Below, one piece after another: positions 1 through 64,000 of a DNA stretch of 64,000 nucleotides. The translations under genes and the position numbers were made by a program. The DNA lies in contig CP076040.1 in NCBI GenBank assembly GCA_014529675.2, forward strand, positions 1,364,001-1,428,000, in the 5' to 3' direction. The notes beneath the pieces are model-generated. The model saw only the letters and a list, made by a program, of their open reading frames with translations. It did no database searches and had not been told where the DNA came from. Within the stretch, counting starts at the first letter, position 1, and each line of letters opens with the position of its first letter. This DNA is from Opitutia bacterium ISCC 52. Lineage in GTDB: Bacteria; Verrucomicrobiota; Verrucomicrobiia; Opitutales; UBA2995.

Positions 1-305
1 TTGAGCGTATTGAGCGCTTGTCTCAACTGCATCCGGATGGAACAGGGATGCGGATTGATATCGCGGGCATAGAGTATTGGCCGTTGCCCTGGTATTTGAG
101 AGAGTACCCGAATGTTGGGTACTGGGAATCTTTGCCCGAAGATTCAGATGCTCCAATGAAGGTGTTCAGTTTTTCTGGTGATCAGGAAGTTCCGGAGCTT
201 GATCCCGATGCCTATATGTCAGAACTGCGTGGTCTTCGGGAGAGCGTATTTCTTCTGACTTTTATTGAGATGGACTTGTGGAATAAGCAGTTCCCTTCCG
301 AATAA
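1..305 (+). CDS. C-terminal end of an Agl23-like (TIGR03663-type) membrane protein, partial
   Basis: The frame is open from the left window edge, so only about the last 100 residues are visible and the true start lies outside; the TTG at 18 is not a credible start. The visible tail is soluble and contains YWPLPWYLREYPNVGYW, which resembles the region after the membrane part of the flippase-associated Agl23/TIGR03663 family of multi-pass glycosyltransferase-like proteins. That family match comes from memory of the motif, not from a search. The stop TAA at 303-305 overlaps the ATG of the ApbE gene by one base, so the two are probably translationally coupled in one operon. Confidence 0.5.
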   Translation, partial: ERIERLSQLHPDGTGMRIDIAGIEYWPLPWYLREYPNVGYWESLPEDSDAPMKVFSFSGDQEVPELDPDAYMSELRGLRESVFLLTFIEMDLWNKQFPSE

Positions 306-1165
306 TGGCAAACGAAATCCAGAGCTTTCGTCATTTCGCCATGAACACCTGGTTTGAGGTATCCATTGCCGGGCAGGAGAGTGACTACGCTCGCAAGGCG
401 GCCACGGAAGCCTTTCATGAAATCGATCGCTTGGAAAATCTACTGAGTCGTTTTCGCGAGGGGAGCGATATTGATATCTTGAACAAAAAGGGTTCGAAAG
501 AGCCGGTGCGTGTAACGGAGGAAACCTGGGACTGCCTCTTGACAGCTTTGGATTTGGAGATCCTAACCGAAGGGCGATTCAGTGTCGCTTTTGAGTATTA
601 TATGGAGGCAACTCATCGAGGTGAAAAACCCGAGGTGGCCAGTTGGCTGGAGATGGATGCGGATAGGAAGACCGTGCTGTTTAAGCAGCCCGAGCTCATG
701 ATTGACCTTGGTGGTATTGGTAAAGGATTCGCCTTGGATTGGGTGGTTGAGCACCTCCAGGATTGGGAAATCGATTCTCTGTTGATTCACTCGGGCACCA
801 GTAGTGTGGTGGCGAGAGGGAGTCGGGATGAATCGGGTGGCTGGCCTATTTCTGTGGGAGCCGATGAATTTCCTCAGGAGATTGCCCTGAACGACTTGTC
901 TTTGAGTGGTTCCAGCTTGGCTGTGCAAGGGGCACATATTTTGGATGTGAAGGCAAAGAGTTTATTGGATACTGAACGGCGAGCCTGGGCCTGGGCATCC
1001 AGTGGCGTGCTGTCGGACGCTTTATCAACGAGCTTCATGTTGATGGCGCCAGATGAAATAGATGCGCTTTGTCAGCGGGCTCCAGGACTGGGTGCGTTGG
1101 TTGTGGATCCTGCGCTGGAACCGACCAAATACGTGTTTGGAGTGGCGAATGACTACGTCGGGTAG
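305..1165 (+). CDS. apbE: FAD:protein FMN transferase (ApbE family)
   Basis: ApbE enzymes attach FMN covalently to Thr/Ser of target flavoproteins (such as Rnf/Nqr subunits) using FAD and Mg2+. The 286 residues have the family order: an N-terminal fold starting MNTWFEVSIAG, the core DLGGIGKGFALD at about 134-145, then HILD near 211-214, and SDALSTS at about 237-243 matching the conserved metal-binding region usually written (A/S)DALSTA. No clear signal peptide or lipobox is visible, so it may act in the cytoplasm or have lost export. The start ATG overlaps the previous stop by one base (TAATG). No target flavoprotein is encoded in the window. Confidence 0.88.
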   Translation: MANEIQSFRHFAMNTWFEVSIAGQESDYARKAATEAFHEIDRLENLLSRFREGSDIDILNKKGSKEPVRVTEETWDCLLTALDLEILTEGRFSVAFEYYMEATHRGEKPEVASWLEMDADRKTVLFKQPELMIDLGGIGKGFALDWVVEHLQDWEIDSLLIHSGTSSVVARGSRDESGGWPISVGADEFPQEIALNDLSLSGSSLAVQGAHILDVKAKSLLDTERRAWAWASSGVLSDALSTSFMLMAPDEIDALCQRAPGLGALVVDPALEPTKYVFGVANDYVG

Positions 1166-1290
1166 GGTGCTATCGCCGAGAGCGCCGATAGCAATGTGGT
1201 ACGTTTAAAACGTAGCGATTGTCATGAGACCATCGACAAGAAGCGGTACGGGCGTGTTCGGTCCACGGTCCCACGTCCGTGGCTACATTA
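1161..1290. repeat. Intergenic palindromic repeat, copy 1 of the GGTAGGG-TCGCCGAG family
   Basis: Between the ApbE stop and the convergent aldo/keto reductase stop lies a palindromic stretch. GCTATCG at 1169 pairs with CGATAGC ending at 1192 around a CGAGAGCG core. A second inverted pair, CCACGG with CCGTGG (about 1264-1282), follows. The core TCGCCGAGAGCGCCG recurs at 44048, 63098 and, diverged, at 10874. All copies are intergenic. It looks like a REP-type element and could also serve as a transcription end between convergent genes, but no T-run is present. Confidence 0.6.
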
Positions 1291-1296
1291 ATGATG

Positions 1297-2466
1297 CTAC
1301 TCTTTGTTAGCCGTCTTGGCGAACAGCTCTCGGGATTGGTGTAGAATACTAATGAGTTTATCTGGGTCCGAACTTGCTTGCAGGGCGTTCCGCATTTCCG
1401 AGTCATTAAAATCGACGACTGGATTTCCTGGCACCCAAATATCCTCTGCGCTCATCATATTGTAGCGCCAGCGGCCAAATTCTGTGAGATCAATCGCTTT
1501 GGCCCAGGTCCAGAGTCGGGCAATGTCCTTCACATTTATCTGCTGTGGCAATTCGTTCCAATCTGGAATGCCTTGGTGCCAAGTGTCGTACCAATCCGGA
1601 CCGCAAATGTTTTCAACTTCGTGAAGGATACGATTGAGAGCAGGGGCAATGGTTGCTGATACATCGTCAAGTTGTTCGACTGCCTCTATGTGAATATCGA
1701 AGTTGGAAGGTTCAGCGGCGCCACAGCTCAGTGTGTGGACCCTTGGGTCTGCCAGGCAAAAGAGATCATTGAAAGCCATCGGGTGAAGGGGAGCACATAA
1801 GTCGACCAGCTTTTGAGGTGGCTTGTAGAGATGTCCGCCCTTGTCGCTAGGACTGATAATGAATATGCCCATATCCTGCTGGGAAGCAGCTTCAATGGCA
1901 GGCTCATTTAGCTGGTTTGTGAAATACCAATGTAGATTCACGTAATCAAATTGGCCTGTATTTATAATTTTTACGATATCCTTGGTAGAGCCGTGAGTTG
2001 AAAACCCCAGGTGTTTGATCCGTCCTTCTTCCTTCAGTTTTAATGCTGCTTCGAGGCAGCCGCCTGGTCGGAGAGCGAAATCGATGCGTTCCTTGCTATT
2101 CAATCCATGCAAGGCAAACAGGTCTACATAGTCCTGCTGCAGGTAATTCATGGACTTATCAAATATAGCGAGGAATTCAGACTGTGTCTTCTGTGGAGCT
2201 ACTTTTGTTTGTAGAATGATGGATTCTCGCGGGAATTGCTTAAGTGCATACCCCAATTGCATTTCGGAACTACCATAGCCGCGGGCGGTTTCGATATGGT
2301 TGATCCCTTTCTCCAGCGCATAGGCCATGATGGCCTCAATATTTTCCTGTCCTTCTCGCGGAACGGTATCGAATGGAATGTCGTCCCACTTGTGCTGATA
2401 GCGCATGCCACCGCAGGAAATGACCGGCATGTTTAGTTCTGTCTTTCCGAATCTTCGATACTTCAT
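1297..2466 (-). CDS. Aldo/keto reductase
   Basis: A 389-residue NAD(P)H-dependent oxidoreductase with the (beta/alpha)8 AKR fold, opening MKYRRFGKTELNMPVISCGGMR. The catalytic tetrad can be followed: E59 (in HIETA, where most AKRs have Asp), Y64 in GYGSSE, K88 in LQTKV and H120 in LFALHG. The Asp-to-Glu change is conservative but unusual. The C-terminal part (about 260-389) is longer than a minimal AKR and Trp-rich, and lacks the CxxCxxC cluster of the ferredoxin-fused AKRs. The substrate is unknown. The gene stands alone, with the CBS gene divergent upstream and ApbE convergent downstream. Confidence 0.85.
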   Translation of the reverse strand: MKYRRFGKTELNMPVISCGGMRYQHKWDDIPFDTVPREGQENIEAIMAYALEKGINHIETARGYGSSEMQLGYALKQFPRESIILQTKVAPQKTQSEFLAIFDKSMNYLQQDYVDLFALHGLNSKERIDFALRPGGCLEAALKLKEEGRIKHLGFSTHGSTKDIVKIINTGQFDYVNLHWYFTNQLNEPAIEAASQQDMGIFIISPSDKGGHLYKPPQKLVDLCAPLHPMAFNDLFCLADPRVHTLSCGAAEPSNFDIHIEAVEQLDDVSATIAPALNRILHEVENICGPDWYDTWHQGIPDWNELPQQINVKDIARLWTWAKAIDLTEFGRWRYNMMSAEDIWVPGNPVVDFNDSEMRNALQASSDPDKLISILHQSRELFAKTANKE

Positions 2467-2553
2467 AGCTGCCTTACAAATTTCATTGGGCTTATTAGTT
2501 GTAACTCAAATGAATTCGCGCTACTATCCAACCTTCTTCCTCAAACTCAATCT

Positions 2554-3000
2554 ATGAAAGTACCCGTTTCCACCTTATTAGCAGAAAAAAAAATTAAGGC
2601 TCTGTTCTCCTTAGAATCCTCAGCTACTGTGATGGAGGCAGTGAAAGAAATGAATCACCGACAGGTGGGATCATTGATTATTTTGGATGAGGGTAAGCTA
2701 GTAGGTATATTTACGGAGCGGGATGTTCTACGAAGAGTGGTGGTTCCAGGTCTTCCTGCAGAAACGACTTCTGTTGCTGACGTCATGTCCAAGGAGGTCG
2801 ATACCTTTGGCCCGGAGACGACAGTGACGGATGCCTTGGCTCATATGAATGACAAGCGGCATCGCCATATACCGATTATGGAAGGGGAGGATATCTTGGG
2901 TTTGATCTCGATTGGAGATATCACCCGCTGGTTGTCAGCAAATGCGCAGAATGAGGCGCAAACGCTCCTTAATTACTTCACCGGTACTTACGGGGAGTAA
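2554..3000 (+). CDS. CBS-domain pair protein
   Basis: A 148-residue stand-alone Bateman module made of two CBS domains (about residues 14-65 and 79-137). Typical elements are VGSLIILDEGKLVGIFTERDVL in the first and the equivalent HRHIPIMEGEDILGLISIGDI in the second. Such proteins bind adenine nucleotides and act as cytoplasmic energy sensors or regulators; no fused effector domain is present, so the partner is unknown. It is divergent from the aldo/keto reductase (87-bp spacer) and is followed by a strong hairpin at 3042-3111. Confidence 0.87.
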   Translation: MKVPVSTLLAEKKIKALFSLESSATVMEAVKEMNHRQVGSLIILDEGKLVGIFTERDVLRRVVVPGLPAETTSVADVMSKEVDTFGPETTVTDALAHMNDKRHRHIPIMEGEDILGLISIGDITRWLSANAQNEAQTLLNYFTGTYGE

Positions 3001-3041
3001 GCTGCAAAACGAAGCCGAACTGGCAGCCATATATGTACACT

Positions 3042-3111
3042 TGCAGGAGGGGGCTTGCTCCCGATCCTAAGCTGTTTAGACGTACGATTCGGGAGCAAGC
3101 CCCCTCCTGCA
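3042..3111. repeat. Perfect 23-bp inverted repeat hairpin (REP-like)
   Basis: The arm beginning TGCAGGAGGGGGCTTGCTCC at 3042 is the exact reverse complement of the arm ending at 3111; the arms are 23 bp with a 24-nt loop. It lies between the convergent CBS and MATE genes. The core GGGAGCAAGC resembles a diverged copy near 11017-11030, so it is more likely a dispersed REP-type repeat than a dedicated terminator, though a stem this stable could stop transcription from both sides. Confidence 0.75.
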
Positions 3112-3164
3112 GTTGCCTCGATAAAATTGATTGAGATGTGGGCTGACCCCGACCTGGCCCTACA

Positions 3165-4526
3165 TTAATCAAAGATATTGATTTTCCGCCAGGGGCCCCA
3201 GATCCAGCGTGCTGTCAGCGTCAGTCCCAGACAGGCGATGTAGAGTGTGGTCATGGACCAAGGGCCAAGCGCGCCATACTCGGGATAGAAGTTCACCATG
3301 AAGTAACCTCCTCCGCAGAGAACGACGGTAGAGAATCCCATGAGTGCAATGGCAGGGAACTTGGTGTCCCCAGACCCTTTTAGAGCATGGGAAAAGGTGA
3401 TAAACAAAGCATCGAATAGTTGGAAAATAGCTGCGAACAGCAACATCCACCGCCCAGCTTTGACCACTTCCGGGTTGTCTGAAAATGCCAGGATAAATTG
3501 ATCTCGGAAAATGAAGTAGATAACCCCGATGGTGAGCATGTAACCCATAATCACCTTTAGGGCCAGGAAGGTCAGCTTGTTGGCTTTTTCCAAATTCCCT
3601 TCTCCGATGGATTTGCCGACCACTGCCGTCACAATAAAACCGACTGCGATGGCTGGCATAAACGACAGATGCAGGTAGCGAACAACGATGGTATTGGCTG
3701 CCAAGGGTTCAGTTCCAAATAGGCCGATCATCCAAGTAAGAATGATTCCCCATGTAAATAGATCCCACACGCCCTGAAGGCCACCGGGGGCACCGATGCG
3801 AAAGAGCCGTTTGGTCATCTTCCACTCAAAATAGGGTTTAGCCGTATGGTAAATGTCTCTAAACTCTTTCTTCCAGAACAGTGCGAAAAGAATTATGCAT
3901 TGGCAAAGAGTTGCAAACACGGTTCCCCAGGCAGATCCGGCCACACCCAGCTCCGGAAAGATCCAGATTCCGAATATGAGGAAGTAATTGAATACAATGT
4001 TCAGGACCGAACCTGTTACAGCCGATATGAGCAGATAGTTGGTACGATGCAGTCCGGTGAAAAAATTGCTCACCACCATCTGGGTGAGGTAGGGAATGGC
4101 TCCCAGAAGACTGACTTGAAAGTAAACGACCTCATACGCCTGAACCTGCGGGTCATGTCCCATGAGCTTAAAAAAGGGAATCGCAAGCTTCCAGAAGATA
4201 GGAAGCAGGAGAGCACCGTAGACGATCGCGATCCACAGTGCGTTCCATGTATATTGTCCACATCCTGGTTCGTCCTTCTGTCCGAGGCTTTGGGAAACGA
4301 AGGTACTAACGACTGAGAAGAAGCCCCAGCCAAAGCTAATGAGTACGAAGTATGCGAATCCTGCGGGCATGACCGCAGCCAAGGCTTCATCCCCCAGATG
4401 CGATACCATAAAAGCATCCGCAAACTGCATGCCGGTGATAGCGAGGTGAATGATGATAAGCGGCGTGGCCAGCTTCAGCATCGATTTCAACTCGACCCGG
4501 GCATCGAATGTAGATTCTTGTTCCAT
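3165..4526 (-). CDS. MATE family multidrug/toxin efflux transporter
   Basis: A multi-pass inner-membrane exporter of the MATE family, which moves cationic compounds out of the cell with Na+ or H+. About twelve hydrophobic segments are visible in two similar halves, beginning LATPLIIIHLAITGMQFADAFMVSHLG with the family's early FADAFMVS-type motif. The frame extends upstream to 4616, but those 30 extra residues are not family-like, and MEQESTFDARVELKSMLKLATP gives the usual short N-terminus, so I place the start at 4526. No Shine-Dalgarno signal decides between them. A single-gene unit convergent to the CBS gene. Confidence 0.88.
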   Translation of the reverse strand: MEQESTFDARVELKSMLKLATPLIIIHLAITGMQFADAFMVSHLGDEALAAVMPAGFAYFVLISFGWGFFSVVSTFVSQSLGQKDEPGCGQYTWNALWIAIVYGALLLPIFWKLAIPFFKLMGHDPQVQAYEVVYFQVSLLGAIPYLTQMVVSNFFTGLHRTNYLLISAVTGSVLNIVFNYFLIFGIWIFPELGVAGSAWGTVFATLCQCIILFALFWKKEFRDIYHTAKPYFEWKMTKRLFRIGAPGGLQGVWDLFTWGIILTWMIGLFGTEPLAANTIVVRYLHLSFMPAIAVGFIVTAVVGKSIGEGNLEKANKLTFLALKVIMGYMLTIGVIYFIFRDQFILAFSDNPEVVKAGRWMLLFAAIFQLFDALFITFSHALKGSGDTKFPAIALMGFSTVVLCGGGYFMVNFYPEYGALGPWSMTTLYIACLGLTLTARWIWGPWRKINIFD

Positions 4527-4712
4527 GGTGTTAGAGGGCGCTTTGAGAAAGGGAATCCCAAGAGGAATGGCAGGAGAATCAATCAGGTTTAGTTTAAAAA
4601 ACAATCGTAATCGCATGGAGAAACTAAGAAGCTGGAGGGGTGTCTAATTCTTTAAATCCTTGTTGTGATTTTGACCCTCTTGAAAATATTTAACTATAAA
4701 CCTTCTATTATC

Positions 4713-5021
4713 ATGATTGATACCATCAAAAAAACACTACTGGCCGGACTCGGTGCCACTGTTATTACTGCTGAGCGAGTCGAACAGGCCATGGGCGACT
4801 TGATCGAAAAGGGTAAGCTCAATGCTGAAGAAGCTCGCGAGGTTGCCAATAAAGTCGTGGAACAAGGGAAAGAAGAATGGGAAAACTCACGCCAGGAATT
4901 GGCTGAGACCATGAACGATTTCCTGAAAGAAGCCAATGTGGCGACTCGCGATGCATTAAGTGAACTTTCCAAACGCATTGACGATTTGGAAGAACGCCTG
5001 GCTGCCAAGGCTGAAGATTAA
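4713..5021 (+). CDS. Phasin-like coiled-coil protein
   Basis: About 102 residues from MIDTIKKTLLAGLGATVITAERVEQ. A short hydrophobic helix (LLAGLGATVI) is followed by a long charged amphipathic helix and a C-terminal heptad stretch (ALSELSKRIDDLEERLAAK). This is the organisation of small phasin or PhaF/PhaI-like granule-associated proteins, often found next to ubiB-type genes; the function here is inferred from that. I chose the ATG at 4713; an open stretch from 4665 adds an unlikely N-terminus. The AarF/UbiB gene starts 9 bp downstream, so the two form an operon. Confidence 0.72.
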   Translation: MIDTIKKTLLAGLGATVITAERVEQAMGDLIEKGKLNAEEAREVANKVVEQGKEEWENSRQELAETMNDFLKEANVATRDALSELSKRIDDLEERLAAKAED

Positions 5022-5030
5022 GCTCTTACT

Positions 5031-6683
5031 TTGAAACCGCTCACATTCTTGCGCGATGCTGTCCGCGCAAAGGAAATCCTTACAGTCCTGGTCCGATACG
5101 GATTTGGGAATTTGTTAAACCAGCTGAACCTTCCATCAGGCTGGATTGACCGCTTGGTTAACAAGGCGGATCATCCATTAGGCCCGTGGGAGCGTATCCG
5201 CCTGGCAATGGAGGAACTGGGGCCAACTTTCGTTAAAATGGGCCAGGTCCTGAGTACCAGGACCGATAGCTTGCCTGCTCCCATGATCGAGTCGCTTAAG
5301 CAGCTGCGCGATCGTGTGAAACCGGAATCCATTGAAAAGATTCGCACCACCTTGGAGGCTCAACTGGGCGCAGACATCGAAAGCGTTTTTTCAGAGTTTG
5401 ACGAAGAACCCATCGGCAGTGGCTCGATTGCTCAGGTTCACAAAGCGGTGCTTGCTGAGACAGGTGAGGTTGTTGCGCTAAAGATACAACGGGCCGGTAT
5501 CGAAAAAGCCCTTACAGCTGATCTTGAAATTTTGGCCTGGCTTGCGCGGGAAGCTCACGAGCGTTTAGAGGATGTGAAGCCCTACAACTTGCCCGGGGTT
5601 GTCAGTCAGTTGAAGCGGAGTCTTTTGACGGAACTCGATTTTACACGGGAGTCCAACTTTAGTGACATCTTTAGTTCTCGAAACACCTTTAAGAAGTATG
5701 TCTTTGCCCCCAAGGTTTTCACAGAATTCACAACAGAGAGACTCCTTGTGACCGAGTATGTGGAGGGTGTTTCTCCTGAGGAATTTTCTGGAACCGACGA
5801 AGAGAAAAAGCTCTTGGCCAACCAAGGTGGGCGTTCCTTGTTTCATCAAATAATCCGTATTGGTTTCTTTCATGCCGATCCTCATCCAGGGAATGTGATC
5901 ATTACGGATGATGGGCGAATTTGCTTTATTGACTGGGGCATGGTCGGGCAATTGACCCAACAAATGCGTTTCAATCTCGCTGATCTTCTGAAGGCAGTGA
6001 TGGCTCGCGATGTGGAGCACATAGCCTTTCGTGGCAATCGTATGGGGAGGCAATTGACTCCGGTTGATATCAGTCAGTTGGAAATCGATATTACGCGAGC
6101 GTTGGATAGGTTCGGTCCTGAGATTAATGCGCGGGACTCAGGGCGAATTGTGCTGGAATTACTCCACGTTTTCGGTGTTAACGGAATCTCCCTAGCCGAC
6201 GACTATCTGATGTTGGCCAAGGCTATCATATCCATCGATCAAACGGGGGTGAGCTTAGATCCCGAGTTTAATGTAGCTAGAGTAGCGGCTCCGTTTATTC
6301 GTGATCTGGAAAAGGAGCGTTGGCAACCCACTCACTTATTAAAGAAGCTGTACTGGACACTGAGCGATGGCCTGGGTCGCATGGTTGAATTGCCAAGTAA
6401 CATTCAACGTGTGCTTAAGCGCATCGAGAATGAGGATATATCGCTCAATCTTCACCATAAGGGCTTGGATGATCTGACCGATTCGATTAACAAGAGTGCG
6501 AACCGGCTGGTTTTGGCAGTGATTATTGCCGCGTTGATCATTGGTTCCTCGACGGTTATCACGACGGGTGTAGAACCTCTCCTTTGGGGATTTCCTGCCA
6601 TCGGGATATTGGGTTATTTGATTTCTTTCGTGTTCGGAGTTTGGGTAGTCTTCGATATTATTCGAGGTGGGGGGCATAAGTAA
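5031..6683 (+). CDS. ubiB: AarF/UbiB family atypical kinase
   Basis: A 550-residue ABC1/ADCK/UbiB protein-kinase-like protein, associated with quinone biosynthesis and lipid homeostasis. It has the family signature KMGQ at 69-72 (KxGQ), the Ala/Gly-rich loop GSGSIAQVHKA at 129-139, the ATP-lysine region VALKIQR near 151, and the catalytic and metal-binding HADPHPGNVII followed by FIDWGMVG. Two C-terminal membrane helices (about 498-545) anchor it. The start is TTG at 5031, 9 bp after the phasin-like gene. The symbol reflects family membership; a role in ubiquinone specifically is not shown, and menaquinone is likely in this lineage. Confidence 0.85.
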   Translation: MKPLTFLRDAVRAKEILTVLVRYGFGNLLNQLNLPSGWIDRLVNKADHPLGPWERIRLAMEELGPTFVKMGQVLSTRTDSLPAPMIESLKQLRDRVKPESIEKIRTTLEAQLGADIESVFSEFDEEPIGSGSIAQVHKAVLAETGEVVALKIQRAGIEKALTADLEILAWLAREAHERLEDVKPYNLPGVVSQLKRSLLTELDFTRESNFSDIFSSRNTFKKYVFAPKVFTEFTTERLLVTEYVEGVSPEEFSGTDEEKKLLANQGGRSLFHQIIRIGFFHADPHPGNVIITDDGRICFIDWGMVGQLTQQMRFNLADLLKAVMARDVEHIAFRGNRMGRQLTPVDISQLEIDITRALDRFGPEINARDSGRIVLELLHVFGVNGISLADDYLMLAKAIISIDQTGVSLDPEFNVARVAAPFIRDLEKERWQPTHLLKKLYWTLSDGLGRMVELPSNIQRVLKRIENEDISLNLHHKGLDDLTDSINKSANRLVLAVIIAALIIGSSTVITTGVEPLLWGFPAIGILGYLISFVFGVWVVFDIIRGGGHK

Positions 6684-6716
6684 GTCCTCTGTGGCCAATT
6701 CGATTCCAATCGATAG

Positions 6717-7035
6717 AAGATTCACCATATTGATACTGTAGAGAATGCCGGCGAAAGCTGGGTGATACGTGGTTGGTGCTATGACCCCACATTGAAAGTA
6801 CGTAAATGTTACTACGATTCTTCAAACAAGCGTGTTCGCCTGGAAGGTTTTGGTTTGGAGAGTCCGGATCTGGAGGATATCTACGGCAAGAAGGCAAGAA
6901 GGCAAGAAGGCAAGTCGTTGTCGTTTCGAATTTAGGATTCCTGGAACACATCCGAATGGTTACATCGCGCTGACACATGGCAAAGGGCAGGCGACCATTA
7001 TTCCGTTAGCCAATTTGGATGTCTTTATTAATTGA
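6717..7035 (+). pseudogene. Frameshifted sugar-binding-like domain remnant with an 8-bp tandem repeat
   Basis: No single frame is open here, but two frames join into one domain-like protein. From 6717 one frame reads VENAGESWVIRGWCYDP, then RVRLEGFGLESPDLEDIYGK. The +1 frame then reads RFEFRIPGTHPNGYIALTHG and ends at the TGA at 7033. This resembles the small GWC...G..SPD...Y domain often fused to polysaccharide glycosyl- or methyltransferases (from memory of the pattern). The frames cross inside GGCAAGAA repeated 3.75 times at 6885-6914. Gain of one 8-bp unit or loss of two would restore the frame. No good start codon is visible. The methyltransferase begins 24 bp after the remnant. Confidence 0.6.
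6885..6914 (+). repeat. Tandem octamer repeat (GGCAAGAA) x3.75
   Basis: Three full copies and six bases of a fourth copy of GGCAAGAA run without a mismatch. The unit is not a multiple of three, so a change in copy number shifts the reading frame of the surrounding domain remnant. Confidence 0.95.
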
Positions 7036-7059
7036 GTCCGGGTTCTTACTCACCATTTT

Positions 7060-7965
7060 GTGAATCGAATGTACTTTGGACGTTTTGAGATTTTAGGACC
7101 GGGCAAAGTGAAAAAAGTGATCTTGGGTAAAGGGACTTCCAAGGACTTTAGAAGTGTATCTATTTCGCGGAGAAAATTTTATCATGAGCCCAATTCTCAG
7201 ATCATTTTGTTTCATTGTAATATCAGGAAAGGATGGGATATTGATCATTTGAATCCATTCATCGTTTTTGACGATGGATCGGTTGAGGTACTCGAAGACG
7301 TTGGCAATACGGCACGGCAAACAACACCCACCTACCTTTTGGTTCGAGACTTTTTCTCATGGATTAACGAACATTCAGACACGCTCAACGTGGTTGAAAC
7401 CGGATCTCGTGCCCGTTCGGGAAATATTTCTCGTAGTCGGATTGATGAACGACACCATTATGTGGGAACTGATTTGATGGACGGTGAAAATGTCGATGTG
7501 GTGGCAGATGTTCATCAGCTGTCTTCTCACATTGAACCAAATTCAGTGGATGCAATATTCGGTCTTTCGGTAGTCGAACACGTGGCTATGCCCTGGAAGA
7601 TGGCCATCGAGTTGAACCGCGTTTTAAAGCTCGGAGGCCGGGCCATGTTCATGACCCAACAAACTTGGCCACTCCATGACTACCCATTTGATTTCTGGAG
7701 GTTTTCGGAGCAGTCTTGGAATACGATTTTCAACCACCATACTGGTTTTCGTGTAGTTGAAGCTACCATGGGGGAGGAGAGCCGTGTGTTACCGGAATTG
7801 CAGACTTTTGATACTCGATTCGGAATGGATTCTGTCGGATTTTTGTCCTCCTGCGTAGTCGTCGAAAAAACAGGTGATACAGAATTACAATGGGATGTTC
7901 CTGTGGAAGCTGTTTATCAAGGACACTATCCTTCTGGAACAAAAGTAGGTCTCCGTGATAAATAA
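7060..7965 (+). CDS. Class I SAM-dependent methyltransferase
   Basis: A 301-residue protein. Residues about 1-90 form an N-terminal region I cannot assign. From about 110 a Rossmann methyltransferase follows, with the SAM loop region VVETGSRARSGN, the acidic strand end YVGTDLMDGENVDVVADVHQL and the post-motif FGLSVVEHVAMPWKMAIELNRVLKLGG, typical of Methyltransf_11-type enzymes. Similar proteins are common in O-antigen or exopolysaccharide loci, which fits the glycosyltransferase and sugar epimerase further along, but the substrate is unknown. It may once have been joined to the broken domain just upstream. The next gene begins 9 bp downstream. Confidence 0.75.
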   Translation: MNRMYFGRFEILGPGKVKKVILGKGTSKDFRSVSISRRKFYHEPNSQIILFHCNIRKGWDIDHLNPFIVFDDGSVEVLEDVGNTARQTTPTYLLVRDFFSWINEHSDTLNVVETGSRARSGNISRSRIDERHHYVGTDLMDGENVDVVADVHQLSSHIEPNSVDAIFGLSVVEHVAMPWKMAIELNRVLKLGGRAMFMTQQTWPLHDYPFDFWRFSEQSWNTIFNHHTGFRVVEATMGEESRVLPELQTFDTRFGMDSVGFLSSCVVVEKTGDTELQWDVPVEAVYQGHYPSGTKVGLRDK

Positions 7966-7974
7966 GGACCTTGC

Positions 7975-8754
7975 GTGAGATTGCAGGAGGAACTTAGAGT
8001 AGGTGCTATGGTCAATAGGCACATGAATCGATTAGGAAAGCTAGTGGCAGTGTGTTTGTTATGTAGTTTCGTTTTTCCTGTTGTTGCGAAAGAGTCCGAT
8101 AGTCCAAGAATACTTAAAGATCGTCCTCGGGTGTTTTTAGGGCCTTACAATGATCGTGCAATTGATCACTATTACTACGGCTATCCAAGAACGGGCTATT
8201 ATTCTCATTTATACAGTCCCTTGGATTTTTACGGTCCGATGATTCCAAGTCGTAGCTCTGTTTCGTTCGCCATGGGTTCGGATGGTTATATGGGTGCTAG
8301 CTTTTCAACGACTCAACAAATACAAGGCACCAACGTGTTGTTTTCACTCAGCTCTCGATGGGAGGAAGGAGATGCATGGTACCTGCCCGGATATCGATAT
8401 AGCCAAAGGATCATTTCGCCTCGTTTCAGTTGGTCCAATGAGAATACATTTATCTCCGTTGGAGTCGATGTAGGGGATTACAAGTTTTCTAAAAAGGATC
8501 GAAACCGCATGGAGCAACCTAGAGTGGTGCAAATGAACGCATCGCCCTTTCTGGATGCCAATGAGGATTTCAGCTATGAAACGGAGATTGAATCATTCCA
8601 CGTAACTCTGGGGCATAAGTTTGGAAATCTCGGTGAAATCTATCTTTCCACTTACCAAGACGATAATGGCCATGATTCCTTAACCGCTGGACTCAGTCGG
8701 ACCCTTTACAAGTCTCGGAATGGTCGTGGGGAATGGCTTCCTCCATTGCGTTAA
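7975..8754 (+). CDS. Exported protein of unknown function, probably outer-membrane associated
   Basis: I do not recognise the family. A hydrophobic export signal (LVAVCLLCSFVFPVVAKES) ends near residue 38 counting from the GTG at 7975. That GTG has AAGGA six bases upstream; the internal ATGs at 8008 or 8023 would give a more usual signal length, so the start is uncertain. The mature part is rich in Tyr, Ser and Gly with alternating hydrophobic stretches (VSFAMGSDGYMGASFSTT, FHVTLGHKFGNLGEIYLST), as in small beta-barrel or surface proteins. It follows the methyltransferase by 9 bp, suggesting a joint transcript and an envelope role. Confidence 0.55.
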   Translation: MRLQEELRVGAMVNRHMNRLGKLVAVCLLCSFVFPVVAKESDSPRILKDRPRVFLGPYNDRAIDHYYYGYPRTGYYSHLYSPLDFYGPMIPSRSSVSFAMGSDGYMGASFSTTQQIQGTNVLFSLSSRWEEGDAWYLPGYRYSQRIISPRFSWSNENTFISVGVDVGDYKFSKKDRNRMEQPRVVQMNASPFLDANEDFSYETEIESFHVTLGHKFGNLGEIYLSTYQDDNGHDSLTAGLSRTLYKSRNGRGEWLPPLR

Positions 8755-8763
8755 TCGAATCGG

Positions 8764-9084
8764 CTATTTCAGGTGAATCGCCAACCAGATGGCATCTTCG
8801 CTGGTGTGGGTGACGCGGTGTTTTTCATGGCAAGGAATGAATAAATAATCGCCTGCCTTGAGAGACCGTTCTTCTCCGCTTTCATAGAGTAGCATACTCT
8901 GTCCTTGAGCTAAGAGCACCCATTCATCTGTCTCCTGGTCGTACCATTCACCTTCAGGAGTTGCTTTTCCAAAAGAGACGATTCGCTCAATGGATATGTC
9001 TCCCTTTTGTAGTAAGTTATCGAATACTTCTTGGGATTTATTTTCAGGAAGCGAGTCGAATAGATTGCCTGAATTTGCAGACAT
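8764..9084 (-). CDS. Small cupin-domain protein
   Basis: A 106-residue single-domain cupin. The first cupin motif region reads WVLLAQGQSMLLYESGEERSLKAGDYLFIP, and HEKHRV with WLAIHLK supplies the later histidines. It belongs to the short cytoplasmic cupins that bind a metal and a small ligand; the substrate cannot be told. Its start is one base from the end of the upstream sulfatase gene (9086), so both are probably read from the same transcript. Confidence 0.75.
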   Translation of the reverse strand: MSANSGNLFDSLPENKSQEVFDNLLQKGDISIERIVSFGKATPEGEWYDQETDEWVLLAQGQSMLLYESGEERSLKAGDYLFIPCHEKHRVTHTSEDAIWLAIHLK

Positions 9085-9085
9085 T

Positions 9086-10492
9086 TCAGCGCGAATTCTT
9101 CAAGAATACATCTCCACCCGGACGGGTATCCAAACGCATTTCTTCCTGAAAGAGGACCGCCATGCCACGAAGCTTGCGAGAGATGTCTCTATCAACCACT
9201 CGCTTCTTTTCTCCGGGATCCTTTTCAAGGTCGAAGAGGGTGAGGGTAGGGTTTAGGTAGAGCTTCCAGTTTTTCCAGCGCACAGCCGACAAGGCTCCTT
9301 GGCTCCCATGGTAGAAAAACGCATTCAGGTATTCTTCACGAGTCATTAGAAGGTCCCATTCGTAGGGAGGATCCCAACGCCGTTGTAGTGGGATGTCGGT
9401 GTTCAATGCTGATCCTTGCCCGGCATTGGGCACGACTTCGGTCTCCCCTTTTAGAAGGGGCGTGATGTCTCGGCCATCGATCGGTTGCTTTTGCTCGATC
9501 TTGATTCCAGCCATGGTTGCCAGGCTCGGATACCAATCCATGGCGCGTACGGGTTCACTGGATACGTAGTTGGAGCGAATGCCGACTCCGGGGCCCCAAG
9601 CGATTGCCGGAACACGAATGCCTCCTTCAGAAGTCGATAGTTTTCTTCCTTGGATGGGTTGGTCGGCATTGCGGCCAGGACCACGGCCATTGTCGGACGC
9701 GTAAATCACAACCGTTTCCTCGTCCAGGTCCAGTTCCTTCAGTGTGTCAAAAATGCGGCCTACGTTGTGGTCTAGTTCCTGGATGGCATCGCCATATTCG
9801 CCCCAGTTTGAAGTGCCCTTGAAAGGCTCACTCACTCCAAGTGGATTGTGCAGCATGGTGTGAGGAAGGTAGAGGAAGAAAGGTTCGTCTTTATTTTGGG
9901 ATATAAACCGAATGGCTTCATCTGTGTATGCTTCGGTGAGCTCGGCTGGATCTGGTGGGCGTTTAACCACATCGTCATTTCGCATCAGAGGAACACCGCC
10001 TTTGTCTTCAAAGTATACAATCTCCACCGGGTCCAGATTGTGAAGGAGCCCGAAATAATGGTCGAAGCCTTGGTTCTTTGGCAGAAACGGTTCTTCGAAT
10101 CCCAGGTGCCACTTTCCAATGCAGGCTGTCTTGTAGCCTTCCTCTTTGAACAACTCACCCAGAGTAACCTCATCCGGGTGTATACCGGAGCCGGAGTCCG
10201 CTCGATGGACCCAGATGTGGTTTCCAACTCTTCTCGGGTACGAACCGGTCAACAGGCCCGCTCGGGAAGAGCTGCAGATAGGGGCAGCGGAATAATAGTC
10301 GGTAAACCGAATGCCTTCTTTGGCCATTTGGTCGATGCGAGGAGTCTCAATCTCAGTCGCTCCATAGCAGCCGAGATCGTAGTAACCTTGATCATCAATG
10401 AAGATGAAAATGATGTTGGTCTTGGCATAACCAAAGGTAGTGATGAGGAGGAAAAGGAAGGGTAGGAGTCTCATAAGATAAAAGAAAGGCAT
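9086..10492 (-). CDS. Secreted formylglycine-dependent sulfatase (S1 family)
   Basis: A 468-residue arylsulfatase-like hydrolase with a Sec signal peptide (LLPFLFLLITTFGYA, ending about residue 23) and the early metal-binding FIDDQGYYD near 32-39. The formylglycine site is C73 in ICSSSRAGLLTG. The third position of this site is Ser where the consensus C-x-P/A-x-R has Pro or Ala; this is tolerated in other sulfatases of the phylum. KWHLG follows at about 128, and ASDNGRGPG supplies a further DN pair. The product probably removes sulfate esters from algal polysaccharide in the periplasm. An anaerobic maturase or FGE is not in the window. Confidence 0.88.
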   Translation of the reverse strand: MPFFYLMRLLPFLFLLITTFGYAKTNIIFIFIDDQGYYDLGCYGATEIETPRIDQMAKEGIRFTDYYSAAPICSSSRAGLLTGSYPRRVGNHIWVHRADSGSGIHPDEVTLGELFKEEGYKTACIGKWHLGFEEPFLPKNQGFDHYFGLLHNLDPVEIVYFEDKGGVPLMRNDDVVKRPPDPAELTEAYTDEAIRFISQNKDEPFFLYLPHTMLHNPLGVSEPFKGTSNWGEYGDAIQELDHNVGRIFDTLKELDLDEETVVIYASDNGRGPGRNADQPIQGRKLSTSEGGIRVPAIAWGPGVGIRSNYVSSEPVRAMDWYPSLATMAGIKIEQKQPIDGRDITPLLKGETEVVPNAGQGSALNTDIPLQRRWDPPYEWDLLMTREEYLNAFFYHGSQGALSAVRWKNWKLYLNPTLTLFDLEKDPGEKKRVVDRDISRKLRGMAVLFQEEMRLDTRPGGDVFLKNSR

Positions 10493-11156
10493 ACCTTAGC
10501 TCCTATCTCGGATGATACTCAAGCCAGGTCTGTAGCTTTCTTGTGTATTTCTTGAGGAATGATTTCCCCAAAAAAAAAGATGTCCAACAAAGCTTTTACC
10601 GATTTTATTAATACAGTTGAATCCGTTTGATAGAATCTAAGACTCGAAACAGCGAGCTGGTGTAGGACTTTGATCAGGCATTTGCCTTCCTTCGGCCGGA
10701 GCAATTGGTTGTATTTGATTTATATTACATAAAGGGAATGTCCCATTACGAGGTGAGCGAATCATTTGATATGCCTTTGGGTATTGCGGCTGTCATAGCA
10801 GATGCTTGTCTTTGGATTGTTTTAGACCGCGTCTAAGGGAACGAGCAGTGTCGTTTTATTTACCTACCTCTAAGGTAGGGGCGCATCGCCGAGGCGCCCG
10901 TATGACAGGTGAAAAGTTCTTAAGGATGTAGCGTTGGTGAAATCGTCGACGACTAAGGCCGATTTCGGCAGCAAGCTACCTTCCTACAGTAAACAATCGA
11001 ACAATAATTGTATGATGGGAGCTTGCTCCCGATTAATGCTTTTGTACGAGATCGTACCGTCCGTTGAGTCGCGAATAAGATTGCTCCTACAAATGGGCGA
11101 TTAGAGCGCAGAAAGAAGAGAAAGAGGAAGAAATTGGCTCGGGAAATACTAAGGAT
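10493..11156. other. 664-bp non-coding region with diverged REP-like repeats
   Basis: No convincing gene is seen. The left part is AT-rich and lies upstream of the sulfatase, so its promoter should be here. CCTACCT pairs with AGGTAGG near 10864-10879, followed by GGGCGC and GCGCCC arms (10874-10900), a diverged copy of the repeat at 1161. At about 11016-11030, GGGAGCTTGCTCCC is a palindrome related to the hairpin at 3042. A purine-only stretch with GAAGAGAAAGAGGAAGA (around 11112-11130) is shared with 62221-62238. Confidence 0.6.
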
Positions 11157-12542
11157 CTAATCCATCAAGCGAACATTGTACTGCCTTACGGTAGGTTGGT
11201 AGGTCTTCCAATCCAGGTTGGCTTCTTTGCCATAGATCCCCACAAAGGAATCCCATGGATTGTAAACAACTACTTCCTCTCCTTCGTCTCCGAGAAGGTC
11301 TGCTGGCACGCAATGATACCAACCGCGTCGTTTTTGACCCTGTGGAGTAGGGAGTCCCGGTAGAGCTCCAACGATTGAACCATCTCCGTTCCATAATGAG
11401 CCTCCATTATAGAGGAGAGCGGTCTGTCCAGGTCCGTTCCAGAATACCGCTTCCATGCCCGTATTGTTCGGACTGTGATTTAACTCAAAACGCCGCAGGA
11501 TCTTACCCTCCTGGCTAACAATCATGACTGGAGTCGCGTGCCCATCGTATCGGATGGCCATTTCAGGTCCCGGTGATTGTGGATCGAAGTCTGCTACCCG
11601 CAACTCTTGACCATGAGGAACCAGGTCTTCACCCAGCTCGAGAAGGATCTGACCTGTTTCGTCCAGAATATGACCGAAGCCAGAACCAAAGGCGCGCATG
11701 GTGCCATTGTCCCAGGGAGCAATGGTGACGGAGTCCATGTTGCGGCCGAGCTGCTCCTCCCACATAACCGAACCATCGTCATCGAGTAAAAAGTAGCCGC
11801 CATTCACCTCATCTTTGCCATCCCCATCGATATCACCCACGGATGGAATGTAGGCTGGGCATTTCGTGTATTCGTCCCAGGGGTTGGTGTAGCTCCAGAG
11901 GACATTTAAATCTTCATCTATAGCCAGCAGGGTGGTTCCCAGCTTTACCACAAAGTCGCGGGGGGAATCCGTTCCGCGTAAGTTGCAGATGAACAGGCGT
12001 TGGTGAACCCAGTTGGGACCTTCACCATGAGCGGCGAGCAAGGCTGCTGGTGCAGCTTCTTTTTCTACGATGCCGGTTTTCCCATCTCGAATCTGTATGA
12101 CCACATCGCGCATGCTGTTCGGCGAGCAAATAATGGTTGGGTCGTGCCAGAAGCAAATAATCTCGGTCTCACCATCTTCATCGATATCGTGAATGGCTAC
12201 GGGCCCAGGTCGGGTGGGTTGCACTCCGCCTTCGCCTTGTTGCCAGAGGATCTGGCCGTCTTTATCAAAAGCGCCCAGGAAACATGGCTTCATGCCACTT
12301 CCATCATCCTGGACGTCGTCTTGGGATCGATAGACCAGAAGATCTACCTGCCCATTGTTGGAAAGATCACCGATGCGGATGTCGCCGCCGTAGATAATGT
12401 TTTTGGGTCCTTGGGTTAGGAAGGGCTCAGGGACACTTAGTTTTTTGATTAATTGGGGATCTGAAGTTTCGGCAGCATGACTAGAGCTAATCGTCAGGAG
12501 TCCAAAGAGAAGTGAGAGCAAATACGGAGCGACCTTACTCAT
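11157..12542 (-). CDS. Exported FG-GAP-type beta-propeller protein, possible polysaccharide lyase relative
   Basis: About 461 residues from MSKVAPYLLSLLFGLL. I chose this start at 12542 because its ATG overlaps the stop of the upstream VOC gene (ATGA); the longer frame to 12566 would lose that coupling. A signal peptide ending near SHA is followed by repeated calcium-type blades: IGDLSNNGQVDLLV, IHDIDEDGETEII, SVGDIDGDGKDEV and VADFDPQSPGPEM. This layout, ending RQYNVRLMD, recalls family 11 rhamnogalacturonan lyases, but I cannot confirm it. It is the third gene of an operon with a sulfatase, so it probably binds or cuts a sulfated glycan. Confidence 0.65.
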   Translation of the reverse strand: MSKVAPYLLSLLFGLLTISSSHAAETSDPQLIKKLSVPEPFLTQGPKNIIYGGDIRIGDLSNNGQVDLLVYRSQDDVQDDGSGMKPCFLGAFDKDGQILWQQGEGGVQPTRPGPVAIHDIDEDGETEIICFWHDPTIICSPNSMRDVVIQIRDGKTGIVEKEAAPAALLAAHGEGPNWVHQRLFICNLRGTDSPRDFVVKLGTTLLAIDEDLNVLWSYTNPWDEYTKCPAYIPSVGDIDGDGKDEVNGGYFLLDDDGSVMWEEQLGRNMDSVTIAPWDNGTMRAFGSGFGHILDETGQILLELGEDLVPHGQELRVADFDPQSPGPEMAIRYDGHATPVMIVSQEGKILRRFELNHSPNNTGMEAVFWNGPGQTALLYNGGSLWNGDGSIVGALPGLPTPQGQKRRGWYHCVPADLLGDEGEEVVVYNPWDSFVGIYGKEANLDWKTYQPTVRQYNVRLMD

Positions 12543-12931
12543 GGCTTTAGCTCTAAAAGATCCCACTTGTTTCCATACCGGTCTTCAAACACCGCAACCG
12601 TGCCATAAGGCTCCTCTCTTGGTTGCTCCAGGAAGCGGACACCATTCGCCTGAAATCTCCAATGGTCGCGCTTGAAGTCGTCTGTATGAAGGAATAACCA
12701 AACACGGCCTGCACCCTGTTTTCCTACGGCAGCTTTTTCCTCGTCGGTCTTGGCTTCTGTCAGCACGAGTCCTGTTCCTTCGTCATGGCCTGGGCTAATG
12801 ACGACCCATCGTTTTCCGTCACCCAGGTCGGTGTCTTTCAGAAGCGTAAAACCCAAGGCTCTTGTATAATAATCTTTAGCCTCATTGTAGTTAGGCACGA
12901 GGAGCGAGACGTATCCGATTTTTCGATTCAT
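12539..12931 (-). CDS. VOC/glyoxalase-family protein
   Basis: A 130-residue vicinal-oxygen-chelate fold protein of two beta-alpha-beta-beta-beta units: IGYVSLLVPNYNEAKDYYTRALGF at the start, and the second unit ending TVAVFEDRYGNKWDLLELKP. Possible metal ligands fall in the usual places (H in LFLHTDD and E in the final DLLEL). VOC proteins do many reactions, so the substrate is unknown. Both ends overlap neighbours by the 4-bp ATGA pattern: the sulfatase stop at 12928 and the propeller start at 12542. A cytoplasmic VOC protein locked between two exported proteins is odd. Confidence 0.8.
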   Translation of the reverse strand: MNRKIGYVSLLVPNYNEAKDYYTRALGFTLLKDTDLGDGKRWVVISPGHDEGTGLVLTEAKTDEEKAAVGKQGAGRVWLFLHTDDFKRDHWRFQANGVRFLEQPREEPYGTVAVFEDRYGNKWDLLELKP

Positions 12932-14478
12932 ATCTCGATGAGGTGTTTTTGTGGCTCGGGAATGTGGTCGTAACGGAGTTCTCCGCCAATGACTCTCATT
13001 AAGACTCCCTTCTTTTGATTTTCTTTCCCAAAAAGATATTCGTCCTCTGGAACCGGTATGTCTTTCATATCTGCTTCGGTCTTATCAAAGAGTGCTTTTA
13101 GGCGTGCAACCACTTCCGGGTGTTTTGCGGCCAGGTTCGCTTGCTCGGATGAATCAGTCTCCATGTCAAAGAGCATCATGGGTGATGGTTTCATTCCTGT
13201 CGTGATACCCGGGTATTCACTCGGATCAGCCTGTTCAAAAGGGGCGATAATGGTCACGCCATCGGGTGCCCTGCGGTTAACTCGTTTCCGAGCTTCTTCG
13301 ATGGGTAAGTTGATCATGTTGACCGGTCCTGGATTTAGGACATGCAGTTTCCATTTCCCAGATCGAACGACGGCCAAGTTACTCCCCCGCATGCCGAATA
13401 TGGCTTCGTGTGGACTTGCTTGGGAATCGTTTTGCATCATGGGCAAAATATTGCGCCCATCGATCGTTCTATCAGCGGGCACTTTACTGCCGGTAAGGTG
13501 GCAAATTGTAGGCAGAATGTCGACTGTGGCAGCTGGGTGATGATTGACGACACCTGGTGGAATAGTGCCCGGCATGTAGGCGATCATCGGCACTCGAAGT
13601 CCGCCCTCCCAAGTCTTCCCTTTCATACCACGTAATCCGCCGGTTGACCCTCCATAAAAGGGACCGTTGTCGGAGGTGAATATAACCAGTGTGTTTTCCT
13701 TCAAGCCCAGATCATCAAGGCCATCCAAAAGGTGACCGACTGAATGATCCAGTTCTGCAATGACGTCCGCATAGAGATTGTCAGGAGTGTTTGGAGTATA
13801 GAAATTGTCAGACATTGCCAGCGGTTTGTGGGGCATGGCATGGGGCAAATAGACGAAGAACGGCGTGTCTTTGTTTCGTTTGGCAAAGTCGAGTGTCAGG
13901 TCGGTGTAAAGCTGGGTGAGTTTCCCTTGGTCAACCGGGTATTCGGTGACCTCCTCATTCTTAACCATTTGTACCGGAAACATGTCGTTGGAGTAGAGAA
14001 TGCCTTGGTATTCATCAAAGCCTTGAGTTCGGGGCAGCCATTGTTCTTTGTGCCCCAAGTGCCATTTGCCATACATGGCTGTATTGTAGCCACGATCTTT
14101 TAGAATCTCGGCGATGGTGATCTCAGATGAGGGTAGTCCAATGTTGTTTTGCCCGGCATCCGGAGCCGGATTGAGAACCACGGTGTGTCGAAAGGGATAA
14201 CGTCCTGTCAGAATCGTTCCTCTTGACGGCGCGCAGTACGGAGTTGGAACGTAGAAATGAGTAAGCTTTGCACCCTCGGCCACCATTTGATCGAGGCGTG
14301 GTGTCTCAAAGGGGCTATCCGGGTAGAAGGCTCCTACATCTCCATAACCGAGATCATCGGCAAAGATGAGTATGACGTTGGGTTTCGCCGCTTCAGCATG
14401 AACCAGCACGGTAGCAAAAATGAGTGAGATAAAAGCTACTAATCGCTCATAGTGACATCTGCGGTTAGGGTTGTTCAT
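12928..14478 (-). CDS. Secreted formylglycine-dependent sulfatase (S1 family)
   Basis: A 516-residue sulfatase with a signal peptide (FISLIFATVLVHAEA), metal-binding FADDLGYGDVG at 39-49 and a canonical formylglycine site C82 in YCAPSRGTILTG. KWHLGHK follows, and FTSDNGPFYGGSTGGLRGMKG provides the second Asp-Asn pair and the active-site Lys/Gly region. It is the first gene of a three-gene operon with VOC and propeller genes joined by 4-bp overlaps. Predicted role: hydrolysis of sulfate esters on an extracellular glycan or its oligosaccharides in the periplasm. The natural substrate cannot be read from the sequence. Confidence 0.9.
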   Translation of the reverse strand: MNNPNRRCHYERLVAFISLIFATVLVHAEAAKPNVILIFADDLGYGDVGAFYPDSPFETPRLDQMVAEGAKLTHFYVPTPYCAPSRGTILTGRYPFRHTVVLNPAPDAGQNNIGLPSSEITIAEILKDRGYNTAMYGKWHLGHKEQWLPRTQGFDEYQGILYSNDMFPVQMVKNEEVTEYPVDQGKLTQLYTDLTLDFAKRNKDTPFFVYLPHAMPHKPLAMSDNFYTPNTPDNLYADVIAELDHSVGHLLDGLDDLGLKENTLVIFTSDNGPFYGGSTGGLRGMKGKTWEGGLRVPMIAYMPGTIPPGVVNHHPAATVDILPTICHLTGSKVPADRTIDGRNILPMMQNDSQASPHEAIFGMRGSNLAVVRSGKWKLHVLNPGPVNMINLPIEEARKRVNRRAPDGVTIIAPFEQADPSEYPGITTGMKPSPMMLFDMETDSSEQANLAAKHPEVVARLKALFDKTEADMKDIPVPEDEYLFGKENQKKGVLMRVIGGELRYDHIPEPQKHLIEI

Positions 14479-14619
14479 GGAAATCTTAGGGCCTCAATAG
14501 TTAACATTAGAGATTCAATGTTTCTGCCTCAGGAAGGTCAATCATCTCGATTAATCAGTTCTTCTTAATTCTTGATAAGCAATCTCTTTTCAAGGTAGCC
14601 TTTTCTCATTCATAGGATT

Positions 14620-14949
14620 ATGCTTCGTTACGAGCTTGTTAGAAATGAAATCGGTCGGGATACCAACAGCTTCGAAGACTTTCGCGAGTTTGAGAATAGT
14701 GTGCTTGCTGATCCGGATGTTACTGCCATCGAAGAGGGACCTTTAACCAGGCGTGCTTATTCGGTCGTCTTCAAATTGTATAGGCGATTGGGTCGATCCT
14801 TGGGGCTTCGTCCTCCCTTTCAATTGCCGAGTAATCCCTCATTCGATTGGCGAATTGCTATTCTGGGAGGCCTTGCTTTTCGTCGCTGTCCTAACTTCGT
14901 GTTTAAGGGAAGGAAGGCGGCTTATTTGTATGATTCTTTTGAACCTTGA
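14620..14949 (+). CDS. Glycosyltransferase, N-terminal fragment (cut by in-frame TGA)
   Basis: The 109 codons from the ATG at 14620 give the N-terminal part of a GT-B-like protein ending KAAYLYDSFEP, then TGA at 14947-14949. The next codons in exactly the same frame continue as TTADQIKRFVEDAGI and run without a break into the downstream fragment. Read through, the gene covers 14620-15576, about 318 residues. A Trp at the stop position (FEPWTTADQ) would be natural, so TGG to TGA is the simplest explanation. Likely a surface-polysaccharide transferase, given the sugar epimerase eight bases downstream. Confidence 0.65.
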   Translation: MLRYELVRNEIGRDTNSFEDFREFENSVLADPDVTAIEEGPLTRRAYSVVFKLYRRLGRSLGLRPPFQLPSNPSFDWRIAILGGLAFRRCPNFVFKGRKAAYLYDSFEP

Positions 14950-15006
14950 ACGACGGCTGATCAGATTAAGCGCTTTGTCGAAGATGCAGGGATATCTGTT
15001 CTCTTT

Positions 15007-15576
15007 GTGAGTCATCCCGATTGTGCCGGCGAACTCGATTCTCTCATTGAGAACTGTCGTGTATATTACATTCCAGAGGGAGCAGATCCTAACGGTTATA
15101 AAACAGATGCGCCTAAGACGATTGATCTAATTGCGTTTGGAAGAAAGAACTACCCACATCACAATGCCTTGCTTGAGGAACTGGATCCGAAGGTTGTCTA
15201 TCAGTGTAGTTGGCTGGATACCCGTCAGGACTTTTTGGATGCATTGGCGGCCTCCAAGATCGCTATCAATTTCCCCAGAAATATGACCGTGGATAATTGT
15301 GAGATCGAGATGTTAACCATGCGGTATTTTCAGGCCATGGGAACAAGATCAATCTTGTTGGGGCATTGCCCAAAACTGCTCAAAGACTTGTTTGGATACG
15401 ATCCGGTCATCGAAGTGGATATCCAGAATCCCGGTGCGCAGGTACAGGATATCTTGGACAATTATGAGGACTATATTCCCATGATTGAAAAAAATTATCA
15501 AAGCTTCATTCAGGGACATACATTCTCGCATAGATGGAATAGGATGAAACAGGTTCTAGAGGAAACACCTTCCTGA
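15007..15576 (+). CDS. Glycosyltransferase, C-terminal fragment
   Basis: These 189 codons start formally at a GTG, but the frame is open back to the TGA at 14947, so this is the second half of the gene beginning at 14620. It carries the GT-B acceptor/donor region: VFVSHPD-like opening, YYIPEGADP, IDLIAFGRKNYPHHNALL, then CEIEMLTMRYFQAMGTRSILLG, where the conserved Glu of family-1/4-type glycosyltransferases would lie. Ends with a helix ending SHRWNRMKQVLEE. Without read-through or reversion the domain would lack its N-terminal half. Spacing to the next gene is 7 bp. Confidence 0.65.
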   Translation: MSHPDCAGELDSLIENCRVYYIPEGADPNGYKTDAPKTIDLIAFGRKNYPHHNALLEELDPKVVYQCSWLDTRQDFLDALAASKIAINFPRNMTVDNCEIEMLTMRYFQAMGTRSILLGHCPKLLKDLFGYDPVIEVDIQNPGAQVQDILDNYEDYIPMIEKNYQSFIQGHTFSHRWNRMKQVLEETPS

Positions 15577-15583
15577 ACACGCT

Positions 15584-16612
15584 ATGAAAGACCTTCCGAA
15601 TTCATTTTTTCCTGATGATATTAAAAATCAACGTATCCTTATTGCCGGCGGTGGCGGATTTATTGGCGGTCACTTAGTCGCCGATTTAATGAAGCGAGGG
15701 TGCACGGATATTGTCGTTGCTGACATCAAACCAACGGAGCAGTGGCACCAGATCTTCTCGAAAAATGAGAACCAGGTAGCTGATTTTTCTAAAGAGCAAG
15801 AATGCATGCGCTTGGTCGAAGGTTGTGATAGGATTTATAATCTTGCCTGCAACATGGGAGGGATGGGTTTTATTGAGTTTAACAAAGCTCTGTGTATGTG
15901 TAGTGTACTTATCAATACGCATTTGCTGGATGCGGCTCGTCACCATGGATGTAAGAGGTTGTTTTTCTCATCGACGGCCTGCGTTTATGCTGCCGATAAA
16001 CAGCTGGCTTCAGATGTAGCTGCATTAAAAGAATCAGATGTTTATCCCGCCATGCCGGAAGATGGCTATGGATGGGAAAAGTTATTTTCCGAACGCATGT
16101 GCAGACACTACATGGAGGATTTTGATATCCAGACTCGGGTGGCCAGGTTTCACAATGTATATGGTCCATTTGGAACCTACGATGGGGGTCGTGAAAAAGT
16201 GCCGGCTGCTCTTTGCCGGAAGATCATTTCAAGCAAGCTGAGTGGAGACCATCAGTTAGAAATCTGGGGCGATGGTGAACAACCCCGTTCATTTATGTAC
16301 ATCGATGATTGTATTCACGGGATCCACTTGATCATGGAATCGGACCACTGGAATGAGCCCATCAACTTGGGGAGCTCTGAAATGGTTTCAATTAATCAGC
16401 TCGCTGACATCATTGAGGACCTGGCAGGCATCACCCTTCAGAGGAATTACAAGTTGGATGCCCCGAAGGGTGTCCGTGGAAGATCCTCGGATAATACACT
16501 GATCAACGAAGTGTTCGGGTGGGAACCCTCCATTTCACTGCGTGAGGGTCTGGAGAAGACCTATGACTGGATCTTCGAGCAAATTAGTTCAGGGTCGACT
16601 GCCCTCAAATAA
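15584..16612 (+). CDS. NAD-dependent sugar epimerase, GDP-mannose 3,5-epimerase-like
   Basis: A 342-residue extended SDR. The NAD loop GGGGFIGG is at 22-29, the GDP-mannose-3,5-epimerase-like NLACNMGGMGFIE at 86-98, SSTACVY at 129-135 and catalytic Y162/K166 in YGWEK. RFHNVYGPFGTYDGGREKVPAALCRK and EIWGDGEQPRSFMYIDDC also match that family closely. The plant enzyme converts GDP-D-mannose to GDP-L-galactose/gulose; bacterial relatives make activated deoxy- or hexoses for surface glycans. It forms an operon with the interrupted glycosyltransferase upstream. The exact nucleotide sugar is not determinable. Confidence 0.8.
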   Translation: MKDLPNSFFPDDIKNQRILIAGGGGFIGGHLVADLMKRGCTDIVVADIKPTEQWHQIFSKNENQVADFSKEQECMRLVEGCDRIYNLACNMGGMGFIEFNKALCMCSVLINTHLLDAARHHGCKRLFFSSTACVYAADKQLASDVAALKESDVYPAMPEDGYGWEKLFSERMCRHYMEDFDIQTRVARFHNVYGPFGTYDGGREKVPAALCRKIISSKLSGDHQLEIWGDGEQPRSFMYIDDCIHGIHLIMESDHWNEPINLGSSEMVSINQLADIIEDLAGITLQRNYKLDAPKGVRGRSSDNTLINEVFGWEPSISLREGLEKTYDWIFEQISSGSTALK

Positions 16613-16632
16613 GAGGGAAAGACGGAATGGTG

Positions 16633-17388
16633 CTAAAGCTCTTTAACCTTGATGTTGCGGAAGTGAACTTCGCCTGCCTTGCCAGAGTGAATTTGTAGGC
16701 TGAAAAAGCCTTCCGTGTATTCTTTGGTTTTCCAGTGAGCAGCAGGCACGCCATTAAGCCAGGTCTTGATGGCATTGCCTTTGGCCCGAACGGTGAGTCG
16801 ATTCCATCCGTCTTTTTTCATGGCATTGCGAACTTCTTTGTGGGCTTCCAACCAAAGTGGGTAGATCCACCCGCCGGCGCTTTGACCGTAGATGCCGCCG
16901 GACCAATAACGTTCTTTGGAAAATGCCTCCATTTCAGCCTGAGGGCCGAAGACGGTTTGATACTTTTTATTCTTTCCTTCACCGGGTCTGGCTTGTCCAC
17001 GAAACATAACACCGGTGTTTCCATCCACTAACCACTTGAACTCAGCTGTGAAAATAAAGTCGGTATAGTCATCCTTCATGGTAGACAGATAGGTGCTGGG
17101 TGATCCCGGGACGGTGGTGCCTACAATTACATCGCCTTCGGCTTCAAATGTGCAATAGCCACCTAGAGGTTCCCAGTCGTTGAGGTCCTTGCCGTTATAG
17201 AGACTGACAAAACCCTTCTTCAAGCTGGGCTCTTTAGTCTCATTGATAAGCATGTCCCCTGCAGAAGGGATGTTTTCCTGCTTTTTATAGACCTCGATCC
17301 ACTTCTCTTGTGATTGGGCGATCTTGTTGGCGAAGGCGCCTGAAGTGAGTGTGATCAGGGCAAGAAGAACAATGTGTAGCTTTTTCAT
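16633..17388 (-). CDS. DUF1080 (3-keto-disaccharide hydrolase-like) secreted protein
   Basis: A 251-residue protein with a signal peptide (LHIVLLALITLTSGAFA) and one concanavalin-like DUF1080 domain from about residue 58: SLYNGKDLNDWEPLGG, FIFTAEFKWLVDGNTGVMFRGQ, WNRLTVRAKGNAIKTWLNGVPAAHW and the final GEVHFRNIKVKEL. Members of this family include 3-keto-glycoside hydrolases of Bacteroidetes and are greatly expanded in Planctomycetes and Verrucomicrobia. It is the last gene of the inositol operon, 58 bp behind the sulfatase, so it may handle a glycoside whose aglycone or product enters that pathway. Confidence 0.82.
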   Translation of the reverse strand: MKKLHIVLLALITLTSGAFANKIAQSQEKWIEVYKKQENIPSAGDMLINETKEPSLKKGFVSLYNGKDLNDWEPLGGYCTFEAEGDVIVGTTVPGSPSTYLSTMKDDYTDFIFTAEFKWLVDGNTGVMFRGQARPGEGKNKKYQTVFGPQAEMEAFSKERYWSGGIYGQSAGGWIYPLWLEAHKEVRNAMKKDGWNRLTVRAKGNAIKTWLNGVPAAHWKTKEYTEGFFSLQIHSGKAGEVHFRNIKVKEL

Positions 17389-17446
17389 AGGTAGTTACTT
17401 CGGTGACTAGTGGAACATGCTTTGCGGAGAATGCAAAGCTTAGGTT

Positions 17447-18841
17447 TTAGTCTTCACACTCCGGATCCGGTGGAGGTACCGCCTTGGCTTCTATACCTGA
17501 ATTCAGGTAGGGCTGTTTCAGTGGATCATCATTCATGGAATCAAAGGCTTGCTTAAGCGAATGGTGGGCAGTGGCTGCTTCTTGGATCAGATCTGCTCTC
17601 GATAAGTTCATTTCCTCAAGGGGGTCTTGCCGGGTATGATAAAAGCGACCGTCGCCATACAGCTTCCAACTGTCGTTGAATACAAATCGAGCTGCCGGCA
17701 TGGGTGTATTGAAATAATCGGCTCCCCATTGTGGATCGTAATGCATGAAAATGGAATCCCGGGTGTAGTCGGTCTCACCCTTGGCATAAGGAATCAAATT
17801 TACACCATCCAGTTCTGTAGTCGTTGGCTTTCCTGCTACTGACTGAAGTGTGGCATAAACGTCCAGGAGTTCAACCAGACCCTCCTTTACGGTTCCCGTT
17901 GGTACCTCTCCTTTCCATTGCATGATATAAGGAACATGGGTGCCCGCGGTTTTGGTATTCCATTTCCCTCCAGTGATGGATTTCCCGTTCCGCATCGATG
18001 TTATTTGCGGATGCGTGCCATTATCGCCGATGAACCAGATCAGGGTGTTTTCCGTGAGCTCGTGTTCGTCCAGCTTTGCAAGCACCCGGCCGATCATTTT
18101 GTCCAGGTAGGTCATCATCCCGGAAAACTTTTCCTTCGGTGTTTCCGCATCCAGGCTATCGGGCGTTGTTGTCCACGGGTCGTGAGCCAAGATCGGATTG
18201 TAGTAGACGAAGAAGGGTTCATCTTTGTTTCGGTCAATGAAGTCTAAAACGTAGGCATTAAGGATCGTGGGTCCAAAGTCGTCTTTGCAGTACGTTTTGT
18301 TTTCGTGATTTAAGGTGAAGGTGGGCTGCCAATAACGACCCCCTTTCAAGGTGCGTTCCAATTGCCAGACGATGTGCTCATCAAAACCGAGATCCCAGGG
18401 ATATGAACCCTTGCCTCCATACTCCATATTGCCGGCCAGTTGCCATTTTCCAGCAACGACACTTTCGTAACCAGCATCTTTCAGGTATCGGGGAAGGGCA
18501 TACAACTCAGGATCCAAATGGGCGAAGGCCTTGTAGTGTTTGAAGTTGTGGGTCCCTGCCAGAAGACGTGTTCGACTGGTAGTACAAACGGGAGTGGCGT
18601 GGCCTTGGTCGAAACGAACACCATTCGTAGCCAGTGAATCGATGTGGGGAGTGTCATACCCACCTCCATAAGCGCCAATGGTTTCCACACCAATGTCATC
18701 TGCGAGGATGATGATGATGTTTGGGGGACTTAAATCTGACAGTTTATCAGATGATTCTCCAGTGCCACAACCAACCAAGGCTCCAGCCAAACCAATGGCA
18801 GTAACAATATGTTGGAAGTGTTGAGAAAAATTCAAAATCAA
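17447..18841 (-). CDS. Lipoprotein sulfatase (S1 family) in the inositol operon
   Basis: A 464-residue sulfatase with a lipobox (ALVGC, Cys25), so it should be membrane-anchored and periplasm- or surface-facing. The metal-binding ILADDIGVETIGAYGG lies at 45-60 and the formylglycine site is C86 in VCTTSRTRLLAG, with Thr in place of Pro/Ala at the third position. GKWQLAG replaces the usual GKWHLG, keeping Lys but changing the His to Gln, and FIGDNGTHPQ supplies the DN pair. The gene begins only 3 nt after the stop of iolG, a spacing that implies a single translation unit. A sulfated inositol or inositol glycoside is a plausible, untested substrate. Confidence 0.85.
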   Translation of the reverse strand: MILNFSQHFQHIVTAIGLAGALVGCGTGESSDKLSDLSPPNIIIILADDIGVETIGAYGGGYDTPHIDSLATNGVRFDQGHATPVCTTSRTRLLAGTHNFKHYKAFAHLDPELYALPRYLKDAGYESVVAGKWQLAGNMEYGGKGSYPWDLGFDEHIVWQLERTLKGGRYWQPTFTLNHENKTYCKDDFGPTILNAYVLDFIDRNKDEPFFVYYNPILAHDPWTTTPDSLDAETPKEKFSGMMTYLDKMIGRVLAKLDEHELTENTLIWFIGDNGTHPQITSMRNGKSITGGKWNTKTAGTHVPYIMQWKGEVPTGTVKEGLVELLDVYATLQSVAGKPTTTELDGVNLIPYAKGETDYTRDSIFMHYDPQWGADYFNTPMPAARFVFNDSWKLYGDGRFYHTRQDPLEEMNLSRADLIQEAATAHHSLKQAFDSMNDDPLKQPYLNSGIEAKAVPPPDPECED

Positions 18842-18844
18842 ACT

Positions 18845-19858
18845 CTAAATTTCTGACACGTCCACGGGTCGGTTCTCGTGATAGGACTTGGTGGCGGCGA
18901 GTGCTATGCGTAGTGCCTCGACTCCGTCCTCTGCAGTGATGGATGGAGGATTCCCGCTGATTACATTCTCTATGAAGTCTGCCAATTGATCGACATACGC
19001 TTTTTCAAAGCGTTCGTAAAACCCAGGAACCGTATCATGAGAGATATTATCCTCCTTCATCACTTTGATCGGGGTCTCCTGATCGTAGCCCAGTTGAAGC
19101 GTCCCCTCGGTTCCTAGAAGTTCCGCGTAGATGGCGTAGCCGTAAATTGCGTTTCTTGAGAGGTCAATGGCTCCAATACAGCCACCTTCGAAATACATAT
19201 TTACGATGGCATTGTCTACATCACCAATCTCTTTCATCTCGGGGTAGGCCAAAACACCCGCTACGGTGTAGACACTCTTTACGTTCCCCATCAGGAAACG
19301 GGCTACATCAAAATCATGGATGCCCATGTCCACGAAAAGTCCACCGCTAGTCTCTGGTCTTAAATAGTCCAAAGGTGGGCGCTCTCGGTCGCGAGAGGTA
19401 GCTTTATATTGTACCCGTTTCCCAATGACGCCATCCTTTACTTTTTGTTTGGCTGCGATGTAGGCATTGTCAAAGCGTCGCATGAAGCCCATCTGGAAGA
19501 AAGCTCCTGTTTGTTCCATCACCTCTTTGATCTCAATGCATTCGTCGATGCCTAGAGATAAGGGCTTTTCACAAAAGATGGCCTTTCCGGCTCTGGCCGC
19601 ATCGATGGCATTCGCTTTATGGTAGCTGGTTGGAGTGACAATGATGATAGCATCAATCTCGTCGTCCACTAGCATATCCTGATAATCTGTGTAGTAGCGT
19701 TTGGCACCGTATTCTTCCGCAACCTCTTTGGCAACTTCCTCACGCACGTCAGATACGGCTATGAGATTGGCTTTAGGTAAGCGGTTTGCGCAATAGTTGG
19801 TATAGAGGCTGCCCAGTCGTCCCAGGCCAACCACGCCGACATTTACTTTTTTTGACAT
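18845..19858 (-). CDS. iolG: Inositol 2-dehydrogenase
   Basis: A 337-residue Gfo/Idh/MocA oxidoreductase: Rossmann GLGRLG at 11-16, the EKP dinucleotide-domain motif at 97-99 and the catalytic-side DMGIHDFDVARF near 177-188 with the expected Asp and His. IolG oxidises myo-inositol to 2-keto-myo-inositol with NAD+, the first step of the pathway. The assignment rests on this motif set plus iolE, iolD, iolB and iolA upstream in the same operon. It follows the SDR by 23 bp and precedes the sulfatase by 3 bp. It could act on scyllo- or chiro-inositol as well. Confidence 0.85.
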   Translation of the reverse strand: MSKKVNVGVVGLGRLGSLYTNYCANRLPKANLIAVSDVREEVAKEVAEEYGAKRYYTDYQDMLVDDEIDAIIIVTPTSYHKANAIDAARAGKAIFCEKPLSLGIDECIEIKEVMEQTGAFFQMGFMRRFDNAYIAAKQKVKDGVIGKRVQYKATSRDRERPPLDYLRPETSGGLFVDMGIHDFDVARFLMGNVKSVYTVAGVLAYPEMKEIGDVDNAIVNMYFEGGCIGAIDLSRNAIYGYAIYAELLGTEGTLQLGYDQETPIKVMKEDNISHDTVPGFYERFEKAYVDQLADFIENVISGNPPSITAEDGVEALRIALAATKSYHENRPVDVSEI

Positions 19859-19881
19859 AAATAGTTTTGGTTAGAAATTAG

Positions 19882-20718
19882 TTATACTCCACTGTAGGCG
19901 TTGAAACCACCATCCACCGGTAGGACTACTCCTGTAATGAAAGCGGAACATTGTGATAAAAGAAAAAGGGTCGGCCCAATCAGCTCATTTTGATCGCCGA
20001 AGCGATGCATGGGGGTCAGTTGCAAAACACGCTTGTAGCGGTCGGTCATTTCGCCGTCTTCATCGTAAGCAAGGAACTTCAGTTGCTCAGTCAGGAAAAA
20101 CCCAGGTGCGATGGCATTTACGCGAACTCCCGCTTCAGCTAAATGGACGGCCAACCATTCTGTAAAATTACTCAACGCACACTTTCCGGCCGAGTAGGCA
20201 GGAATTTTGGTCAAAGGACGATAGGCATTCATCGATGAAATATTGAGAATAGCTCCTCGCTTTTTCTTCACGAGTAGTGGTCCCAAAATCTGAGAAGGAA
20301 GCACGGTGCCCATGAGGTTTAGATCCAAGGTGAAGCGAAAGTCATCCTCCGGGAGATCGAAAAATGAGCCTTTCAAATCTTTGGCATCCGGTGAGACTTG
20401 TTCGATTTCTGTGGAAGCCTTAGGGCTGTTTCCGCCAGCACCATTGATGAGGAAATCAAGCCCACCAAACTGATCCACTAATTGATCTCGGGCTGCTTCG
20501 ATAGATTCTTTTTCCAAGACATTGCATGCGATGCCTGCGCTTTTGATTCCGTGTTGTTCGTTGAGTTCTTTTGCAAGCTTTTGGGCCTTCTCCTCATCGA
20601 GGTCCAGAATGGCAACGTGCATGCCATTCGTTGCCAAGCCATGGCCTAATGCATGGCCAATCACGCCGGCACCACCGGTGATGGCGACAGTTTTGTTTCT
20701 TAGATCTTCAAATGACAT
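19882..20718 (-). CDS. SDR oxidoreductase, UxuB/YjmF-like (fructuronate-reductase type)
   Basis: A 278-residue classical SDR: GGAGVIGHALG cofactor loop at about 15-25, NGAGGN near 91-96, catalytic Ser in ISSMNAYRP, YSAGK as the YxxxK motif, and GVRVNAIAPGFFLTEQLKFL, which matches the SDR-type D-mannonate oxidoreductase (YjmF/UxuB) subgroup. That enzyme reduces a 5-keto-hexonate. The inositol intermediate 2-deoxy-5-keto-gluconate is also a 5-keto-hexonate, so a role on that or a related inositol-derived acid is conceivable (inference). It sits between the symporter and iolG, 18 and 23 bp away. Confidence 0.78.
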   Translation of the reverse strand: MSFEDLRNKTVAITGGAGVIGHALGHGLATNGMHVAILDLDEEKAQKLAKELNEQHGIKSAGIACNVLEKESIEAARDQLVDQFGGLDFLINGAGGNSPKASTEIEQVSPDAKDLKGSFFDLPEDDFRFTLDLNLMGTVLPSQILGPLLVKKKRGAILNISSMNAYRPLTKIPAYSAGKCALSNFTEWLAVHLAEAGVRVNAIAPGFFLTEQLKFLAYDEDGEMTDRYKRVLQLTPMHRFGDQNELIGPTLFLLSQCSAFITGVVLPVDGGFNAYSGV

Positions 20719-20736
20719 GTTAAATGTATTGTATGA

Positions 20737-22509
20737 TTAGTCGGTTGTTTCCTGTTGTTTCCCATAGCGGTTTGAAATGAACACCTCATACTTTTTATGA
20801 AGCCAGGTATGTGCCCACCAGCAGAATGCAAAACAGGTAGCTATGGATACCAGAAACCACAGCCAGAAATTGGGTGCGACAACTGCGTCTGAGTAAGCAA
20901 AGCCCACTTTGGAAAAGATCACATAGGTCAAGCTGGCCAATGAAAGGAGTACGGCGCTGATCAGCATGCTGTATCTCCATGGCATCATTTCAACCTTCGG
21001 CGCATGGCGGTGTGTGAACGCCTCATGGTGTGGCCATATGCGTGACCAGAAAACCACGATTCCCGTTTCAACCAGAAAGAGAATACTGAAAGTATGCATC
21101 CAGTGGATGGGCATCGTAATACCTACTTTTTCAAATCCCCATACGAGTATGTAATAGGTCACGATGTGGAAGATGATTACAAACTGAGCCGCTCGATGAG
21201 GGATTCTTAGATTCTGGGCAAACAGTCCGAGGATAATCAGGCAGGCAATCGGAATGGCGATGAATCCAAAAAATTTGGCGATGAAAATAAAGATACCCTC
21301 TGGAGCCTTGATGAGGTTAGGGGCTCCGAGAATGGTGAAAACAGCGGCGACTACGGCAAACTTCTTGGCTACGGAGATGAGTTGGTGATCATTCGCAGTT
21401 TTGTTGATCAGTGGTTTATAGATATCGATGGCAAACATCGTCGCCGACGAATTAAGCAATGAGTTGTAGGTGGAGAATACCGCACCAAGCAGCACCGCAA
21501 TAAACAATCCCATCAAAGGGGCCGGAAGGGTTTCGGCGACCAATGCCGGGTAGGCCATGTCGCCGGGAGTAATGTCGGGTCCTAATAAATGAAATGCTAT
21601 CAGACCGGGTGCCATGGCCAGGAAAGGAATCAGGATTTTGAAGAAGCCGGCCAAGAGCAGTCCCTTTTGACCTTCTTTCAAACTGGCAGCTCCTAGAGCA
21701 CGTTGAATAATGAACTGGTTGGTGCCCCAGTAAAAGACCGCCATGATCAGTAACCCTGTGAATACCGCCGAAATGGGAATGGCATCGAGTTCATCTCCAA
21801 TACCAATGGCATTCAGCTTATACGTGTGAGTGGTGGTGATTTCTTTTAGGGCATCCATCACTCCTCCGCCTAGCTTGTTGCCCAGGGCCATTAGGCCAAA
21901 GATCGGTATCAGGCATCCCATTACGAGTAGCCCCAATCCGTTCAGCGTATCTGAGATGGCCACTGCTCGAAGGCCACCGAATACGGCATAGATAGCCCCA
22001 ATGATTCCAATGATGACGGTTACAAGCCAGAGCGATTGAATCTGAGACAGTCCGGTCATTCCTTCCACATTGAGAATCTTCATCAATGCCAGTGAACCCC
22101 CATACAAGACAGACGGCGATAACACGAAGATGTAGCCGAACAGAAGTAGGCCTACGACCATCCTCTGAGTGCCTGACCCATAACGAGATTGAAGAAACGA
22201 GGGCATGGTCGCAAATGCTCCACCAAGATACATGGGCAGAAACAATACCGCCAATAGAATGATGCCTCGCACCGCCCAGATCTCCCAGGCCATAGGCGTC
22301 ATATTACCCATGTAGGTCATTCCATTCTGACCAATCAGCTGTTCAGTCGAAATGTTGGTTAAGAGCAGCGAGCCGCCAATGAAAAGTCCGGTTAATCCGT
22401 TTCCTGCGAGGAAGTAGCCACTCGATGTTGATACCTTTCCTCGGGTTTTGCTCCAGGAATACCAGGCAACAAATCCCATGAATGCGATGCAGGAAAAGAA
22501 GGTCAACAC
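20737..22509 (-). CDS. Sodium/solute symporter (SSS family), probable inositol importer
   Basis: A 590-residue inner-membrane transporter with about fourteen hydrophobic segments. SSS features include GYFLAGNGLTGLFIGGSLLLTNISTEQLIGQNG early and AVFGGLRAVAISDTLNG, the family's sodium-symporter signature region (GGLRAVAISD). The start is a GTG at 22509 directly after the iolA stop; no upstream ATG exists in frame. It resembles the SGLT/SMIT branch, which includes myo-inositol transporters, and its position inside the iol operon makes an inositol a likely substrate. Confidence 0.85.
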   Translation of the reverse strand: MLTFFSCIAFMGFVAWYSWSKTRGKVSTSSGYFLAGNGLTGLFIGGSLLLTNISTEQLIGQNGMTYMGNMTPMAWEIWAVRGIILLAVLFLPMYLGGAFATMPSFLQSRYGSGTQRMVVGLLLFGYIFVLSPSVLYGGSLALMKILNVEGMTGLSQIQSLWLVTVIIGIIGAIYAVFGGLRAVAISDTLNGLGLLVMGCLIPIFGLMALGNKLGGGVMDALKEITTTHTYKLNAIGIGDELDAIPISAVFTGLLIMAVFYWGTNQFIIQRALGAASLKEGQKGLLLAGFFKILIPFLAMAPGLIAFHLLGPDITPGDMAYPALVAETLPAPLMGLFIAVLLGAVFSTYNSLLNSSATMFAIDIYKPLINKTANDHQLISVAKKFAVVAAVFTILGAPNLIKAPEGIFIFIAKFFGFIAIPIACLIILGLFAQNLRIPHRAAQFVIIFHIVTYYILVWGFEKVGITMPIHWMHTFSILFLVETGIVVFWSRIWPHHEAFTHRHAPKVEMMPWRYSMLISAVLLSLASLTYVIFSKVGFAYSDAVVAPNFWLWFLVSIATCFAFCWWAHTWLHKKYEVFISNRYGKQQETTD

Positions 22510-22527
22510 GAGCAGCTTATATAAATC

Positions 22528-24024
22528 TTATTTTCTCCAAACGTCTTCGTTCCCAAACCATCGAGAAGTAACGGTCTTTTCTCGGGTATAAAAGCGAACG
22601 CCGTCGCGGCCTTGAATGTGTAGGTCACCAAAGAAGGACGCATCCCAGCCGCTGAAAGGAAACATCGCCATTGGGGCAGGGACGCCCACATTGATGCCGA
22701 CCATGCCGGCTTTTACCCGATGTTTGAATTCTCGGGCTGCACTCCCCGAGGTGGTAAAAATAGCTGTGCCATTTCCAAATGCGGAGGTGTTGGCCAGATC
22801 CAGGGCTTCACCCAGATTGCCGGCTCGCAATACGCTCAGTACGGGGCCAAACACTTCCGTTTCGGCCAAAGTCGATTTCGCTTCGACTTCATCCACGACT
22901 GTTGCGCCCAAATAGAAACCATTCGGCGCTTCATCAATTTTTGTGCCACGTCCATCGCTTAGGATTTTTCCTCCCTGGTCTGCACCTTCTGTGATTAATT
23001 CAGTAACGCGTTCCTGATGTTCACGTGTGATTACGGCTCCCATTTGAGGTTGTGGATCGCGATCGGTTGGACCCACTTTCAAACTCTTGGCGGCATCGAC
23101 GAGTTCGGGAAGGACGGTTTTAGAAGCATCTCCCACGCAAACCGCATTGGCGATAGCCATGCAGCGTTCCCCAGCGCAGCCAAACGCTCCACCCATAATA
23201 CCATCTACGGAGGTCTTTACGTCTGCGTCGGGCATAATAATGACGTGGTTCTTGGCACCTCCATTGGCTTGGACGCGCTTCCCATTTTTGGTCCCCGTTT
23301 CGTAAATGTATTTTGCCACAGGAGTAGAGCCCACAAATGAAATAGCTCGAACGTCGGGATGAGTCAGTAGTGTGTCCACACTTTCCTTACCTCCATGAAC
23401 AAGGTTGAGAACACCTTTAGGGAGCCCTGCTTGCTCAAGCAACTGAATGAGTCGGATCGAAGTGAGTGGGACTTTTTCGCTGGGTTTGAAGATAAAGGTA
23501 TTCCCTGAAGCGATAGCCAGAGGAAACATCCACATAGCTATCATGGCGGGAAAGTTGAACGGAGTAATCCCGGCGCACACACCGAGTGGTTGTCGGATCA
23601 CTTCGCAGTCGATACCTCGAGCAATGTTTTCGAGGTATTCTCCTTTGAGTAGCTCAGGGATACCGCAGGCGTATTCCACGCACTCGAGGCCACGTTGGAG
23701 CTCGCCGCGTGATTCGCCCAGGGTCTTTCCGTGTTCCAGCGAAATGGTCCGGCAGATGGAGTCGAACTCCTGTTCTAGAAGGGTACGGTATTTGAAGAGC
23801 ACTCGTGCGCGTTCAATGGCAGGAGTTTCCCACCAAGCGGGAAAGGCATCCTTGGCCGCTTGAACGGCGTCGTTTACGGTCGCTGCATCTGCCAGTGGTG
23901 ACTCAGCGATAACGTCCCCGGTTGAAGGGTTGTATACGGGACTGGTTGGAAGATCGGATCGTTCCGTCCATTCGCCGTTAATGAAGAAAGGGCAGGGCTT
24001 TAATGCCTCTGTTGTAGTGCTCAT
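22528..24024 (-). CDS. iolA: Methylmalonate/malonate-semialdehyde dehydrogenase (CoA-acylating)
   Basis: A 498-residue aldehyde dehydrogenase of the MmsA/IolA type. TPFNFPAMIAMWMFPLA at 154-170 and the NAD-domain FVGSTPVAKYIY at 230-241 are typical, with the catalytic Cys288 in GCAGERCMA and the glycine-rich PFSGWDASFFGDLH near the end. It converts malonate semialdehyde to acetyl-CoA, CO2 and NADH, the last step of inositol catabolism. It sits between the transaldolase-like gene (19 bp) and the symporter (18 bp). Confidence 0.92.
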   Translation of the reverse strand: MSTTTEALKPCPFFINGEWTERSDLPTSPVYNPSTGDVIAESPLADAATVNDAVQAAKDAFPAWWETPAIERARVLFKYRTLLEQEFDSICRTISLEHGKTLGESRGELQRGLECVEYACGIPELLKGEYLENIARGIDCEVIRQPLGVCAGITPFNFPAMIAMWMFPLAIASGNTFIFKPSEKVPLTSIRLIQLLEQAGLPKGVLNLVHGGKESVDTLLTHPDVRAISFVGSTPVAKYIYETGTKNGKRVQANGGAKNHVIIMPDADVKTSVDGIMGGAFGCAGERCMAIANAVCVGDASKTVLPELVDAAKSLKVGPTDRDPQPQMGAVITREHQERVTELITEGADQGGKILSDGRGTKIDEAPNGFYLGATVVDEVEAKSTLAETEVFGPVLSVLRAGNLGEALDLANTSAFGNGTAIFTTSGSAAREFKHRVKAGMVGINVGVPAPMAMFPFSGWDASFFGDLHIQGRDGVRFYTREKTVTSRWFGNEDVWRK

Positions 24025-24043
24025 AATGGTTTTGATAAATGCG

Positions 24044-25105
24044 TTAGACCAGCATGTGGCTGCGGATGTCTTTTAATAGGCCTTCGTAGCCTTCGATGAA
24101 ACCATTGATGGTATGAATGGATGCGCCATAGCTGGCAAACTCCTGAGGTGTCATACCGTCTTCATCGTAGGCCTGCTTAAAGTCATCAAATTTCATCAGA
24201 TCATTGAAAATGGTTTCGTCCATCGCTTCTTCAAGGCTCAAGCGTGGTTCGATATCCGCATCCTTGTATTTATTCCACCAAGGGTAGGGGATGGATTGAA
24301 GTACGTCCGTACCTATGATTTCAGACCAATTAACTTGGTTTCGGTAGGCCGCGGCAAGGAGTGTGCTTTTGTAGCCTCTTTCACGAAAGATTTCTGCTGC
24401 TCGTTTGAATACTGCTACGCCTCCCCATTCGAGGGATTCAGGATCTACATCTATTCCGCCAGCTGCGAACGTGCGTTTGAGTTGGTCATCCACACGACCG
24501 ATCATAATGGTAATGTAGGGATGAATTGAGTTGGGGTCTTCGGCTCGTTTCAAACCACGCTCTATAGCTTCTGCTGCTGCGATTGCTTGGGCGACCGAAA
24601 AGGATACGGTGACGTTAACGCGTATGCCTGCCGCTGTCATTTCTTCGTATGAAGCAATACCAGCTCGGGTAGCCGGCGCCTTGATGGCGATGTTGGGTGC
24701 CAATGCGGCAAGTTCTTTCGCATGCTCTACCATGCGCTCGGTATTGTTGTAGTATTTCGGGTTTACCTGCAGGCACAGGTAACCTTTCACGCCGTTGGTT
24801 TGTTCATAAACCGGAAGTAAGAGTTTTGAAGCATCGGTTCCGACACGGGCAATCAATTTCCAGGCAATCTCTTCCTCGCTGTCGGAAGGATTGTTCTGAA
24901 TGAGCTCTTTAATGACTGGAATCCAGCGGTCTGGATCTTGTTCAACAGCTGCTGCTACGATGACGGGATTGGAGGTGGCACCAACAGCACCTGTCTGCAC
25001 GGCATCGGAGAGTTCAGTGATGTCACATGAATCGTTCCACCAATCGGCTCCAAGGGCCTGCATGCGATGCATGTTGTTTTTATTGAGAGTCTCTGTGTCT
25101 GACAT
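24044..25105 (-). CDS. Transaldolase-family class I aldolase in the inositol operon
   Basis: A 353-residue TIM-barrel protein of the transaldolase superfamily: VGATSNPVIV at 41-50, the Schiff-base lysine K142 in NIAIKAPATRAGI and the following GIRVNVTVSFSVAQAIAAAEA. Canonical transaldolases have the same NPxI, IKxPAT and NVTLxFS elements. It occupies the place between iolE and iolA where other bacteria carry iolJ (2-deoxy-5-keto-gluconate-6-phosphate aldolase). No kinase is in the operon. A Schiff-base aldolase could in principle split 2-deoxy-5-keto-gluconate to dihydroxyacetone and malonate semialdehyde; this is inference. Alternatively it is an ordinary pentose-phosphate transaldolase. Confidence 0.82.
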   Translation of the reverse strand: MSDTETLNKNNMHRMQALGADWWNDSCDITELSDAVQTGAVGATSNPVIVAAAVEQDPDRWIPVIKELIQNNPSDSEEEIAWKLIARVGTDASKLLLPVYEQTNGVKGYLCLQVNPKYYNNTERMVEHAKELAALAPNIAIKAPATRAGIASYEEMTAAGIRVNVTVSFSVAQAIAAAEAIERGLKRAEDPNSIHPYITIMIGRVDDQLKRTFAAGGIDVDPESLEWGGVAVFKRAAEIFRERGYKSTLLAAAYRNQVNWSEIIGTDVLQSIPYPWWNKYKDADIEPRLSLEEAMDETIFNDLMKFDDFKQAYDEDGMTPQEFASYGASIHTINGFIEGYEGLLKDIRSHMLV

Positions 25106-25126
25106 AGGTATCGTGGGTTTAAGAAA

Positions 25127-26038
25127 TTATAATCCTGTTTTGTCTTTCAAATAACTGCGTGCCATGGACGCATATTCCTTAGGGTTGGCTTTTTCCGGAT
25201 CCTGTTCGGCTTCAATGACGAACCAACCGGTATATCCGTGATCCGCAAGTCGTTCCAGAAGTGGAGGGTAGTCGACGCCGCCTTCGGGATCTCCTGGTAC
25301 GGTATAGACTCCGGCCCTCACGGCCTGACCAAAGGATAGCCTTTCTTCTCGAACTTGCTGCACGATGTTTGGGCGCACATTTTTCAAATGCACGTGTGCA
25401 ATCCGATCGATGTATTTTTCCTGAACACGTGCCGGGTCAATTCCCGCGAACGCTAAATGCCCCGTGTCGAATAACAGGTTTAACTTACTTGTGTTGGCCA
25501 TGAGTCCGTCCAACGCAGCTTCCGACTGAACGACCGTTCCCATGTGATGGTGGTAGACGGCAGGAATGCCAGCATCTGCTGCCAATTCACTGAGCCTGTC
25601 CAAACTCTGATAAACTCGCTGCCATTGTTCCCCGGACAGGTCGATCAGGTCATCACCGAATTTCAAAGGCTGCGCCTCGTCTCCATGAATGGCATTGCTG
25701 CATTCAGCAAGGATGACCACAGAGGCATTCATAGCTTTGAGGAAATTCAAGTATTTGAGGAAGCTCGCTTCCTCTTCTTTGTAGGGATTTTCTCCGAAGT
25801 AGGTGCTGTGCCATCCTCCGACGAGTCGGAGATGATGGGCATCCATGAGCGGGCGTAGCTCGTCGGGGTTTTTTGAATACTTATTCCCCACTTCGGTTCC
25901 GGTATAGCCAGCCTCTTGCATGTCTGCAAAGCACGACTCTAAAGGAATGTGTCCACCCAAATCCTGGAAGTCATCATTGCTCCAGTTAATGGGATGAACC
26001 CCCAGGGGATTCTGTAATTCCCGAAATTTATCCCGCAT
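25127..26038 (-). CDS. iolE: Inosose (2-keto-myo-inositol) dehydratase
   Basis: A 303-residue xylose-isomerase-like TIM barrel. The visible family features are MRDKFRELQNPLGVHPINWSNDD at the start, EVGNKYSKNPDELRPL, and the metal-binding regions VYHHHMGTVVQSE and LLFDTGHLAFAG, with HVHLKNVRP and a final WFVIEAEQDP. IolE dehydrates 2-keto-myo-inositol to 3D-trihydroxycyclohexane-1,2-dione using Co2+ or Mn2+. I chose the ATG at 26038, two bases after the iolD stop; a TTG two codons upstream is less likely. Confidence 0.92.
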   Translation of the reverse strand: MRDKFRELQNPLGVHPINWSNDDFQDLGGHIPLESCFADMQEAGYTGTEVGNKYSKNPDELRPLMDAHHLRLVGGWHSTYFGENPYKEEEASFLKYLNFLKAMNASVVILAECSNAIHGDEAQPLKFGDDLIDLSGEQWQRVYQSLDRLSELAADAGIPAVYHHHMGTVVQSEAALDGLMANTSKLNLLFDTGHLAFAGIDPARVQEKYIDRIAHVHLKNVRPNIVQQVREERLSFGQAVRAGVYTVPGDPEGGVDYPPLLERLADHGYTGWFVIEAEQDPEKANPKEYASMARSYLKDKTGL

Positions 26039-26040
26039 AC

Positions 26041-27909
26041 TCAATAGTAGAACTTCTGGTTCTTTTTAGCTTCTTCGTAATTACGGTGAGATTCCTGAAC
26101 CTCTGGGATACTAGAACTGCCAGAAACTGGAACCTCCCACCATGAGTAGCCTGGAATGTTGGATTCACGGCGAATTGGCACGTAGATCATTGTGGTTCGT
26201 GTCTCTTCCTTGGCTTTGCCCAGCGCGTCAATAAGAGCCTCTTCGCTTTCAGCCCGATAAACCTTGGCACCCATACTCGCCGCATTGGCGCAAAAATCGA
26301 TTTCAACAAACTCACCTTCTAGGCGCTTGCTATCCTCTTTGCGGTGACGGAATTCATTTCCGAAATCGGTTCCACCGCAGCTGGTTTGTAAACCCCTAAT
26401 GCACTGGAAGCCATGGTTGTCTAGGAGGACGACCGTAATCTTCAACCCTTCCTGAATAGACGTCAGAATATCCTGGCTCAGCATCATATAACTTCCATCA
26501 CCAACTAACGTGTAAACTTCGCGATTCGGATCGGCCAGTTTAACACCCATAGCGCCAGCAATTTCATAGCCCATGCAGGAGAAGCCGTACTCAGAATGAT
26601 AGTCTAGAGAGTCCTTGGAATTCCACAGCTTATGAATATCCCCTGGGACACCTCCCGATGCGTGAACCGTGGTTGAGTTTTCATCTGCAAACTCATTAAG
26701 AATATGAATGACCTCACTTTGGTAGAGAGGGCCCTCTTCATTATCGGGATGCACGATATCGGCGTGAGTGGTTTCCCACTCGGCTTTCCAGGATGAGAGA
26801 TTTTCAGAGTAGTCATTAGCGACCGAATGGCCGGCCAATGCAGCGGTCAAATCCTCCAGGACCGCGCGCGCATCGCCAACCAGTGGAAATGCCCCATGCT
26901 TGTGCGCGTCCATCGGATTGACGTTGATGGCGATAAAACGCACGTCGAGATTTTGAAACTGCGATTTGGATGCAGTAGTAAAGTCAGATAGACGAGTGCC
27001 AATATTGATGACTAAATCGGCTTCGACCGCAGCGCGGTTGCCGGCCAAGTTACCTGTGGCACCGACAGCACCCAAACAAAGAGCATGACTTTCCAGCATG
27101 GATCCTTTTCCGGATTGCGAGACAACAACAGGGATGCCACTTGCTTCCGCAAAAAGACGCAGTGCCTCTTCAGCTTCTGAGTAATGAACACCGCCACCGG
27201 CTACGATAAGGGGTTGCTTCGCTGCTTTGATCTGGCTGATCGCTTCCGCCAGTGTGCTTTTCGCCACTGAGTTGCGGTTTAGATTATAAATCCGTTTTTG
27301 AAATAGGTGAACAGGAAAATCATAACTTTCAGCCTGCACATCTTGTGGCAAAGAAACAGTCACTGCACCTGTCTGGGATGGATCGGAGAGTACTCGCATC
27401 GCTTCAGGCAAGGCAGTCAGCAATTGTTCCGGACGGTAAATGCGATCCCAGTATTTGGAAACGGGTTTGAAACAGTCATTCACCCCTGAGTCTTGAGTAT
27501 GAGGATTTTCCAGCTGCTGAAGAACGGGACCGGGAATGCGGCTTGCAAAAATGTCACCTGGTAGAAGCAGGACAGGAAGACGATTTACCGTGGCGGTAGC
27601 AGCTCCGGTAATCATGTTGGTGGCGCCAGGGCCGATGGAGGATGTACAGGCTAATGTGCCGAGTCTACGACGCGCTTTGGCGAACGCCGTGGCCGAATGA
27701 ACCATGCACTGTTCATTTTTACCCTGGTAATAAGGGAGGTCTGTGCCCCCATACTCTTCCAGGGCTTGTCCCAATCCTGTTACGTTACCGTGTCCAAAGA
27801 TTCCAAATACACCATTCACTAGCCGATGCTCTTGGTCATCTCGAGCGATGTATTGATTCTGTAGAAATTTTACAATGGCTGCTCCTACTGATAGTCGTTC
27901 CGTATTCAT
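26041..27909 (-). CDS. iolD: 3D-trihydroxycyclohexane-1,2-dione acylhydrolase (ThDP-dependent)
   Basis: About 622 residues from MNTERLSVGAAIVKFL; a frame extension to 27939 adds ten non-conserved residues. It has the three-domain ThDP enzyme layout: N-terminal PYR domain (NGVFGIFGHGNVTGLGQALEE, with the family's HGNV), a central domain, and the C-terminal PP domain with the cofactor motif GDGSYMMLSQDILTSIQEGLKITVVLLDNHGF. IolD opens the ring to give 5-deoxy-D-glucuronate. Tightly packed with iolB (8 bp) and iolE (2 bp). Confidence 0.93.
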   Translation of the reverse strand: MNTERLSVGAAIVKFLQNQYIARDDQEHRLVNGVFGIFGHGNVTGLGQALEEYGGTDLPYYQGKNEQCMVHSATAFAKARRRLGTLACTSSIGPGATNMITGAATATVNRLPVLLLPGDIFASRIPGPVLQQLENPHTQDSGVNDCFKPVSKYWDRIYRPEQLLTALPEAMRVLSDPSQTGAVTVSLPQDVQAESYDFPVHLFQKRIYNLNRNSVAKSTLAEAISQIKAAKQPLIVAGGGVHYSEAEEALRLFAEASGIPVVVSQSGKGSMLESHALCLGAVGATGNLAGNRAAVEADLVINIGTRLSDFTTASKSQFQNLDVRFIAINVNPMDAHKHGAFPLVGDARAVLEDLTAALAGHSVANDYSENLSSWKAEWETTHADIVHPDNEEGPLYQSEVIHILNEFADENSTTVHASGGVPGDIHKLWNSKDSLDYHSEYGFSCMGYEIAGAMGVKLADPNREVYTLVGDGSYMMLSQDILTSIQEGLKITVVLLDNHGFQCIRGLQTSCGGTDFGNEFRHRKEDSKRLEGEFVEIDFCANAASMGAKVYRAESEEALIDALGKAKEETRTTMIYVPIRRESNIPGYSWWEVPVSGSSSIPEVQESHRNYEEAKKNQKFYY

Positions 27910-27917
27910 AACTTTCC

Positions 27918-28757
27918 TTAATCTTCTTGGGGTTCCCATCCTTGGTTGGTCGGGTCGAGCGTCCAGGCATGGTCTTCAGTAAACTCAAATCCGGTGTAGG
28001 GGTTGCCTTCCAAGTGACGGATCACCCACATATACCACATGCCATAGCCAGGTGCTGATACCTGAGCATGGTCCAATTGCGGAGGGATGATCATCGTATC
28101 ATTTTGTTGTACTTTGAAAACAGCGTCTCCTAATTCGGCATGTCCGTAACCTTGGGGTTCAGTAAACCGATAGTAGTAAATTTCCGGTTGATCATGGTGA
28201 TGGGGTGGGTAACTCGACCATCGGCCCGGGTAGTTTACGACTTCACCAATGACCAGGTTGGATTCCGGGTTGTTCTCATAATCAAAAATCAAACGAACAT
28301 TTCGTCGGCAGGCATCCTGAACCTGTCCCGCTCCTCTATATTCGGGAGATAGGGTCTCAGGAGTGAAGATGCGCACATTGAGTGACTTGTCGTTGTCTGT
28401 TCTGGAGATCGCCCACTCAGCTTCTTTCCCTAAGTTTTCGATCTTCAGTTCGGTGTTGGGACCTATGTGAATCCCAGAAGGTGCTTCATCAAAAATCGAC
28501 TTGCGACTGAGAGAGGCGCTTTGGTCTCCGGCGCTTACTTTGACTTCGCCACGTAAGAGGACCCATACTGATTCTTTGGAATGGCTCTCTTTGATCGTCT
28601 CGGCAACTTCCTGGACACGAATCCCAAAATCAATTCGAGTATCAAGGCCTCCGACTTCGGTATCTCCGGCAGCGGTGACCTTGTTGTAACCGGAGTCATA
28701 GGGCTCAGCCGGGCGAGGGATAAAGTGAGAAGCGAGGTGTGCGTTTGAATGTTCCAT
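27918..28757 (-). CDS. iolB: 5-deoxy-glucuronate isomerase
   Basis: A 279-residue bicupin of the IolB/KduI type. The second cupin contains YPGRWSSYPPHHHDQPEIYYYRF with the three metal-binding histidines and Glu expected of IolB, then DTMIIPPQLDHAQVSAPGYGMWYMWVIRH with the last His. It isomerises 5-deoxy-D-glucuronate to 2-deoxy-5-keto-D-gluconate. It is the first gene of the ten-gene minus-strand operon. A LacI-type palindrome lies 58 bp upstream of its start, so sugar- or inositol-responsive repression is likely. Confidence 0.93.
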   Translation of the reverse strand: MEHSNAHLASHFIPRPAEPYDSGYNKVTAAGDTEVGGLDTRIDFGIRVQEVAETIKESHSKESVWVLLRGEVKVSAGDQSASLSRKSIFDEAPSGIHIGPNTELKIENLGKEAEWAISRTDNDKSLNVRIFTPETLSPEYRGAGQVQDACRRNVRLIFDYENNPESNLVIGEVVNYPGRWSSYPPHHHDQPEIYYYRFTEPQGYGHAELGDAVFKVQQNDTMIIPPQLDHAQVSAPGYGMWYMWVIRHLEGNPYTGFEFTEDHAWTLDPTNQGWEPQED

Positions 28758-29195
28758 AGAGAAGTGAAAATACGGGATCTTACTGTCCCAGAACTAATAC
28801 CAAATCCATTTTCCTGTAAACGTTAACATCTAGTATTTATGCTGTGTCCAACCAATTACAAAAATGGATATCCGTTGAGAGGGATGGATATCATTGGGAC
28901 CTTCTTTAGTATGACTTTTTAAGGACCAACTGAGGCTTTAATCCATGTTTCTCGATGGGCGTATCCGAATTGCAAAGCAGAACGGAAAACTCATTAGCAT
29001 AGGCGACGTCTTCGATATCGCGAGCGAGTTCGGCATTATAGGACGGCAATAGAGCATCGTTCTAAGGTCGACTGGATACAATTGGCCTGGTAAGGTCGAT
29101 GCTCTCATGAGCGCCGCTACATTTTGTAGCCACGATCGTGTTCACGACCGAAGGGAGAAGGCCTGCCAATTGTGGATCAGTTGTGTAAGAAGGAA
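28758..29195. other. 438-bp intergenic region: operon promoter, short ORF remnant and palindromes
   Basis: Besides the operator-like palindrome this region holds a 35-codon frame at 28945-29052 (MFLDGRIRIAKQNGKL, ISIGDVFDIASEFG) that reads like a scrap of a protein but has no partner frame. From 29090 a stretch GGTCGATGCTCTCATGAGCGCC and later TGTAGCCACGATCGTG recalls the REP-like repeats elsewhere in the window. I could not identify any RNA gene. Confidence 0.4.
28815..28828. promoter_or_regulatory. Candidate LacI-family operator upstream of the inositol operon
   Basis: TGTAAACGTTAACA is a near-perfect palindrome around the CG centre and fits the LacI/CcpA operator pattern TGnAAnCGnTnnCA. 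It lies 58-71 bp upstream of the iolB start in the only long spacer before the operon. A LacI regulator is encoded at 44086, but nothing ties it to this site directly. Confidence 0.45.
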
Positions 29196-29999
29196 CTAAT
29201 TTGCCTTCAACCAGTCGAGTATCCGCTGGTTGAAATCTTCCATGTGCTCAAAGTGGAATGCATGTCCAGCATTGTCATAGAAGTAGGTGTCGCAGTCAGG
29301 AATACCTCCTGAGACTTCCTCTGCCATCCACATGGGAGTAAAGATGTCGTCCTTGCCGCCGATCACCAGGCACTTCTGTGAAATATTAGGAAGTTGATCT
29401 ACTACGTCGTGAGTGGTGCAAGCTGCTGCCTGGCCTGAGAGGCCATGTAAAGGTTGTGGATTGGGAGAGACTCCGAAACCGGCGCGACCTTCCAGCAAGC
29501 TGGCGTAGGCGTCTGCATTATCCCAGAAGGGTTTTGTGAAAATCAATAGTTGGATCCACTCCATGAATTGTTCTGGGCTCAAGTGGGCAAAGCAGACTTT
29601 CATGTGCTCAAAAATCGACTTGGCATATTCATCGCAATGAGCCCAAGGGCACATCAATACCGCACTCTTCACTTTCTGAGGATGGCGCAGGCAAAGTTGC
29701 TGAGCGATGATGGATCCCATGGAAACGCCAACGACTTTTGCTGACTCGATTCCCAGGGCGTCCATGAGGCCGGCGTAGTCGTCAGCCATCATCGCGCTGT
29801 TGTAATCGCCTTCTGGTTTATCGGTCTTACCAATACCACGATTGTCGACCATGATGCAGCGGTAATTCTGCTCCCAATGACCTGCGTGTGCCTCCCAAAC
29901 AGCTCCAGGGGCGGTGATCCCCATGATTAAAATAAGCGGGTCACCTGAACCGCTCTCTTCGTAATACATTTGAATTCCGTTTGTTTCGACGTGAGGCAT
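29196..29999 (-). CDS. Alpha/beta-hydrolase
   Basis: A 267-residue alpha/beta-hydrolase with the oxyanion-side LILIMGITAPGAVW, the strand VDNRGIGKTDKP, nucleophile elbow GVSMGS at 91-96 (Ser93), the acid in GGKDDIFTP and the final catalytic His in DNAGHAFHFEH. Close in organisation to 3-oxoadipate enol-lactonase/haloperoxidase-like esterases; the substrate is unknown. No signal peptide, so cytoplasmic. It is separated from the inositol operon by 438 bp and from the next gene by 391 bp, so it is probably transcribed alone. Confidence 0.85.
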   Translation of the reverse strand: MPHVETNGIQMYYEESGSGDPLILIMGITAPGAVWEAHAGHWEQNYRCIMVDNRGIGKTDKPEGDYNSAMMADDYAGLMDALGIESAKVVGVSMGSIIAQQLCLRHPQKVKSAVLMCPWAHCDEYAKSIFEHMKVCFAHLSPEQFMEWIQLLIFTKPFWDNADAYASLLEGRAGFGVSPNPQPLHGLSGQAAACTTHDVVDQLPNISQKCLVIGGKDDIFTPMWMAEEVSGGIPDCDTYFYDNAGHAFHFEHMEDFNQRILDWLKAN

Positions 30000-30151
30000 A
30001 ACTAATTGATTCTTGGGTTAAAGTGTTTCTTCGATGTTCAGATTTGAGCACGCATCAACTGAGAAGAATCCGCAGTTTGCTGAGCCTGTTTCGGCGGATC
30101 AATACTTAATTGGTCTGAAAGGATTTATTGATTTTTGGATAGTGAGAAAAG

Positions 30152-30374
30152 GGTAGGGAAAGAGCGTCCCGAATGGCACTGCCTTAAGGCACATTTCGAT
30201 AAATTCGTGGGCCGTTTATCTTCCAATGGGTCAAACCTTGAATCGGTTGACTTCGCAAGCTTCGTCAAGATTACAAGGAATGACCCCGACGCCGGTTTCG
30301 TATTAAATGATCTTCATAAAATACGCTTAAGGTAGTGCCATTCAGAGCGGGGACGTGGACGCTCTTGCCCTACC
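30152..30374. repeat. 223-bp element bounded by a long imperfect inverted repeat
   Basis: The left arm 30152-30188 (starting GGTAGGGAAAGAGCGTCC, then GAATGGCACTGCCTTAAG) is matched in inverted orientation by 30326-30374, with two mismatches and a 12-nt insertion in the right arm. The 137-bp centre has no gene; a 66-codon frame through it is probably chance. Shape and size fit a MITE-like element or a REP pair. The terminal GGTAGGG is shared with the repeat family at 1161, 10874 and 44048. The whole 30000-30390 spacer contains nothing else I recognise. Confidence 0.65.
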
Positions 30375-30390
30375 TGTCTCAGAAATTACT

Positions 30391-31416
30391 TCACTTTAGT
30401 TTCACCGACTTGGGTAGAAATCCGAGATCGAATACATAGGCTCCATCGAGATCAGCATTTGTCCAATTAGAGCCCATATCATCTGTATAGAAAGTTCCTT
30501 CTTCGAACGTAGATGCCCACAATCTATGAGGGATATTGGAATCAAAAACAACTGAAGTAATGTTACTGGAAGGGAATTTAGAGCTTACTTGTTTCCAAGT
30601 CCTACCGCTATCGTTTGAGAGGTGAACGCCAGTCGTCCAGCCACCGGCTGCCAGATTTGCATTATTATGAGGATCCACTGCGACACCATATACGTTGGCT
30701 TTCTTCAAGGCTGGTGCAGTAGCTGCCCAGCTTTTTCCATCGTCCTTAGAAATCCAAACGCCTTGGCCTTCGGTGCCTGAGATCCAGAAATCTGGGTTTT
30801 TCTCATCTCTTCGAAGCCGAAGCGCTGCCACTTCGGGGAATGATGTTATGCGGTCCCAACTGGCTGCCCTGTCATTACTCTCAAACAGACCGGTCGTCGT
30901 GGCCAGTAGCAAGCGGGTAGTATCCCTATGATCGATGACAATGCCTTTCGAGAAATATTCGGGCAGTCCTTGATTGGATGCCTTCCAGGTATCACCGCCG
31001 TCCGTTGATATTATCACCCCCCAGGCTGTGGCTGCATAAACGAGCCTACTATTGTTTGGATTAATGGCGATTTGAAGAACGTCACTCTCACGCCAACCGG
31101 TGGTCATTCTCCAGGTCTCGCCTCCATCTTGAGAACGGACAATGCCGTTTCCGCAGGCCAAAAAGAGGGTATTAGAATCGGAGGGGTCAACCGTGGCACT
31201 GCTGATCATTTGTATCTTTGGGCCTAAACGTTTCCAACGACTGCTGTCCTTTTCATACATAAGAATACCGCTATCGGTAGGAATCGAGCTGGCCTGCTGA
31301 GCCTTGGTCATGATCATTGCCACGAAAAGATCCGTTTCTTCGGCCGGTTTTTCTGCACAGGCCGTGAAAGTCAGCGCTGCAATAAAGGGAAATAAAATGG
31401 AACGGGATAGTTTCAT
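30391..31416 (-). CDS. BNR/Asp-box beta-propeller lipoprotein
   Basis: A 341-residue protein with a lipobox (TFTAC, Cys20). It carries a series of Asp-box repeats: SQDGGETW, STDGGDTW, SNDRAASW, SKDDGKSW, SNDSGRTW and TDDMGSNW, which mark the turns of a six- to seven-bladed propeller such as in sialidases, YCF48/HCF136-like and glycan-binding proteins. No catalytic residues can be assigned. Its ATG overlaps the stop of the upstream gene by one base (TAATG), so both are translated together and probably act on the same extracellular substrate. Confidence 0.78.
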   Translation of the reverse strand: MKLSRSILFPFIAALTFTACAEKPAEETDLFVAMIMTKAQQASSIPTDSGILMYEKDSSRWKRLGPKIQMISSATVDPSDSNTLFLACGNGIVRSQDGGETWRMTTGWRESDVLQIAINPNNSRLVYAATAWGVIISTDGGDTWKASNQGLPEYFSKGIVIDHRDTTRLLLATTTGLFESNDRAASWDRITSFPEVAALRLRRDEKNPDFWISGTEGQGVWISKDDGKSWAATAPALKKANVYGVAVDPHNNANLAAGGWTTGVHLSNDSGRTWKQVSSKFPSSNITSVVFDSNIPHRLWASTFEEGTFYTDDMGSNWTNADLDGAYVFDLGFLPKSVKLK

Positions 31417-33335
31417 TAGTTTGTGGAGAAAGTGGTGCTGCTGGTTACGTTTTTGAAATCGAGGTGGTAGCTTTCCGCCCCATGCTGAATCTTTAGCTGC
31501 TCGCTTTCCCGTTTGGCTTCAGAGAAGGGGCCTTCGAACAGGGGCCAGTTCTCATAGTCTACGGTGTCGCCGTTTATGACAAAAGGTCCGTCATAAGTGG
31601 CCTGTAGGCGTGTGCCGCCTAGTCCTGTGAGCTCAACGGTCGGTTTCGGGTCGAGCTTGAAATCTAAGGGAAGCTTCACGATGGCTTTTTTGAATGCATC
31701 AATTGAGCCGAACTCTGAAACCGGAGCTATTTGAACGATGTATCCATTATTTAAAGACTCACTGACATAGAATTCACTTTCACCGGCTAGCTCGGCAAAG
31801 TTCGTGCTTACGAAACCACCTGCTCCACTTTTTAGGAGTCCTGTCCAATCGACCGGTCTCCATTCACCAGGGGCAAATGGACGGTAGGCAATGTAGACGG
31901 GGCCACCTTGAGCGAACATCCACCCTGAGCTATCCTCGCTGCGGTGGTTGAGCGCGTCGGTGAAAAGAGTCTGGATGTGTGGAAATCGGTTGTCTTCAGG
32001 AATTGAATACAAGGCGATTAAGGTCGATTCGTGTTGGTAGATCCGTTCGTAGGGGGAACCGCCCTCGAGTTTGTCGGGAGAATCATAGTCCACCTTGGAT
32101 CGAGCGATCAGGTCGGTCACCGTATCCCAGTCGGATACAAAATACATGGTTCCTTCCAGTGGGTTGGAGTAGGGCTGAATGCCAAACATAGTGTTGGCGG
32201 TTTCGAGGGCATTGTCATCGCGCCACTTGAGGCTCCAGGTTTGCTGCTGTATGGGTTGAAGTATGCCACCGTGGGAAGATCCCAAAACGTAGTCGGAGTG
32301 AACGTAAGTGTATTTATAAACGGGTGTTGTGATGCGACCATCGACTTCGAAAGCATGGGGTCCAGCATTTCGCAGTCGCCAGCGAGTGCGCTTCAACTCT
32401 TTCTGTACATAAGCCTCATCGCGGTCAGATGCGATGCGGTGGAGGATTGCGGGTGGTGTGTAGCCGCATAGTGAGAGGATGATGTTCCCTCCATTATACT
32501 GCACTTCACTTTGTCCCCAGAATAGCCAAGCATGACGGGTCGCCGCTGTTAGCGCGGGTCGCATGACGTAGCGTGGGTAAAGACGACTGTGAGCTCCTCC
32601 GTAAAGGCCATCCAGGTTTTCGGCTGCAAAATCTAGAATGACATAGTCGAGCATCATGCGGCTCAGTTCCCGTATCTCTGGATCTTCCGCCCATCCGTAT
32701 AGTAGCCCCAGAGGACGTAAGTATTCCTCGATGTAATTGGGTGAATCATACTCGCCTTGCCCGTAGGAAGTGGTGACCTTGATCCAGTCTTTCAAGAAGT
32801 CTTTGGCCTCGGCCATATTCTCCTGGGCCGACTTGCCATTGTACCAAGCTTCGGGGCCAGAATCTGGCCACATCTGACAGGCGAGATAAATACTGGCGTA
32901 ATACATGACCCAGTGGTTTTCCGTGTCACCTCTGAAGGGGAAGTAAGTCCGCCAGAGCTCCTTCATAAAATCCCAGTCTTCATCATTCCAAACATCTTGA
33001 CCTGCATACATGGCCAATACCATGGGGTGCATCCAAAACATACTTCCCGAGGGAGGATTGTTGACGGTGCGAAGTCTTTCCCTTGCCCACTCTATGTTTT
33101 CCCCTTCTGAAACATTGGCTGCAATAGTCCACAGGCTTCCGCTCATAGGGTCGTCGGGTGTGGTAGTTCCAAGGTAGTAGTCGATGGTTTGCTTGCAGCG
33201 ATCTTGGAATGCGGCAATGCGGTCTGCTTCACTGGGCCATTCGTTTGCTATGAGCAGATTGCTTCCGCAAAATGATAAACTAACAGCGCTGAGTAAAAGG
33301 GTTTTCCGTATCAGGGATCTTAAGGAATAGAACAT
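31416..33335 (-). CDS. Secreted protein with probable (alpha/alpha)-toroid fold, unassigned
   Basis: A 639-residue exported protein (signal peptide LLLSAVSLSFCGSNLLIA). I do not recognise the family. Residues about 40-330 are helix- and Trp-rich with repeated aromatic pairs (SGSLWTIAANVSEG, SGSMFWMHPMVLAMYAG, NHWVMYYASIYLACQMWPDSG, YDSPNYIEEYLRPLGLLYGWAEDPEIRELS). The C-terminal half is beta-rich, as in toroid-plus-beta-sandwich polysaccharide lyases and heparinase-like enzymes. The conserved-looking NHW and Tyr-rich segments could be catalytic. It is coupled to the BNR lipoprotein downstream. A polysaccharide-degrading role is inferred from fold style and context. Confidence 0.55.
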   Translation of the reverse strand: MFYSLRSLIRKTLLLSAVSLSFCGSNLLIANEWPSEADRIAAFQDRCKQTIDYYLGTTTPDDPMSGSLWTIAANVSEGENIEWARERLRTVNNPPSGSMFWMHPMVLAMYAGQDVWNDEDWDFMKELWRTYFPFRGDTENHWVMYYASIYLACQMWPDSGPEAWYNGKSAQENMAEAKDFLKDWIKVTTSYGQGEYDSPNYIEEYLRPLGLLYGWAEDPEIRELSRMMLDYVILDFAAENLDGLYGGAHSRLYPRYVMRPALTAATRHAWLFWGQSEVQYNGGNIILSLCGYTPPAILHRIASDRDEAYVQKELKRTRWRLRNAGPHAFEVDGRITTPVYKYTYVHSDYVLGSSHGGILQPIQQQTWSLKWRDDNALETANTMFGIQPYSNPLEGTMYFVSDWDTVTDLIARSKVDYDSPDKLEGGSPYERIYQHESTLIALYSIPEDNRFPHIQTLFTDALNHRSEDSSGWMFAQGGPVYIAYRPFAPGEWRPVDWTGLLKSGAGGFVSTNFAELAGESEFYVSESLNNGYIVQIAPVSEFGSIDAFKKAIVKLPLDFKLDPKPTVELTGLGGTRLQATYDGPFVINGDTVDYENWPLFEGPFSEAKRESEQLKIQHGAESYHLDFKNVTSSTTFSTN

Positions 33336-33404
33336 GAGAAATATTTAGGGTTGAGCATGGTTGTTAGGACTCTTTGAGCAAGAGAAGATCTTTGACCACA
33401 CTCT

Positions 33405-33435
33405 GGGGGGAGTCTGAAAGAGACTCTCCAGACTG
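33405..33435. promoter_or_regulatory. Hairpin in the divergent promoter region
   Basis: GAGTCT at 33410 pairs with AGACTC across a 5-nt loop, and flanking CTGG and CCAG extend the stem. It sits between the minus-strand toroid gene (start 33335) and the plus-strand isomerase (start 33511). It may be an operator or a leader hairpin; no regulator is adjacent. Confidence 0.3.
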
Positions 33436-33510
33436 CACGTGCCGACGCGCTTTATTGTAACTATTGGCATAGCTAGACAGATTGACCAAATCTATCTCAT
33501 CGTTCACGGC

Positions 33511-34287
33511 ATGAAAACCGGCCTTGTATCTATCAGTTTTCGAGAACTCTCTGCCCAAGAGATCATCAGTCTAGTTGCCGAACATGGGCTTCAAGGTATC
33601 GAGTGGGGTGGTGACGTGCACGTGCCTCATGGAAATCTGGACGGGGCTCGTGATGTGGGACGAATGACTAGGGATGCGGGACTCGAAGTTGCTTCCTATG
33701 GATCCTACTACCGCTTTGCCGATTCTGATCCGTCTGCCGAGGATGAAGGTCCGTCATTTGAAGCTGTGCTGGAGACGGCAATCGAATTGGGCGCTCCGGC
33801 AATACGGGTCTGGGGTGGATCGAAAGGCCCTCACCTTATGAAAGGTGATGAGTATTCCGTCTTTTGTGAAAGGGCGCATGAAATAGCCGATATGGCTGCT
33901 GGAAGGAATGTCCGAATCGATTTTGAGTTTCATGAGAACACCATCACTGAAACGCCTGAATCTACCGTGGAGCTGATGTTGTTGCTTCATCATGATAACT
34001 TAAGAACTCTCTGGCAGCCACCTTTGCAGATCTCAGCTGAAAAGCGATTGGAAGGACTCAAGAGGGTTCTTCCCTGGGTAACAAATGTGCATTGTAATCA
34101 TTTTGCTCAGGAGTCATGGCCACATGTCCAACCCTTGGCGGATGGTGAAGAAGAATGGAACTCATACCTAGAAGTTCTAGCTCAGGATCGATTGGAACGA
34201 TGGGTTCTAATTGAGCTTGTAAAGGACCATGACCTGAACCAGTTCCCGAAAGATGCAGCTGCACTTTCCGGTTGGTTGTATTCTTAA
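33511..34287 (+). CDS. Xylose-isomerase-like TIM-barrel protein (sugar phosphate isomerase/epimerase)
   Basis: About 258 residues from MKTGLVSISFRELSAQE; the open frame from 33439 gives an implausible hydrophobic extension. AP_endonuc_2-type features: LQGIEWGGDVHVPHG, IRVWGGSKGP, VRIDFEFHENTITETPEST with metal-binding Glu and His, and VTNVHCNHFAQESWPH. The function is probably isomerisation, epimerisation or dehydration of a sugar in the cytoplasm. Its stop overlaps the end of the convergent aminotransferase gene by four bases (34284-34287). Confidence 0.78.
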   Translation: MKTGLVSISFRELSAQEIISLVAEHGLQGIEWGGDVHVPHGNLDGARDVGRMTRDAGLEVASYGSYYRFADSDPSAEDEGPSFEAVLETAIELGAPAIRVWGGSKGPHLMKGDEYSVFCERAHEIADMAAGRNVRIDFEFHENTITETPESTVELMLLLHHDNLRTLWQPPLQISAEKRLEGLKRVLPWVTNVHCNHFAQESWPHVQPLADGEEEWNSYLEVLAQDRLERWVLIELVKDHDLNQFPKDAAALSGWLYS

Positions 34288-35483
34288 TAGATCTCCTTGA
34301 TTGCTTCCCTCATCGCTACCAATGTTTCATCAATATCCGCTTCTTGATGAGAGTAGGTGATGAACCACTGGTCGTTGGCAAAGATTCCCTTGGTATAGAG
34401 TTTGTTGAAAAGATTACGGTGGAGTTCTTCTGCTTTTTCTCTAGCAGGGCTGAAGTCGATGACCGCTCCCTGATCGACGCCGATCGTTGTGGCTGGAAAG
34501 TCGGTCTCTTTGAAAATGGATTCGAATCCCTGTCGAAGCATTTTCCCCATTGATTGGATATGAGCATGCACCAGTTCTGATTCAAAGATATCCATGGTGG
34601 CACAAGCCGCTGCAAGGGAGAGGGTTTCTCCTGCATAGGTAGTGGTGATGATCGTCTGGTCCAGTGTGTTCATCCATTCATTTGTGCCAGCGTATGCGGA
34701 TAGCGGGTACCCATTTGCAATTCCCTTGGCATAAGCGGCCATGTCGGGAGTCACGCCAAAGAATTCAACTCCACCCGCTTTGCCCAAACGAAAACCGGTA
34801 AGGACTTCATCGAAGATCAATGCGGTGCCATGTTCGGTGCACCTCTTTCTAAGATGTTCGATGAAAGATGGGTCGGGATTTAAATGCCATTCATGTGGAA
34901 CGGTGATTGCAGCAGCCAAGTCAGGGCCATGGTCCTTAAACACCCGGTCAATGGCTTCTATGTCGCCATAGCCGATTTCGTGTACAAATTGCTTTAAGGT
35001 TTCAGGGACTCCCGGTTTAGGCCACTGAAAGGCAAACCAGTCATGGTAGCCATGGTATCCGATGGTGAGGATATGGTCGCGCTGGGTTTTACTTCGAGCC
35101 AGGCGAACGCAGCAGGTGCAGGCATCTGCTCCCGTTTTCATGAATCGAATTTTATCGGCCCAGCCGAGCGTGTGAAGAATCTTCTCTGCGGCTTCCGCTT
35201 CCAGTGGACTAGACATGCTGAATAGCGTTCCCAGTTCCATCTGTTTACGAACCGCTTCATCGACCGCTTCATATTGGTATCCCAGAATGATGGGCCCCAA
35301 AGCCGCACGGTAGTCAATATACTCCCGCTCATCCAGATCCCACATGCGACAGCCTTTGGCCTTCTTAATGAAAGTGGGTCGCTCTTCTATTCCATCATGT
35401 CCGTAGCGCTTGGCATTGGTCTGCGAGGCCCAGGGGATAGTGCGCAGGGCTCGTTCGAGGTGTTGTTGGTTCTTTGAGGTCAC
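34284..35483 (-). CDS. Class III aminotransferase, glutamate-1-semialdehyde aminomutase-like
   Basis: A 399-residue PLP enzyme of fold type I. The features are YIDYRAALGPIILGYQYEAVDEAV, the cofactor-phosphate loop KTGADACTCCVRLARS, FDEVLTGFRLGKAGG with the PLP-ring Asp, and the Schiff-base lysine in YAKGIANGYPLSAYAG. This is the GSA-aminomutase-like branch, but the gene context (carbohydrate catabolism) and lack of heme genes suggest an amino-sugar or other keto substrate instead. Convergent with the isomerase; no obvious operon partner. Confidence 0.85.
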   Translation of the reverse strand: MTSKNQQHLERALRTIPWASQTNAKRYGHDGIEERPTFIKKAKGCRMWDLDEREYIDYRAALGPIILGYQYEAVDEAVRKQMELGTLFSMSSPLEAEAAEKILHTLGWADKIRFMKTGADACTCCVRLARSKTQRDHILTIGYHGYHDWFAFQWPKPGVPETLKQFVHEIGYGDIEAIDRVFKDHGPDLAAAITVPHEWHLNPDPSFIEHLRKRCTEHGTALIFDEVLTGFRLGKAGGVEFFGVTPDMAAYAKGIANGYPLSAYAGTNEWMNTLDQTIITTTYAGETLSLAAACATMDIFESELVHAHIQSMGKMLRQGFESIFKETDFPATTIGVDQGAVIDFSPAREKAEELHRNLFNKLYTKGIFANDQWFITYSHQEADIDETLVAMREAIKEIY

Positions 35484-35537
35484 TCGGAATTGATGCCGGA
35501 GCTTTGTTTCAAACTGACAACGGCGTATTTATAATTA

Positions 35538-35635
35538 GTTAACCACGAATGGACACAGATGAACACGAATTGCTAAAGGATAAAGTGACTGCGTTGTATA
35601 AGATTCGAGTCTATTCGTGTGCATTCGTGGTTAAC
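35538..35635. repeat. Inverted repeat with GTTAACCACGAATG arms
   Basis: GTTAACCACGAATG at 35538-35551 and its exact reverse complement ending at 35635 form the outer arms. Inner ACACGAAT and ATTCGTGT also pair; the left arm has about 10 extra bases (ACAGATGAAC region). The centre is unique. The TTAACCACGAATGGACAC motif resembles short repeats I recall from other genomes. It lies in the 165-bp spacer before the heparinase-like gene and could form a large transcript hairpin. Confidence 0.7.
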
Positions 35636-35648
35636 TCCTTTTTATAGT

Positions 35649-37652
35649 TTATAGTATCGAAACTCGTGGTTCTCGGGTTGTGGTTTTTATTTCAGCCGCG
35701 AAGTTGCCTGTGGCTAAATTCCAGGTATTACCGGATTGTTGGAGCTGGATAGTCGGGGCGGGTGACTTGGCGCCCTCGGTGGCGACCATTACGGTTAAGA
35801 TGTGGTGAGTTACGGCTTCCTTTGAGTGGACTTCAATACAGGGGAAGTGACCGACTTCGGTATCAATCTCGAGTTTGGCTTCTCTTGGAGCTGCTTCGTT
35901 ATCCGAGGCGACTAGACCATGAAGTTGGGCGTTCGGACGTGAAATGGTGAATCGTTGTCCTTGGGCACTCACAACACCATTGCCATCCGCATTGTCAGGA
36001 TAGAAACGAGCGTCGACCGTTTGTGGGCGATACCGAAATCGTACCTGATCCATCACTACAAGCACATCGGGCTTTGCGAAGAGGACCGTGCGAAGCACTT
36101 GATGGGCGTGATAATTGTCGAGTATGTACGAGGCACTGGCATCACTGGTCCACCAGACATGGTCGCCATGGTCTTCGTATTGAAGAATGTTTGCATAGGC
36201 TTTGCTGTCGTTGGTGCCTTCCATGCCATCGAGGTAAGGATGCCCTTTACCATCTAAAAGCACGGCGTTATGCGCTCGAGTAAATCTCATTTTCCAGCCT
36301 TCATGCCGCCGGTCGTAGGCAGCACCTACATGGTCATTCAAAAGACGTTCGCCGTAATTCTTCCACATGACATGATTGCGATCGGCATGCTCATGATTGG
36401 CAGGTCCTCCGCTCTTAAAGGCAACGATGGAATCTTTGGCTTCCCATCCACTGCGGCAGATGACCCAGTTCAGATCGTTAAGAACGTTGAGTATCTTTTT
36501 GCCAGGTGGCTTGGAAGCTGCTTTGGGATCATACCAGAGTATGTCGAAAATCCAGACAGGATCGCCGGCATGGGTCGCCGCATAGCCAGCAAGCGGATTG
36601 CCGCTATATTGGCCAGCCAATGTAACGGCACCTGGGTTTACACTGCCACGTGAATCGCTGAAGTTGACGACGTCAGGCGTGCCATCGGCTTTTTTTCCGA
36701 ATTGCATGTACATGATGTAATCTAGCATGCCATCCAAGTTCACATGCTCACCCCAGTCGATGTCACCAACGAGCTGACTATGCGCATGAATAAACGGCAT
36801 GGTCGTACGCATGGAATAAGAGAGGTAGCTGATGCCTTCGAAAAAGGAGCCGTCCGGACTAAAAAGGTCCAGAAACCGTTCGGTGCTCTTGACCGCGGTT
36901 TCCAGCCAAAGCTCAGCGCGATCATCGATGCCTTGCAAGGCGAGCGCGCCCAGGCCTAACGCTCCTGCAGGTGCTGCTCTCAAATTGTTGGCGCCAAGTA
37001 TCATGGGCCATCGGTCCATATTGATGTCATAGTAGCCAGCATGCTGTTCATCAAAATCCCAGCCTTTCACCGTCTCTGGATGATCCATGTCGTAAACGGT
37101 GTTGTAACAGGGAGCGCAGCCTTTGTCGGCGATCGCTTTCATCAAGCGCTTGTCTAGGTCTTCACTGATCTTGTCCCCCAGTACTTCCCGCGCGATCAGC
37201 AGGTGAACCGCGGTAAAGGATGCCCGTTGGATGCCGACGATTTCCGTTCCGCCATCACGAAAGTAATCCCAGTAGGGACGAGCTATCATGACTTCAATAC
37301 CATCCAATATCGATTGCTCACGTTCTTTGTTTGGGTTCACCAGATACACGGCCAGGCTATCGTCCATGGCGCGCATGGCGGTCATCAGGTCACGAATGAT
37401 TTCGCCCGTCTCGCTGAACTTGGCCATTGCTTCATTCAGAACGGAGGGATCATTAGCGGCCCATTTGTCAAACAGCGGTTTTAACAAAGGCGTCTTGGCG
37501 TTGGCACGGATACGCGGAAGGTCTGACTCTTTGAAAAAGAGGCGGATACGTCCGTTCGATTTATGATGATTGGCCGAGAGTTTCGTTAGGGGTGATAATC
37601 CGGCTAGTAGAGCGGTTGTACCGCCGATGCGAAGCAGTTCACGTCTGGTCAT
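35649..37652 (-). CDS. Tat-exported heparinase II/III-like protein
   Basis: A 667-residue protein. MTRRELLRIGGTTALLAGLSPLTKL is a twin-arginine-type signal, so it is likely folded before export. The middle is a helical toroid (to about 370). The C-terminal domain carries the heparinase II/III-like segment GGPANHEHADRNHVMWKNYGERLLNDH, with the His and Asp usually involved in binding, followed by a beta-sandwich. Such proteins are beta-eliminating lyases of uronate polysaccharides such as alginate, heparinoids or ulvan-like glycans; which one is unknown. A sodium symporter ends upstream 3 bp before its start, implying co-transcription. Confidence 0.78.
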   Translation of the reverse strand: MTRRELLRIGGTTALLAGLSPLTKLSANHHKSNGRIRLFFKESDLPRIRANAKTPLLKPLFDKWAANDPSVLNEAMAKFSETGEIIRDLMTAMRAMDDSLAVYLVNPNKEREQSILDGIEVMIARPYWDYFRDGGTEIVGIQRASFTAVHLLIAREVLGDKISEDLDKRLMKAIADKGCAPCYNTVYDMDHPETVKGWDFDEQHAGYYDINMDRWPMILGANNLRAAPAGALGLGALALQGIDDRAELWLETAVKSTERFLDLFSPDGSFFEGISYLSYSMRTTMPFIHAHSQLVGDIDWGEHVNLDGMLDYIMYMQFGKKADGTPDVVNFSDSRGSVNPGAVTLAGQYSGNPLAGYAATHAGDPVWIFDILWYDPKAASKPPGKKILNVLNDLNWVICRSGWEAKDSIVAFKSGGPANHEHADRNHVMWKNYGERLLNDHVGAAYDRRHEGWKMRFTRAHNAVLLDGKGHPYLDGMEGTNDSKAYANILQYEDHGDHVWWTSDASASYILDNYHAHQVLRTVLFAKPDVLVVMDQVRFRYRPQTVDARFYPDNADGNGVVSAQGQRFTISRPNAQLHGLVASDNEAAPREAKLEIDTEVGHFPCIEVHSKEAVTHHILTVMVATEGAKSPAPTIQLQQSGNTWNLATGNFAAEIKTTTREPRVSIL

Positions 37653-37655
37653 GAT

Positions 37656-39530
37656 TTAAGTATCTATATGAGTGGTGGTAGAAATGTGATGTCTCATTGC
37701 ATAGAGACGCACCGATTTTAAAATGAGTAATCCGATGCCTACAGCGAGTGCTCCGACTATTCCGTTGAGCCATCCACCGTCGGTAAAGGTGGGAATGGTA
37801 AGGACCAGAAGTACCGCTCCCAGACCGATGGAAAGTATGCCCATGATCTGGTAAGCTTTAAGACCTTCTGGACCAACTTTGTGATCCTCGTCGGCATGGG
37901 CGGGTGTTTTGAGATCCTGTTCAAAAGATTCGACACGGTCTTTAAATGAGCCTTCTCGTCGGTTTAAAAATGCTGATCCAACAAACACGATCGTGCAGGC
38001 GAAGAGTCCGAGCAAGGCATTGAGTTCGTAGCGAGTAAGATCGAATCCGAACCAACTGGCATTCATGTCGGAGAACAATATATTCATCACTGTGACTGAT
38101 TTTCCGGACTGGATCGCTGCGGCTACGCCAATGCCTAAAACGGATGCTACGCCAACTCCCACTGAAGCGATTGCTGACCACCAAGGTGTGCGCGTAAATA
38201 GGATTCCAAGAAAGACTGGAACGAAGAGAGTGATTTTGTAGAGAGATTCGGCCTTCATATAAACGTCGAAGGCTCCGCCGTATTTTTGAATGTTAAAGGC
38301 AATCCAAATGGCTATGACTCCGAGCGAAGCTACGACGAACTTACCGACCCACAGTTGGTTTTTTTCTGTGGGTGTGTGATTGCGGACTTTCTCTGAGATG
38401 GGCACAAAAACATCTTTGGTTAATACTGCGCCTAACCAATTAAACGTCGTATCGGTAGAACTCATGGTGGCAGCGAAAATGGCCGCTGTTAGAAGGCCCA
38501 ACATGCCATGAGGCAGAATAGCCAAAGCTAGAGTAACAAAGGATGCCTCTTCAGGTTTTGCCAAGTTCGGCCACAGTTCTCCAATATTCGGGAAGAGAAT
38601 GGGTGTTACCAGGATAGGAATGATCCACAGCATCGGCATGATCATGGAAAGACCACCGGCCCAATAGGCCATTTTCTTGGTGTCACGCTCGTCGGCGACG
38701 CTGTAGTAGCGTTGAGCAATGTGCCAATTCACATTATAGCCAAAGACAATGTAGATGAACCAGGTAGGCCAAAAGAGCAGGGGCTTCCCATCGAGGTTGA
38801 TACCGAAATAACCTTCGGGCGCTTCACTGAATAATCGTGTGATTCCTTCAAACGGGTTTCCTCCACCCAAGTGAGAATAGGCCAAGGGGGTCATGATCAA
38901 TGTGATCAGCAGTACGATGATGAATTGCACTGCATCCGTAACCATGACGGCCCACAAGCCGCCCAAGGTTGTGTAGGCGACTATGACCAGGCCTGTTACC
39001 AGCATCGTCAGTTGAAATCCACTGCAGGTGATGGGGCCCAGGCTATATATGGTTTCACTGATCCCCATCGCGGTAGAGATGAAGATACAGAGGGTATAAA
39101 TCATGATTCCTAGCACAAGTGTGTTGGGCACGACTGCTAGGAGGGTGTAAAAGTAAGTGGTGCTTTGTGAGTAGCGCCTGGTCAGAAACTGCAATGGAGT
39201 ATCGAGACGTGTGCGACGCCACCGAGGACCAAAGACCCATGCGCCGATCAGGTAAGCCGGCAGGGCCATGCTAAACAGGAGTAGGGCGCCTCCGCCATTG
39301 CCGTACGCGATGCCGGCAGCTCCCACGAACATAAAGGCCGAGAAACCGGAAATAAAAAGCGAAAGCATCGACAAACGCCAGGGAATGCTGCCACCTCCTT
39401 TGAAATAGTCGGCCGTACCCTTATTAAACCGAGCTACGTAAAAGCCCACCCCAAGAACGGCCAGCATGTATAAGCCGAGCACAGTAAAATCGAGGCCGTT
39501 GAGAAAAGTCAGTTCGGGCATTGTGTCCAC
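37656..39530 (-). CDS. Sodium/solute symporter (SSS family)
   Basis: A 624-residue membrane protein with about fourteen hydrophobic segments. ADYFKGGGSIPWRLSMLSLFISGFSAFMFVG is the SSS first-helix pair, and YTTLGGLWAVMVTDAVQF is the sodium-symporter signature region. The C-terminal 100 residues contain a cytoplasmic stretch followed by two more membrane segments. It precedes the heparinase-like gene by 3 bp in the same operon and probably imports the unsaturated sugar or uronate made by that lyase. Confidence 0.86.
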   Translation of the reverse strand: MDTMPELTFLNGLDFTVLGLYMLAVLGVGFYVARFNKGTADYFKGGGSIPWRLSMLSLFISGFSAFMFVGAAGIAYGNGGGALLLFSMALPAYLIGAWVFGPRWRRTRLDTPLQFLTRRYSQSTTYFYTLLAVVPNTLVLGIMIYTLCIFISTAMGISETIYSLGPITCSGFQLTMLVTGLVIVAYTTLGGLWAVMVTDAVQFIIVLLITLIMTPLAYSHLGGGNPFEGITRLFSEAPEGYFGINLDGKPLLFWPTWFIYIVFGYNVNWHIAQRYYSVADERDTKKMAYWAGGLSMIMPMLWIIPILVTPILFPNIGELWPNLAKPEEASFVTLALAILPHGMLGLLTAAIFAATMSSTDTTFNWLGAVLTKDVFVPISEKVRNHTPTEKNQLWVGKFVVASLGVIAIWIAFNIQKYGGAFDVYMKAESLYKITLFVPVFLGILFTRTPWWSAIASVGVGVASVLGIGVAAAIQSGKSVTVMNILFSDMNASWFGFDLTRYELNALLGLFACTIVFVGSAFLNRREGSFKDRVESFEQDLKTPAHADEDHKVGPEGLKAYQIMGILSIGLGAVLLVLTIPTFTDGGWLNGIVGALAVGIGLLILKSVRLYAMRHHISTTTHIDT

Positions 39531-39590
39531 TCCTTATAGAAGCGGAAGGGCTTGGGGCGGGGGACCTTCCCGGGAGTTTATGGTAAAGCC

Positions 39591-39998
39591 TTAATTTTCT
39601 TCAGGAGGAGAGAAGGGGAAAGGCTCTTCGTTTAGAAGACTATCAATCGCTTTGTTGAATCGCTCTCTTGCCAGGTTGGTTCCTGCGTAGGTTAGATGAT
39701 TATCGTCCAGATAGTAGACCTTTCTACCTCGACCTGTTACAACCATCTCCTCCTGTAAAAAGAGGTCTGCGATAGGAAGATAGTAGTATTGGGATCTTGA
39801 ATCGATATACTCCGAAATACTCGAACGTACGTGATCCCCTCGTTCCTTATAGTAGCTTGGCCACAGGATAGAACCATCCTCTTCGGGGTGCTTATTTAGG
39901 AAACTGAAGAACTCCAGGAAATTTCGGTTTCCCACACGGGGTAATGATGGAGCAGATTCTACCAGAACTACCACTATATTTCTCAACACAGATTTCAT
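39591..39998 (-). pseudogene. Fragment: C-terminal part of an SGNH/acyltransferase-3 protein
   Basis: The 135 codons match only the end of an OafA/YrhL-type acyltransferase with a C-terminal SGNH hydrolase domain: RNIVVVLVESAPSLP as a central strand, and YLDDNHLTYAGTNLARERF holding the catalytic Asp-x-x-His. The N-terminal membrane domain and the SGNH nucleophile part are missing, and stop codons precede the ATG in frame (TGA seven codons upstream). Full-length relatives have about 600 residues. It is most likely a remnant left by a deletion and is not expected to be active. Confidence 0.65.
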
Positions 39999-40147
39999 TT
40001 CGATATCAACTATGTGGAATAGTCACTAACTTGTTTTTTGTGGGTCTGTCATAATTGTGCTTCGGTTTGCAATGATTCCGTGGATGAAGATGAACTCTTG
40101 CACGATGGCTTGCCACTGCAAGCTCTGCAAATGGAAATCGTGATATA

Positions 40148-41731
40148 TTAGGTAAAGGTCACTTTCAATCTGGTCGTCTTGTCGACGGTTGTCTGACTTC
40201 GGATATAGTTGCTTGTACCTACTAAAAACTGCTCAAATGGTTCACTCTTCCCTTGTATTTTAAGATCTTGTACGGTTGCCCGTTCTGGGAGTAGAAGGTG
40301 AAGCTGAACATCGGACTGAGCTGTTTCGATCTCGAGATTGATGCCGTTGGCAGTTTCTTCGTACTGGTAAGCGAACTGGGCGCCCGAAGCTTTGTAGCCC
40401 ATAGAGCATTTGGCGGAGGTCACGCCTGCGGCGGACCAACGCGGACAGAGACGAACGGTGTCGAGCATGCGGCCTTGGTCCTGTATGCCGACCAAACCTT
40501 CCATGAAGCCATGAAGCATTGAGGAAGAACCCCAGCCATCGGTCGGCATTGCGTCGGGGCTGGTACTATTATCGATAGAGGATGCTGTACCATCTGGGAA
40601 ATACCAGAGGAACGTTTCGTCCTTCTCTTTGATCATGGAGTAATACTGGCGCAACGTTTCGACGCCGATTTCTTCGAATCCATTTTCCAAATACGCACGG
40701 GCAAGTTCGCCACCGACCAAAGGCATAATACCTCCATTGCAATAGGCTCCAGGGACCATTTTTTCTTCGCCGAACGCACCGTTTGGAAAGCCGGGATGGA
40801 TGGAGAACCACTCGGCGAAAGATCCGGTGGATGATTTACGGTTTTGATATTCCTGGAGGATGGATTGTGCCTGATCCAAGCTCGTGACACCGCGATTGAT
40901 ATTCATGGGATTGGAGAAGCTTAGTTGACTCGCTTCATCCAGACCCGGAATATCCATCTCTGTGATCTTGACGAAGTGAGTGTAGAATTCGCCATTCCAG
41001 CAGAGTTTATTCATGCGATCTTTGAGACCTTCCGCGAATTGCTGCCAGTGGGTTGCTTTATCTCTGTTATCGAAACGGGAGAAAAGACGAGCTAACAAAT
41101 GGCATGCCTCATAGTAGCCGCTGTTGTCCCCATGCATGATGCCCCAGAAGGTATTGTCATCGATTTGGAATTGAAGCCAATCGTGTTTGCCTGCGGTATA
41201 AGCAAAATCCCATGAATCAATGGTGTAGGCTCGTTTGACGAGCTGATGCTTCTCATCCCATCGACACGGATGGGTAAAGACATAATTGAGGGCCGCTTCC
41301 AGTGAAGGAAGGAGTCCTTGGACCCAGGCATCATCTCCCGTCGTTTGCCAGGCGAGGTAGGCTGCTTTGACGTAACGATATTCAACATCGGCCTCAACCG
41401 GTACGCGCACGTATTTGACCCAGTTCTCCCTCTCGGTAGGGGCTGCTAAGGGTTGGTCGGTGAAAAAATCAAAAATTCGTCCGTTCTTTGCCTGAGTCTC
41501 TGCAAAATGGGTGACCGCGGAGGTCATATCTTGCTCAAAGTGACGAGCTCCACGAATGATATCGCTGTGATCCCGCAACCAGATGGCGGGACAATCTGGA
41601 GACCGGTATCCATGAACGGGTACGCCGTCGATCACCATGTCCATGGTGTCTTCTTTGAGGAACGCTTCTATGCGGGGGTAAAATTCATCGAATTCTGGAC
41701 GACCGGTGGAGATGTGGGTAAGCTTAGACAT
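40148..41731 (-). CDS. Six-hairpin glycosidase-like protein
   Basis: About 527 residues from MSKLTHISTGRPEFDEFY; a longer frame to 41800 is improbable. An (alpha/alpha)6-barrel style protein: PAIWLRDHSDIIRGAR, VKYVRVPVEADVEYRYVKAAYLAW, YTIDSWDFAYTAGKHDW, GDNSGYYEACHLLARLF, GAYCNGGIMPLVGGELARAYLE. The recurrent Trp, Asp and Glu clusters suit a glycoside hydrolase or debranching-type enzyme, with a small beta domain at the end. No signal peptide is visible, so it acts in the cytoplasm. It is divergent from a symporter at 41905, its likely supplier. Confidence 0.72.
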   Translation of the reverse strand: MSKLTHISTGRPEFDEFYPRIEAFLKEDTMDMVIDGVPVHGYRSPDCPAIWLRDHSDIIRGARHFEQDMTSAVTHFAETQAKNGRIFDFFTDQPLAAPTERENWVKYVRVPVEADVEYRYVKAAYLAWQTTGDDAWVQGLLPSLEAALNYVFTHPCRWDEKHQLVKRAYTIDSWDFAYTAGKHDWLQFQIDDNTFWGIMHGDNSGYYEACHLLARLFSRFDNRDKATHWQQFAEGLKDRMNKLCWNGEFYTHFVKITEMDIPGLDEASQLSFSNPMNINRGVTSLDQAQSILQEYQNRKSSTGSFAEWFSIHPGFPNGAFGEEKMVPGAYCNGGIMPLVGGELARAYLENGFEEIGVETLRQYYSMIKEKDETFLWYFPDGTASSIDNSTSPDAMPTDGWGSSSMLHGFMEGLVGIQDQGRMLDTVRLCPRWSAAGVTSAKCSMGYKASGAQFAYQYEETANGINLEIETAQSDVQLHLLLPERATVQDLKIQGKSEPFEQFLVGTSNYIRSQTTVDKTTRLKVTFT

Positions 41732-41835
41732 GTTAGCTGAATGACCTATATAAATTGTAACATTAGAGTGGCAGGATAGAGTAGTGGGTCGATTCTGCAA
41801 AGGAGTTTACGGTATATCGAGACAGACGTTCCGGT

Positions 41836-41858
41836 TGGATAATGGGCATTGCATTATT
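41836..41858. promoter_or_regulatory. Palindrome in the divergent promoter region
   Basis: ATAATG at 41839-41844 is inverted as CATTAT at 41852-41857 across a 7-nt spacer, in the 173-bp region between the divergent glycosidase-like gene and the symporter. A possible binding site for the LacI regulator encoded beyond the symporter, though it lacks the usual central CG. Confidence 0.3.
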
Positions 41859-41904
41859 CCTTATCAAACTGTTCGGTTATCTATCACCTTACCCCGTTTG
41901 CTGA

Positions 41905-44013
41905 ATGGAACTATTTGGACTGCATATTCTCGATATCATTGTATTGATTCTCTACTTGGGGATTATCCTCTGGTTAGGCAAAAAGGCGGGCGAAAATAAC
42001 CAAGACACGGATGACTACTTTTTGGCGGGTCGTTCATTAGGTAAGTTCTACCAGTTTTTCCTAAACTTTGGATCCTCGACCAATTCAGATCAGGCAGTTG
42101 CTGTAACCCGTGAAACGTACCGACAAGGCGCGGGAGGGATGTGGATCCAGTTCCTGGTGCTATTTATTACTCCCTTTTATTGGTTTACGACACTCTTCTT
42201 TCGTCGGACACGCGTGACCACACTGGGTGATTTCTTTACCGAACGATTTCAGAGCCCTTTGCTGGGAGGTAGCTTTGCCGGATTTACTCTGATTATGGCC
42301 TTTATTGGTGGAGGATTGGGCTATATGGTGGCTGGTAAGACGATGATGGCATTGACGCCAAAGCCGTTTGAGGCGCTTTCCCACGAGCAGCAGGTAACCG
42401 TAGAGGAATTTGAGGAGTATCAATCACTTTCCAAAGTCTCATTTTCGGATAGGACGGTTGAGCAGGAAGCTCGCTATGATGTACTCTACCAAAAGAATGT
42501 AAAGGGTGAGCTGAAGTCGTTCTATTCCTACACGAATCCCGTTGTTTTTTATATTTTCTACGGGTTGGTGGTCGCGATCTATACCATTATGGGCGGATTT
42601 CGGGCGGCAGCTATTACCGATGCGATTCAAGGTTTTCTGATCATTATATTTTCTGTACTGCTCATTCCATTGGGGTTAAATAAACTAGGTGGCTTTAGCG
42701 GGCTGCATGCGGCAGTCCCGGAATTTAATTTTGAACTGTTTGGTTCGGTTACGCTGAGCGAGTATGCCTGGTATACCATCATGGCCATGTTCTTCTCAAA
42801 TTTGGTGGCGATCGTTGCCGTGGCTCAGAACATGCAAGTGGCCGGTTCGGCTACTACAGAGCAGGTTGCCCGCTTTGGAATGATCGGAGGTATGTTTTTC
42901 AAACGTTTCCTCATGCTATTCTGGGTATTGGCCGGATTGATTGCTTTAGGGCTTTATGCCGGCAAGATTCATGATCCCGATCTAGTGTGGGGAGTGATGA
43001 GCCGTGACTTACTGTTGCCAGGGGCAGTGGGGCTAATGTTGGTCGGGATTCTGGCAGCCAATATGTCTACTTTGGATGCTGGATCCGTCTCCAATTCCGC
43101 GCTTTTTATTCGTAATATTTATCAGCCATTGAAACCGGGGTTGTCCGAAGCGCACTACCTGACAGTTGGTCGAATCACTATCGCTGTCACTCTGCTCGGT
43201 GGTATCGGCGCAGCCGTCTATATCGATAATCTTCTCGATATCTTTAAATACTTGATCACTATTCCCGCCATTTTTGGAGCTCCTATTTGGTTGGGATATA
43301 TTTGGCGGGGATTGACGCGGAAAGCGGTCATGATTGAGGTGGTAGTCTGCTTTACCATCTTGGCGGTTATTCCGAATGTATTTCAGAGCTGGAATTGGGC
43401 CCGAACCCATGAAGCATTTCTTGTCCAGACAGATGGATATGCCGAAGGATATAAGACTCCTGCAACGGCCGTGGATGTGACCGCAGGACGTGCAGCCGAA
43501 GTGGGCGACACCATCATGAAGGAAATTCGCGTGGAGCCTAGAGGTATCTTTTTTGAGAGTGTAGCCCGTGTTAATCCTGAGGACCCGAATTCACCTCTCA
43601 TGGGCTTTGGTCGCTTTGAGGCTGAGGTCTGGGTCATGAGTTGGTTAGGAATCGATTTTACATCCTGGAAGAAATCTCAACTCGTAGCGGTTCGTTTCTT
43701 CTTCAGTGCCTTCTTTCCTTTTGTGATTCTGTTCCTGGTATCCTTTTTTACGAAACCGGCAGATAGAAAGCACCTGGATTATTTCTTTGGAAAAATCTAC
43801 ACTCCGATTCAGAAAACGCCTGAAGAGGAAGCCGCGGCGATTGCACGGGTGGCCGAAAATCCAGAGCTCATAGCGCATAGAAAGATGTTCCCTAACAGTA
43901 ATTGGGAGATTGCGAAACCAACCAAGCTCGACGTAGTGGGGTTTGGTGGCAGTTGGCTCGTGGTAGGCTTTGTGGTCTTCCTGCTATGGTGGATGGTGAA
44001 TTTGGGTGGGTAG
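41905..44013 (+). CDS. Sodium/solute symporter (SSS family), long variant
   Basis: A 702-residue transporter. The N-terminus reads LDIIVLILYLGIILWLGKKAG and DDYFLAGRSLGKFYQFFLNFGSSTNSDQAV; the signature region is YTIMGGFRAAAITDAIQGF. Two hydrophilic insertions (about 150-200 and 510-560) and a C-terminal extra helix make it longer than usual. It probably imports an oligosaccharide or sugar acid for the divergently transcribed six-hairpin enzyme. A LacI gene converges on it downstream. Confidence 0.86.
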   Translation: MELFGLHILDIIVLILYLGIILWLGKKAGENNQDTDDYFLAGRSLGKFYQFFLNFGSSTNSDQAVAVTRETYRQGAGGMWIQFLVLFITPFYWFTTLFFRRTRVTTLGDFFTERFQSPLLGGSFAGFTLIMAFIGGGLGYMVAGKTMMALTPKPFEALSHEQQVTVEEFEEYQSLSKVSFSDRTVEQEARYDVLYQKNVKGELKSFYSYTNPVVFYIFYGLVVAIYTIMGGFRAAAITDAIQGFLIIIFSVLLIPLGLNKLGGFSGLHAAVPEFNFELFGSVTLSEYAWYTIMAMFFSNLVAIVAVAQNMQVAGSATTEQVARFGMIGGMFFKRFLMLFWVLAGLIALGLYAGKIHDPDLVWGVMSRDLLLPGAVGLMLVGILAANMSTLDAGSVSNSALFIRNIYQPLKPGLSEAHYLTVGRITIAVTLLGGIGAAVYIDNLLDIFKYLITIPAIFGAPIWLGYIWRGLTRKAVMIEVVVCFTILAVIPNVFQSWNWARTHEAFLVQTDGYAEGYKTPATAVDVTAGRAAEVGDTIMKEIRVEPRGIFFESVARVNPEDPNSPLMGFGRFEAEVWVMSWLGIDFTSWKKSQLVAVRFFFSAFFPFVILFLVSFFTKPADRKHLDYFFGKIYTPIQKTPEEEAAAIARVAENPELIAHRKMFPNSNWEIAKPTKLDVVGFGGSWLVVGFVVFLLWWMVNLGG

Positions 44014-44047
44014 GGCGTCTTCGTTTCTCCTACATCGATTTAAAAAG

Positions 44048-44074
44048 GGTAGGGCGACCTCGCCGAGAGCGCCG
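44048..44074. repeat. Copy of the GGTAGGGCGACCTCGCCGAG repeat
   Basis: A 27-bp copy that ends GAGAGCGCCG. It lies in the 72-bp spacer between the symporter and the convergent LacI gene. It agrees with the copy at 63098 over nearly its full length and with 1161 in the TCGCCGAGAGCGCCG core. Confidence 0.7.
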
Positions 44075-44085
44075 TTTCAAATACC

Positions 44086-45132
44086 CTAACTCGCCACAGC
44101 AGCCTTATTCGGCAGTTGTGCACTGGCACCATCTTTCCACTCTCCGCGAATCAGAGTTACTGCTGGATTCTCGGTTGGCCCCAGGCTTTCATGGGCCAAT
44201 TTGGTTTTCAGGATGTCGATGGCTGTAGCACCGATCTTCCTGTAGCCAATGTGAACGTGTGCAATGTCGTCCGTAATTTCTTCAGCAGGTCCTAGGGCGG
44301 CAAATGCGATGTCTTCAGGGATTTTCATTCCAGCTTCTTTAAGCCAGCGATAATGATCCATGTTGGAGCTGTATACGACCTCAGGTTTGTTTTCCTTAAC
44401 CCAGGACAGCAAATCATCCTTGTCTATACTTTCCTGAAGCAACGGGGGAATACGGTCTGTTTCCTCAATCCCTTGCTGATACCAAGTGAGGTAACAATGG
44501 TAGAGGTGGTTGGAGCGCTCATCCTGAGCTGTGGTCTCGCAGAAGCCTATACGATTGAACCCTTTTTCTTCGAGATTAGCAATGCCGACGTGCATGGCTT
44601 GATAGAAGTGGGGGTGAACCTGGTTGAAACCTAGCTTGGCAGCGACTGAGCACGTGGCTACTCCTTCAAAATCATCGTGAGGAAAGGAGAACACGTCTTT
44701 GAGCTCTTCCACGGGGAGAACTACTACACCACGAATGCCTCGGGTTTCCAAAATTTGCACCATACGCTCTTCACGCATATTGGGTTCGTGGAGCCAGAAA
44801 TCTTCAGTCTTAAAGCCAAGCTCTTCGGCATGTTTGATGGCTCCTTCTCTGATTAACTTTGCCTCGGCTCCGAATTCTTTAACGGGATAGGGTTTACCGT
44901 TCAGTAAAGCAATGACGGGCTCTTCCTTGCTGATATCGCGCTTCCGAAGATAGCGCATAAGTTCAGTCAAGTTGGGATCAGGAGTGTAGCCTTGTCGGAG
45001 CGCGATTTCCTTAATCCGTTTGCGCGTTTCTTCAGCGACTCGCGGATGGTCACGCAGAGCCATTGAGACAGTCATCCGACTGACACCTGCTTCCTCGGCA
45101 ATGGTTTTGCATGAAGGTCTTTTGGGCTTCAT
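44086..45132 (-). CDS. LacI-family transcriptional regulator
   Basis: A 348-residue repressor: helix-turn-helix CKTIAEEAGVSRMTVSMALRDHPRVAEETRKRI at about 8-40, then a periplasmic-binding-protein-like sensor domain (VIALLNGKPYP to the end). The DNA-binding residues SRMTVSMALR differ slightly from the LacI/PurR type but preserve the recognition helix pattern. Likely effector: a sugar. Possible targets are the symporter/glycosidase pair beside it and the palindromes at 28815 and 49904. The start fits the usual short N-terminal arm. Confidence 0.9.
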   Translation of the reverse strand: MKPKRPSCKTIAEEAGVSRMTVSMALRDHPRVAEETRKRIKEIALRQGYTPDPNLTELMRYLRKRDISKEEPVIALLNGKPYPVKEFGAEAKLIREGAIKHAEELGFKTEDFWLHEPNMREERMVQILETRGIRGVVVLPVEELKDVFSFPHDDFEGVATCSVAAKLGFNQVHPHFYQAMHVGIANLEEKGFNRIGFCETTAQDERSNHLYHCYLTWYQQGIEETDRIPPLLQESIDKDDLLSWVKENKPEVVYSSNMDHYRWLKEAGMKIPEDIAFAALGPAEEITDDIAHVHIGYRKIGATAIDILKTKLAHESLGPTENPAVTLIRGEWKDGASAQLPNKAAVAS

Positions 45133-45254
45133 CTTGAAATTGTAGTTTGGTTAGGACCTACTTCGCAGGAGGCGGGTAAGAACTATAAAAAGGTTCGGTT
45201 CAGCTAATGGTCAAGGGGAAAGCAGGAGGTGGTTCGCTTATGAGCTGCAATTGG

Positions 45255-46244
45255 TCATGGTATTTCAACCGTTTGTCGAGTTTCATGGGATTGACTGACT
45301 GCATCCAGTACGACCGTGCCTTCGAGGGCTAGTTCCGGTGGAGTTTGAAAGGGTTTTCCGTCCAATAGGTGGTTGGCAATATCCTCATAGATGTGTGCTT
45401 CGTCGCCAAATTGTTTTCCAGTCAGAGGATATTCCTGAGTTTCGATTTCTTCAGGGGTGTTTGGGTTGGCCTGTTTGACGGTAACGGTTTCGCCGTCTGA
45501 AATGATAGTGCCTCGCTTACCTTGAATAATAAAGCTGGGGAAACGATGGACGGATTCTGTGAATTCTGCGATTCCTCTCACACTGTTTTCAAACTCAAGA
45601 ACCGCCAAGAAATTGTCATCGGCGTCGCCAGCATTTATGACCTGCTGGAGTTGGCCGAACACCCGCTTCACTTTGCTTTCTGCCAGACCAATGATGGGTT
45701 GAAGGATGTGCATTCCCCAGTTGAGCAGATAGCCACCTCCAAATCGTTTCTCAGTTTGCCAATCATCTCGATACCGAAAATCAGAATAATAACGTCGGAT
45801 GAGAAATACGTCTCCAATTACGTTCTCCGCCAATAGTCCTCGGATACAGATGTAGTCGGGAGCCCAATACATAGGGATCCAGGGGAAGATCTTTTTTCCG
45901 CTTGCTTCTTGAGCTGCGATCATCGTGCGTGCTTCCTCTTGGTTAAGAGCCCAGGGTTTAGTGATCACGGTGTGTAACCCTGCTTTAAGGCAATCGCAGA
46001 CAATGTCTGCATGGGTATCCGAACGAGTAACAACACTGACTATGTCCAGTGACTCCTCGCGAATCATGCTATGGTAATCGGAGTAGGTCTTACAGTTGAG
46101 CTCTTTGGCGGCTCGTTCGCGGTTTTCGGTAGCAAGATCGCAAACAGCAACAATTTCAAAACGCTTGTCTGATGATAGGCCATAAGCGTGAGACAGTCGT
46201 CCGCTAATGCCATAGCCGATAATGGCTGCTTTTATAGGTGCCAT
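45255..46244 (-). CDS. Gfo/Idh/MocA family oxidoreductase
   Basis: A 329-residue NAD(P)-dependent sugar dehydrogenase-like protein: Rossmann start AAIIGYGISGRLSH, and the catalytic-lysine region VITKPWALNQEEA in place of the common EKP (here TKP). GGGYLLNWGMHILQP gives the substrate-side His. It is smaller than iolG and clearly different from it. Substrate unknown; its place between the LacI and TonB genes suggests cytosolic processing of an imported sugar. Confidence 0.85.
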   Translation of the reverse strand: MAPIKAAIIGYGISGRLSHAYGLSSDKRFEIVAVCDLATENRERAAKELNCKTYSDYHSMIREESLDIVSVVTRSDTHADIVCDCLKAGLHTVITKPWALNQEEARTMIAAQEASGKKIFPWIPMYWAPDYICIRGLLAENVIGDVFLIRRYYSDFRYRDDWQTEKRFGGGYLLNWGMHILQPIIGLAESKVKRVFGQLQQVINAGDADDNFLAVLEFENSVRGIAEFTESVHRFPSFIIQGKRGTIISDGETVTVKQANPNTPEEIETQEYPLTGKQFGDEAHIYEDIANHLLDGKPFQTPPELALEGTVVLDAVSQSHETRQTVEIP

Positions 46245-46369
46245 TTAGTTTCTATTAAAAATTGAATGTGTAGGAGGGGAAGCCTCTTAGACCGATATTG
46301 ATTTCAGTCAGATGTATCTCGGTGAATATATACTGATGAAATATAAAAACTGATGGTCTATAAAACAAC

Positions 46370-46400
46370 CGGCCCCCAATAATGGGGGCCGGCTACCTAA
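46370..46400 (-). terminator. Rho-independent terminator of the TonB-receptor gene
   Basis: Read on the minus strand after the receptor stop: CCGGCCCCCA, loop TTAT, TGGGGGCCGG, then TTGTTTTAT. A perfect 10-bp GC stem followed by a T-rich tail, 36-60 bp past the stop codon. Confidence 0.88.
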
Positions 46401-46429
46401 TAATTTGATGCGATTAATAATTAATCAAA

Positions 46430-49400
46430 TCAGAACTCCAAAGTACCGGTCAGGCTGACCAATCGACCAGGAAGGAAGCGGTAGAGCTTCGTGCTATCTG
46501 GGTTTACGTAGATTGGAACAAGATCGTCGTTACCGAAAAGATCTTTGATGTTCAGCTGAATTGTGAGGTCGTATTTGTCACTCAACTGATACTCAGACCG
46601 GAAGAACATGTCTACAAAGTCCATGCGTGGAGCATAGAAAGGTCTGCTTGGATCAAGCGCGTAGTTGCCAAAGGAGTTCTGTGAAACCCCGAAGCTAACA
46701 CCTGCACGATCCTGCCAACGATATCCGCCACCCACAGTGAATTCACCTAGGAAGCCTGGAATCATGTCGTTGTCGCGACCGAAACGGTAGCTAGTGTTGA
46801 ATGAGGCCCGGTATTTGCGTTGCTCGATAGAAGGAATGCCTTCTTGGGTAACAGCTTCAGCGACTGGATTTACGATACTATTTTGTGCTCTTTCAGCGAG
46901 AGTCTCGGTAGAATCGTCATCAATGAAGTAGTTTTGTGCAAATGAGCTATTAACCCAGTTTGGAACCACGAAATCTTCAACGTAATTGCGAAGAACAGGG
47001 TAGATGTTTGAAAGAACAGTTTCCTGTTTTCCAACATTCAAGACCATCGTCCAGTTCTCGTTTGGATTGTATGCAATTTCCAACTCGTTACCTTCAGCAG
47101 TGAAATCCTGTGTTCCAGTGTCACCGGAATTACGGTTGGAGGTAGCTTCAGCATTTGCCCAATCAGGAACAAATTCGTTCAGGTCGATGACTCCTTGTGG
47201 GGGAAGTACTGCTTGTGCGTCACTGATTCCGAAGCCTTGAGCGATGTTGTCCGGATTGTCCAACTGACGTGCTAGATTCAATAAGATTCCTTCGTTGGCA
47301 GAAACACCACCTTTGTCGAAGGAATTATTGAGAATGCCAGTTTCGAACCAGTTCAAGCGAGCAACGAACATTCCATCTCTAGCGGAAAGAATAATACCTT
47401 TTTCCTCAGTAGAACCTACAATGTCATCAACAGATCCATTCAGGACATCTACGCGTCCACCTCGAGGTTGGAAGTTGTCAGACTCTGACATGTATACAGA
47501 TAGCTCATTCCCATCGCCGAGAAGATCTTCGAACATATCGGTGATGTGCCAAGTCGCACTCCAAGAAGCACTGTCTTGGTTTGCATCCTCTGTAAGGTCA
47601 GCGGATTGTGGCCCAGCCAGGAAGGTCGGATCGTTCGTGTCGTCGCCTTCACGTGTGATCCCGGTTCCTCCAGGTGCACTGATTGAAGTTGAGCGCAGAC
47701 GGTCTGAACGCCAGGCTCCCATAACAACCACTGAGTTATCCCAGAAATGCTCCTGAGCAACGATCACCCGAGAATCCAACTTTTCAAGACCTTTGCCAGC
47801 GTAGAACGAGGCAGGGAAGTTGTTGTTATCATCCAAGTTGAAGGTAGTTGCATTGAAGTTTACGAATCCATTAGCGCTCTCACTCCAACTATGCCATGGG
47901 ACATTTTGGAAAGGACGATCGCGTGCTTGACCAAAAGGAACTGCCCCGATGTTGGCGCCTTTCAGGTCGTTGATTGAAGTGGCACCGAGGTAGTCAATGC
48001 TTGAATTATGAGGTAGGGAGTAAATGGAACCTGTACGGATTGAAGCCCAACTAATGGCTGTATCGCCTTCCAGGTTGGAAACCACTGCAGCTGGATCAAT
48101 TTTGTAACGTCCATAGGACTGCAAATCTTCAACTTTGCGTTCTTGATATAGTCCTGTGATCTTTAGGCTTCCAAGAATGCGGGTCAGCAGACCGTCTTCA
48201 AAGAAATCTTCAGCATGAAGGTCAACAAACGCTGTTGCGCGAGTTGAATCTCGATCTGCAGCCAGGTTGTTTCCTTGCCACCAACCGCCGATAACTGGCG
48301 TTCCAAAATTTGGATTCGGAATAGGAGGGCCATCTGCTTCGCCATTGGTTGTTCCGATCAAATACATGTTCGGGTCAATGTATATGGTGCGTTGGCTAAG
48401 ACCTTGCAAAGGATTGGATGATTTTGAGAACCAGTCCTGTTTGAATGTCGCAACTTCGAATCCAACTTTGTTGTCCCACCAAGTGCCTTCTAAAGAAGCA
48501 TTGAATAAATCCCAATCAGAGTTTTGTGAGTGGGCTCCACCCGTATAGAGGTGATTCTGGTAGTCAAAGATGCTGCGGTCGAGAATCTGACTTCCTACAA
48601 ATCCACCTGCGAAGAACCCTGAAGTTCCAGGTGCAGCTTGTGCGCCGTTCGGGTGGTATCCCCATCGACGGATAGAATTCTCTCGGACGCGAGGTTGGAA
48701 AAGCATCATTTCACCAGTTACATCTCCACCAGGAGCACCGCGGTTTCTGCGAACGAAGGTGTTACCTCCGAAAAATGGTTCTCTGTCTGTAGTGTTGAAG
48801 TAGCTTACAAAACCACTGGAAGTTCCAGGTGCAGCTAGGTCGAGCCAGCGATTGTTTAGAACTCCTTCCACAAAATAACCCTTGCCACGCCAAAGGTCAG
48901 AACCCTGTGCGCCGCCCATGGAGATAGGTTTACCCATTTCAATCCATGGTGTGATACCATCGTTGGGTGGAGTGTAGTCAGGATTTGCAGAATGCTTGTC
49001 TCCCGTTTCATAACTCATGTGGAAGCGCAAATTATCGCTGATGTCCCAAAGGAGCGATGCATAAATGCGTTCGTCCTCTCCGAAAGCTTCTTCTTGGCGA
49101 TATCTGTTATCAGCAACTAAACCAGCTACCATGATAGAAAGCTTATCTTCGATCAAAACATGGTTGTAGCGGAATGAGCTGCGAAATGAACCATTTTGGT
49201 CAGTGCGGAAACGAACACGTCCGCTATTGCCAAACAGGTTCGCGCGAACGGTGGTGTTGTTTACAATACCACCTGGGCTACCGATTCCGAATAAAGCGGA
49301 ATTAGCGCCACGCTGAACAGCGATACGGTCAGTGTTGTACGTGTCAAATGCAACGTCTGTGATAAAGTAATCACGAGTCAAGTCGGCTGCTGCCAGACCA

Positions 49401-49792
49401 CGAATCCGAGTGTTACCACCACGAGGACGGTCAGTTTCACCTTCAGGAATCAAGCTACCGGCTGTTGATTGGTAACCAGAGAAGTTACCGTTAGGACCGG
49501 AAACTTCAGTATTCGGGGTGAAGAGGAGCACATCCATCATGTTATCGGACGCCGTGTCCTCGAGGAACTCCTCGTTCACAATAGAGATAGATGCTCCAAT
49601 GTCTCGGAGGTTTGTGTTCAGGCGAGTTCCAGCCAGTGTCGAAGTGGCACTGTAACCAATGTCACCAGTTTCATCCACCGTAAAAGGGGATAAGTCATAT
49701 ACCTCTTCTTCCTGTTCCTGGGCGTTCAATCCTCCAAAGGGGATCAAGGCTGCGGAAAGGAGCCAGAGTGATTTGTAGTATCGTTTATTCAT
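46430..49792 (-). CDS. TonB-dependent outer-membrane receptor
   Basis: About 1120 residues from MNKRYYKSLWLLS; the frame also offers MIMNK two codons earlier. A signal peptide ends at GGLNAQ. The mature start EEEVYDLSPFTVDETG and the plug motif YSATSTLAGTRLNTNLRDIGASISIVNEEFL are typical of the large TonB receptors of Opitutae. The plug ends near 200 (GSPGGIVNNTTVRA), followed by a long 22-strand barrel ending LVSLTGTLEF with the terminal Phe recognised by BamA. No SusD partner is present. Likely imports an oligosaccharide or siderophore; given the neighbours, a sugar. Confidence 0.92.
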   Translation of the reverse strand: MNKRYYKSLWLLSAALIPFGGLNAQEQEEEVYDLSPFTVDETGDIGYSATSTLAGTRLNTNLRDIGASISIVNEEFLEDTASDNMMDVLLFTPNTEVSGPNGNFSGYQSTAGSLIPEGETDRPRGGNTRIRGLAAADLTRDYFITDVAFDTYNTDRIAVQRGANSALFGIGSPGGIVNNTTVRANLFGNSGRVRFRTDQNGSFRSSFRYNHVLIEDKLSIMVAGLVADNRYRQEEAFGEDERIYASLLWDISDNLRFHMSYETGDKHSANPDYTPPNDGITPWIEMGKPISMGGAQGSDLWRGKGYFVEGVLNNRWLDLAAPGTSSGFVSYFNTTDREPFFGGNTFVRRNRGAPGGDVTGEMMLFQPRVRENSIRRWGYHPNGAQAAPGTSGFFAGGFVGSQILDRSIFDYQNHLYTGGAHSQNSDWDLFNASLEGTWWDNKVGFEVATFKQDWFSKSSNPLQGLSQRTIYIDPNMYLIGTTNGEADGPPIPNPNFGTPVIGGWWQGNNLAADRDSTRATAFVDLHAEDFFEDGLLTRILGSLKITGLYQERKVEDLQSYGRYKIDPAAVVSNLEGDTAISWASIRTGSIYSLPHNSSIDYLGATSINDLKGANIGAVPFGQARDRPFQNVPWHSWSESANGFVNFNATTFNLDDNNNFPASFYAGKGLEKLDSRVIVAQEHFWDNSVVVMGAWRSDRLRSTSISAPGGTGITREGDDTNDPTFLAGPQSADLTEDANQDSASWSATWHITDMFEDLLGDGNELSVYMSESDNFQPRGGRVDVLNGSVDDIVGSTEEKGIILSARDGMFVARLNWFETGILNNSFDKGGVSANEGILLNLARQLDNPDNIAQGFGISDAQAVLPPQGVIDLNEFVPDWANAEATSNRNSGDTGTQDFTAEGNELEIAYNPNENWTMVLNVGKQETVLSNIYPVLRNYVEDFVVPNWVNSSFAQNYFIDDDSTETLAERAQNSIVNPVAEAVTQEGIPSIEQRKYRASFNTSYRFGRDNDMIPGFLGEFTVGGGYRWQDRAGVSFGVSQNSFGNYALDPSRPFYAPRMDFVDMFFRSEYQLSDKYDLTIQLNIKDLFGNDDLVPIYVNPDSTKLYRFLPGRLVSLTGTLEF

Positions 49793-49798
49793 AATCAA

Positions 49799-50135
49799 TC
49801 GAGTTATTAGGATTATGCCTTGTATTATCTTAGTAGAAGGTCGTTTGTTTTGAGTTCTAGTTGATTTGTAAGGTTTGTTTGGTGAGGGCCATTAAGCATT
49901 AATGGCAAGCGCTGAAACCAAGCTCTTTTGGGATCTTCGCGTGTATCTGTGAGGAGCATAGTAGTAATGTTCTCAATCGAAGTTGTTTAAGTTGCCTGAG
50001 TAGGTTGCCCAAACGATATCGATATAAGCTAAAAGGCTAAAAAAAGAGGGCTATTCTGCCACCAGAATTGTAGTTTCCTGTAAAGCACTGTAAAACTACC
50101 CCGTTTGTCGAGTAAATATAGGACTTAGAGTGATT
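49799..50135. promoter_or_regulatory. Upstream region of the TonB receptor with two operator-like palindromes
   Basis: CCATTAAGCATTAATGG (49889-49905, arms of 7) is immediately followed by GGCAAGCGCTGAAACC (49904-49919), whose AAGCGCT core resembles LacI-type sites. Both lie about 97-127 bp before the receptor start. A further inverted repeat, GTAGTTT at 50070 and AAACTAC at 50093, stands just past the end of the glycosidase-like gene and could be a weak terminator of that operon. No gene is present here. Confidence 0.4.
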
Positions 50136-52013
50136 TTATGGATTGATTCCCGGGACTCGCCACATGTAGTCCGGATCGATGAAGGGTTTGTCGTCTTCTC
50201 GACCCTCCATGAGATCAATTTTTCGTTGGAGTAGCTCCTCCAGGTTTTCCCCGTAAATAAAGGTGGTTTCACCAATGTCTGAGAGGTGCATCCACTCAGT
50301 TTCGGCTGTTTGGACATGATTGAGTAATGCCTTTGCATTCTCCTTCTCATCTAAAACGATGTCTCGGGTCAAAGTCTGGCATCTGCTCTTCATTGATTCG
50401 TCCTTCGCTTCGATGTAGCCATGAACCCCTTCGATCCAGCCTGCAATATTGCGCTGGCACCGGTACCAGCGCTCGGTTCCAACAAGACGATCATACATGT
50501 GGGCATAGACCAGACGAGCTGGAGTCCCTTTGGCAAGAGCATCCCGTCTTGATTTGGCAAGTTGCACAGCCTCATTGATTTGTGGCAATACATGCTCCGT
50601 AATCGCTTCTTTGCAGCGCTGAGCGTATTCGGGGTCGCAAAACTCAAAATTGATCTCACGACGAAAGTCGACTCTTACCCGATTGTTCACGTGTCCGAGG
50701 TGAAAATCCTCGTAATAGGCGCGTTCCTCTTCGCTGATGGCTTCAATATTCGGGAGGAAAGGACGTACCAATACGCGGTACCAGGTGCTCCACATCGAAA
50801 GCACACTTACAGGCGGAGGGTAGGCACGGTAGGCGTTGTCGGCACTGCTCCAGATGGATACCAGGTGATCGGCTTCTTCATCACCCACCCATGCCCGTGC
50901 ACGATTCTCGAGAAATGAACTCAGGTTTAGGGAAGGATCGTTTTGGAATGCTCGCAGGATTTCCTGGTTGATGTTGTAAGCGGCCATTTCTGTGGAGACC
51001 GTTCCGGTTAAACCCGCTGCATGAGCAAACCCCTGTTTGTGGATGGCGATTAGGCGTTCGAACAACAGCTTAGGATATACCGGTGCTAATACGGGTTCTT
51101 GGTTGCAGAAATTGCCGGGACTGAAGTAGAGGTGAGTATTTGAGCCTTTGGCTTCGACGGCTTCTCGTGCTTCGCTTTCTTCGTCTGAACATTGATTGAA
51201 GATACCGCAGAAATTAAAGTCGTTCGCCCAGTCATAGCTGGGGTGCTTATAGCCCAAGTCGAAGCCTTTGGCGACGAGTGAGTTCACTTCTAGATCAATG
51301 CCCTCTTCCAGCGATTCTCTAAGGTAAGGATCCTCGACCCAAAACATCTCGCTTCTCAGAGTGGCAAAAAAGTTGGGATTTACCCGCCGACCTGCATCGC
51401 GGAGGGTTTTCATGAATCGAATGATGTTCGCCGCTGCGGATTTGGCTATGTCGTCATCTCCTTTGAATTCACGGATCACATAGCCGCCTCCATTGCGCCC
51501 GACATACAGAGAACTTGTATATTCGAATCCGGCACCACTATCGTTCGACCACACAACCATGTAGTCGATGTTGGGTGCTTCTTGCAGGATTTTCTCCAGC
51601 ATTTCTGCGTAGTGATCGAGGACGACCGGGTGGGCCGTGGTCAGATTGTATCGTGGACGAAAACTGCGAAGTGGATGGTCGACCCGTGCACCTCGTAACA
51701 TGGGGTAGCGTTCCAACAGCTGATCGGGGACGCTCCTGGGCTCAAAGGAAAGAATGCCAGCTCGAAGTCCATACTTCTCAGCTAATTGGGCAGATTTTTT
51801 TAGGCGATTCAGGTTAGCTCGGAGGTACTCGAACCGATAGATGCCTTTGTTGAGTTTGCTGTAGACGAATTGGTCAAGCGCCGCGCAGTAGGTGTAAAGC
51901 CGGTACAAGAGTTCGTCGGGGGCAGCCTGCTCATAGGGAAACGTAGCCGCCAAGCCGTTGACTTCAACATGGGTGAATCCAAGGCGTGCCATTTCTCGGA
52001 TATGTTCCTCCAT
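50136..52013 (-). CDS. Glycosidase-like TIM-barrel protein, main part (after in-frame TAA)
   Basis: A 625-codon frame that is preceded, in the same frame, by 30 sense codons up to a TAA at 52104-52106; beyond it the frame continues as the next entry. Joined, 50136-52451 encodes about 771 residues: a small N-terminal domain followed by a barrel starting GFNMEEHIREMARLGFTHVEVNGLA. DYMVVWSNDSGAG, NPNFFATLRSEMFW and FAHAAGLTGTVSTEMAAYNINQE could hold active-site acids. The architecture recalls GH67/GH20/GH84-like enzymes, but the family is not certain. It is third in an operon with a sugar isomerase and an UnbV propeller. No clear signal peptide is seen. Confidence 0.65.
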   Translation of the reverse strand: MEEHIREMARLGFTHVEVNGLAATFPYEQAAPDELLYRLYTYCAALDQFVYSKLNKGIYRFEYLRANLNRLKKSAQLAEKYGLRAGILSFEPRSVPDQLLERYPMLRGARVDHPLRSFRPRYNLTTAHPVVLDHYAEMLEKILQEAPNIDYMVVWSNDSGAGFEYTSSLYVGRNGGGYVIREFKGDDDIAKSAAANIIRFMKTLRDAGRRVNPNFFATLRSEMFWVEDPYLRESLEEGIDLEVNSLVAKGFDLGYKHPSYDWANDFNFCGIFNQCSDEESEAREAVEAKGSNTHLYFSPGNFCNQEPVLAPVYPKLLFERLIAIHKQGFAHAAGLTGTVSTEMAAYNINQEILRAFQNDPSLNLSSFLENRARAWVGDEEADHLVSIWSSADNAYRAYPPPVSVLSMWSTWYRVLVRPFLPNIEAISEEERAYYEDFHLGHVNNRVRVDFRREINFEFCDPEYAQRCKEAITEHVLPQINEAVQLAKSRRDALAKGTPARLVYAHMYDRLVGTERWYRCQRNIAGWIEGVHGYIEAKDESMKSRCQTLTRDIVLDEKENAKALLNHVQTAETEWMHLSDIGETTFIYGENLEELLQRKIDLMEGREDDKPFIDPDYMWRVPGINP

Positions 52014-52103
52014 ATTAAAGCCTTTTGCGACGCGGCCATGATTGTTGAGTAAAGAGTCGTAAGCCGGGCGAAGGTGTTTAAAGGCTGCTTTGAGAAGAAT
52101 GCC

Positions 52104-52451
52104 TTATTTTAATTCAGACGCATTCCTGTCAGACCAGTCGTCTAAGACCTGGCAGGCGAGGCGGTAAAGGAACCAGGTATGAGAGCAGTAAAGTTCGATG
52201 ACACCTTCCTCTGTGATTCTTACGAACCTCCATTCCTCGGTGTCTGATGTTGGGATGGAGAGCTGGTTCGCTTCCTCGTTGCTCAGAACGCCGATCCTTA
52301 GGTTAGAATCGCTTGTTTTATCAGTGCAGATGGTGGCCTGTTGGTTCGCCTCTTTTTGGATGAAAGCGGCTACTGTGTTTTCCACTGCAATGTCTGGGTG
52401 AGATACCGTGATCGTTTTGGTTTGGGATAATAGCTGCTTAATGTTCATCAA
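52104..52451 (-). CDS. Glycosidase-like protein, N-terminal domain fragment (ends at in-frame TAA)
   Basis: A 115-codon piece from MMNIKQLLSQTKTITVSH with an alpha/beta domain of the kind preceding GH20/GH67-type barrels: ENTVAAFIQKEANQQ, LRIGVLSNEEANQL, FVRITEEGVIELYCSHTWFLYRLACQVLDDW. The codons after the TAA continue GILLKAAFKHLRPAYDSLLNNHGR with no frame change, and link directly to the barrel. The start is 6 bp after the stop of the propeller gene. As written the protein would stop before its catalytic domain. Confidence 0.6.
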   Translation of the reverse strand: MMNIKQLLSQTKTITVSHPDIAVENTVAAFIQKEANQQATICTDKTSDSNLRIGVLSNEEANQLSIPTSDTEEWRFVRITEEGVIELYCSHTWFLYRLACQVLDDWSDRNASELK

Positions 52452-52457
52452 AGTTTT

Positions 52458-53954
52458 TTAGGGATTGGTCTGAATAATGGAATGCCGACCTGCGGGGAGA
52501 TCTTGGAGCGAAAGAGAGTCGCCGTTGGGCCAATGGATTTTGATAAGATCAGCCTGATCTGCCTGACCTAGAGCCGCGTGAACAGGAATCATTTGCTGCT
52601 TTCCTGAGTGTCCGTAGGGACCCAGGGCTTGACGGATTTGCCTTGTGGGCGGTGTTGAAGGATCTCCATCGAGGTCAGCCACAATATGGACTATCGTTCC
52701 ATAGGCTTCACGGCATACGCCCTTTTCCGGATCACCGATTAAATGGAGTATTATTGAGGCTCGTCCCTGAGTCGCCTCATTGAGGAATAGGCGGGCCGAA
52801 GGTTTTGGTTTTTCTTCGTCACTCGAGGTTGCCGTTAAGGTTCCGGAACTGATGGAAGCTTTCCGTCGTTGATCTGTTGTTAGTCTGTTGAAGCTTTGGC
52901 CTTCCAGTAGATCGAGATCCCCATCGTCATCAATGTCGCCCAGCGAGGGCATTCCCGCTCCTACATGATCCAGTCCAAGCTCATGGCTGACATCTTTAAA
53001 ATGACCATCGCTTTGCTGGTAGTAGATACGAAGTCTTTCAGCATTTGGGGGAGGGTCGGGGTAATCGGATGAACAGAGTATGAGATCTAATCGCCCGTCG
53101 TGATTTAAATCGGCCAACTCCGAGTAAATGTCGCCTTGGTTATAGGTCTTATGAATATCCTCAAGTGTTTCTCCTTCTTTGGGAAGCGCTGGGATTCTAT
53201 CAATTTTGAGTGACTCAGGAGACGTAAAGTCTACTCGGCCTGTTTCGCTTAATTGATTTACCAGGAATCGTGATCGGTCTGATGAATCACCTGCCCAAGC
53301 GTGAATGATGGTTGTCAGGAAGAGATCGAAGTCTCCATCGTTATCAATATCGCCAATTGCGGTATCGAATGTGTTGCCGTTGGACCTAAAGGGAGGTTCG
53401 TTTTGTCGATGTAATCTCTTCGTTCCATCCGAATTGAATCTTGGCCATTTTGGATAGAGACCATGGCGAATTTTATCTCCATCCAGGTGAACTTCAGGAG
53501 CAATGTTTCTGCCATGTAGGCTACTACTGATATCCTGGGCTATTGCTCGTTGCTCCCTGAGCACTGGCTCGGTCGAGCTCTCTGTTCCGGAAAGTTGCCT
53601 CAGGGGCTCCCTCTCTTTTAGCTGGTAAAGGCGATTCCACCGCCGACCGTAGTTCAACTCGAGTAAGTGTGGGATGCCATAGTCCAGGCGAGGGAGTGCA
53701 ACGCCGTAGGTCGGTCGGCCTCCCAGGTCGTCTTTAAATGAAGTGGTATGGTTTTCGAGGGGCATGGGCCAACGTGCAAAGGCTGAGCCATCTTCGTTTT
53801 TGAACTGCAAAAGAAGGTCATTGGAAAAGGCCTCATAACCGGTGAAGTAGCATTCGTACCAGTTTCCCAAATACAAGTCTGGTAGTCCGTCGACATTAAC
53901 ATCTCCAACGGCAATCGCTCGAGTAGTTGCAGAGGAGGCAGCTCCAATGATCAC
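52458..53954 (-). CDS. FG-GAP/ASPIC-UnbV propeller protein, main part (after in-frame TAG)
   Basis: The 498 codons begin formally at a GTG, but the frame is open upstream to a TAG at 54039-54041 and continues beyond it in the next entry; the complete gene is 52458-54410, about 650 residues. It has repeated calcium-binding blade motifs: AVGDVNVDGLPDLYLGNW, AIGDIDNDGDFDLFLT, LADLNHDGRLDLILCSS and SLGDIDDDGDLDLLEG. The end is an ASPIC/UnbV-type segment (GRASIILHL, QIRQALGPYGHSGKQQ, IKIHWPNGDSLSLQDL). Secreted glycan binding or handling is probable; catalytic activity is not established for the family. Confidence 0.75.
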   Translation of the reverse strand: MIIGAASSATTRAIAVGDVNVDGLPDLYLGNWYECYFTGYEAFSNDLLLQFKNEDGSAFARWPMPLENHTTSFKDDLGGRPTYGVALPRLDYGIPHLLELNYGRRWNRLYQLKEREPLRQLSGTESSTEPVLREQRAIAQDISSSLHGRNIAPEVHLDGDKIRHGLYPKWPRFNSDGTKRLHRQNEPPFRSNGNTFDTAIGDIDNDGDFDLFLTTIIHAWAGDSSDRSRFLVNQLSETGRVDFTSPESLKIDRIPALPKEGETLEDIHKTYNQGDIYSELADLNHDGRLDLILCSSDYPDPPPNAERLRIYYQQSDGHFKDVSHELGLDHVGAGMPSLGDIDDDGDLDLLEGQSFNRLTTDQRRKASISSGTLTATSSDEEKPKPSARLFLNEATQGRASIILHLIGDPEKGVCREAYGTIVHIVADLDGDPSTPPTRQIRQALGPYGHSGKQQMIPVHAALGQADQADLIKIHWPNGDSLSLQDLPAGRHSIIQTNP

Positions 53955-54038
53955 GGGTTCTCCAAAGCTGCCATCTCCGTTTCCCGGTAACCATGCTGTG
54001 CGTGTTGGGTTCTCTTCAGGGGGTTGATAGTCGTCTTG

Positions 54039-54410
54039 CTAGATATCTAAGTAACGACCTATAATGGCATCTGAAATACCGTCGTTATTCAGGTCAGCAA
54101 AGACCAATACATCGGCCCGTGAGAGCGCTGGGAGCCCCGTGTTTGTTTTCTTTGTTAAATAGGGTTGGCTTCCTCCTTCGGAAGCACCGGTATGCATATA
54201 CACGACGGGGCTTTCCCTGTGATTCGTCTCTGGTAGAAGAACGACATCCGGCCAATGATCGCCATTCAGGTCGTTCAGTTTGACACGAGAGGTGGAGTAA
54301 GATTCTAGTCCCGCCTTGTTCGTAATATCAGACCAATACCCGAGGTCTTGCGCAACCAACGCGCAACTAAAAACCAGGCTGCTGGTGACTAGCAGAGCTC
54401 TTAAATACAT
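54039..54410 (-). CDS. FG-GAP propeller protein, N-terminal fragment (ends at in-frame TAG)
   Basis: The 123 codons hold the signal peptide (MYLRALLVTSSLVFSCALVAQ) and the first two propeller blades (KLNDLNGDHWPDVVLLPE and VFADLNNDGISDAIIGRYLDI). The TAG that follows is succeeded in the same frame by QDDYQPPEENPTRTAWLPGNGDGSFGEP, a normal blade sequence leading into the larger fragment. Its ATG shares one base with the stop of the upstream sugar-isomerase gene (TGATG), so the operon coupling is intact. Confidence 0.7.
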   Translation of the reverse strand: MYLRALLVTSSLVFSCALVAQDLGYWSDITNKAGLESYSTSRVKLNDLNGDHWPDVVLLPETNHRESPVVYMHTGASEGGSQPYLTKKTNTGLPALSRADVLVFADLNNDGISDAIIGRYLDI

Positions 54411-55231
54411 CAGTCGGAGTCATTCGCAAGTTTCTGAGCATGCTCAAATAAAAGCTTTAGTCTTCGAAGGTCTTCTTTCGTCGATTCGATCAAGGGAAAC
54501 ACATGGGTCTCGAGCGTTAGGTGCTCAACGGGCCGATCTTTAAACAAATGCTTGAGTTGCCCCAGCCAGTTTACGCCACCGTCACCAATTAATCGGTTTT
54601 CCCATTTATCTGGCGGAATCGGTATGGCGTCCTTTATGTGGACATTTTGAAGATACGGAAGGACCGCGTCGTAGCCGATAGGGAAGCCTGCTTCTCCACA
54701 AACAACGGCATTAGCAGGATCCCAGTTAATTCCCACATGATCCTGGTCGATGGCTTTCACAATGGCCGCTGTATTTTCACCAGTATCGCAGTAGGATCCT
54801 GGTTCGTTTTCCACTGCGAGTTTCAAATTATATTCACCAGCTATATGGCCTGCTTCTTTCAGTGCGGAAACAATCGCCTCCGAATTGACATCGGCTTCCC
54901 GCATAAATCCAAAGGTAATTAGAGTCGGTGACTTCATCTCCTTTGCCATTTCACAAGCTTTAGGAAGCACCTCGTCCATTTCCTTTCGAAGAGCATCTGT
55001 ATCGCTCAGATCGATTTTAAAGGTTCCGGGCGTCACCGCCGTTACTTCAATCGTTCCTGCCTCTACGAGCTGTAATATTTGTTCGTAGCGTCTTGGATTG
55101 AAGTTTGGAACGCGGTGCTCGTAGTCGTCCATGCACCGAATTTCATATTTGCGAAAACCGAGATCGGTTCCGATGCGGAAGGCCTCCTCTAGATCGAGGG
55201 AGATTTCATCACTTAGAATGGCAAGTTCCAA
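54410..55231 (-). CDS. Xylose-isomerase-like TIM-barrel protein (sugar phosphate isomerase/epimerase)
   Basis: A 273-residue AP_endonuc_2-type barrel: ISLDLEEAFRIGTDLGFRKYEIR, LTLITFGFM-like strand LITFGFMREAD, LAVENEPGSYCDTGENTAAIVKA with the metal-binding Glu, VGINWDPANAVVCGE, LQNVHIKDAI and LTLETHVF near the end. Expected to isomerise or epimerise a sugar released by the downstream glycosidase-like enzyme. It is the first gene of a three-gene operon with one-base and six-base junctions. A 12-bp palindrome sits about 110 bp upstream. Confidence 0.82.
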   Translation of the reverse strand: MELAILSDEISLDLEEAFRIGTDLGFRKYEIRCMDDYEHRVPNFNPRRYEQILQLVEAGTIEVTAVTPGTFKIDLSDTDALRKEMDEVLPKACEMAKEMKSPTLITFGFMREADVNSEAIVSALKEAGHIAGEYNLKLAVENEPGSYCDTGENTAAIVKAIDQDHVGINWDPANAVVCGEAGFPIGYDAVLPYLQNVHIKDAIPIPPDKWENRLIGDGGVNWLGQLKHLFKDRPVEHLTLETHVFPLIESTKEDLRRLKLLFEHAQKLANDSD

Positions 55232-55566
55232 TGTGTTTGGGGTCGAGGATTGTTTCAGTAAGCTTCAGAGTGAAGTCTGGCTGTATTTCTGATCCGCGTA
55301 CTGTTTTAAGCCAAACTTGGCGGTGTTTTTCAGTAAACCAAAAGGCCTTTTGCTTCCAAGTGCCATGGGGCCTTTTCTAATCAACTATTCATAACCTCCA
55401 GGCTTGCAGGATGAGTCCTATTCGGCTGTGGGGTTGCCGTCCGCATTGCATTACTTAGTTTCTATTCACTTACAGTGTCTACAGCGCTCACATTGAACTC
55501 GAATATTTATTCACTCCTCAGAGCCCCTGATATGGGCCTGTCTTGTACCATTGGGAGTTTAGTCTA
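55232..55566. promoter_or_regulatory. Divergent promoter region with a 12-bp palindrome
   Basis: AAAAGGCCTTTT at 55340-55351 is a perfect palindrome, and GGCCTTTT recurs at 55369-55376. The region separates the isomerase operon (minus) from the Gfo/Idh gene (plus), so a shared regulator, possibly the AraC protein at 56946, could bind. No gene or RNA is recognised. Confidence 0.35.
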
Positions 55567-56850
55567 ATGGAAGAAAGCTCGAATCATGCGACCGACACTG
55601 CAGCTCCTATTCGAGTAGGGCTCATCGGTGTTACGGGTTACGCCTATTCTTATTTGGGTGAACTAAAAAAGCTCGTTGATAAAGGATGGCTCGCCTGGGG
55701 GGCGGTTACGATTATCAACCCTGACGATGCTTCCGAGCAAATCGAGTATTTCAAATCGCTCAATATTCCCATCTTTGATGATTACCGGGACATGTTGGAG
55801 AATGAGGATGGAAATCTCGATTGGATGTGTGTGCCTACTGCCATCAGTTGGCATACGGCCATGACCTTGGATAGTCTGAAGCGAGGAATCCCTGTTTTGC
55901 TTGAAAAACCAATCGCTTCAACTTTGCAGGAGGTGCGAGTTATTCAGGAGGCTGAAAAAGTATCCGGAAAATCCGTGGCTATTGGCTATCAATATTACTA
56001 CTGTCCTAAAACAGCTGAAATCAAACAACGCTTTCTTGAAGGTGAAATTGGCGAGATAGAGCGCATTGATTGTCTGTGTCTCTGGCCGCGCGATGATGAT
56101 TACTACCATCGGAATGATTGGGCTGGTTGTGTGCATGATGGACATGGTTTGGTATTGGATTCTCCACTACACAATGCGCTTTCGCACTTGGTGAATCTGA
56201 TTTTGTATTTTGCGGGACCTGCTATGGATGAACGAGCAGACTTGCTCGATGTGACCGCCGAGCTTTATCGCGCAAAGAGTATCGAGAATTACGATACTAT
56301 ACGATGTGAAACACATCTAAGCACAGGTGCACTCGCTACTATGTTGCTTTCTCACAGCACAACCAATCGCTTGGATCCTGAGATTCGTATTCAAGGAACA
56401 AAAGGTAGCCTGGTTTGGCGCTTTGGTGGACCTCACACGCTTCACACTGAAGAGGGGACGGTTGATCTGCCAGCGGAGAGCCCTCTTGAGGTTCGTTCCT
56501 ATATGTTTGATAAAATCGTCCGTGGGCTACGCGGAGATAAAACAGTTTCTTACTGCTCGACTGAACTGGCGAAGGGAGAAGTGAAGTGGGTGAACGCAGT
56601 TCAAGATGCTGCAGCCGTTCATGAGATTCCATTGGAGTATCGCAGGCAGCTTAAGGGTGACAATGGAGAATCGTTTGAAGTCGTGGACAAGCTGGACGAT
56701 TACGCTGTTCAGGCATTTGAGAAACAATGCTCGTTCAAGACTTTAGGCGTTCCTTGGGCAGTTGAGCCTGGATACCTGGATCTTTCGAATTACACCGATT
56801 TTCAAGCACGCCATCTGAAAGAGTACCAGTCAGCTTCGGTGGTAAAATAA
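55567..56850 (+). CDS. Gfo/Idh/MocA family oxidoreductase
   Basis: About 427 residues from MEESSNHATDTAAPIRVGLIG; the frame reaches 55543 but that extension is not needed. Rossmann GLIGVTGYAYSY, the LLEKPIAST motif (EKP) and WAGCVHDGHGLVLDSPLHNALSHLVNL, where the catalytic His lies. The C-terminal half is about 90 residues longer than iolG. Substrate unknown: probably a sugar or inositol derivative produced by the neighbouring glycan genes. Confidence 0.84.
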   Translation: MEESSNHATDTAAPIRVGLIGVTGYAYSYLGELKKLVDKGWLAWGAVTIINPDDASEQIEYFKSLNIPIFDDYRDMLENEDGNLDWMCVPTAISWHTAMTLDSLKRGIPVLLEKPIASTLQEVRVIQEAEKVSGKSVAIGYQYYYCPKTAEIKQRFLEGEIGEIERIDCLCLWPRDDDYYHRNDWAGCVHDGHGLVLDSPLHNALSHLVNLILYFAGPAMDERADLLDVTAELYRAKSIENYDTIRCETHLSTGALATMLLSHSTTNRLDPEIRIQGTKGSLVWRFGGPHTLHTEEGTVDLPAESPLEVRSYMFDKIVRGLRGDKTVSYCSTELAKGEVKWVNAVQDAAAVHEIPLEYRRQLKGDNGESFEVVDKLDDYAVQAFEKQCSFKTLGVPWAVEPGYLDLSNYTDFQARHLKEYQSASVVK

Positions 56851-56945
56851 ATGTGACGGCATAACGAGGATGAGACTGTTCTGCGGACGATTTAGAGAAA
56901 GAATGCAGAGTGACGTCGTCTTCGAATTGCCTGTAGCAATGTATT

Positions 56946-57791
56946 TCATTCGCCTCTTACGGATCGACGGTAGCTGGAAGGGGGCATTCCTTTGATTTGA
57001 CGGAAGGTCTTCGAAAAGTGGTATACATCGCAGAACTCAAGCTCTTCGGCTAATTCCTTGAAGTTGACGGACTCACGGTAGATGGCAGAGCAGGCTCGAT
57101 CAATTTTTCTTTGCCGTTGGAACTTCGCCGGTGGAACTCCGGCGTGTCTGGTAAACTGCTTGCGGAAATTCTCGTAGCTCATGCCTATTTCTTTCGCTAC
57201 TAAGGTCGGCTGCATCCATTTCGAGTTTCTGGGCTTTTCCAATAGCTCCTTGCTCGTCTTCAGCCATTGATCCTCTTTCCGGATGGGACGTGGGGCTTCA
57301 GTGATCATTTCAACTAGCAGGCTGCTAAACTGACTGATCGTTTCGATGGCTGACTGGTTATTTGGATGGGTGGAGGTAGCTAACATTCGGTCTTTGAACT
57401 GTTCATTCCAACGGGTAGCAGAATCAATTTTGCAGAAAGGTTGTTTGGAATGAATCGCTTGTGCGCTTTGCAGCAGGTCAAATTGAGGTCCGTCGAATAC
57501 CATATAGCTTTGTGACCACCTGGATCCGTCTAGTCCTCCGTAGGCGTGGGCCAGTTCTGGGGTGACGAATATGGCATGGTCTTTTTGTAAAATCTTGGAT
57601 CTGCCTTCGCTATCTTTGTAGTACACCTCTCCTTCTAAAACTAAAACAAGCGCATACCTTCCCAAAATACGCATTTTTTTCTCTGGAATGTAGTTGTTTC
57701 CGCTTAGTTGACCGGCGAGCCAAAGAGTTCCTATGTTAGATTCTATAGGACTATTTAGCCAATCTTGCGTTGATCTTTGCATTTCGCTCAT
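56946..57791 (-). CDS. AraC-family transcriptional regulator
   Basis: About 281 residues from MSEMQRSTQDWLNSPIES; the longer frame to 57911 would overlap the divergent gene. N-terminal cupin-like sensor (YALVLVLEGEVYYKD, ILQKDHAIFVTPELAHAYGG) and a C-terminal double HTH: PTLVAKEIGMSYENFRKQFTRHAGVPPAKFQRQRKID and FKELAEELEFCDVYHFSKTFRQIKGMPPSSYRRSV, the AraC signature. It is divergent from the dioxygenase-like gene (101-bp spacer) and most likely controls it. Confidence 0.9.
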   Translation of the reverse strand: MSEMQRSTQDWLNSPIESNIGTLWLAGQLSGNNYIPEKKMRILGRYALVLVLEGEVYYKDSEGRSKILQKDHAIFVTPELAHAYGGLDGSRWSQSYMVFDGPQFDLLQSAQAIHSKQPFCKIDSATRWNEQFKDRMLATSTHPNNQSAIETISQFSSLLVEMITEAPRPIRKEDQWLKTSKELLEKPRNSKWMQPTLVAKEIGMSYENFRKQFTRHAGVPPAKFQRQRKIDRACSAIYRESVNFKELAEELEFCDVYHFSKTFRQIKGMPPSSYRRSVRGE

Positions 57792-57892
57792 TATATACCA
57801 AAATATACAAATAAAATCCCATTTCAACCATTCATTCTTAGGAGCTATTAGAGTAAAGTAGTTCGTATCCTTTGCGTAACCAAGGTCTTGCC

Positions 57893-58816
57893 ATGAAAGC
57901 ACTTTCGTCACTTCCCCAACTTTATTCCTATGATCACCCTCTGAGTACCGACTCTGATAAAGTAGGGCAACTTAGCGATTCTTCCGATGCGGCCGAAGAC
58001 TTCGATGAGCTTCGCAGGCGCGTATCAGAGGATGGCTATTTGTATATGAAGGGGTATCTTGACCGAGATCGGGTGCTCGCTGCCCGCGCTTCTATCGTTC
58101 AACGATTGGCTGATGCTGGAATGATTGCTGATGGAACCGATCCAATGGATGCCATATGCGATCCTGAATCTGGCTACGGTTTTACTCCAGAAATAGTGGA
58201 TAACAATAAAGAGGTGAAGGAGCTCTTGTATGCCGGGCAGCTGACTGACTTTTATCTTCAACTCTTCGCCGAAGACATCCGTCACTATGACTTTACCTGG
58301 ATGCGCGCTATTGGTCCAGGCAAGGGCACGAATCCTCATTGTGATCTACCATACATGGGAAGAGGGACTCACCAGCATATGACTTGTTGGATGCCTTATG
58401 GAGATATTTCCTATCGGTTAGGTGGACTCATGATTTTGGAGGGCTCGCACAAGCGGATGGATTTATTGAAAAACTACGTCTATCGCGATGTAGATACCTA
58501 TTGTGAAAACATTCCTGGCCACCGTGAAAAGGCCGAAGATGGCAAATGGAGTTTTACAGGAACGCTTTCACATAATCCACCCGTGTTAAGAAATAAATTC
58601 GGGGGCCGTTGGCTGACTACTGAATTTGAAGCGGGTGACTTTTTAACCTTTGGAATGTTTGTGGTTCACGCATCGCTCGACAATCGTTCGGAGAATCGAT
58701 TACGCATCTCAAGCGACAGTCGTTATCAGCGTGCCAGTGAGTCGATTGATGATCGTTGGATTGGGGCGAACCCATCTGGCCATTCCAAAGCTGGTAAACG
58801 CGGTCGAATCTGTTAA
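57893..58816 (+). CDS. Phytanoyl-CoA dioxygenase (PhyH)-like Fe(II)/2-oxoglutarate oxygenase
   Basis: About 307 residues from MKALSSLPQLYSYDHPLS. The double-stranded beta-helix core has NPHCDLPYMGRGTHQHMTCWMPYGD, where HCD is the HxD iron motif, the GGLMILEGSHKRMD strand, and the distal His in FVVHASLDNRSENRLRISSDSRYQR, with the Arg that binds 2-oxoglutarate. Hydroxylation of an alkyl chain or small metabolite is expected. It is divergent from AraC and followed 22 bp later by the ferritin-like gene. Family-level assignment only; the substrate is unknown. Confidence 0.84.
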   Translation: MKALSSLPQLYSYDHPLSTDSDKVGQLSDSSDAAEDFDELRRRVSEDGYLYMKGYLDRDRVLAARASIVQRLADAGMIADGTDPMDAICDPESGYGFTPEIVDNNKEVKELLYAGQLTDFYLQLFAEDIRHYDFTWMRAIGPGKGTNPHCDLPYMGRGTHQHMTCWMPYGDISYRLGGLMILEGSHKRMDLLKNYVYRDVDTYCENIPGHREKAEDGKWSFTGTLSHNPPVLRNKFGGRWLTTEFEAGDFLTFGMFVVHASLDNRSENRLRISSDSRYQRASESIDDRWIGANPSGHSKAGKRGRIC

Positions 58817-58838
58817 GTAATTTTTATTCCAAAGCTGT

Positions 58839-60158
58839 ATGGAAGCATCAACTACATCTGAAGGAAAACACAATCCTGGGAATCGACGCCTGGCCGCCGT
58901 TCAAGAAATGGCTGCCTTCCAGCGCATCCTCTTTGAGGTGGAGCGCGAATTTATACGCACCGCCACCACGCTCATTTATCGAGTAGGTGATATCGAATTG
59001 AAATACCTGCTTTGCCAGCACGTCTGGGAGTCGGCTGGTCATGGTCGCTTTCTCCGTGAACGTGGAAGGGAAATGAGCGGCTTTGGAAAAGGCGATGCAG
59101 TTCGTGACTCATTTAGAGGTATTTTTGAAGAAGCCACCCTGGCCGAAGACCCGTTGGATTCTTTGTCTAGTTTTTATAGAGTTCTGAAACCTGCACTTCT
59201 TTCTGCCTACCGACAATACCTTGAATTGACACACCACTTGGCCGACTGGCCATCCAGGCGCTTGGTTGAGGAATTTATTATGGATGAAGAGCGCCATGCC
59301 TCTGAGATGGAAGCCTACCTTGAAGATCGGGAGGTCCGTTCACTGGAAGTGCGAATCGAAACTGCTCTCGCTGCATTGGGAGGCTGGTTGGGCAAGGACA
59401 AAATAGCTGTATTGCCCGACGGATTTGAGTGGAATTACCATACTGAGACATTTCAGCATCCCACGATCTGTAACCGTGGAGACTTTCCTATCTGCTCCAG
59501 TGTGTTTAGTCATGACCCGGATGAGACACCTATCGTCAGGCAGTGGTTGGAAGATCCCGAGACCGACGCACGGGTGATTCGCTTAATGGTCTATGTGTGG
59601 CTCATGATGGAGCTCGATGCGGTAGATTACTTGGCGACTGTGTTTTATGATACGCCTAATGCACCGTTTGATCTTCACTTCGATCTGGCGAGGCATCTGT
59701 GGGATGAATCTCGTCATAGTGCGTTTGGGTTCCGTCAGCTACCGAAGCTGGGAGTGGACCTGAGTACCCTGGAGCATTCTTTGGACCTCTATAACATTCT
59801 CGTGCAAATGACTCCGCCGGAGCGTTATGCGATGATGACGATGGAGTTCGAGGCTGGTAGCTTCCCGATTAAAGCCTTGGTTATGGATCGAGTTCGTGAG
59901 CTGAACGACTTCGAGGCCGACACCTTGCTGGCATTTGATCGCAACGATGAGCAAAATCATGTGCGCTATGGTCACCAATGGCTACCGGAAATTATGAAGC
60001 TCTTTGGTGAAGAACGACCGGTGGAAGATTTTGTGGAGGCTACTAAAAAGCGGTTTGAAGAGCTTGCTGAAGAATTTGGGGGTCGAGTTCCGCATAGTCT
60101 GCCGGCGGATACTCGATTAACTGGAAAAAAGATTTTAGAAATTGCCGGGGTGGTATAG
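58839..60158 (+). CDS. Duplicated ferritin-like diiron protein
   Basis: A 439-residue all-helical protein with two homologous halves. The second half has the complete ligand series of diiron ferritin-like proteins: Glu in LMMELDAVDY, ExxH in WDESRHSAFGF, Glu in MTMEFEAGS and ExxH in NDEQNHVRYGH. In the first half the corresponding sites read VEREFIRT, WESAGHGRFL (spacing changed), YLELTHHL and MDEERHASEM, so its metal site is possibly incomplete. Such proteins are oxygenases, desaturases, N-oxygenases or oxidases. Co-transcribed with the PhyH-like gene; a joint oxidative pathway is plausible but not identified. Confidence 0.72.
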   Translation: MEASTTSEGKHNPGNRRLAAVQEMAAFQRILFEVEREFIRTATTLIYRVGDIELKYLLCQHVWESAGHGRFLRERGREMSGFGKGDAVRDSFRGIFEEATLAEDPLDSLSSFYRVLKPALLSAYRQYLELTHHLADWPSRRLVEEFIMDEERHASEMEAYLEDREVRSLEVRIETALAALGGWLGKDKIAVLPDGFEWNYHTETFQHPTICNRGDFPICSSVFSHDPDETPIVRQWLEDPETDARVIRLMVYVWLMMELDAVDYLATVFYDTPNAPFDLHFDLARHLWDESRHSAFGFRQLPKLGVDLSTLEHSLDLYNILVQMTPPERYAMMTMEFEAGSFPIKALVMDRVRELNDFEADTLLAFDRNDEQNHVRYGHQWLPEIMKLFGEERPVEDFVEATKKRFEELAEEFGGRVPHSLPADTRLTGKKILEIAGVV

Positions 60159-60452
60159 TGTGTTGTGTTATAAATTCCTTATATAAATGCGAGAGCGCCG
60201 AATGGTTTTTTGCAAGGCTGCTACGCACACTAGGGGTTGTTAGCCCATGTGGTCGTAGTGAACGCCGCAAACAGCCATTTGCCGTTTCGCCCACAGGGCC
60301 GTGCTCTTTTTGCGCTTACCAGCGTTGGGCCGTGTCGTTAGGGTTTAGTAACCCAATCGACACAACCCGCCTTGGGGAAGCGCAAAAATTGATAAGGCAT
60401 TTATGTAAGTTATTTCAACAAACCACACTTTGTAATTGATTCTGAATACACG
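60159..60452. other. 294-bp intergenic region full of nested hairpins
   Basis: Inverted repeats in order: CTACG (60218) with CGTAG (60253) enclosing GGGGTT and AGCCC; TTTTTGCGCTT (60308) with AAGCGCAAAAA (60377), an exact 11-bp pair; between them GTGTCG with CGACAC around GGGTT/AACCC. Outer CCTTATATAAATGC and GCATTTATGTAAG also pair approximately. A 93-codon frame crosses all of this and seems a by-product. It may be a structured RNA, a mobile repeat or an attachment-like element; no integrase is present. Confidence 0.55.
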
Positions 60453-61151
60453 ATGAACCGACCCTCTGGCCTCTATAGTGATTTACGTCCGGTAGAAATT
60501 GAAGCGATCCTGAAAGCGGCACCGATTGCCTATGTGCCTTGGGGCGCTCTTGAGTGGCATAGTCATCATGCGCCCATTGGATTGGATTCGGTGAAAGCGA
60601 AAGGTATTTGTAAGGCAATCGCGCAAGAGACGGGTGGGGTGGTGTTGCCTGCTATTCCCATGGGAGTAAATACGATCAAGCCGTTTAAGGGCTTTCCTCA
60701 CTCTATCGATATTTCGGCCGACCTAGCTTCGCGAGTAGCAGAAGAGTTTTGTCTCCAATTGGGCGATGAAGGTTTTAAAGTCGTTATACTGTTTACCGGG
60801 CACTACCCGCCAGAGCAAATCGACGCGCTCCAAGTGGGAGCAGATAAAGCGACTTCCGCCCCTGGCACTACGCATTTTGAGGTCTGGGCAGATCTCCATT
60901 TTCTGGGTGACGATTTTCAAGCCGATCATGCTGGAGCTACTGAGACTTCCTTTCAGATGCATTTTGTTCCTGGCTCGGTAGATGTTTCATCCCTTCCGGA
61001 TCGTCCGGTGACCTTGGATGATGATGGGATTACGGGAAGAGACCCACGTGAGGCATCTGCTGAAAGAGGAGCTGAGCAGCTAGCCGTTGTTGTTAGACGT
61101 GCTAAGCAACGTTTAGATGAAATTCTGAAGGATATAAATTTAGAGTTATGA
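60453..61151 (+). CDS. Creatininase-family amidohydrolase
   Basis: A 232-residue metal-dependent hydrolase of the creatininase family. VPWGALEWHSHHAPIGLD at 28-45 matches the GSTEQHGPHLPLGTD-type motif with the metal-binding Glu34, His36 and Asp45. VILFTGHYPPEQ and DHAGATETSF hold the remaining ligands (GH and Glu). Members hydrolyse cyclic amides such as creatinine or steps in riboflavin/F420 and mycofactocin synthesis. Its last four bases (ATGA) overlap the start of the aldo/keto reductase, so the two are coupled. Confidence 0.85.
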   Translation: MNRPSGLYSDLRPVEIEAILKAAPIAYVPWGALEWHSHHAPIGLDSVKAKGICKAIAQETGGVVLPAIPMGVNTIKPFKGFPHSIDISADLASRVAEEFCLQLGDEGFKVVILFTGHYPPEQIDALQVGADKATSAPGTTHFEVWADLHFLGDDFQADHAGATETSFQMHFVPGSVDVSSLPDRPVTLDDDGITGRDPREASAERGAEQLAVVVRRAKQRLDEILKDINLEL

Positions 61152-62110
61152 ATTATCGTACACTGGGTCGGACCGGTTTAGAGGTCAGTGAAATAGGTTT
61201 GGGTACATGGGCTCTCGGGAGTGGTATTTATGGAAAGGTGGATAAAGATGCTCCAGCCAAGCTTATTCAGGGTGCCATTGATCAGGGTATCAATTTCTTT
61301 GATACCGCGCCTTTGTATGGCACAAAGGAAACGGATGGCGTTTCGGAAACGATCTTAGGGGAGTCATTGGAAAGTCATCGAGGAGAAGTCATCATTTCAA
61401 CCAAGTTTGGTCGGACGAGTAGCAATGTGATTCCGGGACGATTTTATGCAGCTGAAGCCAGGGAGTCTTGTGAAGCCAGTCTCCGGCGCATCGGAGTAGA
61501 TGCTTTGGATGTTTTATTTTTCCACTCACCGTTTAAGCCGGAAGAGATCCATGATGATGTATGGGCAGAATTATCTAAACTAAAAGATGAGGGCAAAGTG
61601 CGCTTCCTCGGTCACTCCGTTTCGTTGTTTGATGATACGGCTCCCATGTCTGCTCAATGGATGAAGGATGGGTTGATTGATGTTATTCAGGTGGTGTTGA
61701 GTCCCTTCAATCGTGAGGCCCGCTCCTTGATTGAAACGGCAGAAGCCTGTGATTGTGGGGTCGTTGCAAGGGAGTGCTTGGCGAATGGATTTTTAAGTGG
61801 AGCTATTCGGGAAGATACCGTGTTTCCTGAGGGCAGCTTAAATGCACGATATTCCAGGGATGAGATTGCTGAGCGTGTGGCATACGCCAATCAACTTTCT
61901 GGAACCATGCTCAGTGATGAAGTTGAGAACTTGGTCCAAGCGACTTATCGTTGGGTGTTGGATCAATCTGGAGTTTCCCTTGCGCTTTCTGGTGCTAAAG
62001 ACCTTGGAGAAATGGTCGATCCAGTTAAAGCCGCAGGCCTATCAACTTTTAATGAGACAGTGATGAGTAAGGTTGAGGAAATGCACACGCAAGATTTCGG
62101 AGCGGCTTAA
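61148..62110 (+). CDS. Aldo/keto reductase
   Basis: A 320-residue AKR with all four catalytic residues in place: Asp in FFDTAPLYG, Tyr in the same segment, Lys in IISTKFGR and His in DVLFFHSPF. The start YRTLGRTGLEVSEIGLGTWALG is the standard AKR opening, and ALSGAKDLGEM near the end matches the NADP-binding loop. It is a closer match to the sugar/aryl-alcohol AKR branch than the protein at 1297. Overlaps the creatininase gene by 4 bp. An ATGGTC/GACCAT hairpin lies 14 bp beyond its stop. Confidence 0.88.
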   Translation: MNYRTLGRTGLEVSEIGLGTWALGSGIYGKVDKDAPAKLIQGAIDQGINFFDTAPLYGTKETDGVSETILGESLESHRGEVIISTKFGRTSSNVIPGRFYAAEARESCEASLRRIGVDALDVLFFHSPFKPEEIHDDVWAELSKLKDEGKVRFLGHSVSLFDDTAPMSAQWMKDGLIDVIQVVLSPFNREARSLIETAEACDCGVVARECLANGFLSGAIREDTVFPEGSLNARYSRDEIAERVAYANQLSGTMLSDEVENLVQATYRWVLDQSGVSLALSGAKDLGEMVDPVKAAGLSTFNETVMSKVEEMHTQDFGAA

Positions 62111-62327
62111 CGTTTTGTCTATGGTCTTTCGACCATCGCTACTTGTTGTAGCCCCGCTGGTGACAGCGTGGAAATGCTTTGGAAGGATTACTATTTACTG
62201 AGAGTGCTGCACTGAGAGGAAGAGAAAGAGGAAGACGAAGAGAAAGATTTGTACAAGAATGTAGCCACGCTCCTTCACAACCTATGTGAGAAGGTCTGAC
62301 AACAGCGAGGGTTTATTGGTTGCGGGT
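62111..62327. other. Non-coding spacer with small hairpins and a purine tract
   Basis: ATGGTCTTTCGACCAT (62124-62139) is a perfect hairpin that may help end the AKR transcript. CGCTG and CAGCG follow near 62158-62171. A purine-only stretch GAGGAAGAGAAAGAGGAAGA around 62216-62250 shares 17 bases with one at about 11112. No gene seen. Confidence 0.45.
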
Positions 62328-62504
<177 letters not shown>

Positions 62505-63071
62505 TCAGGATTGAATGAAAGCGCTGGTGTAAATGTAGCCCGGACAAATGGAGTTCACGCGAATATTCTTTTTGGCCAGATCGGTTGCCCATCCACGGGT
62601 CAGGCCACGGATGGCAAATTTAGTTGCGGTATAAGTGCTAAAGGTCGGTTGCCCCACGAATCCGCTGACCGAGGAGAAGTTGATGATGCTGCCTTGGCCA
62701 AAGTCCTCCATTTGGGGAACCACGTATTTGGCCATGAGTGAGGCACCACGAATGTTTACCCGGGTCATTTCATCCCAGTCTTCAGTACTGGCGTCGATAC
62801 CTTTGAGGATAAAACGTGCAGCTGAGTTTATCAGGATGCTCGCTGAGCCCAATTCTTCTTTTACCGCGTTGCAAGTGGATGCGATGGCCTCCTCGTCTAT
62901 GAGGTTGACCGTCCAACTTCGACAACCAATCGCAGCGGCTTTTTCGGGATCCTCTTTGATGTCCAGCAGTGCTACTGAGCACCCTTCCTCTGCTAATCGT
63001 TTTCCAGCTGCATAGCCCAGGTCACCCAGGCCCCCTGTGATAATTGCCACTCTGCCTTCTAGTCCTTTCAT
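62505..63071 (-). CDS. Short-chain dehydrogenase/reductase, cut by in-frame TGA
   Basis: The 188 codons cover most of a classical SDR: cofactor loop TGGLGDLGYAAGKRL, NSAARFIL in place of NNAG, catalytic Ser in INFSSVSGFVG, YTATKFA as YxxxK, and NIRVNSICPGYIYTSAF, then TGA. The next 58 codons in frame supply the missing end, for a full length of about 247 residues. Truncation removes the last helix and strand that complete the substrate side and tetramer contacts, so the product is likely unstable. Substrate unknown; perhaps a sugar or inositol derivative. Confidence 0.78.
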   Translation of the reverse strand: MKGLEGRVAIITGGLGDLGYAAGKRLAEEGCSVALLDIKEDPEKAAAIGCRSWTVNLIDEEAIASTCNAVKEELGSASILINSAARFILKGIDASTEDWDEMTRVNIRGASLMAKYVVPQMEDFGQGSIINFSSVSGFVGQPTFSTYTATKFAIRGLTRGWATDLAKKNIRVNSICPGYIYTSAFIQS

Positions 63072-63097
63072 AAAATATTATTTCCTGCTGATTTTAG

Positions 63098-63124
63098 GGG
63101 AGGGCGACCTCGCCGAGGGCGCCG
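63098..63124. repeat. Copy of the AGGGCGACCTCGCCGAG repeat
   Basis: A 27-bp copy ending GAGGGCGCCG upstream of the SDR gene, differing from the copy at 44048 by only a few bases. It is in the spacer between the SDR and BNR genes. Confidence 0.65.
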
Positions 63125-63210
63125 ATTCAGTAACTGCTCGTGGGTGATGTCGTCATTACATTCCTTGGTGCGGCGATCGAGCCCTACCATTTTAAAGACT
63201 CAATTTTTCG

Positions 63211-64000
63211 TTATTGTTTTCCCGGTAACCAATAAACGCGATTACTAAGTGCGTCTCCAAGCCCTTCTCCTCTTACTCCGTCCGTATAGATCAGAGCTGG
63301 CTCTGCTGGCATCTCATTGAAGCCCGTCGGACGTTCGAGATTGGGCATCCATCGTGGTTCTTTATTGCTGGGGGAGTCGAAGGTTTCGCCGACAAAGGTC
63401 TCTCCCCCGTCCTGCGATCCAAAGCGCACCAATTCCGTGGTCTCTTCGCCCCAGTCGATGCCGTCTACGGCAATGTGCATCATCGTGGCGGCAACGGTAG
63501 GTTGGCCGGACGATCCAAACGATACGCCGCCGTGCATGAAGATATCCCAATCGCGGTATCCTTCGGGCAAGAATTGATTCATATGCAAATGCCGCCACTT
63601 AGCTTCACCTATCGGTGATGCTAGGTAGCTCTGACTCGTATCCTGTGTTCGAATACTGTAGGGTACGAATGGTTTTCCTTTGGGATCCACTCCAATTGAT
63701 CCTGCGTTAAGTACGCGTCCTTCTTTGGCGCGGCCACTGGCTATCGTATCAAATGTATCGGCTGTAGCAGGAAGTTTTACCGACTGGCCGTCGGAGCGGG
63801 TCCATGTAATCCCGCCGTCTGGGCTGGAAAGGTAGCCAACCGTTGTTAGAGGGGAAATCGATTCATCATCCGGCATCTCGTAGATACGGGCGGCTAGATG
63901 AAGCGTATTGTGATTCGGGCCCCAGGCGAGCGAGCCAGCAAATTGTGCATAATTTCCATGTCGGGAACTCAAGATAGCCCAGTTGCGAGTCCAGGCTTCA
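63211..64000 (-). CDS. BNR-repeat (sialidase-like) protein, partial
   Basis: The frame is open through the right window edge (EAWTRNWAILSSRHGNYAQFAG just inside it), so the N-terminus lies outside. The visible 262 residues have BNR_4-type propeller features: LAWGPNHNTLHLAARI, SSPDGGITWTRSDGQ, SIGVDPKGKPFVPYSIR, MHGGVSFGSSGQPTVAA, RFGSQDGGETF and a C-terminal NRVYWLPGKQ. Related proteins include lyases and sugar-binding secreted proteins. The catalytic type cannot be decided from this part. Confidence 0.7.
   Translation of the reverse strand, partial: EAWTRNWAILSSRHGNYAQFAGSLAWGPNHNTLHLAARIYEMPDDESISPLTTVGYLSSPDGGITWTRSDGQSVKLPATADTFDTIASGRAKEGRVLNAGSIGVDPKGKPFVPYSIRTQDTSQSYLASPIGEAKWRHLHMNQFLPEGYRDWDIFMHGGVSFGSSGQPTVAATMMHIAVDGIDWGEETTELVRFGSQDGGETFVGETFDSPSNKEPRWMPNLERPTGFNEMPAEPALIYTDGVRGEGLGDALSNRVYWLPGKQ

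Follow-up and report, generated by a model that had tools for sequence, protein, structure and literature searches.

Genomes are usually recognised as encoding inositol catabolism by a single core route, to which iolC and iolJ belong. An operon of Opitutia bacterium ISCC 52 raises the question of how 2-deoxy-5-keto-gluconate (DKG) might be cleaved to malonic semialdehyde with neither gene. The operon lies within a window of 64,000 nucleotides (contig CP076040.1, positions 1,364,001 to 1,428,000), to which all coordinates here refer, and comprises nine ORFs at 17447-28757, all oriented on the minus strand and separated by gaps of 3-23 bp or by short overlaps, in the order iolB-iolD-iolE-TAL-iolA-symporter-SDR-iolG-sulfatase, where TAL is a transaldolase-like gene. 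Four iol functions occur together: IolD, a trihydroxycyclohexanedione hydrolase (26041..27939; TIGR04377, 876 bits), IolE, a myo-inosose-2 dehydratase (25127..26044; TIGR04379, 357.5 bits), and IolA, a (methyl)malonate-semialdehyde dehydrogenase (MMSDH; 22528..24024; TIGR01722, 644 bits), all score above their cut-offs, and IolG, an inositol 2-dehydrogenase (18845..19858; TIGR04380, 354.8 bits), falls 0.2 bits below its cut-off of 355. The first gene (27918..28757) was assigned as an IolB-like isomerase of the KduI/IolB family from its profile match and operon position; its 98.6 bits lie under the NCBIfam IolB cut-off of 205, which counts against the reading of DKG cleavage proposed below, while 181 bits with Pfam KduI/IolB make it a clear family member and its place in the operon fits. 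The sodium:solute symporter of PRK10484 type (20737..22509; NF007790, 608 bits, cut-off 401) is proposed to take up inositol or a derivative. The tight iol operon with a symporter described in the first-pass annotation is therefore borne out.

That annotation had also reported no classical enzymes for the steps from DKG to malonic semialdehyde and had suggested searching the genome for iolC, iolJ and DUF2090; the search was run and returned none of these from the whole genome, a single contig of 4.8 Mb that is 97.8% complete. No protein exceeds the IolC cut-off (TIGR04382, 300 bits), the best match reaching 110 bits and scoring higher with sugar-acid kinase models, none of which it passes. DUF2090 has no match genome-wide, and the search for an IolJ-type aldolase, which covered class II (PF01116) proteins, returned a sole PF01116 protein that passes type IIA FBA models. 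A location of IolC or IolJ elsewhere in the genome was set aside, as these IolC, DUF2090 and PF01116 searches found none. The operon resembles the myo-inositol pathway of Bacillus subtilis type (IolG, E, B, D, C, J and A) in uniting IolG, IolE, IolD, IolA and an IolB-like protein, and differs in that neither IolC above cut-off nor an IolJ-type or DUF2090 aldolase was found in the genome, with the TAL gene present instead. Another solution to the aldolase step that does not use IolJ is the IolC-DUF2090 fusion (NF047869), which keeps the kinase; it was not found in this genome, and is present in one other TAL locus (L097).

TAL (24044..25105; 353 aa), the putative DKG-cleaving enzyme, is a member of the TAL_FSA family (PF00923; 152 bits, cut-off 27) that passes no NCBIfam transaldolase model, the best score being 117.8 bits against a cut-off of 367. 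Its AF2 model has a pLDDT of 96.3, and structure comparison places transaldolases as the closest folds, with Z up to 39.1. In alignment, residue K142 takes the position of Lys132, the Schiff-base lysine of E. coli TalB, which, together with the family match, upholds the earlier description of a Schiff-base, transaldolase-family protein. The long-type transaldolases of Neisseria and Corynebacterium (PDB 3clm and 3r5e; 317-328 residues, Z 39.0 and 37.7) share this fold and, in alignments, the lysine, however identity is 25-26% and both have the acid/base Glu where TAL has Gln. K142, D25, N46 and T166, equivalent to Lys132, Asp17, Asn35 and Thr156 of the TalB active site, are found in 85/85 TAL sequences from both clades described below, the distant long branch L037 being left out of these counts; both phosphate-site arginines of TalB are also kept (R204 and R255). 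In contrast, the TalB Glu96 position is Gln113 in all 85 sequences, matching Gln59 of FsaA, the position of TalB Phe178 and FsaA Y131 is Met201 in all 85, and an Ala replaces a Ser common to TalB and FsaA. As judged from alignment, the active site of TAL hardly varies and is unlike that of either TalB or FsaA; with Glu96 replaced by Gln and Phe178 by Met, TAL need not have classical transaldolase activity. The Glu96/Gln59 position presumably switches between aldolase and transaldolase behaviour; PDB entries for TalB E96Q/F178Y and FSA Q59E show that this position had been studied.

The association of TAL with inositol genes extends well beyond this operon. Among 387 genomes sampled from the phylum (iolD and TAL were each counted in a set of 387 genomes; the listed handles agree, and the two sets are taken as one sample), iolD occurs in eight, all of which carry a close TAL (E < 1e-150, nine genomes in all), an overlap expected by chance at ~8e-16, uncorrected for kinship; IolC exceeds its cut-off in 0/8. 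Of seven other genomes read, five have TAL flanked by iolE and iolA; in the sixth it neighbours iolA where the contig ends, and in the seventh iolB and iolD flank it. Across 80 loci of other genomes, iolB, D or E is near TAL in 47, and iolB, D, E or A is in the locus in 58. The IolC test covered 50 of these loci, of which 45 have iolB, D or E near TAL and 5 do not, together with nine G-numbered genomes. The tree, which includes L037 and omits L048 (it shares a contig with L030), the short L101, and L105, for which no clean ORF was obtained, places the operon in clade A (48 loci, without L101 and L105), in which IolC is absent from 43 of 44 genomes tested; the 44 represent 43 distinct genomes, as L068 and G483 share coordinates and look like one, and the count leaves out L101 and G565, both outside the tree and both without IolC. 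Of IolC, DUF2090 and IolJ, the searches in these other genomes covered IolC; most of the genomes are MAGs, in which absence is weak. TAL is no chance neighbour: many genomes without IolC conserve it within their iol operons. The one IolC in clade A (L070) comes from a 2.4 kb locus that carries none of the operon's iol genes and has a GC content of 47%, compared with 40% at the TAL locus; contamination is possible, and L070 is still counted as positive.

From this computed gene content, conservation and fold, we infer that TAL carries out Schiff-base cleavage of unphosphorylated DKG to malonic semialdehyde, with the three-carbon unit either transferred or released, a reading to which we assign a probability of about 0.65. 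IolG, IolE, IolD and IolB would take inositol to DKG, and TAL would replace the IolC and IolJ step in a kinase-free manner. K142 would condense with the C5 ketone of DKG to give a Schiff base, and cutting of the C3-C4 bond would release malonic semialdehyde for conversion to acetyl-CoA by IolA, leaving the C4-C6 dihydroxyacetone unit on the lysine. By our own reasoning from Fischer projections, the two carbons concerned are arranged in DKG as they are in fructose; transaldolases give 3S,4R products, according to the excerpted text of PMC3962226. A documented parallel, as described in excerpts of PMC9594981, is the sulfo-TAL system (SqvA, BmSF-TAL), in which a PF00923 enzyme cleaves an acid-tailed ketose without a kinase and a later step oxidises or reduces the leftover aldehyde acid. 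The proposed substrate here is a carboxylate and not a sulfonate, and TAL is of the long type (~350 aa), whereas BmSF-TAL is short (~220 aa) and distant (Z 22.7 over 201 residues).

If cleavage occurs as proposed, the dihydroxyacetone unit would most likely be passed to glyceraldehyde-3-phosphate to form fructose-6-phosphate, as in sulfo-TAL, a fate that we regard as probable; free release is the somewhat less likely one. Release, the one fate named in the first-pass annotation, would make TAL an FSA-like aldolase yielding malonic semialdehyde and free dihydroxyacetone for a separate kinase, a second branch of the same explanation whose odds are included in the figure given above and which, taken as a whole, we consider somewhat unlikely. 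The invariant Gln113 leans towards release, and the operon's own genome encodes DhaK, DhaL and GlpK, so that free dihydroxyacetone could be used there; Dak1 is also present in the three nearest relatives (L038, L042 and L076). Against this, the FSA tyrosine is Met in every sequence and both phosphate-site arginines are kept. FSA is a short chain of ~220 aa, compared with 353 aa for TAL. Dak1 is absent from 42 of 53 TAL genomes searched (43 of the 80 loci plus 10 G-numbered genomes, mainly clade A), setting aside a dihydroxyacetone kinase as an obligatory partner, and GlpK is absent from 18. Both are absent from 16/53, which leans to transfer; these include a genome of 100% estimated completeness (G164) and a single-contig MAG chromosome (L066). 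Transfer of the sulfo-TAL kind is compatible with the missing IolC kinase, the retained R204 and R255, and these 16 genomes.

A different substrate is an unlikely alternative, in which TAL would cleave phosphorylated DKG or another 5-keto-hexonate, either beside IolC and IolJ or in place of IolJ only. In sister clade B, IolC is present alongside TAL in 9 of 13 genomes tested, and in six of these nine, all Selenomonadales, an IolC-type gene directly follows TAL, with an IolJ-type gene in the same operon in five of the six. Given this coexistence, the TAL family may have a different or an additional function, and a general replacement of IolC by TAL is false for the sister clade. No iolD was detected in 17 of 37 TAL genomes (38 handles) picked because TAL is mostly not beside iolB, D or E, although L039, L078, L112 and L115 have iolB or iolE in the locus; inositol is therefore not the sole context of TAL. 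However, iolA is near TAL in nine of these 17 (L035, L071, L087, L089, L105, L111, L113, L114 and L116), as expected if its product is malonic semialdehyde. Treponema loci also favour this alternative, TAL being accompanied there by iolA and a PRK10083-like Zn-dehydrogenase (284 bits, cut-off 376). Another 5-keto-hexonate could come, for example, from an isomer of inositol, or from an aldonate through oxidation by the SDR. The near-complete lack of IolC-type kinases above cut-off in the clade A genomes tested stands against this alternative, as does the absence of close homologues of the operon's SDR from most clade A loci.

This SDR (19882..20718), a UxuB-like protein of PRK08277 type (D-mannonate oxidoreductase subfamily; 357 bits, cut-off 281), had been put forward with TAL as one of two genes filling the gap. 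TAL remains a candidate for that role, being conserved in IolC-less iol operons; for the SDR the role is not supported: homologues above 200 bits lie near TAL in 5 of 88 scanned loci (L042, L076, L087, L100 and L102), so the inositol route seems not to need the SDR, which is accessory. A PRK08277-type SDR lies 4-17 bp from TAL in L087 and L100, whose assemblies have no detected iolD; this pairing fits the alternative substrate and suggests a second entry to the same intermediate as the inositol route. L040, L041 and L095 carry lower-scoring SDRs (75-92 bits) at 0-4 bp from TAL, which count for the alternative substrate as well; locus gene calls were simple ORF picks, and at least cluster c21 (L040, L041) overlaps a better SDR frame.

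It is very unlikely that TAL is an ordinary pentose-phosphate transaldolase merely co-transcribed here, with DKG handled by unrecognised enzymes elsewhere: its TAL_FSA fold and catalytic residues would suit this, and a spare could be useful as the E. coli-type transaldolase of this genome is spread over two reading frames, however the iol linkage across phyla, the 8/8 co-occurrence with iolD, the distinct near-invariant active site with Gln for Glu96, and the failure to pass any NCBIfam transaldolase model all argue against it.

Kinase-free cleavage of DKG by TAL may have a wider range. There is an even chance, in our estimation, that it constitutes a kinase-independent inositol route and counterpart of sulfo-TAL, performed by an undescribed enzyme family that spans over a dozen phyla. 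The family would act as a 2-deoxy-5-keto-gluconate:glyceraldehyde-3-phosphate glycerone transferase, or as a DKG aldolase, splitting the acid with no prior phosphorylation; it would range from Opitutales to Marinimicrobia, Myxococcota and Spirochaetota and would have a further use on DKG formed from aldonates via an SDR. The excerpts of PMC7618129, PMC12482443, PMC3962226, PMC12130570, PMC8873060 and PMC9594981 describe no transaldolase in inositol breakdown, and no description of kinase-free inositol cleavage was found in the literature searched, which excluded subscription papers and preprints, so one may exist elsewhere. The genome-based prediction is that many bacteria use the TAL shortcut to degrade inositol, a sugar alcohol common in plants. 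If so, annotation through iolC and iolJ leaves the inositol users of entire lineages unrecognised, there is a new C-C bond-cleaving activity still to be described, and the breakdown of inositol and phytate has a different energy balance, as DKG costs no ATP if the unit is transferred. A single purified protein and a small set of substrates would be enough to test the claim.

At the operon boundaries, a scan upstream of iolB gave one promoter-type and one terminator-type site, close to the level of shuffled sequence. The 3' end is occupied by a sulfatase-family protein (17447..18841; PF00884, 141 bits), a homologue of which (726 bits) also follows iolG in locus L076.

The inositol operon of strain ISCC 52 (window 17447-28757, minus strand) consists of nine genes on one strand, separated by intergenic gaps of 3-23 bp or by short overlaps, and encodes an IolB-like isomerase, IolD, IolE, a 353-residue transaldolase-family protein (TAL; 24044..25105, minus strand), IolA, a sodium symporter, an SDR of the PRK08277 subfamily, IolG and a sulfatase-family protein. 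The first-pass annotation had noted that the kinase IolC and the aldolase IolJ of the classical route were missing from the operon, and neither was found in the whole genome (one 4.8 Mb contig, completeness 97.8%): no IolC match exceeds the curated cut-off (the top of eight matches scores 110 bits vs. 300), no DUF2090 was found, and the single class II aldolase passes type IIA FBA models. The best IolC match scores higher with the KHG/KDPG aldolase/sugar kinase fusion and KDG kinase models, both below cut-off, and the IolJ-like cluster of other TAL loci scores highest with PRK06806. Two more ORFs lie near the operon (12928-17388), another of sulfatase type (12928-14478) and one for a secreted DUF1080-like protein (16633-17388), both putative labels assigned by eye from the sequence. 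The E. coli-type transaldolase of this genome (G000:C1:14831-15728; loci L010 and L013) reads as two ORFs that overlap in different frames close to four consecutive C, which may reflect a real frameshift or a base-calling error.

Such iol operons carry TAL as a conserved member. Close homologues (E < 1e-90) occur in 8 of 384 genomes of the class, this one counted. TAL sits between iolE and iolA in five of the seven others; in one of the remaining two it is beside iolA where the contig ends, and in the other it separates iolB from iolD. Among 387 sampled genomes of the phylum, close TAL homologues are present in nine at E < 1e-150 (13 at E < 1e-50) and iolD in eight, all eight falling among the nine, an overlap with a chance probability of ~8e-16 when these related genomes are treated as independent. 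None of the eight encodes an IolC over cut-off; the control genomes with iolD (B. subtilis, C. vibrioides and C. glutamicum) are the same three with IolC over cut-off. Remoter TAL relatives in the phylum (L127-L133) share about 30-36% identity, two of which (L128 and L132) adjoin iolA-like dehydrogenases (42-45% identity), and two genomes (G493 and G553) each carry two TAL copies near each other.

TAL is also widespread. A scan of 84,980 species genomes returned at least 562 stretches encoding a relative, and the best 80 loci, mostly from MAGs, bear the labels of over a dozen phyla; 47 of these 80 include iolB, iolD or iolE, and 58 include iolB, iolD, iolE or iolA. The TAL tree (86 rows, midpoint-rooted for drawing only) resolves clade A, which holds the window (49 rows, support 100/95), sister clade B (36 rows, 96/90) and one distant row, with iolB/D/E in the locus for 37/48 of clade A, window left out, vs. 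14/36 of clade B. Seven clade A loci have no iolB/D/E/A nearby; iolD lies elsewhere in the genome in five (L041, L058, L063, L064 and L076) and was not found elsewhere in the genomes of L040 and L083. In L076 (10001-16510), TAL (77% identical) is followed by a symporter, an SDR, an IolG split over two ORFs and a sulfatase; the locus lacks iolB, D, E and A, and the iolD of this assembly is on another contig.

Long-type transaldolases are the closest structural match to the AF2 model of TAL (mean pLDDT 96.3), with Z 39.1 and an rmsd of 2.1 over 315 residues. Residues K142, D25, N46 and T166 align with K132, D17, N35 and T156 of E. coli TalB, and R204 and R255 with TalB R181, a phosphate-binding residue (PMC3962226), and R228, respectively. 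TAL departs from TalB at Q113, which replaces Glu96 and matches Gln59 of FsaA, and from both enzymes at M201 (TalB Phe178, FsaA Tyr131) and A253, where both carry Ser. Residues D25, N46, Q113, K142, T166, M201, A253 and R255 are invariant in 85/85 sequences of both clades, and R204 is Arg in 84/85, the remaining one having an unknown letter; this shared active-site set suggests one common reaction for clades A and B.

The ketone of 2-deoxy-5-keto-gluconate (DKG) is at C5, and a cut between C3 and C4 yields malonic semialdehyde and a dihydroxyacetone unit. Such a unit is what transaldolases transfer, making bonds of 3S,4R configuration (PMC3962226), and by our own Fischer-projection reasoning DKG, read from the opposite chain end, has both relevant carbons arranged as in D-fructose. 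Sulfo-TAL cleaves unphosphorylated sulfofructose in this manner, with glyceraldehyde phosphate as acceptor of the unit and subsequent oxidation or reduction of the aldehyde that is left (PMC9594981). TAL would cut unphosphorylated DKG by the same logic, leaving malonic semialdehyde and either transferring the dihydroxyacetone unit to glyceraldehyde phosphate or setting it free; kinase-free cleavage is documented for sulfo-TAL and proposed for TAL. The operon is best read as encoding an inositol pathway that does without the kinase (probability roughly 0.65, whether the three-carbon unit is transferred or released); this would modify a known pathway and would not make a new class of system. Searches of an open-access library turned up no description of this route, and the available portions of papers on phytate/inositol breakdown in Mitsuokella and Megamonas do not mention such an enzyme.

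Given cleavage, we lean towards transfer of the dihydroxyacetone unit. If dihydroxyacetone were set free, a kinase for it would be expected in many TAL genomes. Dak1 is missing from 42, GlpK (E up to 1e-100) from 18 and both from 16 of 53 TAL genomes, the 16 including G164 (100% estimated completeness) and a single-contig MAG chromosome (L066). Release is a somewhat weaker prospect, favoured by the presence of Dak1 in this genome, where DhaK and DhaL are adjacent to each other and far from the operon, and in its three nearest relatives (L038, L042 and L076), and of GlpK in this genome. Gln at position 113 presumably favours aldolase behaviour, and thereby release, and PDB entry titles include mutants matching this position; the missing active-site tyrosine, M201 standing in its place, speaks against it.

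The first-pass annotation had also assigned the SDR, which passes the PRK08277 model, to the IolC/IolJ gap, a role that its distribution does not support. Among the 88 loci scanned, homologues over 200 bits occur near TAL only in L042 and L076, both next to the window in the TAL tree, L087 (17 bp from TAL), L100 (4 bp) and L102 (other strand, 0.9 kb away), and no iolD was found in the assemblies of L087 and L100. The SDR therefore probably provides a second entry, connecting an aldonate with the same 5-keto acid, and is probably dispensable for the inositol route. In L040, L041 and L095, the SDR found 0-4 bp from TAL is a weaker match (75-92 bits).

Among 37 TAL genomes picked since their TAL is mostly away from iolB/D/E, iolD was not found in 17. 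Nine of the 17 have an iolA homologue in the TAL locus (L035, L071, L087, L089, L105, L111, L113, L114 and L116), and in L075 and L112 the gene next to TAL belongs to cluster c14, an iron-type alcohol dehydrogenase; a semialdehyde product, then oxidised or reduced, would explain these neighbours. The Treponema loci L089 (2904-13570) and L111 carry LivH/UrtB-like transport genes, SDR-cluster genes, a PRK10083-like Zn-dehydrogenase, TAL and iolA, and there is also a weak match to a methyltransferase; they may encode an aldonate pathway, no iolD having been detected.

IolC over cut-off was found in 10 of the 59 TAL genomes searched: 1/44 in clade A (that in L070, possibly from contamination), 9/13 in clade B and 0/2 of those not placed. 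Simple replacement of IolC by TAL everywhere is contradicted by the clade B count. In six Selenomonadales loci, IolC-type cluster c7 immediately follows TAL (6/6) and IolJ-type cluster c10 is just ahead of it (5/6), so that clade B TAL either acts alongside the classical pair or has another function. On Clavibacter plasmid pCI3 (L166), a stretch of about 12 kb contains iolB, iolC and iolD together with a transaldolase-family gene (39.5% identical) and an aldolase gene that carries the annotation deoxyribose-phosphate aldolase.
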